Source of the DNA: Isoetes taiwanensis
Lineage: Eukaryota > Streptophyta > Lycopodiopsida > Isoetales > Isoetaceae
Reading direction: 5' to 3'
NCBI GenBank assembly: GCA_021234155.1
Contig: JAJEKV010000234.1
Span: 310,001 to 374,000 of the forward strand
Length of the DNA stretch: 64,000 nt
Below are positions 1 through 64,000 of this stretch, one piece after another. How positions within the stretch are numbered: position 1 is the stretch's first letter; every line of letters begins with the position of its first letter. A program made the translations under genes and the position numbers. Below the pieces are notes generated by a model. The model worked only from the letters and a program-made list of their open reading frames with translations. It did no database searches and was not told the origin of the DNA.

Positions 1-1486
1 CTGCTGGCCTCAGCATCATGTCTGCAATCAGGATCATATGATTATTTCCAAACTTTTTGTACACATCAATCCTTGCGTCCTTGCCATATTCCATGGCCAT
101 TTCATAGATTGTTTTTCTGAAATGTAAGTATGCCCGCATGGCATAAACCACCTTTTTTAAATTATTGGACAGCAGCTTGACCAATGTTAAGAAACCCTCA
201 ATGCAACCATGCTCTGGAAAGACAGTATCTAGATTATTTAGTATAAACCAGATTCCTTGATCAAACCAAGTGATGTTTTCTCCGCACCCTCCTCCTTTTG
301 GCAGCATGTCACAGGCACACTTGAAGTATGGGCAAAAAGATCTCCAAATTTTTCTCAGAAGAAAATCTCCAGAAAGTTCTCTCAGATCTGCCATATGGTT
401 CTTCTGATTGCAGTATATTCCATTTGGGCATGTGCAGTCTTTGTCAAAGATCATGGTGTCAAAGGGCACATTCACCTTTTCCTTCTCAATATAATACTCT
501 CCTTTTTCAATGGTCTTTATAGCCTTTGCGATTTCTGTGTCATCCAGATCTGCCATGAATTGCCAGGCAAGTCCTGATATGGGCGCAAGAGTGCCCAGAT
601 TACCAGTGCTCCATAGGACATTATCATGCTCTTCTGCAAGTGCCTCCACCACATTTGGAGGTAGCATAGGGAATAATGCGGTATTGGTAAGATCAAGAGC
701 ATTGTATTCAGCATTATACTCTTCAATTCTTTTCTCTCTTTCTAACCGCATGTCCTCCTCTCTTCTTTTTTCAGCATCAATTTCTTGTTGCATGGGACCA
801 TTTGTTGGGGCGTTTGCTGGTGCTTCTTTTTCTGCATTTGTGGTGTCCAGTCCCATAGCCATACAATTAAATAATTTATTGCCCAGAATTGGTGTTTCTG
901 GTGCTTGTACTTTCTCTTTTTCAGCCATCACGGGTGTAGGCTTAGCAGTTTGCTTTTTGCCTTTCTTCTTTATCACATCCACCTCATATTTTTCAAAAAG
1001 TCTGTCTATGGCACTGTGATAATTTTGCTGAAATTCCATTTCTGCCTCTGTTCTGTCACATATCAGTTCTTGCATGTTGCAGTATACTACGTCAATGATA
1101 TTGCAGTAATTACTAGGCTCGCTTTTCATCTTTTCCGTTAATATGACCAGCCAGTCACTGAATCCAAGATAAGCAATGGCAGACAGTCTGCAATCTGTAA
1201 GGAGTAATTCAAGTTCAATCATTCTTTTATGCATGCTTTCATCATTCAGGCAGCATATGATGGTTTGTACGGCTTTGCTGGGCACTTGGCATCTGAGAAT
1301 AGGAAAACCCAGCTTCCTCAGCTCCGGGATCCATAGTGATTCTCTGATAAAGCCTTCTGATCCACTGTTTGTAATCTGCCATGTAGAGCAGAATATAAGT
1401 GGATCATACATATTTCTCAGGAAGTATTTTCTATTAATTATCCACAATCCAGATAAAAAGCAAGAGTAGAACATGGAAGTTACCAT
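1..1486 (-). CDS. Unrecognised Cys-rich protein, partial (C-terminus beyond window)
   Basis: Reading the minus strand from an ATG at 1486 gives 495 codons without a stop, ending in mid-codon at the window edge. An in-frame TAG lies 18 bases upstream of this ATG. The start is uncertain because other in-frame ATGs lie at 1474 and about 1411, and a pyrimidine-rich stretch ending in AG near 1447 could be a splice acceptor. Residues 1-170 are mostly helical-looking with scattered Cys. About 172-190 is Lys-rich (KKKGKK), 190-232 is Pro/Ala-rich and 232-262 is a charged probable coiled coil. About 351-364 is a Cys/His cluster (C351, C353, C359, H364), followed by C385, C390, C392 and C401; together they could bind zinc, which is inference. 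I recognise no family. The length of the open frame is the main evidence for coding. It could be a single-copy gene or a mobile-element protein. Confidence 0.7.
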   Translation of the reverse strand, partial: MVTSMFYSCFLSGLWIINRKYFLRNMYDPLIFCSTWQITNSGSEGFIRESLWIPELRKLGFPILRCQVPSKAVQTIICCLNDESMHKRMIELELLLTDCRLSAIAYLGFSDWLVILTEKMKSEPSNYCNIIDVVYCNMQELICDRTEAEMEFQQNYHSAIDRLFEKYEVDVIKKKGKKQTAKPTPVMAEKEKVQAPETPILGNKLFNCMAMGLDTTNAEKEAPANAPTNGPMQQEIDAEKRREEDMRLEREKRIEEYNAEYNALDLTNTALFPMLPPNVVEALAEEHDNVLWSTGNLGTLAPISGLAWQFMADLDDTEIAKAIKTIEKGEYYIEKEKVNVPFDTMIFDKDCTCPNGIYCNQKNHMADLRELSGDFLLRKIWRSFCPYFKCACDMLPKGGGCGENITWFDQGIWFILNNLDTVFPEHGCIEGFLTLVKLLSNNLKKVVYAMRAYLHFRKTIYEMAMEYGKDARIDVYKKFGNNHMILIADMMLRPA

Positions 1487-1570
1487 AGTTAGAACATTAA
1501 ACTATAGTCAACATTGCATAGTTACGAATACGTGAGCTCAAGCATGCAACTTCAAGAATATGTGGGAGTG

Positions 1571-1654
1571 CAAGTTTTAGCATTTTTAAGTAGGTTCAGG
1601 CATCTGTAAGCAAGTTTTAGCATCTGTAAGCAAGTTTTAGCATCTGTAAGCAAG
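1571..1654. repeat. 20-bp tandem repeat
   Basis: A 20-bp unit (catctgtaagcaagttttag) occurs at 1601-1620 and 1621-1640 and partly at 1641-1654, with a degenerate copy just before at 1571-1600. It lies in the AT-rich non-coding stretch upstream of the left-edge gene. Confidence 0.85.
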
Positions 1655-2953
1655 GGTCACACGTCCTAGAACGTGCAAACAAAAGTTTCAGTATATATAC
1701 TATCCTACGACTAGGATCTAATCTAGCCAAGGCACTACTCCACACTTGACCACTCATCTACAGCGTGAGACAGTTTGTCCTGGCACTACCCAGGCCCAAT
1801 GCTTAACAGATGTATATGTTGTAAAGATAAACAATGGATATAATCCGGATTCAGAGAAATGTCAAAGGCATCATTGTTATATGTGTATGCTCAAGTTCAA
1901 GCCGCCATAAGTGGCCTATGGCACAAGCCTATCCGTCATTTATATTGTATGCATATATTAGAGTCAATAGAAGTAGGCATTCTGCTAAACATACCCAAAT
2001 AATGCAGTGTCAGTGGCCAAAGTAGTAGAAGTAGATCCATGCATTCAGGTAAAGTACTAGTCTAAAGCATAAACGCTAGACTACAACATATAAATCTGTT
2101 ATGCAGTATATGGATGTGAACTTTCGTATCAAGGCAGCCAGCATATATTCATGAAAAACCTTAAACCATGCAGTTTAAGATTGATACTAAATAGTTTCAG
2201 CATGAGAGACCTGGTGTTTTAGAAACAGAGTTGTCTATAGAGTCACATAGATCTATTTGTAGATCTGTACATGCATTACTATTAAGCAAAAATCTAGCAG
2301 TTTAAAATGCGAGAATTAAGACTCAATCAATAGTGGAAAAACCAAATATTCTTTAACTTATACGATTTTACACGATATATTAAGACTGTAGCATTATAGT
2401 TTATGCTTTTATGCCAGCATATATAAGCATTCAGCGGCAAGAGGCAGGCGACATGTAAAGCTAGGATATTTTTGCCAGCATGTTCACGCATGTAACATCA
2501 TAGGACATGCAAAATGCCAGCCAAAATGTTTTTTCAAAAACGCCTTTTGCTCAAAAAGAAAAAAGCATGACTAGAAGAGTAAATATTATCCATAAGTGTT
2601 TGCAGATTTTGTTGTAGAAGTGTTGGTGTAGTATGTCCATAATCCAAGTAACCAGAACTGAAACAAGTCATAAAAAGGGGGGAACTCCACGTTACCTGCA
2701 GCCAACCAGTACAAAAATTAGCCAAAAATGGGTAATCATGCAAGGGCCGTCAGGTAAGCAAGGGAGCAATCCCCAGTTTTCATCCGGCTCCTTTCTCATT
2801 GTGACAGTTAGTGGAAACAGAAAGAGGACTAAAGTTAAAGCAAAAAACAGTATTTGTAAAGTCGGTATAAGCTATTGTTAACAGTAGCGCATGAGTTTGC
2901 AATCTCATATCTCATTCTATTGTTCTATAGTACTCCGCCTCAGCCATACAGAA
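1655..2953. other. AT-rich non-coding stretch
   Basis: No convincing frame on either strand. It separates two minus-strand coding frames, so it could be a 1.5-kb intron or an intergenic spacer. I could not find splice sites with matching phase to join them. Confidence 0.4.
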
Positions 2954-3244
2954 TCATGCAGATATAAGCTGTAGTAAAGCAAATGAGACCTCATTATGTA
3001 TGACGTCGCCAGTATCATCCTGGGCAGTCACCGGATTGTTGTAGATGGGTGCTTCCTCCTCAGTATAAGCATTCTCAACCGCTTTTGCATTAGCCGCTCT
3101 TGCCAAACATCTACGAATAACACTAGCAGCTCCAGCATTTTTGCTTTTAACAATTTTGTTGCGATTTTCAAAGTCTGCCTTGGTGCCCTTCTTATTTTTG
3201 GATCCAGGGGGACGACCACCTCCACGCTTCTTCTGTGGTGTCAT
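2954..3244 (-). CDS. Small AT-hook protein or first exon
   Basis: A 96-codon frame from an ATG at 3244. Its N-terminus is basic and contains a good AT-hook core (GGGRPPGSKNKKG, about residues 8-20), then a Lys/Asn-rich stretch and an acidic segment (about 60-85). AT-hooks bind the minor groove of AT-rich DNA, so a nuclear role is likely if it is expressed. The frame lies on the same strand as the left-edge gene and 1.5 kb upstream, so it may be that gene's first exon. A possible donor (GAG|GTCTC) lies at 2990, but its phase does not match the best acceptor. The last residues would then be intron read-through. Confidence 0.45.
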   Translation of the reverse strand: MTPQKKRGGGRPPGSKNKKGTKADFENRNKIVKSKNAGAASVIRRCLARAANAKAVENAYTEEEAPIYNNPVTAQDDTGDVIHNEVSFALLQLISA

Positions 3245-4186
3245 TCTCGGTGGAGCAGCTCAGCCCACCAACGGAATCACTAAGGCGCAGTAGGAGTTTA
3301 GGCAATGCAGCGTGATGAGCGGATTCTGATCTATTTTCTGAAATTCTTTTTCGTATGCATGTGTCATGACTAGTTGCCAGTCATTAATCAAATTCCAGCA
3401 ACCAATAGTTGGTAAGATGGCTAACATTTAATGTGTGTATCCAGGCCTTCAATTCTATAGAATATGTCAAGAATATGCTCACGTACCTTTAATTGTGGTC
3501 AGGATTTATGCAATCTTGCATGGAACTTTGCATACGACTCATGGCCTGCACAGATCTTTCTTTATATGAAGCATGAAATCATAAATGGTCACCACACTTA
3601 ATAACCCTCAGAATTGTTAAGATGTGTACCCCATGCATAAAAGTTAATGGGGGACTAACTATGGTTCCTAGTGGAAAAATTATAAGTGTCTACGTGCAAA
3701 TAAAAAACCACTACTTACGTTTTCTTATTGTAGTGCCTTAGCATGCCAACCATGAAATCTCATAGTCTCGGTCACATCTTATAGGAAACCTTGGTGTATT
3801 GTACTGCACCTCTTATAGAGGGTAAGTCAAGAAGGAACAGAGGTGGAACCTAGAACTTTCCGTAGTGTCTATAATGAAAACCAGACAGGTTTTTTATCAA
3901 AAGTATAGATTTAATACAGTGACCTATGGTAGTGAGGAAGTCTGTTCTAGACTAAATAACCATGTGTGGTATACTATGGTACAGTCCATGCATCATATGT
4001 TTTAAGCTTTATGCATATGGCCACTCTTGCTAGCTTATGTCATGGTTATACTAAGTCACCCCTTTGTCCAGATATATATTTAGAGGTCCAAATATATATC
4101 GTTGACGCTTTCGATACACATTGTCCCAGATTATCCAGAGTGACCGCTTTGTAGGTTCAGTAGGTTATATAAGGATATGCAAGTAT
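3245..4186. other. Non-coding stretch
   Basis: Unique-looking AT-rich DNA with only short frames. It would contain the promoter of the AT-hook frame. I see no clear TATA position or other element. Confidence 0.35.
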
Positions 4187-4345
<159 letters not shown>

Positions 4346-4436
4346 CAAGTGATTCTACTATGAGGGACTGCACAAATTCGACCGGAAGCCAATGCAGAGT
4401 CATTCAATGAAGATTCTATAAGCATTTCCCTAGGCT

Positions 4437-5715
4437 CTTTATGAATCCTATGTTAACAAAGATTCTTTTTAGAATCTCCTAGATTTCCAAAGATTATGCC
4501 AAGATTCTCCAAGATTCTATAGAGATTCCCCTAGATTCTATGAAGATTTCCCTAGATTTCCCAAGATTCTATCAAGATTCTTAAAGATTTTATGAACATT
4601 CCCTTAATTCCCCTAGGTTCCCAAAGATTCTCTTGATATTCGTCTAGATTCCCAAAGATTATCCCAAGACTCCTCTAGATTCCCCAAAATTCTATGTAGT
4701 TCTATTGAATTCTCCAAGATTTGATGAAGATTCTCCTAGATTCCTTTAGATTATAGGAAAATTCTCCATGATTCTCCAAGATTCCATCATGATTTCACTA
4801 GATTCTCAAAGCTTTTAGAAAGATTCCTTTAGATTCCCAAAGATTCTCTTAAGATTCCTCTATTCTCTAAGATCCTATGAAGATTCCCTTTAGACTTGAC
4901 ATGATTCCATCAAGATTCCTCTAGATTCTTAAAGATTCTATAAAGATTCCCTTAGATTCCTTAAATTCTCAAAGATTCTCTCGTGATTCCTATAGATTCC
5001 GTTGATTTTCCAAAGATTCTCTTGAGATTCCCTTCGATTTCAAGATTCTCTTGAGATTCCCATAGATTTCCAAAGATTCTCTTGAGATTCCCATAGATTC
5101 CCTTAGATTCTCTTGAGATTCCTTTAGATTCTCTAAGATTCTATGGAGATTCACCTAGATTCTCCAAGATTGCATCGAGATTCCTCTAGATTCTCCAAGT
5201 ATTTATGAAGATTCCTTTAGATTCTCTCGAGATTCCTATGATTCCATCATGATTTCACTAGATTCTCAAAGCTTTTAGAAAGATTCCTTTAGATTCCCAA
5301 AGATTCTCTTAAGATTCCTCTATTCTCTAAGTTCCTATGAAGATTACCTTAGACTTGACATGATTCCATCAAGATTCCTCTAGATTCTTAAAGATTCTAT
5401 AAAGATTCCCTTAGATTCACTTAAATTCTCAAAGATTCTCTCTCGTGATTCCTATAGATTCCCGTTGATTTGCCAAAGATTCTCTTGAGATTCCCTTCGA
5501 TTTTCAAGATTCTCTTGAGATTCCCATAGATTTTCAAAGATTCTCTTGAGATTCCCATAGATTCCCTAAGATTCTCTTGAGATTCCTTTAGATTCTCTAA
5601 GATTCTATGAAGATTTACCTAGATTCTCCAAGATTACATCAGGATTCCTCTAGATTCTCCAAGTATTTATGAAGATTCATTTAGATTCTCCGAGATTCCT
5701 ATGGATTCCCTTAGA
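4437..5715. repeat. Degenerate AGATTC satellite with 460-bp duplication
   Basis: About 1.3 kb is built of irregular 10-14-bp steps around agattc(c/t), such as tagattctc and aagattcc. A higher-order duplication is superimposed: the segment beginning attccatcatgatttcac at 4781 starts again at 5241 and continues in parallel to about 5705, a 460-bp period. There is no coding potential; stops occur in all frames. Confidence 0.9.
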
Positions 5716-6531
<816 letters not shown>

Positions 6532-7699
6532 TTATATTTGTAAACAATTGCTTATTGCTTGCTGCATTTTTACTCAGTTGTGTGTAACCTTGCTTGGGCA
6601 TCTAGTCATACGTTTGAACTTATCTTCCAGGCACTAAAGTATAAGGTATGTTTCTGGTTCAATAATTCAAAGGTTTTGTTACGACTAAAAGACCTTCGAA
6701 ATATGGCTAACCTTGTAAGGGTTGTGCTCTTATTTAAGTGAGTGAAATAACTGAGTTATTTTTCTAACTCTAGGGATTATCAAGGCCCCTAAGCTTAGGT
6801 CCCTCCCTAGTATTACAGCTTATCAAACAAAGTGGTTTTTCTCTCCTATAGTTGGAGGTAGAAGGTTTTTTGTCAAAGTTTATTATAGTGTTATAAATTT
6901 GGAGATTTCTAGTAGTGCTTGCCACTTGCATGTATGCACTTACAGGATACAACATTTGGCTAGAAGGCTTTAGATTAGTAAAGCATACCATTGGCCATGA
7001 ATGTATGTAGAGGATAAAACATATTGTTAGAAAGATTCGAATTGGAACTTATTATAGGAAGATATTATCTCACCTAAAGTTAAAACATTTGCATGCATTT
7101 TTCTTAAAGGGCATGATGGACACTTGGCTTTTGGCAAGCAAAAGGGCTTGCATGCATTGCTTGCCTTAATAACGAGAGTCTTCTAGGCCTATGTCACCAA
7201 TTTGTAGGTTTTTTATGAAACATACGAGTGTTCCACACTTGGGAGATGTGTTGGCATGGGAAAATATTGGCGTGATAATACATGTGGATAACTATGGCCA
7301 TTTTTTCACAACACGTGAAAGGTGAACGGTATTATCGTGAGAAAAGGATAAAGAATAAGCCTGAATTTTAGGGTACATATTAGGTGGGCAATGGGTGAGT
7401 TTCACAGCAAACTGGCTTAGTCCAAAGCTACAAAGGAATGCTTGCATTCTAGGCAATGTCGGAATTGGGTACAATGTTGAGGCCCAAGCCATGATGCACT
7501 GACTGGTCAGTTCTTACCTTTTGATCTCTCAGCAAACTTTACTTGTATTTAGGGTGTAGAATAGAAACTGAAAATTGGTGATACGAATCTGAAGGATTTT
7601 CTTGCCTGGCTCACATGCTTAAGCTTTCTTTTACACCCGGAAGAAGGTACATTGAGCCTTAAAGAATATCTACTGCAAGATAACGTCTACAAAAGTTAA

Positions 7700-8715
7700 A
7701 TGGATAGTGAGTATTATGAAGAATTCAATTCAGAAAGAGACCCATATAGTTCAGATGGGGAAGAACTTTTGAAAGAGAAGTGGCTTGCGGCTGAATTTCT
7801 AGCATGTTGTGATTACATTGGGCTTAATACAGTTGAGATGAAAGCATAAAAAATGCAAGAATGCAGAGCCTAAATGCCCATGGCAATACAATCAATGATC
7901 CGCTCCAACAATTAGGTTCTTTGGAAACAAGCTTGCACAAGGGGAAAGCACGGCACCTTTGCTTTTGGGAAAATGACTTCAAAAGTGCAATATGCGGATG
8001 ATCCTGAATATGAACTTGAGGATAATCAGGTTTGGGTGTATTTCTTTGAAATATGTTAATAATGTAGGCCCTTATTGGGGGATTAAATTATGAAATCTAG
8101 ATGCTGTCACTAAATCCGTCATTTGACATATTTAAATTAGCATAATGTGTAGATCTGAAAGGTTTTGAGCATAAAAAATAAACATGTATTTGGTTTATGA
8201 TCGATACTTAGAGCTTTATCCTTAATAATCTTATGATTTTTACGTTGATAGTCACTATGATTTAGTGTATGATATTATGTTAGCAATGAGTTCTCGCGGT
8301 GCTTTATCGTCTTTGTGGATTCTCACGGTTTAGCTCATTTAACATGACTAGATCTGAAAGGATAGGACAGTCAGAATCATTTCGAACTGTGCTTTTAGTT
8401 TAATACTTTGAACTAGTGATGGTTCTGGAACTTTTAAATGCTCAAATCCATCCTTCTTAGACTTGCTTGGGGTTAAAAAGGCTACAATAGGTGACCAGCG
8501 ATAAGCTGAGAAACCTAAGGTACCTTTTGGCCCCTCACTCATTACCATTATCATGCTAATGTTGTGTTGGTTGGCTGCAGGTACGGGTTTCTCTTCCTTT
8601 TGTCGTCTTTTTTGCTTTCAAGTACAAGTCTGGCTGGAAGGAAGTATTTTACACGAGATTCGTATGCAATAAATGGAGTTATTTTAACGTGAAGTCTCAA
8701 GGGAGGATCTACTAA
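7700..8715 (+). pseudogene. Two-exon gene relic in copy A
   Basis: Exon 1 (7700-8029) starts MDSEYYEEFNSERDPYSSDG and would be 110 codons with in-frame TAA at codons 50 and 58. It ends at a good donor (CAG|GTTTGG). Exon 2 (8581-8715) follows a good acceptor (GGCTGCAG) in phase 0 and encodes 44 residues rich in aromatic residues (FVVFFAFKYKSGWKEVFY) before a TAA. The phase match and splice sites suggest a once-real gene. Copy A has an extra compensated frameshift around codons 71-78 that creates a TAG. I recognise no family. Confidence 0.45.
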
Positions 8716-9539
8716 AATGAGTAGTCTTTGAATTCCAAACTGAATTGCTTTTTATGGTCCTTTGAAGGGCTATACTCTTTGTTTTTTCTTTTCCAAGTTA
8801 AATAGTTTAAGGCTTAACGTTTACACACATTTTTTTGTATGGTTTAAGCTTTCTGGATATAGTGGAGTCGTGATTATATGATTCTGCAAGCCAGCGTATA
8901 GTGCCTTAGGGCCTTACTGTATGCGGTCAGTTTTTATGGAATTATAAAATACTTTTGCATTATGATATGAAATCCAATGAAAGATTGAGATTATGACATA
9001 TTTCACATGCATTAAGACATGTTCAAAATAATTTGGCTGGATTATGGACTAACTTGTTCATATTTACGCATATATCCGAAAAAACTTGTACGCATGAGGC
9101 AAGATTGCTTATGAGATTTGGGTAATTTATGGCACACTGGATTTAAGTCTAGTTTGACACATTGATTTTAGTAGGTTATGAACTAAATACTTGATGTACT
9201 AGAACCCGGTGCCATCATGGACTAAGGTCCTAGTATGGTCTAATAATACTATCGTAGGGATTGACCTTCGGTAGATGTCATGGCTAGTTGGCTGTTGCTA
9301 AGGCTAGCGTGGACTGGGTTTTTTTTAGGAATTTCGGGTCCTTGGTTATACCAGGGTCATTGGGATCTTGGACTCAAGTATTTAATTCAATTACCTTAAT
9401 AGATTGATGTGCTTTTGTTGTTTGTTAGTTAAGTGATGTGATAACTAATAAGATGACATGTGACAGTTCACAGGATGCTTTGCATGTGCTGGTGCTTCCT
9501 GCATGAAACAAAGAGCTATTTTTCATTGGATACAACCTG

Positions 9540-9812
9540 GTGAGCATCTATTATTACATAAGGTGGTGGTTGATGATCCATAACCATATTGGTTTCTGCC
9601 ACTTGGCTGTAAAACATATTTGCCTCTTGGCTTTAAACAATGAAAATGCCATATTTATGGCTGCTACACCCCGACACCTTTGGATACGCTGCCATCAAGA
9701 TGGACTGCCCCAGCCACGTGGTACAGTGGTTGATATGCTGCATCAAGAACATCATGGCCCATTAGTACATTATGCAGAGGGAATTGGCCTTAAAACCTGG
9801 GAAAAGAAATAG
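9540..9812 (+). CDS. Hypothetical frame near the end of copy A
   Basis: A 90-codon frame. Its last 52 residues (MAATPRHLWIRCHQDGLPQP onward) look coding-like and are kept without change in copy B. It may be a terminal exon: an exon-like stretch with acceptor and donor (cacag| ... |gtgagc) lies just before it at about 9471-9540. No family recognised. Confidence 0.3.
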   Translation: MSIYYYIRWWLMIHNHIGFCHLAVKHICLLALNNENAIFMAATPRHLWIRCHQDGLPQPRGTVVDMLHQEHHGPLVHYAEGIGLKTWEKK

Positions 9813-11299
9813 TCCATGAAATTATGTTACCCACATGGAACAAGGAGTTATCCGCTACTATCGGGCTATAGCTACTTTAAATCAAGTACCAAGTTACGCG
9901 GGTACTAAATATCTTAATACAAAGCAAGATGCCACTCGGCTTTACATCTTACAATGCCACTTGGTCGGTAATCGATATCGAATATCGGACCAAATGCCGC
10001 AAATGATTTTGTGGTTCAAGAAATAATAGGATGGGGTAGACCTCTGGCAGAATGGTAGGGGTAGGGCCTAGTATTACAAAATTTTTATCCAACAAAGAGG
10101 TCTTCTCTCCCACGGGTTGGAGGTAGGCTTTTTATATTTGTAAACAATTGCTTATTGCTTGTCGTGATTTTTACTCGGTTGTGTGTAACCTTGTTTGGGC
10201 ATCTAGTCATACGTTTGAACTTATCTTCCGTGCACTAAAGTATAAGGTATGTTTCTGGTTCAATAATTCAAAGGTTTTGTTACGACTAAAAGACCTTCAA
10301 ATATGGCTAACCTTGTAAGGGTTGTGCTCTTATTTAAGTGAGTGAAATAACTGAGTTATTTTTCTAACTCTAGGGATTATCAAGGCCCCTAAGCTTAGGT
10401 CCCTCCCTAGTATTACAGCTTATCAAACAAAGTGGTTTTCTCTCCTATAGTTGGAGGTAGAAGGTTTTTGTCAAAGTTTATTATAGTGTTATAAATTTGG
10501 AGATTTCTAGTAGTGCTTGCCACTTGCATGTATGCACTTACAGGATACAACATTTGGCTAGAAGGCTTTTAGATTAGTAAAGCATACCATTGGCCATGAA
10601 TGTATGTAGAGGATAAAACATATTGTTAGAAAGATTCGAATTGGAACTTATTATAGGAAGATATTATCTCACCTAAAGTTAAAACATTTGCATGCATTTT
10701 TCTTAAAGGGCATGATGGACACTTGGCTTTTGGCAAGCAAAAGGGCTTGCATGCATTGCTTGCCTTAATAACGAGAGTCTTCTAGGCCTATGTCACCAAT
10801 TTGTAGGTTTTTTTATGAAACATACGAGTGTTCCACACTTGGGAGATGTGTTGGCATGGGAAAATATTGGCGTGATAATACATGTGGATAACTATGGCCA
10901 TTTTTTCACAACACGTGAAAGGTGAACGGTATTATCGTGAGAAAAGGATAAAGAATAAGCCTGAATTTTAGGGTACATATTAGGTGGGCAATGGGTGAGT
11001 TTCACAGCAAACTGGCTTAGTCCAAAGCTACAAAGGAATGCTTGCATTCTAGGCAATGTCGGAATTGGGTACAATGTTGCGGCCCAAGCCATGATGCACT
11101 GACAGGTCAGTTCTTACCTTTTGATCTCTCAGCAAACTTTACTTGTATTTAGGGTGTAGAATAGAAACTGAAAATTGGTGATACGAATCTGAAGGATTTT
11201 CTTGCCTGGCTCACATGCTTAAGCTTTCTTTTACACCTGTAAGAAGGTACATTGAGCCTTAAAGAATATCTACTGCAAGATAACGTCTACAAAAGTTAA

Positions 11300-12320
11300 A
11301 TGGATAGTGAGTATTATGAAGAATTCAATTCCGAAAGAGACCCATATAGTTCAGATGGGGAAGAACTTTTGAAAGAGAAGTGGCTTGCGGCTGAATTTCT
11401 AGCATGTTGTGATTACATTGGGCTTAATACAGTTGAGATGAAAGCATAAAAAATGCAAGAATGCAGAGCCTAAATGCCCATGGCAATACAATCAATGATC
11501 TGGCTCCAACAATTAGGTTGCTGGAAACAAGCTTGCACAAGGGGAAAGCACGGCACCTTTGCTTTTGGGAAAATGACTTCAAAAGTGCAATATGCGGATG
11601 ATCCTGAATATGAACTTGAGGATAATCAGGTTTGGGTGTATTTCTTTGAAATATGTTAATAATGTAGGCCCTTATTGGGGGATTAAATTATGAAATCTAG
11701 ATGCTGTCACTAAATCCGTCATTTGACATATTTAAATTAGCATAATGTGTAGATCTGAAAGGTTTTGAGCATAAAAAATAAACATGTACTGGTTTATGAT
11801 CAGATACTTAGAGCTTTATCCTTAATAATCTTATGATTTTTTACAGTGATAGTCACTATGATTTAGTGTATGATATTATGTTAGCAACAGAGTTCTGTGT
11901 GCTTTATACGTGCTGTGGATTCTCACGGTTTAGCTCATTTAACATGACTAGATCTGAAAGGATAGGACAGTCAGAATCATTTCGAACTGTGACAGGCTTT
12001 TAGTTTAATACTTTGAACTAGTGATGGTTCTGGAACTTTTAAATGCTCAAATCCATCCTTCTTAGACTTGCTTGGGGTTAAAAAGGCTACAATAGGTGAC
12101 CAGCGATAAGCTGAGAAACCTAAGGTACCTTTTGGCCCCTCACTCATTACCATTATCATGCTAATGTTGTGTTGGTTGGCTGCAGGTACGGGTTTCTCTT
12201 CCTTTTGTCGTCTTTTTTGCTTTCAAGTACAAGTCTGGCTGGAAGGAAGTATTTTACACGAGATTCGTATGCAATAAATGGAGTTATTTTAACGTGAAGT
12301 CTCAAGGGAGGATCTACTAA
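11300..12320 (+). pseudogene. Two-exon gene relic in copy B
   Basis: The best preserved copy. Exon 1 is 11300-11629, with the same two in-frame TAA codons (50 and 58) and otherwise open. Exon 2 is 12186-12320 after GGCTGCAG, in phase 0, ending in TAA. The intron is 556 bp. Both internal stops could be CAA codons changed by one C-to-T step. Because all copies share them, they predate the triplication. Confidence 0.45.
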
Positions 12321-13227
12321 AATGAGTAGTCTTTGAATTCCAAACTGAATTGCTTTTTATGGTCCTTTGAAGGGCTATACTCTTTGTTTTTTCTTTTCCA
12401 AGTTAAATAGTTTAAGGCTTAACGTTTACACACATTTTTTTGTATGGTTTAAGCTTTCTGGATATAGTGGAGTCGTGATTATATGATTCTGCAAGCCAGC
12501 GTATAGTGCCTTAGGGCCTTCATCAGATGCGGTTTTTTTATGGAATTATAAAATACTTTTGCATTATGATATGAAATCCAATGAAAGATTGAGATTATGA
12601 CATATTTCACATGCATTAAGACATGTTCAAAATAATTTGGCTGGATTATGGACTAACTTGTTCATATTTACGTACATATCTGAAAACTTGTACGCATGAG
12701 GCAAGATTGCTTATGAGATTTGGGTAATTTATGGCACACTGGATTTAAGTCTAGTTTGACACATTGATTTTAGTAGGTTATGAACTAAATACTTGATGTA
12801 CTAGAACCCGGTGCCATCATGGACTAAGGTCCTAGTATGGTCTAATAATACTATCGTAGGGATTGACCTTCGGTAGATGTCATGGCTAGTTGGCTGTTGC
12901 TAAGGCTAGCGTGGACTGGGTTTTTTTTAGGAATTTCGGGTCCTTGGTTATACCAGGGTCATTGGGATCTTGGACTCAAGTATTTAATTCAATTACCTTA
13001 ATAGATTGATGTGCTTTTGTTGTTTGTTAGTTAAGTGATGTGATAACTAATAAGATGACATGTGACAGTTCACAGGATGCTTTGCATGTGCTGGTGCTTC
13101 CTGCATGAAACAAAGAGCTATTTTTCATTGGATACAACCTGGTGAGCATCTATTATTACATAAGGTGGTGGTTGATGATCCATAACCATATTGGTTTCTG
13201 CCACTTGGTCAGAAACATATTTGCCTC

Positions 13228-13413
13228 TTGGCTTTAAACAATGAAAATGCCATATTTATGGCTGCTACACCCCGACACCTTTGGATACGCTGCCATCAAG
13301 ATGGACTGCCCCAGCCACGTGGTACAGTGGTTGATATGCTGCATCAAGAACATCATGGCCCATTAGTACATTATGCAGAGGGAATTGGCCTTAAAACCTG
13401 GGAAAAGAAATAG
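13228..13413 (+). CDS. Hypothetical frame near the end of copy B
   Basis: A 61-codon frame corresponding to the 3' part of the copy A frame at 9540-9812. The protein from MAATPRHLWIRCHQ to the stop is identical, but the upstream part is shifted by a change at about 13208. Copy C lacks it because that copy is truncated. Confidence 0.28.
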   Translation: MALNNENAIFMAATPRHLWIRCHQDGLPQPRGTVVDMLHQEHHGPLVHYAEGIGLKTWEKK

Positions 13414-13732
13414 TCCATGAAATTATGTTACCCACATGGAACAAGGAGTTATCTGCTACTACTGGCTATAGCTACTTTAAATCTGAAGTACCAAGTTACG
13501 CGGTACTAAATATCTTAATACAAAGCAGTATGCCACTCGGCTTTACATCTTACAATGCCACTTGGCTGGTACTGATATCGAATATCAGACCAAATGCTGC
13601 AACAGATTTTGTGGTTCAAGAAATAATAGGATGGGGTAGACCTCTGCTGTAATGGTAGGGGTCTGCCCCCCTAGTATTACAGCTTATCCAACAAAGAGGT
13701 CTTCTCTCTCCTACGGGTTGGAGGTAGGCTTT

Positions 13733-16530
13733 TTTTATATTTGTAAACAATTGCTTATTGCTTGCTGCATTTTTACTCAGTTGTGTGTAACCTTGCTTGG
13801 GCATCTAGTCATACGTTTGAACTTATCTTCCAGGCACTAAAGTATAAGGTATGTTTCTGGTTCAATAATTCAAAGGTTTTGTTACGACTAAAAGACCTTC
13901 GAAATATGGCTAACCTTGTAAGGGTTGTGCTCTTATTTAAGTGAGTGAAATAACTGAGTTATTTTTCTAACTCTAGGGATTATCAAGGCCCCCTAAGCTT
14001 AGGTCCCTCCCTAGTATTACAGCTTATCAAACAAAGTGGTTTTCTCTCTCCTATAGTTGGAGGTAGAAGGTTTTTTGTCAAAGTTTATTATAGTGTTATA
14101 AATTTGGAGATTTCTAGTAGTGCTTGCCACTTGCATGTATGCACTTACAGGATACAACATTTGGCTAGAAGGCTTTAGATTAGTAAAGCATACCATTGGC
14201 CATGAATGTATGTAGAGGATAAAACATATTGTTAGAAAGATTCGAATTGGAACTTATTATAGGAAGATATTATCTCACCTAAAGTTAAAACATTTGCATG
14301 CATTTTTCTTAAAGGGCATGATGGACACTTGGCTTTTGGCAAGCAAAAGGGCTTGCATGCATTGCTTGCCTTAATAACGAGAGTCTTCTAGGCCTATGTC
14401 ACCAATTTGTAGGTTTTTTATGAAACATACGAGTGTTCCACACTTGGGAGATGTGTTGGCATGGGAAAATATTGGCGTGATAATACATGTGGATAACTAT
14501 GGCCATTTTTTCACAACACGTGAAAGGTGAACGGTATTATCGTGAGAAAAGGATAAAGAATAAGCCTGAATTTTAGGGTACATATTAGGTGGGCAATGGG
14601 TGAGTTTCACAGCAAACTGGCTTAGTCCAAAGCTACAAAGGAATGCTTGCATTCTAGGCAATGTCGGAATTGGGTACAATGTTGCGGCCCAAGCCATGAT
14701 GCACTGACAGGTCAGTTCTTACCTTTTGATCTCTCAGCAAACTTTACTTGTATTTAGGGTGTAGAATAGAAACTGAAAATTGGTGATACGAATCTGAAGG
14801 ATTTTCTTGCCTGGCTCACATGCTTAAGCTTTCTTTTACACCTGTAAGAAGGTACATTGAGCCTTAAAGAATATCTACTGCAAGATAACGTCTACAAAAG
14901 TTAAATGGATAGTGAGTATTATGAAGAATTCAATTCCGAAAGAGACCCATATAGTTCAGATGGGGAAGAACTTTTGAAAGAGAAGTGGCTTGCGGCTGAA
15001 TTTCTAGCATGTTGTGATTACATTGAGCTTAATACAGTTGAGATGAAAGCATAAAAAATGCAAGAATGCAGAGCCTAAATGCCCATGGCAATACAATCAA
15101 TGATCTGGCTCCAACAATTAGGTTGATGGAAACAAGCTTGCACAAGGGGAAAGCACGGCACCTTTGCTTTTGGGAAAATGACTTCAAAAGTGCAATATGC
15201 GGATGATCCTGAATATGAACTTGAGGATAATCAGGTTTGGGTGTATTTCTTTGAAATATGTTAATAATGTAGGCCCTTATTGGGGGATTAAATTATGAAA
15301 TCTAGATGCTGTCACTAAATCCGTCATTTGACATATTTAAATTAGCATAATGTGTAGATCTGAAAGGTTTTGAGCATAAAAAATAAACATGTACTGGTTT
15401 ATGATCAGATACTTAGAGCTTTATCCTTAATAATCTTATGATTTTTTACAGTGATACTCACTATGATTTAGTGTATGATATTATGTTAGCAACAGAGTTC
15501 TGTGTGCTTTATACGTGCTGTGGATTCTCACGGTTTAGCTCATTTAACATGACTAGATCTGAAAGGATAGGACAAATGTAATCATTTGAACCGCGGACAG
15601 GCTTTTAGTTTAATACTTTGAACTAGTGATGGTTCTGGAACTTTTAAATGCTCAAATCCATCCTTCTTAGACTTGCTTGGGGTTAAAAAGGCTACAATAG
15701 GTGACCAGCGATAAGCTGAGAAACCTAAGGTACCTTTTGGCCCCTCACTCATTACCATTATCATGCTAATGTTGTGTTGGTTGGCTGCAGGTACGGGTTT
15801 CTCTTCCTTTTGTCGTCTTTTTTGCTTTCAAGTACAAGTCTGGCTGGAAGGAAGTATTTTACAATTTAGATTCAGATGCAATAAATGGAGTTATTTTAAC
15901 GTGAAGTCTCAAGGGAGGATCTACTAAAATGAGTAGTCTTTGAATTCCAAACTGAATTGCTTTTTATGGTCCTTTGAAGGGCTATACTCTTTGTTTTTTC
16001 TTTTCCAAGTTAAATAGTTTAAGGCTTAACGTTTACACACATTTTTTTGTATGGTTTAAGCTTTCTGGATATAGTGGAGTCGTGATTATATGATTCTGCA
16101 AGCCAGCGTATAGTGCCTTAGGGCCTTACTGTATGCGGTCAGTTTTTATGGAATTATAAAATACTTTTGCATTATGATATGAAATCCAATGAAAGATTGA
16201 GATTATGACATATTTCACATGCATTAAGACATGTTCAAAATAATTTGGCTGGATTATGGACTAACTTGTTCATATTTACGTTCATATCTGAAAACTTGTA
16301 CGCATGAGGCAAGATTGCTTATGAGATTTGGGTAATTTATGGCACACTGGATTTAAGTCTAGTTTGATACATTGATTTTAGTAGGTTATGAACTAAATAC
16401 TTGATGTACTAGAACCCGGTGCCATCATGGACTAAGGTCCTAGTATGGTCTGATAATACTATCGTAGGGATTGACCTTCGGTAGATGTCATGGCTAGTTG
16501 GCTGTTGCTAAGGCTAGCGTGGACTGGGTT
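13733..16530 (+). repeat. 3.6-kb tandem unit, copy C, truncated
   Basis: The third copy, matching A and B up to ggactggg at about 16528, where it is replaced by a poly(T) run and unrelated DNA. About 800 bp of the unit is missing and does not resume after the inserted segment. Confidence 0.95.
14905..15925 (+). pseudogene. Two-exon gene relic in copy C
   Basis: Exon 1 is 14905-15234, with the two shared stops and a Gly-to-Glu change. Exon 2 is 15791 to about 15925 but is frameshifted near 15865, where C has acaatttagattcaga against acacgagattcgta in A and B. Confidence 0.42.
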
Positions 16531-17870
16531 TTTTTTTTTTTTGAGGGCAAGATATTTAGATTTTATTAATAAGAAAACCAGTACAAGACCTTGTGACCTT
16601 ATTTCAGGCTCCACAATAGGCCAGATAGGAAGAATTCATATGCCCATGGTCGCCAGATGGGAAGTATTTACAAAGAAAACCCATAACAACTATGATGATA
16701 TTGGTTAGGATACAAAGAGATCCATTACTCCGTTGGAAGCCCTGCTCAACTTCTTCCCTCCAAGAGAAGTACTACAGGGACCTCTAACAAATTCCTCGTG
16801 GAGTACTAGAGAAAGTGGTCGCCCTCTTCCCCGCTCTAGGTCAGACTACAGAGCAAGATTCCTCGTTTCTGAACCTTTCGTGATCTGCTCCAATACCATA
16901 TAGTTGTTGTCGCCCTTAAGACCAGATCAAGATTTAAAGCCCATAGCTCAAGATTAGCGGCCAAATCTGATAAACCCTATTCCATTGGCATCAAGAGCGG
17001 ACTCCTGTTAATGCTCAAACAAGAATCACCTATGCCCCAGCCCCCAAAAAGATGCAAGCGTGAGGGGCAGACGGCATGCTTCATCCCTCGCAGCGTAAAC
17101 TTGGCGGAGATCCAACCAGATTTAAGGTACTATAAGGAGTTCATGCCTCCATTTCTTCCCGAAAATGGTGAAGGTCGGGGCCTCCCAAAGGGTGGTCTAC
17201 CTGCTCAATCACACCGCTTCTACCCTTACATGGGTTCTTGAATCACTAGAGCTCTACACAGCAATGAGACACCCAGGTCTCCCGCCCTGAAATGCCTGCT
17301 TAGAAGTCTTGAATCAATGACAAAAGAATAGGCCTGTCACAGTTTTGGACACCAAGCTTCCCCAGCCAGGAAGGGGGGAGCAAAAAGCACAATGAGTAAA
17401 CAACATCACACTAACCAGGAAAGCACTACTGCCCTTTAGAAAGTATATTTGTTTACAATCCTAGTGGAAAATGGATGAGGCAAGGCAAGCAACACAGAAG
17501 CCAGTGAAAAGATGCAGACCAAGATCCTTTAACGAAAACTCGGGCTGGGCCCAACCTACAGTGAGTGCAGGTCTTGAGAACCGCAGTGAGTGCGGCAGCA
17601 TTCCGTTACTGATTCCCTCTGCTATTCCAATAGCTGAAATACATGCCAAGAAAACTCATCTAACTTACCAGTAGAACCTCCGGACAAAATCACGAAGCAT
17701 TTGTGCTCTGCCATTCTCCAAACGAAACAGGAACTCCGATGCCCAGCTGCAATACCAAGAACCGGTGACCCCAGCCGCTTCTGCTTTGGGAATGGCAGTG
17801 GTGCAGAGCCCTGCACCCTTCTGGCATCCACCCTTTGCCTGAGCCTGCAAGAAACGTGCGCGGCCTAAGC
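16531..17870 (-). mobile_element. Probable poly(A)-tailed retroposon (LINE-like 3' end)
   Basis: Begins with T13 at 16530-16542, the complement of a poly(A) tail. On the minus strand the tail is preceded by ttattaataaaatc, like the polyadenylation region of plant LINEs. The insertion coincides with the truncation of array copy C at a T-rich site (ggactgggttttttt). I found no reverse-transcriptase or zinc-knuckle motif in the remaining 1.3 kb, so the body may be 3' untranslated DNA, a retroposed gene or unrelated. The right boundary is a guess. Confidence 0.35.
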
Positions 17871-17900
17871 CGCCGCCCTAGCCGCCATCGCCATCCGCAT

Positions 17901-17946
17901 ATTGCTACTCGATGAGTAGCAATATGCGCGTATTGCTACTCGAAGG
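17901..17946. repeat. Short palindrome with repeated arm
   Basis: attgctactc-gat-gagtagcaat is a perfect palindrome (17901-17923). One arm, attgctactcga, is repeated at 17931-17942. This could be a transposon end. Confidence 0.6.
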
Positions 17947-19638
17947 TAATATTTTTAGAACATTATTACGCCATTATCCTATGGAATAACTTATCAATTC
18001 GTAACATCATTAAAACAAGTTACTCAATAATTCACTTATCACAACAATTTAGTTTATCAAAATTTTAATATTTCATATATATAATTAACGTTCGAGGTAC
18101 TCTTCATTCCTTGCAACACATTCCAACAAAATTTGTGTTGCAAGTTCCTTGCCCTCCAGAGCGCTCTATTGGCTTGCAGGTCGACACTACGTTGGTACCA
18201 TTTTAATTATTAATAAAATTTTGGTTATATGGTGACCACCCCACCTATCTACATGAATGCATGGCTAATCTCCCGGCATAGGAAGAGGATGCTTCTTCCA
18301 TCGTGGCCGTGGAGACAGCGCCCTATAATGCCTATATGTCGTTCATGCCTACACCTTTAGTTGCCCAGCGTGGAGGATAGGGTCCTTCCCGTATATGGGG
18401 CGTGAAGGATAGGGTCCTCCCCGTAGTCATTGACTAGAGGTGCTTTTCCTATCAATGCATTCCTGAATGACCTCCTTTCTCTCGAGGTCGTCTACTTCCG
18501 TGGGACAGAAGTAGACTTTCTAATCTACCTTCCACTCATCCAAGCGGAAACACAGTCATGCCTACATTGACATTACACCACGCCCTAGAGATCACCGTAG
18601 TGGTCTCATCACCAGTAACAACGCATGCAACCCATACCTAGCATAGGTTGCATGCGCAGATTAATCTTAACTACACATAGAATTAATCTACACAAATCGA
18701 CATGCCTGAGCCGATTTTTGCTGGCTCCTTTAATGCATGTGATTAACATAATTACCCTAAGGTAATATTTATGAATTAACATTATCATTGTATCGGATAC
18801 ATTACTTCCGATAGTACAATTATATTTACTCTAAGCTTTGCAATATTTAACGACTTTTAGATCGCGATTATTTAAACAATAACACTGATTTAGACCTATT
18901 GTATCATAGACAAGGTTTTAATTATCATACACAAGAATTAGATGTGCTTCTTATTCTCTTCTTTGGGTCCTGCATTACCCTTGGAAGTATATCCCTAAGA
19001 TGCACTTAAGTATATCCGAATTCTATTTTCTATTTATATTTATAGGGACCCCGAGGTCATATAGTTATCCTTGGAAGGAATTGCATCCTTGCGAAGGATT
19101 AATTAACATGCTACCTCACATTATCGTTGTTATTTAACTTATTTCCTTTCCCTATGATACATATACGTACAACAATTTCTATGCAGTTATTAGGATCTAT
19201 ATTTAACTTATCAATAAGACACATTAAAGCTTATAATACATGCGCACACCTTATCTAAGGCTAGAACGCATCCACCCATTGAGCCGGCGTCGAGTAATTT
19301 GGAGATGACTTGGTCGTTGCATTGCTCCCATAGTTTTGCTCCACTTCATTGGTGTAGTTAGCTATCACGTCAGTCTCGCACGTTGAAGGTCTCCTGAGCA
19401 CTAAGGTATCTATCTATCTTACGCTCTATTTGCTTCGGCCATTGCGGGAGAGCTTCCAAACTTCCTTGTTTGATCCCCTCGATCACATGGCTTGGACGTT
19501 GTCAAGTTCCACAGTGCTATGCCGTCTTCTTGTCTTGAGGTACCTTCCGGTGGCTTTGATTGTGCTCGTCAGTTTTGATCCTCTTGTTGCCTCTAGGGAG
19601 CTCGTGGAAGAAGTCGGTTGCTAGCACTTCTCCAGCTT
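17947..19638. other. AT-rich non-coding stretch
   Basis: No convincing frame. Two short related stretches (gggtccttcccgta and gggtcctccccgta near 18380 and 18410) are the only internal repeats noticed. Its position upstream of the degenerate frames suggests it may belong to a decayed retroelement, but I could not find a matching second terminal repeat. Confidence 0.3.
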
Positions 19639-21926
19639 TCAGTTCCTGACCTTTATCCCTCTATGCATGTCGGTCTCTCTGGCAAGTAAAGCATCATGGC
19701 TCTCCTCCCTGCTAGCTATGTTGTCGGGGTGATGGATCCCTATATCTGCGCAGCTTGACCCTTGAGTTGAAGAAGTACTTGCCTTAGATATACTCTTGTC
19801 GTTGAATAGCCTGGCTATTATCTTGAACTCTCTTTTTGCCGAAGGTGCTTCAGTTGCTATCCTTGTCATTAAGGCGTGGAATGCTTCTGCCTTGGGCGTT
19901 TGATGTCCCACACGTCAGAGATATGATCGGCTTCTTTTCTTCTAATTACTGGTAGGAGTACATGACGAAGCCATCACCTAGTTGTTGAAGGCATATCTCC
20001 TCGTCGCAGTGCCTTTCGTACGTGCCTCTCCATCTAATACACGTGTCATAGCGCATCACCCTATATTACCACAAGGTGGAATCATGGTCGTCGAGATGTT
20101 GTCTTCTTAGTTGGCTCGTTGATGTCGGGTCGTTCCTCCTTCTATTGTTGAGGCCACTCGTGTCATAAGTTCATCAAGTGTTACCGCTGCCACAAGAGGT
20201 AGTGTTGCGTCCTGACGATGTCCTGGTGCAGCGCTGATGATCTTGACATGACCGGTGTTGTCTCTTGTTCTGACATTGGGTGGACGAGCAGTCTTCTACT
20301 TGAGGGCACTTCCGGAAGTGTCTTGGCCTCTGGTCGTTTCTCCCTCGCACTTGCTCTTCCATTTTGATCTTGGGCCATAGTTGTGCTTTCTTGCTTCCTC
20401 ATTTGGTAGTCGAAGTGAAGGAGCTTCCTGATCTAAGCGTTAAATCCATAAAACCTGACTGTAAACTCATGTTTCTCTATTATATCTGTGAACGCCCGAG
20501 ATATACAATAGACATATATGCATTTACATTGGGATTTTAATTCATCCACTTTTCCAAAACAACTACGAAGATCTACCTAAATGTTTATACTCATTTAGGG
20601 TTTCCCCTCCTCCTATCGCATTTGATTCTTCGGTTTTGCTGCATCTTCTTTGTTTTGGTTGACTCCGGGATTCCTTGAGATGCTGCTACTATTGTTGAGC
20701 TTCATGTCTGATCCGAGCTCGTCGCGCCAGTTGTGAAGAGTGTTCGTCGATGTGATCCCTTGAGAAAGATGCTCCTCCTTAATGTGTATATTCGTCATGA
20801 GGAATGCGGTGACCGCTCAATGTCCCTACATGCGGTGTGTCGTTGCAAGGTTGCCGATGTGCAGTGCTGTTGATCGCTTGAGTAGGATCACCTGGCTGTT
20901 GCAGTTAAGCATTCTTGAATATCTTCGAAGCTCTGAGATCGTGGTCGGTAGGCAGGCATTGTCATTCCTCCGCAGGTTGAATTTCTGAGTGCGACTCCTG
21001 TTGCTTGGGTTTTGCTTCATTCTGAGGTGCCTCTCCTGTGCCTGGAAGTGTGGTCATCTCCATTGCCCCTACCATGGCTCCTTCTAGTCGCCTTTGCGTG
21101 ATTTGTACATGCTGGCTAGATCGTCTCCTCCGTCCCTTGGGTCCTATCCATTCGAGTCTCTCACTCCTTGGCTGACGTAGTAAGGTCGTCCTTCCTTTGG
21201 TTTCTAGGTGTTTCTGGGTCCGGAATTCTTGTTTGAGTGGGATATTCTCCTCCTTGATATTGCCTCTAATGCTGATATAGGCCTTCAAGTCGGAGATGTT
21301 CCTTCCCTGATATATGCGTCTCCTCCCCCTCATGGTCTCCTACTTTTTGGAACCGATGAAAGTTCTCCTGCTGGTGCAAGGGAGCTGGAAGCTCGTCCTG
21401 GTCAGCCTTAGGTGCTTTGTGGTTGCCTAGTTTGGTTGCTCCTTTTGCTGACGTTTCATGACATTCGCTTGAGCTGCTGGACTGTAAGGTCGTGGTGATC
21501 TTCCCTCCGGTTTCTATACGCTCCTGTGTCGCCCTGCCTTCTCTCTTTGATGGAAGATTATGCCTTCTGGCCTTAGCTCGTGATGCTAACGTGGCATCGA
21601 TGTCTAGCGTCTTCCTGCACCTGTATTTTGCTGCCTTGCCTTCTTCCATTTGAAACTCGTGTGCATCGAGTTGGTGAAGGCGTTGAGATCCTCTTTCTGA
21701 TGTGAGCTCGTAGACGTGGTAGCCGGGAGGTAGACTGGCTTATAAGGAGGTTCGTGTTCTGACCCTTGAACGATCCCTCTGGTGTGTAAGGCCTACCGAG
21801 GATCATTGTGACTAGGTCTAATGGCTTGCCACTGCGTGTGGGCAAGGCATGGGCTCGACACCCGTGGGGTGATGCGTCACTCTCCAGTGGGTTCAAGTCG
21901 AATAAGGGCAGTGGCCCTCTAGTCAC
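19639..21926 (-). pseudogene. Degenerate hydrophilic frames, possibly retroelement gag
   Basis: Minus-strand open segments follow one another with frame changes: 21926-21573, 21649-21266, 21333-20962, 21020-20826, 20798-20613, 20402-20181 and 19911-19639. All encode very hydrophilic Lys/Arg/Glu/Gln/Ser-rich protein, unlike the plus-strand translations. That pattern fits a decayed retrotransposon gag or a similar basic protein. No zinc knuckle, protease or polymerase motif was seen, so this stays tentative. Confidence 0.28.
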
Positions 21927-24019
21927 CTTGAGTCAGCATGTAGATCTCTGGAGGGAGGGATCCCCACCTGCCCCATCGGAACTGGGGAGATGCAACCCAG
22001 GAATAGCCCCTTTGGCTATGCATCCGGCGGGCTACAGTCAGGTCCCAACACTTTTCAGCCTACTCTGCAAAGTGTGCACAGGAGGGGCAGATGGAGTGGA
22101 CAACCCTAAGCCATGTTCTTATGCCAGCCAAATCCATTGCCATGAATTCTCTGAGCCTTGGGTAGGATTTCCCATATGTATTGTGCTGATCTATGTCTAT
22201 GCAGATGTTGATGAACCACCCTTCGAAGTGGATATGTGATGATGTTATGTACTGACATGTATGTTTACGCTTCCGCAGCTAGGTAGGCCCTGAGGGAGAC
22301 GGGGTAAATGACCCCTTCACTCTTCCCACTGGAACCCGTTACGGTTGCAGTGTTATGTGGAGGGCCCTGTATCGGCAAGGAGCTGGTATGGGGGATGAAC
22401 TCCTGTTTGTATACGGTGAGTGCACCGTATACGAGTAGGGGACGTCACAATTATCTAGCCCTAAAAACCCACAAAGTGTTCGCTGCCATAAAGTAGCAGC
22501 GGTATAGCCAGATATAACCAAGTCTGTTACATAGACATTGAATGTGATTTAGAAACGTGTTTAAATACACACACGTAAGCATTAAAAGAAAACTTATTGT
22601 CTTCTGCATTAGATCGTTGGTGATGAAGAAGCCAGTCAGTAGAGAGGAATAGTAAAGAGGAATATATGCAGTAAAGCTTTTGCAAGTTATGTGCCTCCAA
22701 GGGGCTTCTTGTTGTTGGTTAAAAAAAATGGTTATACTTTTTAGAAATGAAGGTGTTAATAAGTGATAACATGTTTTAAAAAATGATGGTGTCAACATCT
22801 GAGATAGTAAATCAATGCCTGGGTTAGCTAAATATCAATTAGTTATTTTGAGCAGAGATTAAAGTGCCACACTCTAGGTCTTGCACCTTGATAGCTTTTA
22901 AACATTGCATGTTGCATGCCAAGATCTTAAAAGAAGGCGATTGATTATAGGAACAATCATTCAAAGGGTTTGATTGATTAGCACCAAAACGTTCAAGAAA
23001 TAGCTAATATTTTTCTAATCTGACATATTTGTAATACTCTTAGAGGGCACATCGCCTTCTGCGTGAAGCATACCATCAAAACAGGGCATCCTGTCACCCT
23101 TTATTACCTTTCTCCATTTCTTTATTTATTTGTCTGTATTCCGCCATGTTTGTTTGTATTCTATATGGTATGTATCTATTCTTATGTAATAAACACAACT
23201 CTAATATTCTTTTAATTTTATATAATTGCATAAATTTATCCCTTTTTCTGAAGCGGGCGCCGCTGTGACCGCCGTCCATTCTCTGTTTCTTGCTCTTGCC
23301 ACTGGCTAAGCGTCTAATTTGCATTGAAGCTGCAATGGGCTAGCGTCTGAGCCCTCCTCAAGGCATTAGGTGTGAAGGCAAATTCTGTAACAAGAACTCA
23401 GTTTTTCATTTCTCGGACTCCGATCTGCAAAACCTACTTAAATAAAATAGATTTAAGTGCTGAGTCTACTCTTAAGCAATATGTGCGAAATGGAAGTCAC
23501 AACGAGCATGACAAAGAAGTAAAAGTTGAGATATCGGATATTGCCAGCCAAGAGCAATTCAGAGCTGTTAATTCAGGAGCGATTCAGGGTGTGATAGGAG
23601 CAGAACAGTGTCGCTCTCAAGCATGTTCTTCTGTATTTCGCAGGTTCGCTCTGTTACTTGAAGTTTTGCCTTGTTTTGAAGGTCTGACACCTTCTTAATT
23701 GAATTTTCTTTCTTCATATCTGTATAAAGGCTCAATTCGGCAACCCGGCTTCTTCAATCCATAAATTCATCACCTCACCACAAAATCTTGCACTGCATAT
23801 TCTTAACCTTAAAACTATTCAAAGCTTAACCTTAAAACTATTCAACGTCGGTGTTCTAATCTGTGGTTTTAGGCTCTTGCTTTCAATCGTGCTCTGTTTT
23901 TTGGAGTAGGAGGAACACAATAATGATCTTTCTATTTTTTGGCTAGAGACTCTCCATAGGTTTCAATTCCCAAAGCAAAAGCAGCAGCATGTTGCTGGAT
24001 AGCTGGCTATGGCAGTGCC
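21927..24019. other. Non-coding stretch
   Basis: Mixed unique-looking sequence with only short frames. I see no recognisable gene or transposon end. At 22402-22433 tatacggtgagtgcaccgtata is an imperfect palindrome. Confidence 0.3.
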
Positions 24020-24786
24020 AGCATATATACGGAAGAAAAAAAAAAGAATGAAACACTTATTGAGAATGAATGCTTAGGCGCCTAAGCTGCCTCTACAAAA
24101 ATCGCTTCTGCAAAAATCGCAACAGAAGGGGCCAGGCTGTCTGCCGCCAACTTCTAACGGATTAAATAGTTCCGATGATACGTGGCATCTATATAGTGAA
24201 AAAGATTGCGGCGGAGAAAAAATAGAAGTGCAGAACAAAAAAAAGAAAAATGGGAGACTCGATTATATATATGTGTAGACAAGAATAATTTCTCTTTTTC
24301 TAATGGGATCATAGTTGAGCAGATAATCCCACCCTACATCAAAAGTCATAGGTGTATTCTTCCGACCCTACATCAAAACTCACAGGTGTATTCTGAAGAT
24401 GAATCAGAGATGTAGTAGATATCTCTTAATTTGTGCTAGACATAGTTCTTGGATGCGAAATTGCCGAATAGGATATTTCTTGAATGACTTATTTTAGAAC
24501 AAAAAAAGGATGGGGATCACTTAATAATGCTATATAGCCTCCTCACATGACATGCTCCCATTTATAAGAGTGTTGCAAGGTCTAAAACCTCCAAAAGAGG
24601 GATGACAACCAAAGGCAAAGCCAAAAGTTCAATTAGCAAGAGCAAAATCAATTATCTTTAGATGCATATGCCCTTTTTTTCTGAGCTCTAGAAAAATCTG
24701 GTAGATTTGTTTCTGGTAAATATTGATGGGCCCATGTGCCCAACTTATATGTGTTCCAACCTCGTGCTCTGAACAGATGATTGTCC

Positions 24787-25025
24787 CAAGGGGGCGTCAC
24801 CTTGTGGAACTTGTCAAAACCACGTGCATCAATGGGAGGGGGTGATTTTTTACCCTTTTCCGTATGTATACTAGGGGTCATAGGGGTTTTGGAATGTTCT
24901 TCTAGTTGTAAAACTATACGGAAAGGGGTCAAATTTGCCCATCAGAAACACGTATACTAGGGGTTTTTTCGCTACCCTATGTACGCAGGTGGCATATCTC
25001 TTATAAAGAAGGTGGATCCCCCGGA
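24787..25025. mobile_element. 239-bp hAT-like MITE
   Basis: Present only in the first unit. The second unit reads straight through at about 41525. It is flanked by the 8-bp direct repeat GATTGTCC (24779-24786 and 25026-25033), present once at the empty site. Its ends are imperfect inverted repeats (GGGGGCGTCACCTT at the left, GGGGGATCCACCTT on the other strand, 11 of 14 matching). An 8-bp target duplication with short terminal repeats fits a hAT-type non-autonomous element. Confidence 0.75.
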
Positions 25026-25586
25026 GATTGTCCTTGTGCTCTAGATAGGGGATTGTAAACCGTGGATCTAAGGGGAGATCGATGGTCATAATAGACGGAG
25101 GTAATGAAGCGGATTATTAACATGAACAACTTGTAATGGACGTGGATTTCCTCTGTAATAGACAACAAACACAAACAAATACAGAGGAAATAATCTATAA
25201 AGGTTGCCACGGAAAACATAAAACCATGCCATCCTTCATAGATTATTATTAGCAATTAGTTCAGTGGGTTCTTCTCAATTGATCGAGAAAATCTTTCTCC
25301 AAGTTGTTCTATATCTATGAAGATGATGGTTTCTTATTCTTGAGTAGCTGGAGACCATAAGGCTTCTGTTAATTATGGGCAGAACATTTATCTTTGCTTT
25401 TTAAAGACAATTGCAGCTCTCTGATTTGTTATAAATAGTCAAGAATTATAAGATTTTTAAGAGCATTTGTTTTAAACCTGAGCATGGGCTGCGTCTAACA
25501 AACCAGGAGGCACACAGGGTAAACCCACCTTCCATTCCCCATCATTGATATAGATCGATTTCGTTCTAGAGATTGAATGCGAAGGG

Positions 25587-26410
25587 GAATCTGTTCCAAT
25601 TGCTATGTCAAATCCAAAACATGCTCCCATTTTTTGGAGCAACATGGTTTTTGAAGCTCTGACTACGCCGGAAGGTGTCTTTCTATTTGCAAAAGGGTTT
25701 GTATCAAAACAGGGCAACATTGCCGATCCCAAATTTCTGAAATGCATGTTCGGTGGGCAGATTGAAACCCAATTGGCCGCTGCAGCACGGGAGGTTTTCC
25801 GATGCAACCATCCGGCCGAAAATCAGAGAAAAATGCTTGCCGGTAAGATTCCTTGATTTCACATGGAAAAATCATGTCCTCTGTTGCGTATTATGAAGAA
25901 TTGGCAGTATCCGCCATACCCACAAACATATTTAGTCTGTGGAGCCTGTTCAACAAAGGGGAGGAAGAGTCGAAGAAATATTTCCTCTGCGCCTGCACGA
26001 TGATTTTTAACGGAGCAAAAATTCTTAAAAGAATGGGCCATGTATCATTTTTATTTGGGGATTCAACATTTCATTCGCTACGACAATAACAACGAAGATA
26101 ATCTAGAAGAACAGGCCCAAATTATTCAACAAATTAATATCAGCAGATTTCCTTAATCCTGGATAAAAACCCAGGAGGCCGGATTTTTGCATTGTGCTCT
26201 AAAATCATCCAAAATCTGCTCTTGGATGGCTTATATCGATGTGGATGAATTTATCTACCCTGCTGCTTAGATCAAACGAGGAAATTTAGAATCTGGCCCT
26301 ATTCTGCACAATTTGATCGAAGAAATTTGCACCATTAAGTCAGTTCTGGATTTTGATCGATTCAGATACAATTGTTGTGGATTGCAGCTAGAGCTGGTTT
26401 GCTGCACATG
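25587..26410 (+). pseudogene. GT92 (DUF23) glycosyltransferase relic, first unit
   Basis: GT92 enzymes are Golgi glycosyltransferases; in plants they include the galactan synthases of pectin side chains. Residues from about 25605 (VFEALTTPEGVFLFAKGF ... FRCNHP) resemble the region before the catalytic domain. After a frameshift and a stop near 25855 the catalytic part follows: VAYYEELAVSAIPTN, FNGAKILK|EWAMYHFYLG, HFIRYDNN, KTQEAGF and the DxD region WMAYIDVDEFIYP (D-V-D at 26238-26246). At least one more frameshift (about 26030) and stops (after ISRFP at about 26155 and after YPAA at about 26268) break it. The family call rests on the order of these motifs. It is non-functional as written. 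Confidence 0.7.
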
Positions 26411-27161
26411 CCTGACACTGGCCGCAATTAATGTATCATCCACACGTGTCATGTACTAATAATTTTCAAGAAAGAAATTAGACGAGAACAGAAATTGGAC
26501 ACCACATTACATAATGTGGCCGAAATCTGAGACCATACATTTATTACATAAGATTTTTAAAGGTTTTTCATGGTATTCGTATGAAAATACAGTAAATGCT
26601 GATGGTGGCATGCTGGATTCCAAACATGAGCATCTAGGTTTCTTTCTTGTGTCGCCGTGTGTGCTTAGACTGCGTAGGTGGCTGGTGGGCATCGGGAGGC
26701 GATGGCAATGGAGGCGATGGAGGCGATGGGGAGCAAGGCGCACAGGTGACCGGTTTGGCACTGTGCTTGTGTTTTGTTGGTTTTCAAAGGCTTCCAACTC
26801 CAGCTCTTCGAAGTCTGGATCCTGCTTGCACCTCCAGATACTATTTCTACCTCAAGCTCTTCCACATCTCCATGCCGTAACTTAAACAGGGCTCCGCGAA
26901 AGGGCACCATAGCCGGAAGGGCGTGAAGAAAAATCGACGGAAATGCTCTGTATTGGATAAGATGAAAGGAGGGACAGATAGCCTCATGTTTTCGCGAATG
27001 TTTTACCTTAACATTTTTTGCATGACCTATGTTTTTCTTCTGTAATACAGATGAAAGAAGGGACATATTGCCTTGTGTTTTCACGAATGTTTTTGCCTTG
27101 AGGGTTTCTGCATAATTTGTGTTTTTGCCTTGAGGGGTTTTGCATAATCTGTGTTTTGCAG

Positions 27162-27244
27162 GGCTTGGAGCACAGTTGCAGCAGATCCTTGCCATAGCCA
27201 CAAAAGAAAAACTTGTTGAAGATCCTCAAAGGCTGGTTCATTAG
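27162..27244 (+). other. Exon-like segment conserved in both units
   Basis: After a pyrimidine-rich tract and TTTTGCAG, this stretch is open in one frame (LGAQLQQILAIATKEKLVED ...) and ends at TAG, which directly overlaps a strong donor-like AG|GTAAGC. The second unit keeps the same frame (43692-43774). Its relation to the GT92 relic upstream is unknown. Confidence 0.3.
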
Positions 27245-28239
27245 GTAAGCCAAGGGCATAAGAATTTTATTGGGGTTCGATTCCCCAAGCCCTGGTCTGT
27301 TGCAAGTCTGAGCTGTATCAGGATAAAAAATTAAATTGGATTGTGAAGCTTCAGATAAGTTTAAGCCCTGAGCATCGGATTGGAGCTGGGGTTCGACTGC
27401 CCAGGCTCATGGTAATTTGATGGCCATTATGTGGTAATTGCTGCTGGAATTAAGTTGCTGGGATATTCAGTACTCATGAATATGGAACCTTGGGATGGTT
27501 TTGGTGTTAAAGGAGTGAGTCAAATGGGTTGGATTTGACCCCATTTTGACTTGCATTCAAGGGCCCAAAAACTATGAGATGGAATATCATGTATAATATG
27601 CCTCGATCCAATGGTCTAAAAAATTTATAATAAAGAAGGACGATATGAATATTAAGCCATTTTTCCTCATGTCTTATCTTCATATTAATCAAATGATATT
27701 TAATGTTTATGCATTTTTATTGAATTCTGATCAAATTTGGATATACAAGTTACTTCAATGTACATTGATGTACAACAGATGTACATTATGTGCATTGATG
27801 TACTCACATATATGTTCACATCACAGACCTGAGTTAGTCCACGACATCTACAATTGTTGGAAGTCGTGATAGGAATGACTCATGAACTTCATCTGCCTGT
27901 GATTATAGGCAACCAAGGAATATTTAAATGAATAATTACAACACACTATTTATTAAAAAGTTCCTTCTAGCATTTACATTTCCAATCTAGTTAAGGGGAT
28001 CAAAAATCACAAATCAACAGCATATATACGGAAGAAAAAAAAAAAAGAAGAATGAAACACTTATTAAGAATGAATGCTTGGGCACCTAAGCTGCTCTACA
28101 AAAATCGCTTCTGCAAAAATCGCAACAGAAGGGGCCTTACCAACTTCTAACAGATTAAATGGTTCCGATGATACGTGGCATCTATATAGTGAAAAAGATT
28201 CACTACAACACCAACATTTGGTCTACGGCTGAAAACAAC

Positions 28240-28500
28240 AGTAAAAACAAAATGCGGATTGTTTTTTTCAAGATTTGAAAAAAACCTACACATAGTTATA
28301 TGGAGGTGTGGTTTTTCAAGGATATGTTGTAGTTTTTCTTAGGAAGCCATAGTTTTTTTTTTTTTAAAGAATGTGTGGTTTCTTAAAGAGGTGTAGTTTC
28401 TTTTCTAAGGATGTGTTGTTTTCAGGCAGTATGGTTTTTTGACGGCATGGCTTTTTTAAAGTAGTGTTTTTTTGGGGTGTGGTTTTTTATGGTCTTCTAA
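28240..28500. repeat. CACTA left subterminal repeats
   Basis: Clustered copies of (t)gtggtttttt, gtgtagtttctt, atgtgttg and similar 10-15-bp motifs. In En/Spm such subterminal repeats bind the TnpA-type protein. Their complements fill the right end. Confidence 0.65.
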
Positions 28501-28956
28501 GAATCCATGTATGACCAAGTTGTCCACATGCCATTACTGCCACAAAATGGTAGCATACAAGAGCTGTATGCATGCTTGACACACTTCACTAGCATTTGAC
28601 TTCATATATGTGTGTGTGAGAGCTTGTAGAGTGTGAAACTTGAAGACATCCATCACTTGGCAATTTGTAGAAGACACATTGATATGAAGAACCAAAGATG
28701 GACATTGGTTTGACATCATATAGGCATTTCTTGAAGGACATTTGATCACCTAAGCTTGAACACTTGAAGTCAAAGGTTGAAGACCCCAAAGTTAAAGTTT
28801 GGAAGACCACTCGAAATTCAATGGTACTTTGCATGATTCAAGCTTTTGCCATGGTGTTACTTCTTAAGGCATGATTTGCTATTTTCCAAGGCTTTACCAC
28901 CACCATTCCACCCAAAAAAATCGTCTCTTATAGATCATTTTCTCCCCTTTCGTAAA
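28501..28956. other. Non-coding CACTA interior
   Basis: Short frames on the minus strand only. Nothing recognised. Confidence 0.3.
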
Positions 28957-28958
28957 CC

Positions 28959-29744
28959 ACTGGTAGGGCGAAATTTCTGGTAATTACCGTGTAAGTTTCA
29001 TACAGGTAATCTTGGTTCTTGATCTTCAGGCGGCGCCGCCACGGCACCGCTAAACATTCTCTTCTCGCCCGATTGCTCGCTCCGCTGATTACGCTTTGGT
29101 TATTTGGCATTTCTCTCGCTTGGTTATTTGGTGATTCTCGCTTTCGGCAAAGACAATAATGAGCTTCTAACTATTCTCTAGCCGCCATAGCCATAGCCGA
29201 TTCTCTAAGCTTAGCCATAGCCCGGATCTGTCAAAGCCATAGCCGGATCTGCCAAAGCTTAGCTCAAAGCCGATTTGTCAAAAATTATTCTAGAATAGAA
29301 CAAAAACAGACGCTAACGGAATAATGGGCCTCGCTAAATGAAAGATCCGTGGAAGCACACAACCGGATATGAAGAAATAAAAGCGGAAAAAGGGCTAAAA
29401 GCCTCCGCTACAAGCTCTATAGAACTGAGAGATGCCCGGACGTTGGATAATTCCCCGCGAAGACGGAAAGCATGCGGGGGCAAGATCTTCGCATTTGAAT
29501 GATGAAGAAACTGAAAACACGACACAGAGCCGTGATCCATGGGCGATCAAGCCGGAAATGGAGGTCATGATGCATGGATTTTCGTTGAAATTTTTCCTTC
29601 CGGCTATGGCGGTCCCCCGCCCTCCATCCCATTCAAATATGAGCTTATAAGTAGGGCAAGTGAACTGATGAACAGAGAACAGAGATGAACTGAAGAACAG
29701 AGAAGGGGAAACGGAGAGCATGGACGAAATTTCGCCCTACCGTG
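28959..29744. mobile_element. Possible nested element with 20-bp inverted ends
   Basis: ccactggtagggcgaaattt at 28959 is matched on the other strand at 29725-29744 (ccacggtagggcgaaattt), bounding about 786 bp that are more GC-rich than the surroundings. The interior contains short gccatagcc repeats at 29180-29270. No target duplication could be recognised, so an inverted duplication remains possible. Confidence 0.4.
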
Positions 29745-29754
29745 GTCCACGTGC

Positions 29755-29866
29755 GGGAACCCACGGGTAGGAGAGGGTTTTCGGCGGAAACCGGCCGGGG
29801 CGGCGGCCGAAGGGCGGCGCCGCCACCGGTTTCCCCCCGAAAACCCTCTCCTACCCGTGGGTTCCC
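29755..29866. repeat. GC-rich hairpin, about 40-bp arms
   Basis: gggaacccacgggtaggaga at 29755 begins an arm of about 40 bp that is repeated in reverse complement at 29826-29866, with a GC-rich spacer of about 31 bp. Near-perfect pairing makes a strong hairpin directly right of the nested inverted-end element. Confidence 0.85.
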
Positions 29867-30715
29867 TAGCACATACACCATTGCCATTTGTCAAGACCAA
29901 AAGTTAGCAAGACCACTTTTCCTAGCCAAAAGTACACCATTCATCCACCACATATGAAGCGTTGCTAAAATTCCAGCCAATTTAACCACTTTTAAAGTTG
30001 AAAACCATATTCTCTCTCTAGAAAAACGACGATAGAGAGAGAAATTACACCTTTGACAGGACATTCCTAGATAAGGCAGAAAGTGGGCCTAAAAATCTCA
30101 AAATCCAAGCAGCATTTTGCATACATGTCAAAGGTTCCATTATATCACTCTCATCACCATATCATATCCATGTCACAAAAAGGTTTTGACTAGGAGAAAA
30201 GTTGTTTGCTAATTTTCTTGCCACATCACCACCGTCACATTGCCATCACCCTTTGCTTGCCAAGTCATCACCTTTGTTGCCAAGCCACCCATCCCTAGCC
30301 ATTCTTGCCCTAAAAACATTTTATGGTTATAATCCAAAGTTTTTTACTCCAAAATGTAATGAGCTTTGAAAAAAATGAATTTGGCCAAATCTAGACCCCC
30401 CAAATCGATTTCTTAGGATGCGTGCAAGAATACAAAATGACAAAACTAGCATATCTACTCCAGGCCTGCCTACATCTAATTTCCTCTTGTCCCCTTCCGC
30501 CACAACTCATTTCACAAAAAACATTCAAGAAACATCATAAAAAGGACACAAAAATTTTAAGTTCTAAGTCATTTTTGCAAAGTGACAGTTTATGAGTCGG
30601 AAATCGATTCTTGAGGTCACATTTGCATATTTCTTGTTGAGAGAACCTGAAGCACTGTGTCAGAGATAGCTCAAGGTGGCTCCGACATTCCAATTCAAAC
30701 ATTCTAAAAGTGCCA
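29867..30715. other. Non-coding CACTA interior
   Basis: AT-rich with no coding frame. Around 30012-30043 ctctctctaga and gatagagagag form a short inverted repeat. Confidence 0.3.
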
Positions 30716-30716
30716 T

Positions 30717-32140
30717 TTCTAATGAAATATTTTTCAATGGTTTGTTTGATTTCATATGCTATTTTTTATGGTCCAAATGTTGTACCCCTAGGATCCACCA
30801 TGCCACCTAGTTGGCTCAAACATGTAATGCCCACTCTAACTTGCCACGTGGGCTCAACCATGCTACGTGGGGCTTCAACATGCCAAGGCGGCTCAAACAT
30901 GCCACCTAGGCTCCAACATTCCAATTCAAACATTAATGGCCTAAAAATGCCACTTCTAATAAAATATTTTTCAATGGTTTAATTGATTTCATATGCTATT
31001 TTTTAAGGTTCAAATGTTGTACCCCTAGGATCCACCATGCCACCTATTTGGCTCAAACATGCAACACCCACTCTAACATGCCACGTGGGCTCCAACATGC
31101 CAAGGTGGCTGAAACATGGGCTCCACGTGGGCACGTTGGAGCCACCTTAGCATGTTAGAGCCTAGGTGGCATGGTTGAGCCCGCGTGGCATGTTTGAACC
31201 ACCTTGGCATGTTGGAGCCTAGGTGGTATGTTGGAGCCACCTTGGCATGTTAGAGCCTAGGTGGCATGTTGGAGCCCACGTGAGATGTTTGAGACACCTT
31301 GGCATGTTAGAGCCTAGGTGGCATGTTGGAGCCCACGTGGCATGCTTGAGCCACCTTGGCATATTAGAGCCTAGGTGGCATGTTGGAGCCACCTTGGCAT
31401 GATTGAGCCACCTTGGCATGTTGGAGCCTAGTTGGCATGTTGGAGCCTACATGGCATGTCTGAGCCACCTTGGCATGTTTGCTCCACCTTGGCATGTTGG
31501 AGCCTAGGTGGCATGTTGGAGCCCACGTGAGATGTTTGAGCCACCTTGGCATGTTAGAGCGTAGGTGGCATGTTTGACCCACCTTGGCATGTTAGAGCCT
31601 AGGTGGCATGTTGGATCCACCTTGGCATGATTGAGCCACCTTGGCATGTTGGAACCCAGGTGGCATGTTGGACCACATTGCATTGGCATGTTTGCTCCAC
31701 CTTGGCAAGTTGGAGCCTAGGTGGCATGTTTTGACCCGCATGGCATTTTGGAGCCTATGTGGCATGTTGGAGCCTAGGTGGCATGTTTGAGCCACCTTGG
31801 CATGTTGGAGCCTAGGTGACATGTTGGAGCCCACTTGGCATGTTTGAGCCACCTTGGCATGTTGGAGCCACCTTGGCATAGGTGGCCTGTTGGAGCCCAC
31901 ATGGCGTGTTTCCACTGTGGCATGTTGGAGCACCTTGGCATATTTGAGCCTAGGTGGCATGTTGGAGCCCACGTGACATGTTTGAGGCACCTTGGCATAT
32001 TGGAGCCTAGGTAGCATGTTGAAGCCCGCATGGCATTTCGAAGCGTAGGTGACATGAAGCCTAGATGGCATGGAGCCTAGGTGGCATGTAGGAGCCTAGG
32101 TGGCATGTTTGAGCCACTTTGGCATGTTGGAGCCCACATG
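30717..32140. repeat. 19-bp satellite arranged as an inverted repeat
   Basis: From about 31110 to 32140 the DNA is an array of 19-bp units of three types: gagcctaggtggcatgttg, gagccaccttggcatgttg and gagcccacgtggcatgttg. Before about 31110 the same units occur on the opposite strand (ccaacatgccacctaggctc), within a 237-bp duplicated segment (ttctaatgaaatattttt at 30717 and again at 30954). The centre of symmetry is near 31110-31135. Many units contain CCTAGG or CACGTG palindromes. Confidence 0.9.
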
Positions 32141-34574
32141 TCTCAGGGAAGTGCACTGGCCAAATTTTCTTTCAAATTTGAACCCGATTTTCTCAGACAT
32201 CCCAGATCCAAATTGAGCCAATTTTTTCTCACATCTTAGCACAATTTTTCTCTGATTGTTCCTCCAAAAATCATTCGAAAAAGATCAGTGCAGCTCGAGA
32301 TATTCGGATCTAAGTGCAACTACCTCATTTTGCTTTAAGGATCCTAACGTAATTGATGCTATTTTGCAAATTTTGCACAAATATTGGTTGCCTTAAGCAT
32401 CCTGGAGGTTCTACCATATCCATATTGAAGCATGCATCCTAAATGCAAAAGACCAGAACTCAACCTCCAAAATGTAAACCCTTCAAGAACTTAGCAACTC
32501 ATAGGGTTTACGTTTCAGAGGCCGAAACATAACTTGATGCACCATCTCTACACAGGCATGCAGAGTTGTGGCATCTGAAGAAAAGGTATTCCGATCTATC
32601 ACCATCCAGAAGGATCCTAAACAATGTCTTGCTACTGCAAAAGTGCCTCTTGACTTTTAATTGCCACATCGGGAGGAGGATAGATCAAAACTCTGTTCCA
32701 TCAGTTCCAGTTGCTTCGTGTCTTCAACTACGACTTTTTAGCTATGTCGCAAGTGGACACGACCAAAACTTGGCCTCCAAAACGTAAATCCTTCAAGAAC
32801 CTAACAACACATAGGGTTTATGTTTCGGATGCTATATCCTAGTCAGATTCGTCTAGGATCTTGCCCAACGCCATCAAGTAGAGGGAGGATGTTGACGCCA
32901 GAAGACGAATCCTTGAAACCTTCCGGAAGCAACTTGTCCCAATAGTCCTCTCCCGAATGCCCCTGGCGACGGACAGGTAACTCCAGCATTCTGGAACTGT
33001 GAAATGGCTCTACCAATGGACTCAAAACTTTGGCATTATGATGGGGACCAAGTTTCATGGGATAAAGACCATCCCCTCTCCAAGAAGATTCATAGTCAAT
33101 TGGCCTAAGTGGTGGCTGCGGAATACTGTCACGTACAGTGTTCGTGTTTCGTTCGTTGCCAAAACTGACCATGTAACTTGGTCCCTAGGGTAATTTCGTC
33201 ATTTTGGATGATATGGCGATGTCAAATCGCCATTTCGGAGCCTCTGTACTATTCGAACGAGAAAACACTTGGGGTTTTAACGCTTCATAGTTTGATAAGT
33301 TCTCCCGGACCGATCTTGGATTTTTTTAGACATGCTCAAAGCAGGTTACTTGAATGAAGGATTCAATGGTTGGATAGGGGAACTGAGCTCCGGGATGGGG
33401 GGCATTAGCACACGACCTGCCGGAGGAGCGCTGGCAGGAAAAGCTACCTCGACAATCTTTCTGGGGTCTGTCTCCTACGGTTTGGCCTCTCGCCTTTGGT
33501 AAGGAAGCTGCGCAAAGTGCTAGCCTTGTTCGACCTGGAGAAGGCAGCCAACACTTTAAGTTCTTGGAGTTCCCTCTATGCCAAACTCCTCTACCAAAAA
33601 TTCTAAAGGTGCCATATTTCTTGCTTAAAGTTCTAGTCATCATGTCCACGTCACTACCATCTTGCCATGTCCCCCAAAATTTGCCAACAACGCCCAATGA
33701 AAAGACCAAAGATGTACATCTTTTCATTTTCGAGATGGAGACAAACACGCCCGAGAGTTTGCATAGGGTCATCATCATGTCCACATCGCCCATATCTTGC
33801 CACGTCACCAAAAATTTGCCACATCACCCCATGGAAAACCAAAGTTGCATATTTTTTTTATTTTTGGCCTAATCAAACGTTGGCCTTGCTTACTTGGCAT
33901 GACATGTCACCAATGGCATGCCACATCATTATGCGCATGTCCAATTTTGCAAATTTCAATCTTCTCCACACATTTCATGGAGATTTGTTGATGATCTTTC
34001 ATATGGTGATACTACTATGTAGTATTGGCCTATTGCTTGATTTGCAGTTATTAGGTAAGCATATGTCTATCCCAGAGACATTAAAAACACGTATTTGTGA
34101 CTTGCTTTGTATAGGAGGCATGGTCATGACTTCCATGAGGTCCTTCCCATGTAATTTAGGAAAGGGCAGAAACCAAATAATTTGGAAGCCATGTAATCTT
34201 ACATAGGGTACTATTAAACCAATATGCATCTCATTCAACGGCCAAGATGGGCCAAGATGGACGGCCTAGATTTCGATCTAGGTCATGCCATCCCATTGGT
34301 TGCCTAATGCTTGTGTTTGTTTCCCGCCTGCTATTGTGTTTGTTTCCCGCCTGCACTGTGATCGATGGGTTTCGTATCTGCTCTAGCTATGGCGCTATGG
34401 CGATGGCGCTGCACTAATCAAAGACGATGGACACTAGCGCTTGAAGTAATCGCCAAGAAAGGCAGGCTATGCGAAAAGGAAGCGGCTCTAACCATACATG
34501 ATCTTCTTGAAGCGGTATTATCCACCCGGATCTGAAGCCCCTCAAGTTCCTTGCAGCCTCAGCAGTAAAACCTT
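32141..34574. other. CACTA interior without recognised gene
   Basis: Several short frames, none convincing. A minus-strand frame at 32843-33172 encodes a hydrophilic protein (KLLPEGFKDSSSG region) that may be retroelement debris. A stretch with catcatgtccac...cttgcca...aaaatttgcca is repeated about 140 bp apart (33640-33685 and 33774-33820), so part of the region arose by local duplication. Confidence 0.3.
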
Positions 34575-34918
34575 ATGATTAGGGTTTCGGATTTCGGCAT
34601 TCAAGTTTTGCTCTCAGTTTTAAATCCAGAGTCAGAACTCCAAGATCTTTTGCTCCAGATGTTGTGCAGGTATATTATTCTCATATATTCTCATGTAGGA
34701 CATTTTCTCATTCATCTATTTCCATTTTTATTCGTTGGATTTGCACCATTTGGAAACGACAGCGACTTCCTTCTTATTTCCTTGCCAGATCCACCATCTC
34801 CATCTTCTTTTTTGATAGAGAGTGATATGCAGAAGCAGAGCAGGCCCATACTTGCAGAGAAAGTACAAACAATAGTAAAAACATATCCCAAGCTGGTCTT
34901 GACTCATGGGCGCAAGGT
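34575..34918 (+). other. Exon-like fragments, possible captured gene
   Basis: A frame from ATG at 34575 is followed by TTGTGCAG|GTATAT. After an intron-like T-rich stretch, CTTGCCAG precedes an open segment (ESDMQKQSRPILAEKVQTI ... THGRK) ending at AAG|GTGAGT (34918). The splice context is good, but no protein is recognised. CACTA elements often carry host gene pieces. Confidence 0.28.
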
Positions 34919-36389
34919 GAGTGTAATAAGCAGCATTAGACTTTGTCAGTTGTCACATCTAATAGAAGTTTTCAGGTTTTGGACGTTCGTCCATGTATAG
35001 AATGGGACAAAGGAAAGGCCGTGAACTATCTTTTGCATGCTCTTGGAAGCACAGTTTCATTAAAGTTGGAAATTTAGTGATTCCAATTTCGTGCCTAAAA
35101 TTGCGCTATTTGGGGAAAAATAGCAGAAAATAGCTTAAAAAATAATGCAAATGGCGCTACCAACCAATTATTTTACCAAGAATGTGGTGCCATCAGGTGA
35201 AAAACAAACAATATAATGATAAATAGCATTTTAATAGCTCAACCTTATTAAGCTTAGAAGTAAAAATTCGCTCTATTTAAGTAACTGCCAAAATAAATTC
35301 AAACAAAATGGTGCCATTTGATTATCATCACGAACCAAATATACAAAGAATCCTAAGATTTTATAAATATCTGGCACAAGATTTAGGCCTAAAATGGTCT
35401 AGTTCTCTATCTAGCTATCTTACGTGGGTCATTTTTATTCTGCAAGCCCTATAGTGTTGCCAAAAATACCAGGGTTAATTAAGAAACTTAAAATTATATT
35501 CTTAACCCTAGAATCTCTTCAACCCTAAGCCTAGAATCTGTTCAGCGACTTTTCTGGCACAGCCGCCAAGCGTCCCCAAAAAATCGAAGCTCCAAGAAAT
35601 CCAAGATGACAGAAATCGAAGCTCTTGGCGCAGCTCTCTGGCGCCGGAATGGAGTTTAGTAAACTTGGAGCTCCGCCAAGAAATCCAAGGTGACGGCTGC
35701 CTTAGGAGGCTGGATGATCCGAGCTTTGCAACTTCTTTTAGCAATCCAAGTTTTCTTTCTGGAATGTGCTGGAAATCAAGATTATCACGAAAATGTTCTA
35801 GCATATCTTATTCTAAGGCTCGCTCTTCGTGACCCTAGATGGCATTGTACAATGTAACTTTTTGCAGATCGTTCTATTTCTGAAGCATGTCTGGGACTTT
35901 GGTAAGTAAAATGTAATTTGGAATGCTGCAAATGCATCCTGTTAGGCTATGGCAAAAGGATTCAATGCATGTTTGTATTGGCATTTTTCTAGCGGTAGCT
36001 ATGGAAATCCGTTGGCTGAGGCATTAAATAACTGCTATCAGCTGTGTTTTGATGCATCAAAGCATGCCAGAGGCTTCTGTACTACATCGACCTTTAATGC
36101 CTTCTCAGAAATTCTTCCTTGCTTGCAGGTGTTGAATCTGACTGTGTTGCCCGAGTGGCTCCAAAGAACCTGTTCACGAAGATTTTTTTATGCTCAAGTT
36201 ATTTTTGAAAGCTCTTTGAAATCATCTTACCTAAATCTAAAAGTAAAACCGGGAGAGATACGTTGACGTGTTTGTAGCAGATACAAAGAGTTGATGTGAA
36301 TATAATCCATTTAGCCAAGAAATCTTTTGCTTCTAAAATATTTGCTCTTCTCAAGTGGAACAGTTGCTCTATTAGTTAAATAGCAGTTG
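34919..36389. other. CACTA interior, AT-rich
   Basis: Frames on both strands are short and unrecognised. The longest are 35949-36266 plus and 35508-35804 minus. Nothing supports coding beyond length. Confidence 0.25.
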
Positions 36390-36399
36390 GCGCTTATTT

Positions 36400-36725
36400 A
36401 ACAAATGGCTTTGATGGCGCCATTTCAATCAACTGAAGCATTAATTCCACCATTGTCTCCCTTTCTGTTAAATAGCGCAGTGGCCCCAATGGTCACCCCT
36501 TGTCTCCCTTTATCGCAATGGCGCCATTTAACAAATGGCGCAGTCGCCCCATTTCAATCAAATGGGGCATTAATGGCCACCATTGTCTCCCTTTATGTTA
36601 AATGGCGCAGTGGCACCATTTAACAATCAATGGGGCATTAATGGCCACCCTTGTCTCCTTTTATGTTCAAATTGCGCAATGGCGCCATTTCATGCAAATG
36701 GAGTCATAATGGCCACCTTCATTAC
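36400..36725. repeat. Degenerate tandem repeat around atggcgccattt
   Basis: Four diverged copies of a unit containing aatggcgccatttcaatcaa, gcattaatggccacc and ttgtctccctttatgttaaa with variable spacing of about 70-90 bp. Related atggcgc motifs reappear singly near 38230-38340. Confidence 0.75.
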
Positions 36726-39270
36726 CCGCTACATTAAAAGACCATTCTATGGAGACCATTCTATGGAACATGAAAACTGCTTACCTTAAAAAAAAACAAA
36801 ATCTATGTTCTAAAGCAACTATATACATATTATATACCAATATAAAATCAAAACAGTCAATACATACCATTTCTTCAGAAGTGTTTGCAATCGAGTTGTT
36901 TATCTTGCTCCTATTCGTAAAGCTAAACATGTAGAATGCCACTCCAATTGTATGAAATGCTACTGCATCATCAAATGACACTTGGTACTGCTATCCACAA
37001 TTACTAATACAGAGAGGTGACCCTAGAGGAGCACATGAGAAGAGGAAATGCTAGATGTGCCTCTAGAGGAGCATATGAGAAGAAGAGAATGAGAAGAGGA
37101 GATACTGGAGCTGGAGGGTGCTGGAGCAGGAGGCAATAGATGATGATGGTATGGCAATAAAGGATATGACGATGTAGGAGGAGAAGAGCACCAAAGATTG
37201 GTGGGAGGGAGACCCCATACAATCTTTGTAGAATGAAGTGCATATGGTGCCGCAAGTGGTGGAGGTATGTAGGGGCTTTGGGACGAGGAGGCGGTGGAAT
37301 ATGAAGCGCTTGTGGTGGAGGTATGTAGGGGCACTGGACGAGGAGGCGGTGGAGGACAATATTCATGGCAACGAAGGATATGACGGTGGAGGAGGGGAGC
37401 AAATGTTGGAATAGAAATGGTAGAATATTTTGAAACTAGAGGGTTTGGAGGGAATATAATATTCAAAATTTTCAGTTCCCCCCAAATCCCGCCCGTCACA
37501 TTTTAAAAGTTGTATTCAAATTATAAATTCCCCCCAAATCCCGCCCGTCAATTTAAAATTTGAATTCAAATTTTGAATTCCCTCTAAAATCCCTAGTTCG
37601 AAATTCAAACAGTCCCCCATGTAATGCCATTTAGAAAGGAGGTTATTTTGGTCCCATCTCGGCGCTTGCTCTACGACACACCATGCGAATGCAATTCATT
37701 TAACGGGTATGCACATCATATGCTAAGCGCCTACGTGGGTATCAATCTTGCTTTAGTTTATGCTTTCGATATGGAGCTAATTAGATGCTTGTAGATCTTG
37801 CAGTTTTTTTTTTCTTTGTTGATCATGAAGGTATTAGCTCATGGCATGGACAAATCGGCTCTGCATCTTCTCTACATTTACATATTACTGTTGAAAATTT
37901 GAGGATAAATCAACTCCAAGCCTCTTCTCTACATTACTATTTCTGAGGTTAGTGCTGTAAATTTTGATTGGTACTGATATGCAAATTTTAAATAGATAGA
38001 TACATATCAATGGTAATAGAATGCCATAAATTTTAACAGACATTTATAGTGTACAATAAATTGATGCCGGCTTGAATGTAATAAATAGATAAAAATCCTG
38101 CCCTATTTGAGTCAAAATGTAATGCAAAAATGGAGATGACATATGGTCTCGTCGGCTCCATTTAATCTAATATAGATCCATGAAGCCATTTAATGGTGAC
38201 ATTGCTTCATTTAGCTGGAAATGGAGCTACCATTATGTGGCACCATTTTTTGTATATGGACATTCCATTTACTGCATTTTGACTCAGATGAGGCATCACA
38301 CCATTCAAATGGCGCAATGGCCCCATTTCACTCAAATAGAGCCTATGACTCTGTAAGTGGAACCCATTTCACTCCTAAATGCTTAGATTTGGCATGTAGA
38401 TTGATTTTCCTCTCTCTTTTTAACCATGCAGGATGTCTTCCACCATCACCTACTTTTTTGCTAAAACAAAGTGGGTGATGTATGCAAGCAGTCAATGATA
38501 CCACATCCTTGCAAGAAGCATTGACAATACACCAAAAATAAGTATGTGTTTTCCTGCCCCTCTTGACACGGATAATGGTATTGATGAAATCCAAATTGGC
38601 TTCAGGATAGTTGTTTTTATGCATAATGATATTGATGCAGTATCTGAAAATGTTGCAATCTTACTGAGCTCATTGGGTTAAAGGATGTGCAATGCAGATA
38701 ATGTGATTCCATATTTGGTGAATGAAGGTTCTAGGTAGACGTGTGGAAAGACACAACATCAACCAAAGGTTCTCCTAGATTATAAGTTCATATTTATGTA
38801 TCGTATGTCTCTTATCTTTTTTTGAATATAAGAATATATTAAACCACTAGAATGCGATCAAGTACAATGATAAGTGTGGTCTCTTATCTTAAATTAGTTG
38901 TGTGTATCAAATGTATTCTTATATTAGTTTTGTATAATAAAATGCATTACATATCATGTTAGAGTAGGTATCATACATGTCTAATGTGTTCATGTATATA
39001 TGTGTGTGTTTAATATAAGGTATACATAACATAACCCTACAACATGCATAACCCTACAACATGTATATATAACCCTCTGTAATACGCATAACCCTACTAT
39101 AAGTATAGAGGTATACATAACCCTCTGAGGTAGACTATATAAAATTATTCCAACTTACCTTGTATATTCCATATTTAATGAAACTCTGCTTTTGGTAGGA
39201 GGCAGTCATGTTTAATTACTTGCTACGAAAATAAGGAGCTCCATTTTTATATTTGTGTCTGTTAACATAG
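36726..39270. other. CACTA interior without recognised gene
   Basis: At 37023-37499 the minus strand encodes Pro/Ser-rich peptide in two overlapping frames, probably low-complexity rather than a gene. The motif ttccccccaaatcccgcccg is repeated at about 37476 and 37528. No transposase motif seen. Confidence 0.3.
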
Positions 39271-39501
39271 GTCTCGAGCATCCTTCTGATTATCAACTCG
39301 TTTATATTGGGGACGATGAGGATGCATTTAAGGTGATTCTTTCCATCCTATATTTTTTCCTTGTGTTTTACACTGAATTCTGCTGATGTTTTATAGGTTC
39401 TCAACGACAAGACTAATGGGCACAGCATATCGATATCAAGTGTACCGAAGAGCACAAGCGCAGCATATCCACTTCGGGATCCTGCAAAGGCAAATCAGTA
39501 A
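39271..39501 (+). other. Two exon-like segments of a captured gene fragment
   Basis: Exon 39271-39332, after GTTAACATAG, encodes LEHPSDYQLVYIGDDEDAFK and ends AAG|GTGATT. Exon 39397-39501, after TTTTATAG, continues in phase 0 with VLNDKTNGHSISISSVPKST and further residues to TAA. Both junctions fit GT-AG rules and the frames agree, so this is likely the end of a real gene carried by the CACTA element. No domain identified. Confidence 0.4.
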
Positions 39502-40380
39502 ATGGTATGTAGCTTAGCTCCAATAGAAATACTTCATCTTTTCCATCTTTGATTTTGGGCAATGAATTGATATCGACTTAGTGTTTGCTGAGCTTTGCAA
39601 AATTGGATGGATCTCTATTCCTTATCTCTTTTCCCTTTGTTTGCAGAGAAACTAAAGGCTTGGGCTGCAGCAGAAACTTGGTGAGCTCTTATCTTGTGCA
39701 ACTCATATTGGATGATTTCAATTCTAATCGCTTTTATTTCTTCTTTGCATGTCGAATCTCGAGCTTTGTTCATGGCGAAGGATCTGATCATGAGAATCCC
39801 GTAAGTGTTTTCCGGATCTCCTGTTTTCTGTAGAGCTGAGATGGCTGCTCAAGCATTCAAACAAAGAAACAAGGGAGCCCCTTTTTGATTTTGCATTTAA
39901 TCTGGAAGCATACACCAGAAGCCACGACATTTAATCTGGAAGCATACATCAGAAGCCACAGCACTGGATTGTTATTGTCGCAACACCAAAAATAGAGTTC
40001 AAAGAGGGCTCTAGCTTTTGTTTAGCCTATCAAACCTTTTTTTTAACATCTTTCTGATTTTTTTTATACTGCTTTGACTGATAAAACAGTATTGGTAGGC
40101 AAAACTGAATAGAAAGAACATTTAAGACAAGAATCTTTGAATCTTAACCATTATCTTAAACTTTAATCATTGATGTAATATTTTGAACCTTAAGTTTTAA
40201 TTTAATCTTAGAGAATGTGGATTGCAATTCAATAACATTATGCCTTATGGACTTGTTTGGGTTCGATTCCCAATAGGCTATCTTTAAGAAAACAAGATGC
40301 TTTTTAATTAAAAAAGAATGCCACGTGTAGATATTTAAAATAATGTTTTTCTTTATTTTGGAATATATAATAAATCTTTT
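39502..40380. other. CACTA interior, non-coding
   Basis: Only short frames. The motif aatctggaagcataca(t/c)cagaagccac is directly repeated at about 39899 and 39932. Confidence 0.3.
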
Positions 40381-40865
40381 TTTTTGCTTGCTGTTGTTTT
40401 TTTTTCCTAGTGTATTTCTTCAACGTAGTTTTCTTTAGAAAACAACTACTAAAAAAAGCCATACATGGATATTCTTTAGAACCATGTGGATTTATTTGAG
40501 AAACACCACATTTGAGAACAACTACTTTAAAAAACCACAGGTGGATATTTTGTTAAACCACGTTAGTATTTAGTAAAAACAACACTTGAAAACAACTTCT
40601 ATCCACATGGATATTCTATGAAACTATATGTTGTTTTTTTAGTAAAAACAACACCTTAAAACAACCACTATCTTAAAAAACCCATTTGGATATTCTGTTA
40701 AACCACATGTTATTTTTTAGTAAAAACAACACCAAAACACAATGGATAGAATTTTATTAAAAGACTGTCAATTTTCTATGCATAGATTTTTTAGACAAAA
40801 ACTACATGTTGTTTCTAGCATTTTCGGAACAAAACTATGGGTGGTCTTTAAGTGTTTTTTTTTTT
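40381..40865. repeat. CACTA right subterminal repeats
   Basis: Repeated aaaccac(a/g)tgttattttttag, gtaaaaacaacacc and ggatattctgttaaaccaca units, about 80-90 bp apart. They are the complement orientation of the left subterminal motifs. Confidence 0.7.
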
Positions 40866-42086
40866 GGCAGAAACAACAGCAAAAAACTATACATTGATCA
40901 AATTTTGGGGTTGTAGTGATTGCGGCGAAGAAAAAAATAGAAGTGCAGAACAAAAAAAAGAAAAATGGGAGACTCGATTATATATGTGTAGACAAGAAAT
41001 TTATCGCGGCAGCCAAGGCTGCCACGAACATTTCTCTTTTTCTAATGGGATCATAGTTGAGCAGATAATTCCACCCTACATCAAAAGTCATGGGTGTATT
41101 CTTCCGACCCTATATCAAAAGTCACAGGTGTATTCTGAAGATGAATCAGAGATGTAGTAGATATCTCTTAATTTGTGCTAGACATAGTTCTTGGATGCGA
41201 AATTGCCGAAAAGGATATTTCTTGAACGACTTATTTTAGAACAAAAAAAGGATGGGGATCACTTAATAACGCTATATAGCCTCCTCACATGACATGCTCC
41301 CATTTATAAGAGTGTTGCAAGGTCTAAAACCTCCAAAAGAGGGATGGCAACCAAAGGCAAAGCCAAAAGTTCAATTAGCAAGAGCAAAATCAATTATATC
41401 TAGATGCATACGCCCTTTTTTTCTGAGCTCTAGAAAAATCTGGTAGATTTGTTTCTGGCAAATATTGATGGGCCCATGTGCCCAGCTTATATGTGTTCCA
41501 ACCTCGTGCTCTGGACAGATGATTGTCCTTGTGCTCTAGATAGGGGATCGTAAACCGTGGATCTAGGGGCGATCGATGGTCACAATAGACAGAGGTAATG
41601 AAGCGGATTATTAATACGAACAACTTGTAACGGACGTGGATTTCCTCTGTAATAGACAACAAACGCAAACAAATATAGAGGAAAGCATCTATAGAGGCTG
41701 CCATGGAAAACATAAAACCATGCCATCCTTCATAGATTATTATTAGCAATCAGTTCGGTGGGTTCTTCTCAATTGATCGAAACTTTCTCCGAGTTGTTAT
41801 ATATCTATGAAGATGATGGTTTCTTATTCTTGAGTAGCTGGAGACCATAAGGCTTCTGTTAATTATGGGCAGAACATTTATCTTTGCTTTTGAAAGACAA
41901 TTGCAGCTCTCTGATTTGTCATATATAGTCAAGAATTATAAGATTTTTAAGAGCATTTGTTTTAAACTTGAGCATGAGCTGCGTCTAACAAACCAGGAGG
42001 CACACAGAGTAAACCCACCTTCCATTCCCCATCATTGATATAGATCGATTTCATTTTGGAGATCGAATGTGAAGGGGAATCTGTTC

Positions 42087-42910
42087 CAATTGCTATGTCA
42101 GATCCAAAACGTGCTCCCATTTTTTGGAGCAGCATGGTTTTTGAAGCTCTAAACTATAGGAAGGTGTCATTCTATTTGCAAAAGGGTTTGTATCAAAAAC
42201 AGGGGGCAATATTGCCGATCCCAAATTTCTGAAATGCATCTTGGTGGGTGGATTGAAACCCAATTGGTCCGCTGCAGAACCTGAGGAGGTTTTTCAATGC
42301 AACCATCCGGTAAAAATCGAGAAAAATGCTTGCCAATAAGAAAATTTCCTTGATTTCGCATTGAAAAATCATGCCCTCTGTTGCGTATTATGAAGAATTG
42401 GCAGAATCCGCCATATCCACAAACAAATTTAGTCTGTGGAGCCTGTTCAACAAAGGGGTGGAAGAATCGAAGAAATATTTCCTCTGCGCTACCGCATCGA
42501 TGATGTTCAACGGAGCAAAATTTTAAAAGAATGGACCATGTATCATTCTTATTTGGGGATTCAAACATTTCATTCGCCACGACAATAACAAAGTGAAGAT
42601 AATCTAGAAGAACAGCCCAAATTCTTCAACAAATTAATATCGCCAGATTTCTTTAATCCCGGATAAAACCCGGAGGGCGGATTTTCGCATTGTGCTCTAA
42701 AATCATCCAAAATCTGCTCTTGGATGGCTTATATCGATGTGGATGAATTTATCTACCCCTGCGCTTTTAGATCAAACGAGGAAATTTAGAATCTAGCCCT
42801 ATTCTCGCACAATTTGATCGAAGAAATTTGCAAAGATTAAGTCGGATTCGATTTTGATCGATTCAGATACAATCGTTGTAGATTGCAGCCAGAGCTGATT
42901 TGCTGCACAT
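42087..42910 (+). pseudogene. GT92 (DUF23) glycosyltransferase relic, second unit
   Basis: The counterpart of the relic at 25587-26410, with more indels. The remnants of FVSKQ, YYEELA-like, FNGAK, HFIRHDNN and the DxD codons (GAT GTG GAT at 42736-42744) are spread over different frames. The extra small indels relative to the first unit often lie beside CAG or CTG-type triplets. Non-functional. Confidence 0.65.
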
Positions 42911-43691
42911 GCCTGACACTGGACGCCATTAATGCATCATCCACACGTGTCATGTACTAATAATTTTCAAGAAAGAAATTAGACGAGAACAGAAATTGGA
43001 CACTACATTACATAATGTGGCCGAAATCTGAGACCGTACATTTATTACATAAGATTTTTAAAGGTTTTTCATGGTATTCGTATGAAAATACAGCAAATGC
43101 TGATGGTGGCATGCTGGATTCCAAACATGAGCATCTAGGTTTTTTTCTTGTGTCACCGTGTGTGCCTGGAGCACATGGTTTCCTATTCAAGACTGCATAG
43201 GTGGCTGGGTGAGCATCGGGAGGCGATGGCAATGGAGGCAATGGCAATGGAGGCGATGGGGAGCAAGGCGCACAGGTGAGCGGTTTGGCGCTGTGCTTGT
43301 GTTTTGTTGGTTTTCAAAGGCTTCCAACTCCAGCTCTTCTTAGTCTGGATCCTGCTTGCACCTCTGGATACTATTTCTACCTCAAGCTCTTCCACATCTC
43401 CGTGCCGTAAGTTAAACAGGGCTCCGCGAAAGGGCACCATAGCCAGAAGGGCGTGAAGAAAAATCGACGGAAATGCTCTGTATTGGATAAGATGAAAGGA
43501 GGGACAGATAGCCTCATGTTTTCGCGAATGTTTTACCTTAACATTTTTTGCATGACCTACGTTTTTCTTCTGTAATACAGATGAAAGAAAGGACATATTG
43601 CCTTGTGTTTTCACGAATGTTTTTTCCTTGAGGTTTTCTGCATAATTTGTGTTTTTGCCTTGAGGGTTTTTGCATAATCTGTGTTTTACAG

Positions 43692-43774
43692 GGCTTGGAG
43701 CACTGTTGCAGCAAATTCTTGCCATAGCCACAAAAGAAAAACTTGTTGAAGATCCTCAAAGGCTGGTACATTAG
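43692..43774 (+). other. Exon-like segment, second unit
   Basis: Same frame and same TAG overlapping AG|GTAAGC as at 27162-27244. Two substitutions near the start (CAG to CTG, CAG to CAA) and one Val-to-Val or Leu-type change leave it open. Confidence 0.3.
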
Positions 43775-44528
43775 GTAAGCCAAGGGCATAGGAATTTTAT
43801 TGGGGTTCGATTCCCCAAGCCCTGGTCTGTTGCAAGTCTGAGCTGTATCAGGATAAAAAATTAAACTGGATTGTGAAGCTTCAAATAAGTTTAAGCCCTG
43901 AGATCAAATTGGAGCTGGGGTTCGACTGCCCAGGCTCATGGTAATTTGATGGCCATTATGAAGTAATTGCTGCTAGAATTAAGTTGCTGGGATATTCAGT
44001 ACTCATGAATATGGAACCATGGGATGGTTCTTGTGTTAAAGGAGTGAGTCAAATGGGTTGGATTTGACCCCATCTTGACTTGCATTCAAGGGCCCAAAAA
44101 CTGTGAGATGGAATATCATGTATAATATGCCTCGATCCAATGGTCTAAAAAAATTATAATAAAGAAGGATGATATGAATATTTTTCCTCATGTCTTATCT
44201 TCATATTAATCAAATGATATTTAATGTTTATGCATTTTTATTGAATTCTATCAAATTTGGATATACAAGTTACATTGATGTACAACAGATGTACATTATG
44301 TGCATTGATGTACTCACTTGTAAGTTCACATCACAGACCTGAGTTAGTCCACGACATCTACAATTGTTGGAAGTCGTGATAGGAATGACTCATGAACTTC
44401 ATCTACCTGTGATTATAGGCAACCAGGGAATATTTAAATGAACAATTACAACACACTATTTATTAAAAAGTTCCTTCTAGCATTTACATTTCCAATCTAG
44501 TTAAGAGGATCAAAAATCACAAATCAAC

Positions 44529-45551
44529 TTACCTTGTTAATTGATCTTCAAACTGCCAGTAACTAACTAACTGCCACTGTCACCACCGCCAAAAATGACC
44601 TAGTCTTGAAGTCTAATTTCAATGCAGTTGATCATGCACTTATCCACGACCAAGACATGCACGAACACATAGTCATACTTCGTCATAGCATAGAAGGTGA
44701 ATAAGAAGAAAGACAAGCATTCGCTTCGACAGGAGAGGATGGATTCGAACCCTTATTAAATGCCTCAAAATGGCAATGACATTCCTGCATTTCTAGCATA
44801 CACCTTAGTCATGCTCAACCAACCCCTTGTTCAGGGAGTCTCCAATTAGAGCCCCTCCTCCAAGTGCTGCCTTGCTAATGCATGGCCCTCAGGAGACACC
44901 AATTTTCCACTCGATTCAAACCTCTTGGTCTTTTTAGTCTTAGATCAAAAAGCAAAGCAAACATGGCAAGGAAAGATCTGCAGATTCCCCTATGGCATTA
45001 ATTAAAGGAAGAAAAGGGCAAATCCTGCAAGAATGAGAAGGAGGCAATGCCATCACTTTATGACGTTATGGCACTTCACATCCTAATGGATAACTTCACG
45101 ATCTCTTATTTACAACCTGTGGATTTGCAAAACCATGTTAGAATTCATTTCATTCAATAAGACCAAATCTAGACTTTAACTTGCACAAGATGTTTCTATG
45201 TTCCATCTCCACCTTGCAAGTAGCTTATCCGAACCCAGAAAGATGCTTGCACAACAGACCACAATGTGTAGAGAAGCCACTATCTTCTAAATAACGTCCT
45301 TTTTCATCTATCTAATCCCAGCCCATCTTCAACGATGCCAACAATATGCTATATATATCTAACTCCCTTCAAAATGAAATTGCTTGTATGAGAATCTACG
45401 TCCTGCAATGTATGAGCAATCTAGAGTGATAGCAAGATCAAATGAATAGATGCCATCCAAAACTATCTTCAGTTATACAACTTATGCTAAAGAATTCAAA
45501 CTGGTCATCAGTAGGAGCTAGTCCAGTCATTATATCAAAAATCTGTAGAGG
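44529..45551. other. Non-coding stretch with possible SINE head
   Basis: No gene. At 44740-44832 (minus strand) a perfect B-box-like GGTTCGAATCC follows an imperfect A box about 65 bp upstream, suggesting an old tRNA-derived SINE or chance. Confidence 0.25.
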
Positions 45552-46720
45552 TTAAACTCTGTAGTCCTTTGAGATCATTAGACGGTTCTTGGTCTTGAGG
45601 GCTTCTATAATTGGCTTAAGAGTCCCAGAACACATTGGCATGCATGTTTGACTATATGACGACATCCAGCAGAAAATACTATATGACAATATCCAGCAGA
45701 AAATATAGAAAGAGATTGGATGCAAGCCCATTCCCTTAATGCTTAATTGCAGAAGCATTAGTCATGAAGTAAATAAATCTTTCTGGATGGCCTACCAAAA
45801 CACCAAATCTTCACTAGCAGCTCATGCTCAAAACAACCGTGGAAAAGATAAAAAATAACTGACCTTGGTTCTTGGTGCGGTGGTAGTCTTTTCATCTGAA
45901 CTATGACCCAATTCTCTATGGAAGGCAAGAAACAAAATATCCAGTTTCACATATCTTTAACATATATGATTCCAATCCACCCTAAGAAATACAGTTTGCA
46001 AATTAAAAAGCTTTAGCATGTCATTGTCCACTTCAAGACTTGCTCTCAACAGAGATGTCCCATGAGGTGTCTGTCTTTGTATGTGTGAATGTACACCAAA
46101 AATGAAGCTGGCCCTTTCTTTACCACCATAAATAATCAAAACATTGACCAAACCGTTGTAAGCCAATCTCCACAATCAAATCCTTGGACTTGAAAATTAA
46201 GCTGCCACCAGACTTATTTCTAAACCTAGTGTAGCTTAGGTTTATGCTCTTTCTGATTCGTTTCTGTAAACCTCTGGGTGCTACCAAATTCTGGCCACAA
46301 TCACCTATTTCGAAGTTCCTGCAAGATTGGCTTCAAATTTTATACGATATCTCAATCTGAGATATCATGATATACTCATGATTCCATTTTAACTCTATGA
46401 TCCAGCATTGCAAAATATAATGGCATTTAAATAAATGTTGGAACGTGCTTGTTGTCAAAAGATTCATGTTATACAGTAGAAGGCAAAACACGTTTTCTAG
46501 CAAGAATGCACCGTGCCTGCAATTTCATTGCCCACCCCATAGATGCAGCAAACCATAAAACAGTATGAAGGCATTCAAGATGTAACAGATTAAATGTTCG
46601 ATCCAAACTCTGTTGGCCAGGATTTTTTAAGCTCAACGTGAGAAATTGCAGAAAAGGAATCATGTCTTCAAGAGCCATTTCTTGAAAGTAGAATTTAAGC
46701 AATGGATTCCTTTCCAACAT
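45552..46720 (-). pseudogene. Gene fragments related to the downstream LRR gene
   Basis: Minus-strand open segments at 46720-46469, 46175-45957 and 45758-45552. The last contains PIIEALKTKN, the same string as in the LRR exon at 48350-48589, so it is a duplicated LRR piece. The other two look coding-like (hydrophobic helices with Cys) but match nothing I know, and I could not join them with splice sites. Confidence 0.3.
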
Positions 46721-47098
46721 TCATGTAACCATGTCTAAGAGACATTTCTTGACAGTCTAAAAATGAAGCAATGGATTCATTTTCAACATTCAGCTTGAAA
46801 GCTTGCATCTTTATGTTGATAGCATTGAAATGCTAACACAATGGTCATCCCCAATTATGTGTATGCCACAGCAATGTAATATGAATATCTATCTAAAGTA
46901 AAAAGTAAAGCACATATTAGCAGAATGAACGAACTGATTTCGGTACAAAAATAACTTAACGTGAGTCCATGACCATGCCTTGCAGGTTGAATAACTGCAA
47001 ACAATTGAAGTCATCATTCCTATTATTCATTAGTGATGTTGCTGAAAACTCTAAATTGCATACAAATTTGCTTAATTCTAACCTTAATGTACTCACCT

Positions 47099-48589
47099 CT
47101 AATTTGATCCATACCACCTCTTTTTGTTGGTGCTGCTTTCATATTGGTTTCCCGTTTCACAGATACGCTTCCCCTTACGTTGGCTTGAATACTTAAGTGC
47201 TTGGCAAGCAAAAGCTGCCCAATTTACTTTGTATTTACTAGGATTAGCTCTAGCCTTGTTACAATTCTCGTAGGCAAATGCCAAATAAAACTGTTTTCTA
47301 ACTTCGTAGATCATGCGATTCTTCGGATAGATTTCATGTGCTAGTTCTTGAAGCCTAATTTTGAATTGTGGCCGTACATTCTCAAGATTCATCTTGTTTG
47401 GAAGGTTATCCATGTTCTTCCCTGGAAGGCTGTCCGCCTTCCACACAGATGTGAATTCTTCATATGGCACATCTTCTTTCGTTATCTGTTTGGGCATTTT
47501 TCCCTCTTTTGGGAGGCCCTTGAATGGGCATTCCTCTTCTATTTCTGCTATGTTATCTCCAGCCTGTAGTGCACCATTATGATATTTAAGTTAAGAAATG
47601 CCTGTCATGTATTACAATATTTAAGACATGCATGTCATGTACATTTTTAAGTCTGTGCAGTGGAGCAAAAAGATAATTACCTTGGAAGTGGATGCTGGGA
47701 TTTCTGCAAAAATGCAAACACAAGCAAAAGTTAGTTGTAGCATATCTAATGAAATGGGAAAAGAGGCACTGAAATGGCCATATGGCTATGACACAGAACA
47801 TTGAGACTGTAAAGTTACCTCTGTCTTCTATGTCTTCTGAATCAACTCCATCAATCTTGTGGATGAGATTCAAGACATCACCCTCTTCAGCATCGATGAG
47901 ATTAAGGACCTTCTTCTCATCAGCATAAACATGATAATCATATTCATCATCACCATAATAATTACCCAACCATAGGCTTTTCATTCTACATTTTCCACTT
48001 GTAATGGCATTCTTAAGCTGTTTGATGCCCTTGCCAGATATAAAATTGTAGGTCAGGTCCAAGATTTGCAACGAACATTGTCCATTTTCAAGGGCATTAG
48101 CCAGCGCATGCACTTCCTCATCCTCTATGCACAAACCCTTCATATACAGGTTCTTCAACCTACATCTGTTGCTCTTAAGGGCCTTTCCTAGGCTTATCAA
48201 CACTGCATTCCCATCAACCTCAGAGTACTCCAAGCTGTCTGATAAATCCAAGGTCTCTAACTTACAGGCCACTACACAAAGCCTCAGCAAGGGCATCGGC
48301 ATCGGCAGAACTATAAGGCTGCAAGCTGATTTTTACGGCAGAACGATTTTTAAGGTTTGTAACCTGCATTCTTGGTCTTGAGGGCTTCTATAATTGGCGT
48401 ATATAATAGGCGTATATAATTCGGGTCATAACAGTATAGGAGGTCAAGCGTTTGTAAGTCGCAGAAGCCACTAGTGAGGGCCTTCGCAATGCTGCTAATA
48501 CTTCCATTGTCTAAACGTGACCTTCTAATATGCAGTTCTTGGAGCCCACAATTCCCTCTCATCATGCCGCACGCGAATGCCTCCCACAA
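47099..48589 (-). CDS. Multi-exon RNI-type leucine-rich-repeat protein, frameshifted
   Basis: LRR repeats of the NLRC/ribonuclease-inhibitor kind (LQELHIRRSRLDNGSISSIA; CKLETLDLSDS...LGKALKS; CSLQILDLTYN) run from 48589 to 47819. The exon ends at AG|GTAACT (47819, phase 1). A 23-nt exon (47703-47681; TTGCAG before, AAG|GTAATT after) and a last exon (47563-47099; CTACAG before, TAG stop) follow with matching phases. They add an acidic linker and a basic, helical C-terminal domain of about 130 residues with no family match. Between 48360 and 48240 the frame shifts at least twice: a base is missing at AATGCAGG and two at GGCCTGTAAG, both beside CAG/CTG. These may be sequencing errors or decay. 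The start is unclear; ATGs lie at 48565 and 48562. Likely a ligand- or protein-binding LRR protein. Confidence 0.6.
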
Positions 48590-48653
48590 CTCCTCTCTCC
48601 CATATCATCATCATAATCATCATAATCATAATCCTCCTTTATTATAAAGTTTT

Positions 48654-48765
48654 AGTGTATGTCGTGCATAAAACCCTAAAACTTTAGACGGCCCAGATTT
48701 GATAAAAATAGTGTATGTCGTGCATAAAACCCTAAAACTTTAGACGGCCCAGATTTGATGAAATC
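48654..48765. repeat. 56-bp tandem duplication
   Basis: agtgtatgtcgtgcataaaa starts at 48654 and again at 48710. Each copy contains ccctaaaactttagacggcc. It lies just upstream of the LRR gene, perhaps in its 5' region. Confidence 0.9.
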
Positions 48766-49156
48766 AATGGAATGCTACGAATTGCGGGGGTTGGTATCGG
48801 GTTTTGGATGTGATCTCGGTGGATTTGCGGTGGAAGCGGCCAGGGTTTCTGAGAGCCATTGGAATTGCTTGCTTCTGTCGTGGCGGCAGTTTGCTTAACA
48901 ATTTCGATTGTGCTTGGCTTTTGCCTGTCGTTGGGCTTTGCCAGTAGATTTGTCGTTTATGGCTAAAGAACCCCAATTGTGGAAGCTATTTGCACGGATC
49001 CCGGGCTCTACCCCCGGGAGTTGAGCTAAGGTGAAGGAGCATGGGTAGCATGGAAGGATCTCTCCGTCTTGGTTTCTCGAGGCCCCCGCCATTCGAGAAA
49101 GAAAAATTTTAATTTCCAGCTCCGGATTTGCCCACCTGGGCTTTTCCACGACCATT
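48766..49156. other. Non-coding stretch upstream of the LRR gene
   Basis: No recognised gene. It lies between the divergent LRR gene and ABCG relic. Short GC-rich inverted pieces (cccgggctctacccccggga) occur at about 49008-49020. Confidence 0.3.
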
Positions 49157-49438
49157 ATGGGGTCGTTTGGTTTGGGCAAATCGACTCTTTTCCTCGATTC
49201 TGGCGGGCCGCCTTGCCAAAGGAATGCGTTTGTGGTGACATTTGGCTTAATGGCTCCAAAAACCTCTCCATCTTCCTCCGGGTTACGTGGCTTATGTTAC
49301 CCAAGAAGAAGCTTTGCTTGCACGCTCACCGTGAAGGAAACTATTGCCTATCTTTGCTTGGGTCTCGGACTTCCCCATTCTCGCCTTCCTTTGAGATTAA
49401 CGAAATGGTCTCATTTAGTATCTCTTGAAGTGATATGA
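49157..49438 (+). pseudogene. ABCG-type ABC transporter nucleotide-binding fragment
   Basis: ABCG proteins are half- or full-size exporters of lipids, waxes or hormones with the ATPase domain first. The frame begins MGSFGLGKSTLFLDS, a degraded Walker A (family form GPSGSGKST). Next come a NAF segment, a G...K-type strand and CTLTVKETIAYLCLGLGLP, which fits the LTV(R/K)ETI motif of the family at the right spacing (about 45 residues). No Q-loop, signature or Walker B follows, and the frame stops at 49438. It is a truncated relic, with Walker A substitutions beyond what is normal. Confidence 0.55.
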
Positions 49439-50290
49439 TTTTTTTCCTATCTAAGGAAACTTCATTGCCGCCAGACCATTCATACCGCAGTTGGAGGCAT
49501 TTTCATTCTCTTAGGGATTTTTTTTTTTGTTTAAGATAAAACAAAGAAGGTATGCTTCCTCCCCGTTTCAGGTTTAAGCAAGGTGATTTGTTATTGAGGC
49601 TTGCAATTGTGAAGATCTTAATTTTTTTAGCATTGCATCTAATTCTCAATCATACATAGGAGATATTTAAGTTTTCTTGGTGTTTGGATGACACCATTAG
49701 GTATCACAAGCCGAGCGTTGAATTTATGCTCCATTTTCGAGTCTCAGATATTGCATGTCTTGCATTAAGCACATCCGGTTTCGGTGCGCGTCGCAAACAC
49801 GACCATCATGAATACAAAAGTTAAATTCTCTTTGGCTCTTCATGGCTTTGCTAGAAGAGTTGGGTTGTTGGCTATGTTTTGTATAAGGAAGCTAGAGATA
49901 CGAGTCCCTTAGTTACTTACGCAATGATCTCCTCCCTATGAGATCTGATGATCGGGGGTGCCCCAATCCTTCAAGAAGTGTGTTCCATCATAATCTTTAC
50001 TTTTCTTCTTTTATTGTAGTGAATAGGCCTTTTATCATGATTTTACAAAGTGTAGATATGATGGAGGACCTCATTAGAAGGATGTGCTTCATCCTTGCTA
50101 CTCTGTGAAGAAGCTATGGTGCTTAGCTAAGTCTCCAGATGTGTTTATATGTTTGAGTTTTGTTAGTTTTGTAGGCACAACCCATGATTAAACTTTCTTC
50201 TTGCTCCAAATATAAACAATTATGAGCTTTCATTTTAATTGCTAGAGAATAGCATTTGGCATTAGGGATGGGCATCCACTTGCTAGCATT
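49439..50290. other. Non-coding stretch
   Basis: No recognisable remainder of the ABCG gene. Only short frames. Confidence 0.35.
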
Positions 50291-50293
50291 CTC

Positions 50294-51841
50294 GTGGTGC
50301 ATAGTATCGGGGCCATGATTTATTGCCTTACCCCATCTTGGCGTAAGTATATCTGCTCGCTAAGCATTCATACTTACATGGAGCTAGACCTGGACCAACC
50401 TAAATATATGGCGTGGCGGGAATTGACCTTTACCTTTGTTTACCTTGAACATTTGGAATTTTGTCGGTCCAATTGGTTTATGCGGACTGGTTTGCTGAAT
50501 TTACACTTTTAAGGAACCTCTTTGCTCTTTGCATTTCGATTCAAATGCGTCTTTATGCGCTTTGGTTCATTGTTATCGATGTTGCTTCCACGGCCTTGGG
50601 CATTGGCGCTTCACTCTTCGTGCATTCTTTGCTGAAATTTATTGACATAAGGGGCGAGTATGCAAAGTTTGAGCTAGCATTTATTACGCCGCCAAGATAT
50701 GTGGCGTATCGATGACGAAATTTTTTCATTGGGGCATAATGGCTTTGTTCTTTTGTGGAATCTGCAATGCACATTATGGCTACTACAATGCCTCACAGGC
50801 ATAAAAAATTAGCTCAAAATATGCATTTGAAGCCCTCGCATTTTTGGCAGAGCTATTCGTTTTTGCATACTTGGGGATGCAAGTTGTGGTACTTTAGCAT
50901 GAAGTTGATGCAGGGCTGTTATTATATGTGTTAGCCCTTTGGGCTAAACATATGTATGAGTGGCATAGGCCACATGTATTCATCACATTGGACCACTTGA
51001 TCTAGGGCCCAGATTTAGCCCATATATATGGTAGGTGGCATATGCCACATGTATTTGTCATATTGGACCCCACAATCTATGGCCCAGATTTAGCCTAGAT
51101 CTGTGGAGGGTGAGATGTCAGTTAGGGTTAGGGTTTTGCTCTACTATTTAGAGAGAGCATTTCCTCTCATTGTTTAGGCTTTTGCTCACGTTTTGGAGCA
51201 CCTCCTTTTGGGACATCAATATGATTCTGTTTTGTTCATTCTTTGTTTTGTTCTTGTTCTTGGAGTTTCTTCCCACCTTCTTTTGTTGATCCATGAGCAT
51301 TTGTGGCAGCCTTGTGGCATCCGGCAGTCATGGACTGCTGCTGCAAGGTGATGCCAAGAACCCCAAACATCAACAATCTGCTTTACCTTTATGTCTTCTT
51401 TCAAGGGCGCTAAACATATTTCCGTTGTCATGGCTTGCGAACAAAGGAAGGTAATGAGAAAGATATCATTTGTCATATTCCTAAGCTTTATGGATTACTA
51501 TGTATACTCTAACCATACATGTCAGCAGGAGGCTGCCAATAACAAACTCAATGAAGGTCATGATGTGGCTATGTGGGCTCCGCGGTGCTATTGCTTATGC
51601 ACTTGCTCTTAACATCCCGACGCATAATCGATCGATTGAAACTGCAACGCTTTTTATTGTTGTAACGACCACGCTGATTTTTGGAAGTGCCACGGCTCCA
51701 ATGCTAAGGTTCCTAGGATTGGCATCAGATGCTCCTTTGAGTAATGCTAGGTGTTCTTTCCCCTTAAGCAATATGCCTTATGAGCTAGAGGACTCACATC
51801 ATGATTGGGACCAACACATTTTATCCGAAGTAGAGAATTGA
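50294..51841 (+). pseudogene. Na+/H+ exchanger (CPA1, NHX/NHE family) relic
   Basis: Pieces occur in family order. ALGIGASLFVHSLLKFIDIRG (about 50590-50660) matches a transmembrane segment before the core. After a frameshift near 50690-50735 comes IMALFFCGICNAHYGYYNAS (about 50736-50805), which matches the LFCGI..AHY motif of the endosomal NHE6/7-like group. After an in-frame TAA comes ALEALAFLAELFVFAYLGMQ (about 50823-50890), then a TAG. After an intron-like gap, 51535-51841 encodes MWLCGLRGAIAYALALNIPT, TLFIVVTTTLIFG and PMLRFLGL plus an acidic tail to TAG/TGA. The gap contains non-exchanger sequence. The antiporter would exchange Na+ or K+ for H+ at endosomes; with this damage it cannot be made intact. 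Confidence 0.65.
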
Positions 51842-52892
51842 TTGAATTCAGCTCAAAACCTATGCTCGATAAAACCGGGCGAAAGCACAAACATATCGCA
51901 CTTCTGCATAATGTGGTTCTTAATTTGTACTTGGTCATTTAGTTAATGATGTCAAATATCTCCATCATGTTGAAAGGAATGCAGTGAGCAATGATTTTAA
52001 GTATAAAATCACGGGTAGGAAAAGAAAATTACTTGATGAGAATCCACCACTACTGAGAATCCATTTCCGAGCATCGATTTATGCATACACATTGAAGTAG
52101 GTTTCTCACAAAGAGTGCCTCAAAGCATACAGTCATACTTGGTGACAAAGTACCATTGTAGTAGTCTACGGGATCTATATTGCACCAGCCTACTTTTCGA
52201 CTTGCATTTGCATACAAAGTGGTGAAATCGTTTTTGGACCGATCCAAACTTTCCTCCTCGCACATATCACCGAGAATAGTTGATGTTTGGTATGCAAGAG
52301 ATCTTGATTCTTCTAGATAGATTCGGACATATGTTCATTATATTTGCGTGGTGGGACAATGTGATGCGCACAATTTTAGAGTTGCATGTGCTAGAATTGT
52401 ACTTATGACTCACAATACCTATCAATCATGAAATGATTTAAGATGTGCGTTGTCAATTCAGTTCTACTTATGCTTGGATTTGATTTTGATAACATGTTTG
52501 GTTTATTTGGTCCTCTATATTAATACTTCCAAACAGTTGATCTTAATAAGTCTTTACTATAAATCAGCTCATCTACCCTTAGGGAACAGAGAACTTAGGT
52601 CAAACTTTGATCCCTCAAAATTGTCCTGGGATTTCTGAAAACTTTGATGCAATTTTGAAGTCCGATCCTGCTCATGGTCACATAAAATTACACTAAAGGC
52701 GATCGATAGAATACCAACACCATGGGATCATTCTTACAGTAAAGGTGATATACATGCGGCTACTTATGCGCTAGGCACTGCTACTATGTTTGAATATTTT
52801 TGTTATAATAAAAGATTACTGCACACTTTTCTCATTGCGGTCAAAACATTTACAGACTTCCAACCTATGCCCAGCAACGCTGGGCACCATTA
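51842..52892. other. Non-coding stretch
   Basis: AT-rich spacer between the exchanger relic (plus) and an LRR exon (minus). No gene seen. Confidence 0.35.
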
Positions 52893-53345
52893 CTAGTCAT
52901 CTATGTAAAAAGATTGCAACTTAGTACTGCCGTACGCGATGGCCATTGAAAGCTTTAAAACGCCTTGGATATGACTCTTCTTAAGCCTTAGCCCTCTTAG
53001 CCTGCCTCGGCTGATTCCATCTACAATCCAATTAACATTATTAATGCGACATTCAATAAGCTCTAGAAATTGCAAACTGCAATCTTGGGAAAAAACATCT
53101 AGTCCGTGTCCTTCTATTTCGAATCCGTCGAGACTAATTGAGCAAAGGTTACACTTTTTGCTCCTATTAAGAGCTTCAAAAATGGAATGGACCCAATTTT
53201 CATCATTTATGTCCTTACTTCTTTTGATCACTCGCAATCTGTCCAACCCACGCGTACTTTGCAGGAGATACGTAAGTTGTTCTATTTCCTTCTCCTCACA
53301 TATCCGGATGCAAACTTCTTCTATATATTCTCCGTCTTCAACGAT
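52893..53345 (-). CDS. RNI-type LRR C-terminal exon
   Basis: From about 53345 the minus strand encodes EDGEYIEEVCIRICEEKEIE, then LRR-like steps (LDRLRVIKRS, CNLCSISLDGFEIEG, LQFLELIECRINNV, LRGLRLKKSHIQG) and STKLQSFYIDD before a TAG at 52893. It is of the same kind as the LRR gene at 47-48.6 kb. Immediately upstream is a 300-bp TC-rich tract (on this strand), which could act as the pyrimidine tract of an intron acceptor (GTTGAAG at about 53336). The rest of the gene is not found upstream, so this is a last exon cut off by repeats, or a fragment. The hydrophobic Ser/Leu-rich translation of the tract is not protein. Confidence 0.5.
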   Translation of the reverse strand: MVEDGEYIEEVCIRICEEKEIEQLTYLLQSTRGLDRLRVIKRSKDINDENWVHSIFEALNRSKKCNLCSISLDGFEIEGHGLDVFSQDCSLQFLELIECRINNVNWIVDGISRGRLRGLRLKKSHIQGVLKLSMAIAYGSTKLQSFYIDD

Positions 53346-53650
53346 TTCAGAAGAGAGAAGAGAAAAAGGAGAGAAGGAAGAGAGAGGAGAGAGAAGAGAG
53401 AGGAGGGAGAAGAGAAAGAGAGAGAGGAATAGAAAAGAGAGAAAAATAGAGAGAGAGGGAAAAAATAGAGAGAGAGGAGAGAGATAGGAGAGAGAGAAGG
53501 GAAAAAGGGGAAAGAGAGAAGAGAGAAGGGGGGGAGAGAGAGAGAGAAAGGAGAGAGAGAGAGAGGAGAGAGAGGGGATGAAGAGAGAATAGAGAGTACA
53601 GAGAGAAGGGGAGAGAGAGCAGAGAAAGGAGAGAGAGGAGAGAGAGATGC
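53346..53650. repeat. Polypurine (GA-rich) array 1
   Basis: About 300 bp of irregular GA, GGA and GAA with very few pyrimidines on the plus strand. Confidence 0.95.
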
Positions 53651-53710
53651 TAGAAAAGGGAAGGGGCTCAGTCAAAAGTGTTAATGGGGTCCAATCGAAT
53701 CGCTCTGAGC

Positions 53711-54050
53711 TCTGGGCCGAGCCGAGGAATACTACAAAAAAGAAGGGCATGGGTTGGTCCAGATCGAGGCGAGGCCGGCCGGAGGCCGGCCGAGCCGAGG
53801 AATGGTGCAAAAGAAATAAGAAAATACCGCATGAATCACGAATGTAACTCCACCCCTATCGACGGCCTGCGTGGAGCCACTTGGCGCGATCCGGACGGCT
53901 CTAACGCGACCGCCTCACACGATCGAGCTGATCCCAGTTTCCCCCTTTTTTCCAACCACCATCCAAACTTTTATGTTGCATGTTGGATTCGAACCCAAGT
54001 CTAGCCCCCCATACCCCCCAAGTCTAGCCACTAAGCCAAGCATTTCTTCT
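53711..54050 (-). mobile_element. tRNA-derived SINE-like repeat
   Basis: On the minus strand an A-box match (TGGCTTAGTGG, 54038-54028) and a perfect B box (GGTTCGAATCC, 53995-53985) are followed by about 180 bp of body and a GC-rich palindromic tail module (ctcggctcggccggcc..., 53800-53763). A shortened second module lies at 53730-53715. The A/B boxes are the Pol III promoter of tRNAs. There is no foldable tRNA, so a SINE is likelier. Confidence 0.55.
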
Positions 54051-54679
54051 TCAATAAAATATGTGGCTCAAACATAGTTAAGGTCGGTGCCCCAGGCCAT
54101 GTGCATGTCCCCCATGCCTATCAAAGGCTAGAATGTTGCCACATGGCACGATCTTGGCCATTGACAAGTGCATCCATCCAAAAATAGCAACTTTGAGATA
54201 GGAGAGAGAGAAGGAAAAAAGGGGAGAGAGAGAGAGGGGAGAGAGAAGAGAGAGAGAAGAGAGGGAAGAGAGACGTAAGAGAACAAAATAGGAAGCCCAT
54301 GCTTAGTTAAGGCTAGGGCAATGGAAATTCATTTGGTTAATTAAACCCCCCAAGTCTAGCCACTAAGCCAAGCATTTCTTCTTCAACAAAATATGTGGCT
54401 CAAACATAGTTAAGGTCGGTGCCCCAGGCCATGTGCATGTCCCCCATGCCTATCAAAGGCTAGAATGTTGCCACATGGCACGATCTTGGCCATTGACAAG
54501 TGCATCCATCCAAAAATAGCAACTTTGAGATAGGAGAGAGAGAAGGAAAAAAGGGGGAGAGAGAGAGAGGGGAGAGAGAGGAGAAAGAGAAGAGAGGGAA
54601 GAGAGACAGAAGAGAGAACAAAATAGGAAGTCCATGCTTAGTTAAGGCTAGGGCAATGGAAATTCATTTGGTTAATTAA
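54014..54679. repeat. 332-bp tandem duplication with short GA tracts
   Basis: agcatttcttcttcaa(t/c)aaa begins at about 54039 and again at 54371. The two units (54014-54345, 54346-54679) are almost identical. Each contains a short GA tract (54198-54278, 54530-54610) and the segment ccatgcttagttaaggctag that also recurs at 59820 and 62340. Confidence 0.9.
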
Positions 54680-54693
54680 AAGCCTTGATCCTA

Positions 54694-54716
54694 GAACCTT
54701 CTAGAATGTTCTAGAA
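54694..54716. promoter_or_regulatory. Five-unit heat-shock element, copy 1
   Basis: GAAccTTCtaGAAtgTTC followed by taGAA: five alternating GAA/TTC blocks with 2-bp spacing, a perfect heat-shock-factor consensus array. It lies just left of a GA tract (54722-54780). Confidence 0.6.
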
Positions 54717-54958
54717 TAAAGCTAGAGAGAGAAGAGGCAAAGACAGACGGGAGAGAGAGAGAGAGGGGGAGAGAGAGACGTAGAACACCTTAGCAAAAGC
54801 TAAACCAAGCAAAACCATATTTTAACTAACTCAATGTAGAATAGTATAATATGACCGTATCATATCTCTTCAAGAGTAGATTAAAATGCATTCAAACAAA
54901 CAGAAATAATTACTCCCTTCTACGAAGGCATCTTCTGTTGTTTAAATACGTCAAAGGT

Positions 54959-54960
54959 CA

Positions 54961-55008
<48 letters not shown>

Positions 55009-55966
55009 AAGAGACATGAGGGGGAGAGAAGGAAGAGACATGGGGGGGGAGAGAGAAAGGGAAAGAAGAGAGAGGAGAGAGAGAGGAGAGAGAAGAGAGA
55101 AAGGGGAGAGGGAAGAAAGAGGAGAGATAGAGGAGACAGAAGAGAGAGGAGGAGAAGAGAGAGAGAGAGAGGAATAGAAAAGAGAGAGAAAGATAGAGAG
55201 AGAGAGGAAAAATAGAGAGAGGAAAGAGATAGGAGAGAGAGAAGGGAGAAAGGGGAAAGAGAGAGAGAGGAGAAAAGCGAGGGAGAGGGTAAAGACAAAG
55301 AGAAGAGAAGAGAGAGGAGAGAGAAAGTGAGAAGAGACGAGAGAGAGAGAAGAGAGGAGAGAGAAAGAAGAGACAGGAGAGAGAAGAGAGACAGATGGAG
55401 AGGGGAGAGAGAGAAGAGAGGGAGAGACAAAGAGAGAGGAGAGAGAAAGAGAGGAGGGAGGAGAGAGAAGAGAGGAGAGAGAAAAGAAGAGAGAGGAGAG
55501 AAGAGAGACAAAGGGAGAGGAGAGAGAGAGAAGAGAGGGATAGACAAAGAGAGAGGAGAGAGAAAGAGAGGAGGGAGGAGAGAGAGAGAGGAGAGAAGAG
55601 AGGAGAGAGAAGAGAGAGAAGAGAGAGGGAAGAGAGGGGAGAGAGAGGGGGGAAAGAGAGAGAGAGAGAGAGAGGGGAAAGAAGAGAGATGAGAGAGAGA
55701 GAGAGGAGAGAGAAGAGAGAAAGGGGAGAGGGAAGAGAGAGGAGAGAGAGGAGGGAGAAGACAGAAAGGAAGAGAGGGAGAGAGGGGACAAATAGAGAGA
55801 TAGGAGAGAAAGAAGGAAAAAAGAGGAGAGCGAGAGAGGAAACAGAGAAGAAAGAAAAGAGGAAAAGACAGAGGGGGAGAGAGACGGGAGAGAGAGGAAA
55901 GAGGAGAGAGAAAAGAGAGAGAGATGGGGGGGGGGAGACACATGGGGGGAGAGAGAGAGAATGAAT
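54959..55966. repeat. Polypurine (GA-rich) array 2, about 1 kb
   Basis: Nearly uninterrupted purines on the plus strand, with internal repeats such as gagagacaaagagagaggag. The long Leu/Ser-rich minus-strand and Arg/Glu-rich plus-strand frames here are low-complexity artefacts. Confidence 0.95.
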
Positions 55967-58590
55967 GAATGAAATGTTTATTATTACGCCTACTGAGACC
56001 ATCAGGTCTATCAGACGTTCAGATTATCCTCTACATCAAACCAATCCTCTAGTGAGCTTCCACAGTCAGAAGCATCATCTATCTCCTCACTCATCCCTTT
56101 CTCAATTATATCATTTTGTAAAAGAACCTCAATACTAGCAATAAAAGTTTGTCTAATTTTCAGTACATCGATGATAAAATTACCAACAGTGGATGGTGGC
56201 AAGCTAAATAAATCTGCCAATGTGCCATGGACTCCATATCTCTGTCTCAAGGTCTCATATGCTGGGCATAAAAGAAGGGCATGCACCTCATCCTCAACCT
56301 CATCCTGACCACAGACCTTGCAGACTCGCCTGTCCCTCGGTATGTTCCTCCATCTTCCTTCCTCTATACCCAAGTGATGGGAGCTCAGACGCATGCGCGA
56401 GATCTCCTTGCGCTTCAGGATGGATATGTCACTCTTCAAGTAATATGCCTCCTGTTTCATGTGATTACGATAAGCCTCCATCTTTGTTTTGGGGTTTAGC
56501 CAGAGTACAGCACGGATTCCTGCAATCACCCATTCTCTTATCTCCTTAGGCGGACAATCTTCAATTTTCAAGTTCCATTTCAGCAACCATTCCCTAACAT
56601 TCTTATACCAACCATTTGATTCGCTTTCCTTCATTGCTAGGTAGGGCAGTCTACTGTCATCTAGAGCCTTAACTTTCTGCACATATACCAGTGTCTGGAT
56701 AAGGGCTTCACTTTCGAGAGGAATCATACCACACTCTGCCAACATCATCTCATACGGGGTTTGTGTCTTCACTCCAAGTTCAATACACAGGAATCTCTTT
56801 TGAATTCTTTCCAATTGACTCCACAAACACGCCAAAGAACCCCCGACCCCATACTGCGAACCATACAAGCATCACCTGGGACCTGGACCAAAACTTTGTA
56901 GAGCATCTTCTTGAGACCCAAATTCAAGATATGTGCTTTCCCACAACTCATCTGCATAGCATAGAGTGATTTAAGACCGCCATTTGTTCTCTGCTCAATG
57001 CACTTGTTCCATCTGAAATTCTTATCAAGCATTAACCCCAAGTATTTGTATGTCTCTGTAGAGTCCATCTTTGCCCCTTTATAATAGAAGTCTCGATTCT
57101 TTCTGGAACCCACTACCATGATTTTAGACTTAGACAGATTCACTTTCATGCCCATAGCATCAGAAAAATCAGCCAACGTATCAAGATGCTTTTGAAGCCC
57201 TGCTGGTTGCTTCGAGATAAGTACTACATCATCCAAGATACAAATGTAAGAGCAAGTATACCCCCTGCAATAGAAGTGCCTGGCCCACCTTGCTCCACAA
57301 TCCATTCTTCTAACCCATCAATAAACAACCCAAACAATGTTGGAGACAAGGGGCAGCCCTGTTTGACACCCACATTACTCACTATCACACTATCACACGC
57401 ATCTCTGAAGGGCAAGGATAGTTCTACCAAAGACCTTTCATATACTAACCCGGTAGCGCCTCAGCATCTAATCGGGATATTCAATTTTTTCATTCTTTCC
57501 AACAAGCATTCTCTAGGAACCATATCAAATGCTTTACTAAAATCAATGAACGCAAGATATAGAGGTTGTTTCTTACCCTTTACCGCATCCATTGCAACTC
57601 TGAGAGTGACCAAGTGGTCAATGGTGGAGTGCTTTTGTCAAAACCAGCCTGCCCATTAGCTCTCAAATCATGTTCTTCAACCCATTTAACAATCTTAGAT
57701 TCTAGTATTGATGCAAAAAGCTTGGAAAATATACTAGATATCAAAATGGTTCTCAGAATTATTAATATCAAACTTATCACCTCCTTTGAAGATCTAAGAC
57801 CACTCTATTGACTTGCCATGTTTCGTGGAAACCTTCACATAACGCCATATTAAACATCTTCATGAGAGGTTCAATCAGCTGGTCTCCCCGCCCATTTTAA
57901 CATCTCTCGCCACAACTCCACGCCGCATCGCCAGCTTTTACCATTAGCAAGTTTTGCAACTCCAACCGTGACATCCTCAATCGTGGATAAAAGGCCCCTC
58001 TCATCCTCGCTCCATAACCATTTTTATTCAACCCCATCCAATTGATACAATTTCTTAACGTGCTGAAATAACTCTATGGCATTAAATGTTGGAACATCTG
58101 CGCTTTTCATTTTCATTCGGTTCCAGAAGCTTTTAGGTTCCCGTATCAGATCATACATATGTCTTACTTGGCTTTCTCAGAGAAATTGTCTCTTTTCTTT
58201 TAATGAGAGACATACTCCTTCTTTTTTTAGCTTTTATCCCCGCTTTTTGCCGCTGATATTCTCTACGCTTTGGCCTTACAAGAGTCATCATACCAACTGT
58301 TACATGGCAGCCCCTTTGCTTTCCGTTTATGTGTGAAAGTGTGTACTGCTGCATTAAGGAGAAGCTGTGTAATCTGACTATCCATGTCTGCTATTGTCAT
58401 CATGCTCCCTAGCCTTGACACCCCTGCTTCACAAGCTGCTTTATAAATATCTCCTTTCTTAGGGTCCACCCTCACGTAATTTTGATGATCAATGTTCTTA
58501 ATGTAACTGCATTATTACCGATATCCAAATGAATATTATTGGGACATGATCCCATTCATTCTTTGGTCCCAAACTTTTAACCGCTTTTAA
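55967..58590 (-). mobile_element. 5'-truncated LINE (non-LTR retrotransposon), frameshifted
   Basis: In minus-strand order: the end of an apurinic-like endonuclease (WDHVPI, about 58550), a linker with NSWYDDSCKAK (58290-58270), then reverse transcriptase blocks. These are GQAGFDK (about 57640), FIDFSKAFD with the catalytic Asp (about 57550), VGVKQGCPLSPTLFGLFIDG (about 57370) and ...DDVVLIS (57215), where the usual YADD is broken by a frameshift. After KYLGLML a C-terminal frame (56868-56011) has a CCHC zinc ribbon (CKVCGQDEVEDEVHALLLCPAYE). The 3' end is AATAAACATTT followed by ATTC repeats rather than poly(A). The 5' end stops at a (TG)n(GA)n microsatellite. Dead copy. Confidence 0.88.
56011..56868 (-). 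pseudogene. LINE ORF2 C-terminal part with zinc ribbon
   Basis: The longest intact frame of the LINE, 285 codons. It covers the connection after the polymerase and the Cys-Cys-His-Cys motif (C-x2-C, H and C in VCKVCGQDEVEDEVHALLLC), then an acidic tail to the stop. It continues the polymerase frame at 57305-56769 with one frame change at about 56870. Confidence 0.85.
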
Positions 58591-58670
<80 letters not shown>

Positions 58671-58692
58671 GAGAGCAAGAGAGAGAGAGTGT
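58591..58692. repeat. (TG)n(GA)n compound microsatellite
   Basis: tgtgtgtgtg followed by about 60 bp of pure GA, then gtgtgtatgtg. It marks the 5' end of the LINE copy. Confidence 0.95.
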
Positions 58693-58699
58693 ATGTGTG

Positions 58700-59340
58700 T
58701 GTATGCTACCCATGATAGTAAGTGTGAGTAACATCCTCATAGATGATACTTTAGTAGGGCATGTATACGGTAGCAGGTGTGAGTAAACTCCTCATGCATG
58801 GGTGTCAAGAAATAGATATGGTGAAGGTCCTCATGGGTGTAGATGTCGTATGGGTCCTCATGGATGTGTGAGTATGCTCCTCATGTATGATACTTTGGAC
58901 ATATAGAGGTTGTAATTGGAAATAGTAGGATGGTAGAGGTGTAAGTAGGCTCTCCATGGATAATAAACTCCTCTTGCATGGATGCCAAGTAATAAACGTC
59001 GTAAAAGTCCTCATGGGTGTAGATGTGGTATTGGTCCTCATAGTTGTATATGTGAGTATGCTGCTCATGGGTGGTTGACCAATGGATGCTTAGTAACATA
59101 GGAAGTTTCTTGAATATATAAGGGTTGTACTTTGAAATCCATAGTAGACGTAGTAAGCTCCTAATAGGTGATACTTTAAAAGCAGTAATAGTTGTGGGTA
59201 AGCTCCCAATGGATGATACATTGAAATTGATAGTCGCTGTAGTAAGTCTGAGTCAGCTTTTAATGGGTGAGACTTTGGAGATGGATGATACTTTGAAATT
59301 GGTAGTAAATATGACTAAGCTCCTCAATATGTGATGTATG
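58700..59340. repeat. Diverged tandem repeat, period about 178 bp
   Basis: gtcctcatgggtgtagatgt occurs at about 58826 and 59008, each followed by tgtgagtatgctcctcatg-like sequence. Shorter gatactttg(g/a)a motifs recur through the stretch. Confidence 0.6.
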
Positions 59341-59370
59341 ACACTTTGGAATTAGCACTAGGACTACATG

Positions 59371-59546
59371 GGTGGGCCCAAACCGAGGCGAGGCCTCGGC
59401 CGGCCTCGGCCGAGCCGAGGAATAGTCCCAAGGATGTCCAAACCGAGGCGAGGCCCCGAAGGGGCCGAGCCGAGGAAGGGTGCAAAAAAAAGTCACATAG
59501 GTGGGCCCAAACCGAGGCGAGGCCCCGGAGGGGCCGAGCCGAGGAA
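59371..59546. repeat. Three GC-rich hairpin modules
   Basis: aaaccgaggcgaggcc...ggccgagccgaggaa occurs three times (59371-59423, 59437-59480, 59500-59546) in otherwise AT-rich DNA. Each has an inner palindrome (ggccccggaggggcc or ggccgaggccggcc-like). The same module ends the SINE-like repeats at 53.76 and 62.1 kb. Confidence 0.85.
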
Positions 59547-59684
59547 TGAGTATAAAAGAAAAGGGCCCTACGGGCAAAGGAGTATAAAAGAAAATAGCCA
59601 AGGAGTGAGTGAGTCTCAGGTGCCTCAGATTCCACGGCAACCGACGGTGGGGAGGAGGCCACGGGCTTGATCTCTACCGGCCCA

Positions 59685-59805
59685 TGGGCCTTGGACTCTC
59701 AAAAGCTTCTAAGTTTGATGGACAAAATTTTTTTGGTTTACCATGGACTTGAACCCTGGACATTGCCCCCCAAACCCCCCACCCTTACCACTAAACCAAC
59801 CAGTC
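59685..59805 (-). mobile_element. tRNA-like head of SINE-like repeat, copy 2
   Basis: Minus strand: A box TGGTTTAGTGG (59798-59788) and B box GGTTCAAGTCC (59755-59745), followed by a body leading to the GC modules at 59546-59371. The segment from 59685 to 59930 is repeated at 62195-62463. Confidence 0.6.
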
Positions 59806-59887
59806 TTTTCTTAAAGGAAAGTCCATGCTTAGTTAAGGCTGGGGCAATGGAAATTCCTTTAGTTAATTAAAAGCCTTGATGATCCTA

Positions 59888-59910
59888 GAACCTTCTAGAA
59901 TGTTCTAGAA
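59888..59910. promoter_or_regulatory. Five-unit heat-shock element, copy 2
   Basis: Identical to copy 1 (GAAccTTCtaGAAtgTTC then taGAA), between the tRNA-like head and the next GA array. Confidence 0.6.
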
Positions 59911-59921
59911 TGAAGCTAGAG

Positions 59922-61285
59922 AGAGAAGAGGGAAAGATAGAGGGGGAGAAGAGAGAGGAGAGAGAGAGGAGAGAGAAGAAAGGCAAGAGAAGAGGGAGAG
60001 AGAGGAATAGAAAAGAGAGAGAAAGATAGAGAGAGGGGAGAAATAGAGAGAGAGGAGAGAGATAGGAGAGAGAGAAGAAAAGAGAGAGGAGAGAGAGAAA
60101 AGAGGGAAGAGAGAGAGAGAGAGAGGAGAGGAGAGAGTAGAGAGACTGGAGGGAAGAGAGAGGAGAGGAGAGAGGAGAGAGGAGAGAGATAGAGGGGGAA
60201 ATAGAGAGAGAGAGGAGAGAGAGAGGAGAGAAAGGAGAGAGGGAGAGAGAGGAGAGAGAAGAGAGGGAGAGAAGAATAGAAAAGAAAGAGAAAGATAGAG
60301 AGAGAGAGGAAAGAAATAGAGAGAAAGGAGAGAGATAGGAGAGAGAGAAGGAAAAAAGGAGAGAGATAGAAGAGGGAGAGGGGAGAGAGAGAAGAGAGAG
60401 GCAAAGAGAGAGAAGAGAGAAAGAGAGGAGGGAGGAGGAGAGGAGAAGAGAGAGAAGAGAGAAGAGAGAAGAGAGAGAGAGAGAGAGAGAAGAGAGAGCA
60501 GATAGAAGAGAGAGAAGAATAGAACAGAGAGAGAAAGATAGAGAGAGAGGGGAGAAATAGAGAAAGAGGAGAGAGATAGGAAAGAGATAAAAGAGGGAGA
60601 GGGGAGAGAGAGAAGAGAGAGAGACAAAGAGAGAGAGAGAGAAAGAGAGGAGGGAGAAGAGAGAGGAGAGCAGAGAGAAGAGAGAAGAGAGAGAAGAGAG
60701 AGGGAAGAGAGAGGAGAGAGAGAAAGAAGAATAGAAAAGAGAGAGAAAGATAGAGAGAGAGGGGAGAAATAGAGAGAGAGGAGAGAGAGAAGGAAAAAGG
60801 GAGAGAGACAGAAGAGGGAAAGAGGAGAGAGAGAGAGGGAGCGAGGGAGAGGAGGAGGGAGGGAGAGAGAGAGGGGAGAAAAGAGAGGGAGAGGGTAAAG
60901 GCAAAGAGAAGAGAAGAGAGAGAAGAGAGAAAGAAAGGAGAGAGGAGAGAGAGAAAAGAGAAGAGAGAGAAAAGAAGAGAGAGGAGAGAGAAGAGAGACA
61001 GAGGGAAAGGGAGAGAGAGACAAAGAGAGGAGAGAGAAAGAGAGGAGGGAGGAGAGAGAGAGAGAAGAGCAGAGGAAAAGAGAAGAGAGAGAAGAGAAAG
61101 GGAAGAGAGAGGGAAGGAAGAGAGAGAGGGGGCGTAAGAGAGAGGAGAGAGAAGAGAGAAGAGAGAGAAGAGAGAGGGAACAGAGAGAGGGGAGAGGAGA
61201 GAGAAAGAAGTGAGAAGAGAGAGGAGGAAAGACAAAGGGGGGAGAGAGATGGGAGAGAGAGGAGAGGAGAGAGGGGAGAGGGGGG

Positions 61286-61328
<43 letters not shown>

Positions 61329-62058
61329 GAAGAGACAGGAGAGAGAGAGAGAGAATAGATAAGAGAGAGGAGATAGAAGAGAGAGAGAAGGCAAAGAGAA
61401 GAGAAGAGAGAGGAGAGAGAAAGAAAGGAGAGAGGATAGAGAGAGAAGGGAAGAGAGAGAAAGAAGAGAGAGGAGAGAGAAGAGAGAGGGAAGAGAGAGG
61501 GAGGGAGAGAGAGGGGGGAAAGAAGAGAGAGGAGAGAGAAGATGGGAAAGATGAGGGATGAGAAAGAGAGGAGAGAGAAGAGAGAAAGAGGAGAGGGAAG
61601 AGAGAAGAGGAGAGAGGGAGGAGAGAGAAGAGGGAGAGGGGGAGAAATAAAGAGAAAGGGGAGAGATAGGAGAGAGGAGAGAGAGGAGAGAGGAGAAAGA
61701 AAGAGAGGAGAGAGGAGAGAGGAGAGAGAAGAGAGAAAGGGGAGAGAGAGAGAGTTGAGAGAGATAGAGAAGATAGAGAGAAGAGAGAAAGATGAGGGAA
61801 GAGAGAGGAGAGAGGAGAGAGAGAGATGAGAGAAAAGGGAGAAGAGAGAGAAGAGATAGGAGAGAGAAGAGAGAGAGGAGAGAGGGAAAAGAGAGGAGAG
61901 AGAGAGAGAGGGGAAATAAGAGAGAGAGAAGAGAAAAAGGAGAGATGGGGGAAGAGAGAAAGGATAGACAGAAAGAAACAAAGAGCAGAGAGAAAGAGAG
62001 AGGAGAAAGAGGGAGAAGAGAGAGAAGGGGAAGAGAAGACAGGAGAGAGAGAGGGTGC
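59922..62058. repeat. Polypurine (GA-rich) array 3, about 2.1 kb
   Basis: Over 2 kb with almost no pyrimidines on the plus strand. Sub-blocks such as agaatagaaaagagagagaaagatag recur irregularly. The frames of 750-785 codons over it on the minus strand are translation artefacts (only Ser, Leu, Phe and Pro). Confidence 0.97.
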
Positions 62059-62079
62059 AAAAAGGAGGGAACGTGGGTG

Positions 62080-62122
62080 GGCCCAAACCGAGGCGAGGCC
62101 CCGGAGGGGCCGAGCCGAGAAA
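62080..62122. repeat. GC-rich hairpin module, copy near 62.1 kb
   Basis: ccaaaccgaggcgaggcccc then ggaggggccgagccgag; same as the modules at 59.4-59.5 kb and in the same orientation. Confidence 0.85.
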
Positions 62123-62194
62123 TGGGAGCAAAAGAAAAGGGCCCGGCCCATCGACGGATAAGGATGCACCACGTGGCTTGATCCGGGTCGTCCG

Positions 62195-62320
62195 TGGGCC
62201 TTGGCCCCTCAAAAGCTCTTAAGTTTGGTGGACAAAATTGTTTTGGTTTACCACGGACTTCAACCCTGGACATTGCTCCCCAAACCCCCCACCCTTACCA
62301 CTAGACCAACCAGTCTTTTC
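62195..62320 (-). mobile_element. tRNA-like head of SINE-like repeat, copy 3
   Basis: A box TGGTCTAGTGG (62308-62298) and a B box with one change, GGTTGAAGTCC (62265-62255). Sequence and layout parallel 59685-59805 at an offset of 2,510 bp. Confidence 0.6.
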
Positions 62321-62402
62321 TTGACAGAATAGGAAGTCCATGTTTAGTTAAGGCGGGGGCAATGGAAATTCCTTTGGTTAATTAAAAGCCTTGATGATCC
62401 TA

Positions 62403-62425
62403 GAACCTTCTAGAATATTCTAGAA
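62403..62425. promoter_or_regulatory. Five-unit heat-shock element, copy 3
   Basis: GAAccTTCtaGAAtaTTC then taGAA; one spacer base differs from copies 1 and 2, and all five GAA/TTC blocks are kept. Confidence 0.6.
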
Positions 62426-62432
62426 TGAAGCT

Positions 62433-62824
62433 AGAGAGAGAAGAGGGAAAGATAGAGGGGGAGAAGAGAGAGGAGAGAGAGAAGAGAGGGAAAAGAGGAG
62501 AGAGAGATAGAGGAGAGGGGAGAGAAAAGATAGAAAGGAGAGAGAAAGGAGAGAGGGAAGAGAGAGGAGAGAAGAGAGACAGGAGGGAGAAGAGAGAGAA
62601 GAGGGAGGGAAGAGAGAGAGATGGGAAAGAAGAGAGAGGAGAGATGAGAGAGAGAGGAGAGAGAAGAGAGAAGGGGAGAGGGAAGAGAGAGAGGGGAGTA
62701 ATAGAGAGAGAGAGGAGAAATAGAGGGAGGAAAAAAGGGAAGAGAGAGAGAGAGAGAGAGAGAGAAGGAGAGGAGAGAGAAGAGAGAGATAGAGAGAGGA
62801 GAGAGAAGATAGAAAGGGGAAGAC

Positions 62825-62857
<33 letters not shown>

Positions 62858-63870
62858 AGATAGAGAGAAGAGAGGAGAGAGAGAGAGATGAGGGAAGAGA
62901 GTAGAAAAGAGAGAGAAAGATAGAGAGAGAGGGGAGAAATAGAGAGGGAGGAGAGAGAGAAAAGAGAGAGAGAGAGAAAAGGGAGGAGAGAGAGAGAGAG
63001 AAGAGATGAGAGAGAAAGAGGAGAGAGGACAGAGAAGAGGGATAGAGGGGGAGAGAGAGACAGAGGAGAGAGAGGAAGAGAGAGGAGAGGAAGAGAGGAG
63101 AGAGAAGAGACAGGAGGGAGAAGAGAGAGAAGAGGGAGGGAAGAGAGAGAGAGGGGGGAAAGAAGAGAGAGGAGAGAGATGAGAGAGAGAGGAGAGAGAA
63201 GAGACAAGGGGAGAGGGAAGAGAGAGAGGGGAGTAATAGAGAGAGAGAGGAGAAATAGAGGGAGGAAAAAAGGGAAGAGAGAGAGAGGAGAGAGAGATGA
63301 GAGAGAGAGAGGAGAGAGAGATAGAGAGAGGAGAGAGAAGATAGAAAGGGGAAGACATGTAGAGATAGAGAGAGAGAGAGAGAAGATAGAGAGAAGAGAG
63401 GAGAGAGAGAGATGAGGGAAGAGAGAAGAGAGAGAGAGATGAGAGAAAAGGGAGAAGAGAGACAAGAGATAGGAGAGAGAAGAGGGAGAGAAGAGAGGGA
63501 AGAGAGAGGGGGGAGAGAGAGTGGGAAAAGAGAGGAGAGATAGGGAGAGAGGAGAGAGAGGAGAGAGAGAGGAGAGAGGGAAGAGAGGAGAGAGAAGAGA
63601 GAGAGACAAAGAGAGAGGAGAGAGAAAGAGAGAAAGGAGAACAGAGAGGGGACAGAAGAGAGAGAAGAGAGAGGGAAGAGAGAGGGGGGAGAGAGAGAAG
63701 GGAAAGAAGAGAGAGGAGAGAGGGGAAAGAAGAGAGATGAGAGAGAAGAGAGAAAGGGTAGAGGGAAGAGGGAGAGAGAAGAGAGAGAGAGAAAGATAGG
63801 AGAGGGGGGAGAAATAAAGAGAGAGGAGAGTGAGAGATGCGGGGAGGGAGGGACAGAGAGGGGTGGGGAG

Positions 63871-63912
<42 letters not shown>

Positions 63913-64000
63913 GGAGAGAGAGGGGAGGTAGAGAGGGGAGAGAGAAAAGGGATGAGAGAGATGAGGAGGAGATAAAGAGAGGAGAGAGGAGAAGAGAGAG
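62433..64000. repeat. Polypurine (GA-rich) array 4, runs off window
   Basis: Purine-only array continuing past the right edge. It contains a higher-order repeat: the block caggagggagaagagagaga ... gtaatagagagagag at 62580-62790 recurs at 63111-63330, a 531-bp offset. Confidence 0.96.

Follow-up and report, generated by a model that had tools for sequence, protein, structure and literature searches.

A tandem duplication in Isoetes taiwanensis, its CACTA and MITE insertions and their empty sites

How did a 4-kb segment of the quillwort Isoetes taiwanensis come to stand twice in a row with a different transposon in each copy, and can the order of these events be read from the DNA that remains? 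The locus lies in the window, here the whole 64,000-nucleotide stretch that was analysed (contig JAJEKV010000234.1, positions 310,001 to 374,000). An earlier note on this DNA described a 4.0-kb head-to-tail duplication that records two later insertions together with both empty sites, and proposed that divergence between the copies be used to date it.

The duplication and its two insertions

The alignment that the earlier note proposed as a check, 24020-28018 (3999 bp) against 28019-28200 joined to 40922-44528 (3789 bp), was carried out globally and bears out the duplication: 3707 bases align, with 192 substitutions (5.2%) and 30 gap events. As foreseen, homology of copy 2 to copy 1 resumes at exactly 40922, after the TSD. 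The unit is present twice, collinear and in direct orientation, and the copies meet at 28018/28019.

24020-28018, forward strand: copy 1 of the tandem duplication, MITE-bearing (alignment; 3999 bp)
28019-28200, forward strand: copy 2, 5' part of 182 bp ahead of the CACTA insertion (alignment)
40922-44528, forward strand: rest of copy 2, past the CACTA element and TSD (alignment)

The left breakpoint falls within a dispersed repeat that spans it (window 23000-24286, 87.6% to L006) and is uninterrupted in a third copy of the unit (C224:245984-251838). The right breakpoint is uninterrupted at C224:374319-374761, which continues into the right flank of copy 2. The 28018/28019 junction is absent from other copies of either breakpoint, so the arrangement is head to tail; one base, C, is common to both sides of the junction. 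Across the whole window, neither Rfam at its gathering threshold nor a tRNA scan gave a match. The locus has undergone several segmental duplications, and the tandem pair is one of these.

CACTA elements, also known as En/Spm or CMC, are class II transposons of plants. The element that the earlier note placed in copy 2, 12.7 kb long with TSD ATT, is there, and its uninterrupted target survives in copy 1 as a single ATT.

28201-40918, forward strand: CACTA-type element of 12,718 bp, probably non-autonomous (termini, TSD, family ends, no Pfam domain)
28198-28200, forward strand: left CACTA TSD, ATT (sequence)
40919-40921, forward strand: right CACTA TSD, ATT (sequence)
24205-24207, forward strand: empty CACTA target, single ATT, in copy 1 (alignment; third copy empty too)
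28295-28492, forward strand: subterminal repeats near the 5' end (27-nt unit in 4 copies, matching the reference copy at 67-78%)
40438-40750, forward strand: subterminal repeats near the 3' end (4-copy families at a spacing of about 66-79)
31123-32134, no strand: minisatellite within the element (19/38/57-bp hierarchy)

The element runs from CACTA to TAGTG, and its terminal inverted repeats pair at 18 of 20 bases. These termini, the 3-bp TSD, the subterminal repeats and a multi-copy family with both ends in common are those of the CACTA class. At the 5' end, 33 of 40 scored matches begin at base 1 (self included; 40 of 1264 first-look candidates), and five of six further 5' flanks that were read begin with CACTA, the sixth lacking it. 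The 43 matches at the 3' end stop at base 501 (23) or at 494-495 (17), or are partial (3). Two end pairs were read: one on C1090, about 26.8 kb apart with TSD CAT, is likely a second member of the family, and one on C985 has no clean TSD. Because a six-frame search with stops written as X gave no Pfam family above cut-off, TNP2/Transposase_21 included, the 12,718-bp copy is classed as probably non-autonomous. Capture of a host gene was considered and rejected: none was above cut-off, and a sub-threshold match to N_formyltrans_C (E 0.039) was disregarded. The genome is rich in Transposase_21 (PF02992), with 2311 candidates of which 150 were scored, counted irrespective of CACTA family.

The MITE reported in copy 1 was also recovered, its TSD standing twice there and once in copy 2.

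24787-25025, no strand: MITE of 239 bp, hAT-like (8-bp TSD, imperfect TIRs, foldback)
24779-24786, forward strand: left MITE TSD, GATTGTCC (sequence)
25026-25033, forward strand: right MITE TSD, GATTGTCC (sequence)
41521-41528, forward strand: empty MITE site, single GATTGTCC, in copy 2 (alignment; the third copy and the C1040 copy empty too)

Its TIRs match at 12 of 20 bases (shuffle p 0.0016), the outermost bases being unpaired. All 40 scored family matches (40 of 903 candidates) begin at base 1 and end at 236-239, and the 39 copies other than this one are 95-99% identical to it. Six other insertions were fetched, two of them with common flanks; the five distinct ones all have an 8-bp TSD, the last element base being ambiguous by one. 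The 8-bp TSDs and the foldback suggest a MITE of hAT-like type. As the earlier note stated, the element ends of both insertions are exact, by alignment and TSDs.

Chance is excluded as a source of the duplication and insertions, because homology of about 95% is collinear over 4 kb and both element families recur with the same ends. The duplicate with its two insertions is genuine and exact to the base, but ordinary genome history.

An anomalous tract and the divergence of the copies

The divergence asked for in the earlier note could be computed, but the raw value of 5.2% is misleading, being inflated by one tract of copy 2.

25563-26379, forward strand: decayed GT92 glycosyltransferase exon, copy 1 (PF01697, PF13704; homology to the C1041 copy)
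42053-42880, forward strand: GT92 exon, copy 2; tract rich in private changes at CG/CHG motifs (PF01697)

In copy 1 the Pfam match covers about 26013-26270 and the rest is assigned from the homologous C1041 copy (25563-26346); the best frame, of 313 codons, has 5 stops. Protein-level selection was rejected: the substitutions that separate copies 1 and 2 fall at all three codon positions (22, 27 and 21 in the copy 1 frame), and both copies are broken.

The 0.8-kb tract in copy 2 holds 62 private events, including indels and transversions. Could it be real, either converted by a diverged paralog or hypermutated within the exon alone? Its limits nearly match those of the exon, and private substitutions number 52 in 808 aligned bases inside against 25 in 2056 outside, both of which speak for such an origin. 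The position of the events speaks against it. With alignment columns 2345 to 2430 excluded from the motif tally, 43 of the 62 events lie on a CG/CHG motif or next to one (background 0.31). CWG sites are altered at 16 of 28 in the tract, while outside it the counts are 0 of 23 and 1 of 32; other 3-mers within the tract are altered at 168 of 736. Plain 5mC decay is not enough, because C>T and G>A make up only 19 of the 52 substitutions. The contig has similar clusters of private changes in two further arrays, in stretches picked after the clusters were noticed and with the 4-kb unit compared with 2 of 5 aligned fellows. Gene conversion was rejected for want of a donor among the scored, best-candidate genome matches, where the best long match besides the tract itself is that on C1040 at 91%; a donor may have been lost or left unassembled. 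The private states are seldom found in paralogs: 0 of 47 in the C1041 copy and 2 of 50 in the C1109 copy (47 and 50 of 50 private sites covered), and 10 of 47 in four weaker matches together, each covering 8-15 sites. A real origin by either route is thus unlikely.

The tract is probably uncorrected sequencing error linked to methylation, judging from the motifs at which it differs. Work that concerns bacteria, and mainly mismatches, describes modified bases as a cause of systematic nanopore mismatches that a read consensus cannot remove (PMC10687267). The tract may be analogous in its systematic mismatches at modified bases; unlike those errors it includes indels, and the link to CG/CHG comes from repeat comparison. 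It is improbable that the 62 events are real, recent, tract-limited hypermutation at CG/CHG motifs in a pseudogene exon near the CACTA insertion, by a process that yields transitions along with indels and transversions and has left similar tracts in other repeats of the genome. Because the tract is probably mis-sequenced, the raw 5.2% overstates the age of the duplication and is unfit for dating it. Outside the tract, K2P between copies 1 and 2 is 0.039.

Order of events and the copy on C1040

The third copy, 87 kb upstream, has neither the CACTA element nor the MITE at the two sites. It carries a 2.85-kb insertion, and the poorly aligned part around this was dropped before counts. When the first 501 bp of the unit is compared with its 40 scored genome matches, itself among them, 22 cross the CACTA target site unbroken, 15 do not extend to it and 3 stop at it; these 3 are C1040 and both halves of copy 2. 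The claim that duplication came before both insertions is strengthened because the third copy is empty at both sites and these 22 matches cross the CACTA site; as the simplest history it is supported. The earlier note's clear order of events holds to this extent, while the CACTA and MITE insertions are not ordered relative to each other by the window. DNA transposons are capable of excision, in principle precise excision, and one or both could have predated the duplication and later left one copy; since neither empty site shows an excision footprint in the alignment of copies 1 and 2, and the third copy and the 22 unbroken matches would also have to be accounted for, this is very improbable.

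With duplication taken as the first event, a further copy helps to bracket the CACTA insertion.

40422-43917, forward strand: copy 2 segment (CACTA tail and unit) duplicated at C1040:8553508-8556988 (between 11-bp direct repeats)

This insert of 3481 bp, on another contig, lies between 11-bp direct repeats TATTTATACGT and comprises the final 497 bp of the CACTA element followed by the part of the unit that reaches from the CACTA junction to about 43917; one end of the insert also has a slipped repeat and 12 bp of filler. A Pack-MULE origin was rejected, neither end showing a terminal inverted repeat by eye. The insert and copy 2 have in common the CACTA/unit junction and a 4-bp deletion. In a four-copy tally, 13 sites separate copy 1 and the third copy from copy 2 and the C1040 copy, and the other splits have 1 and 1. 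With C1109 as outgroup, a tree groups copy 2 with the C1040 copy (UFBoot 87) and places the third copy weakly (71). Because informative sites with this outgroup are few and tied (4 join copy 2 to C1040, 4 join it to C1109), the grouping leans on the distances and on the two features named above, the CACTA junction and the 4-bp deletion. Before counting, every column gapped in one of the compared rows was removed.

The identical junction at C1040 might suggest that copy 2 came from there with the CACTA element aboard rather than by local duplication, which is very improbable and is already contradicted by the structure: C1040 is truncated and itself an insertion between 11-bp repeats, and the complete element and complete unit are both in copy 2. 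With copy 2 as the source, the CACTA insertion is bracketed between the divergence of copies 1 and 2 (about 3.4-4.3%) and that of copy 2 and the C1040 copy (2.0-2.6%).

Proposed history and its meaning

The assembly itself shows the structure with its TSDs and empty sites, the third and ectopic copies and the recurring element ends, and the overall history is very probably tandem duplication, later CACTA and MITE insertions, and ectopic copying to C1040 after the CACTA insertion. The steps, in which end joining, mobilisation in trans, break repair and any absolute age are what we infer, were probably as follows. A 4-kb segment with a decaying GT92 pseudogene was duplicated head to tail, presumably through illegitimate end joining. 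A cut-and-paste CACTA element, presumably moved in trans by the transposase of another locus, later entered copy 2 with a TSD of 3 bp, and a hAT-like MITE independently entered copy 1 with one of 8 bp. Once the CACTA element was in place, its tail and the adjoining unit sequence of copy 2, 3.5 kb together, were copied to C1040, probably in break repair, leaving the 11-bp target duplication.

In its CACTA termini, 3-bp TSD, subterminal repeats, large size and many copies the larger element is like other plant CACTA elements, of which one in soybean is reportedly 20.5 kb; unlike them, the 12.7-kb Isoetes copy has no transposase or other Pfam domain above cut-off and contains a 1-kb minisatellite. 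The MITE resembles hAT-type MITEs in its 239-bp length, foldback, 8-bp TSD, high copy number and similar copies, and differs in its weak terminal repeats with unpaired outermost bases. Vaughn and Bennetzen are said to have described break-repair 'patch' insertions in rice in 2014. The C1040 insert is like these as an ectopic genomic copy with a short target duplication, filler and a slipped repeat; it differs as a single case, of 3481 bp, whose mechanism is drawn from the footprint.

This locus preserves a clean natural record: duplications provide the empty sites for transposon insertions, and an ectopic copy supplies an added bracket on the time of one of them. The more useful lesson is a warning: motif-linked patches of difference in near-identical repeats may mimic rapid evolution, and would inflate dates drawn from the raw alignment.

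Structure of the tandem unit and order of the insertions

An earlier note on this DNA had described a 4-kb unit repeated head to tail, its second copy split by a CACTA element and its first carrying a MITE, each element with a target site duplication (TSD) and with its empty site in the other copy. When copy 1 was aligned with the two joined parts of copy 2, the two were collinear from end to end, and this alignment and reading of the sequence bore out the coordinates of the unit, both elements, their TSDs and the empty sites.

24020-28018: copy 1 of the unit
28019-28200 and 40922-44528: copy 2
28201-40918: CACTA element, 12,718 bp
28198-28200 and 40919-40921: ATT, TSD flanking the CACTA element
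24205-24207: single ATT, the CACTA target in copy 1
24787-25025: hAT-like MITE, in copy 1
24779-24786 and 25026-25033: GATTGTCC, flanking the MITE
41521-41528: lone GATTGTCC in copy 2

At the unit junction (28018/28019) ...AATCAAC is joined to AGCATATATAC. The left flank and the unit end have one base (C) in common there, which would fit simple end joining. The left breakpoint lies inside a dispersed repeat that continues through it (23000-24286 against L006, 87.6%).

The duplication had also been placed before both insertions, and this order held up. A third copy of the unit, C3, located upstream on contig C224, of which the window is 310001-374000, has one GATTGTCC only, its MITE site being empty, and crosses the CACTA target site without interruption. 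In a search of the 1.66-Gb assembly (1110 contigs) with 24020-24520, 40 matches were scored, the best of 240 first-look candidates; 22 of these, self included, crossed the CACTA site uninterrupted, 15 fell short of it, and three stopped at it, namely both halves of copy 2 and a copy on contig C1040. The order of events is thus supported, and it is bracketed by the C1040 copy.

An ectopic copy of copy 2

C1040:8553508-8556988: ectopic segment, 3481 bp, matching window 40422 to about 43917

This segment contains the last 497 bp of the CACTA element, then ATT, then the unit, and its CACTA tail has 10 mismatches to that of the window in 498 aligned positions. The 5′ part of the element was found neither in the kilobase to the segment's left nor in 2 kb at its expected place (C1040:8540500-8542499). 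Bounded by two copies of TATTTATACGT, with no others within 5015 bp, the segment bears the footprint of an insertion that duplicated 11 bp of its target, and break repair by copying may have produced it. Its unit is without 47 bp opposite window 41640-41686, a loss that suggests deletion by template switching. By eye, the corresponding window sequence has complementary ends and could form a hairpin.

Divergence in the 5′ and 3′ flanks is 4.3% and 3.4% between copy 1 and copy 2, 2.6% and 2.1% between copy 2 and C1040, and 4.0% and 2.8% between copy 1 and C1040. Among four copies, 13 sites (six in the 5′ flank, seven in the exon) set copy 1 and C3 against copy 2 and C1040, and the other splits had one site each. 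A tree with a copy on contig C1109 as outgroup placed copy 2 and C1040 together (UFBoot 87), with the position of C3 weakly supported (71); with this outgroup the pair was backed by four sites, as was copy 2 with C1109. It is mainly the CACTA junction and an identical 4-bp deletion, present in both copy 2 and C1040, that carry the case for their grouping. Taken together, the distances, splits, common junction and deletion indicate that the CACTA element inserted after copies 1 and 2 separated and before the C1040 copy was made.

A divergent tract and the age of the duplication

Between copies 1 and 2, divergence is 9.8% in a tract of 865 aligned bases and 3.8% elsewhere. The tract covers a decayed GT92 exon, which is broken in both. 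The observed score was reached in none of 100 block shuffles, and half of the 30 gap events in the alignment fall inside the tract. Divergence had been proposed as a means of dating the duplication; the tract misleads such dating. At 6.5e-9 substitutions per site per year, a rate like that of grasses, which may not apply here, a K2P of 0.039 outside the tract would be about 3 million years.

Scored against C1040 and copy 1, copy 2 has 52 private substitutions in 808 aligned bases within 42053-42880 and 25 in 2056 outside. The excess is not shared by C1040, its closest relative, and no donor sequence was seen among the scored genome matches. Columns 1560-2345 hold 62 private events (48 substitutions, 8 insertions, 6 deletions), 43 of them on or adjoining CWG/CCG/CGG/CG (background 0.31, p 6e-10). 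Within the tract 16/28 CWG sites were altered, against 168/736 other 3-mers; in the flanks the counts were 0/23 and 1/32. Some bias is present in the control rows too, where events favour the wider motif set in the C1040 exon (8/13, p 0.02) and in the copy 1 flanks (16/41, p 0.006; 13/22, p 0.0016). In two other arrays on C224, 7/8 tested stretches lean to the same motifs, the eighth having one event; 22/30 events are motif-linked near 8182-8396, in the first unit of a 3.6-kb triplication, and 30/36 within a single unit of an array with a 4-kb period. These stretches were picked after clusters had been seen, and conversion between units may play a part in the lean there.

Plain deamination is insufficient, since C>T and G>A changes make up only 19/52 substitutions, and transversions and indels are also present. 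Real hypermutation limited to the tract is unlikely. For bacteria, PMC10687267 documents systematic nanopore read errors at modified bases. Judged from the sequence, the most likely source of the tract is sequencing error linked to methylation, left uncorrected in a repeat whose polishing failed.

Element families and local duplications

The CACTA TIRs pair at 18/20 bases, and subterminal repeats are present near both ends. With stop codons written as X, none of the six reading frames had a Pfam match above cut-off. Of the 40 matches to the 5′ end scored as the best of 1264 candidates, 33 begin at base 1, and five of six further 5′ ends read start with CACTA. Among 43 listed 3′ matches, 23 reach base 501, 17 end at 494-495 and 3 are partial. 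Two end pairs, each probably one element from strand and distance, had their outer flanks read: the ends on C1090 lie about 26.8 kb apart and carry TSD CAT, and those on C985, about 7.15 kb apart, have no clean TSD. Transposase_21 is abundant genome-wide (at least 150, scored among 2311 candidates). All 40 MITE matches scored, the best of 903 candidates, begin at base 1 and finish at 236-239 of 239, with 8-bp TSDs at all five distinct insertions inspected. Scoring covered only the best candidates, so the copy numbers for both elements are minimum values. Both elements are ordinary. The CACTA families, the GT92 pseudogene and the link of private events to CG/CHG motifs suggest a land plant.

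Several other repeats were observed in the window and on C224.

6529-16536: 3.6-kb unit, about 2.8 head-to-tail copies, ~98% identity, directly abutting a (TA)n run of 240 bp (6289-6528) at its start; in tested stretches, private differences cluster on CG/CHG motifs
54961-55924 and 59918-64000: GA-rich low-complexity repeat, kilobases long, several frames open on the minus strand
56772-57317, minus strand: fragment of a LINE-like reverse transcriptase (RVT_1, E 5e-9), with no match to Pfam in the adjacent frame 56014-56871
47310-48586, and C224:233521-233808, 241386-242745, 297778-299016 and 377820-379122: LRR-like segment, many times duplicated around GT92 units (LRR_6, E 0.0019, below cut-off)
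C224:192941-203016 and 400984-443824: two more tandem arrays, periods ~1.1 kb and ~4 kb
C224:374809-375278 and 248617-249095: element of ~470 bp whose ends are inverted (GGAC...GTCC), with a 9-bp TSD TGCTCAACC judged by eye, tentatively Mutator-like; the empty site lies near window 44787-44808, and a relative sits inside the GT92 insertion of C3

Local duplications were surveyed over 262 kb of the 677-kb contig C224.

C224:245984-251838: C3, matching window 22450-23096, 23840-24786, 25026-26004 and 26026-26422
C224:374319-379167: further partial copy, matching window 44334-44787 and 44808-48630

The GT92 exon of C3 holds a 2.85-kb insertion without a clean TSD. Window 23096-23840 (~744 bp), missing from C3, belongs to a longer dispersed repeat. 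With C3 and the partial copy on the same contig, several segmental duplications have arisen locally, the tandem unit among them.
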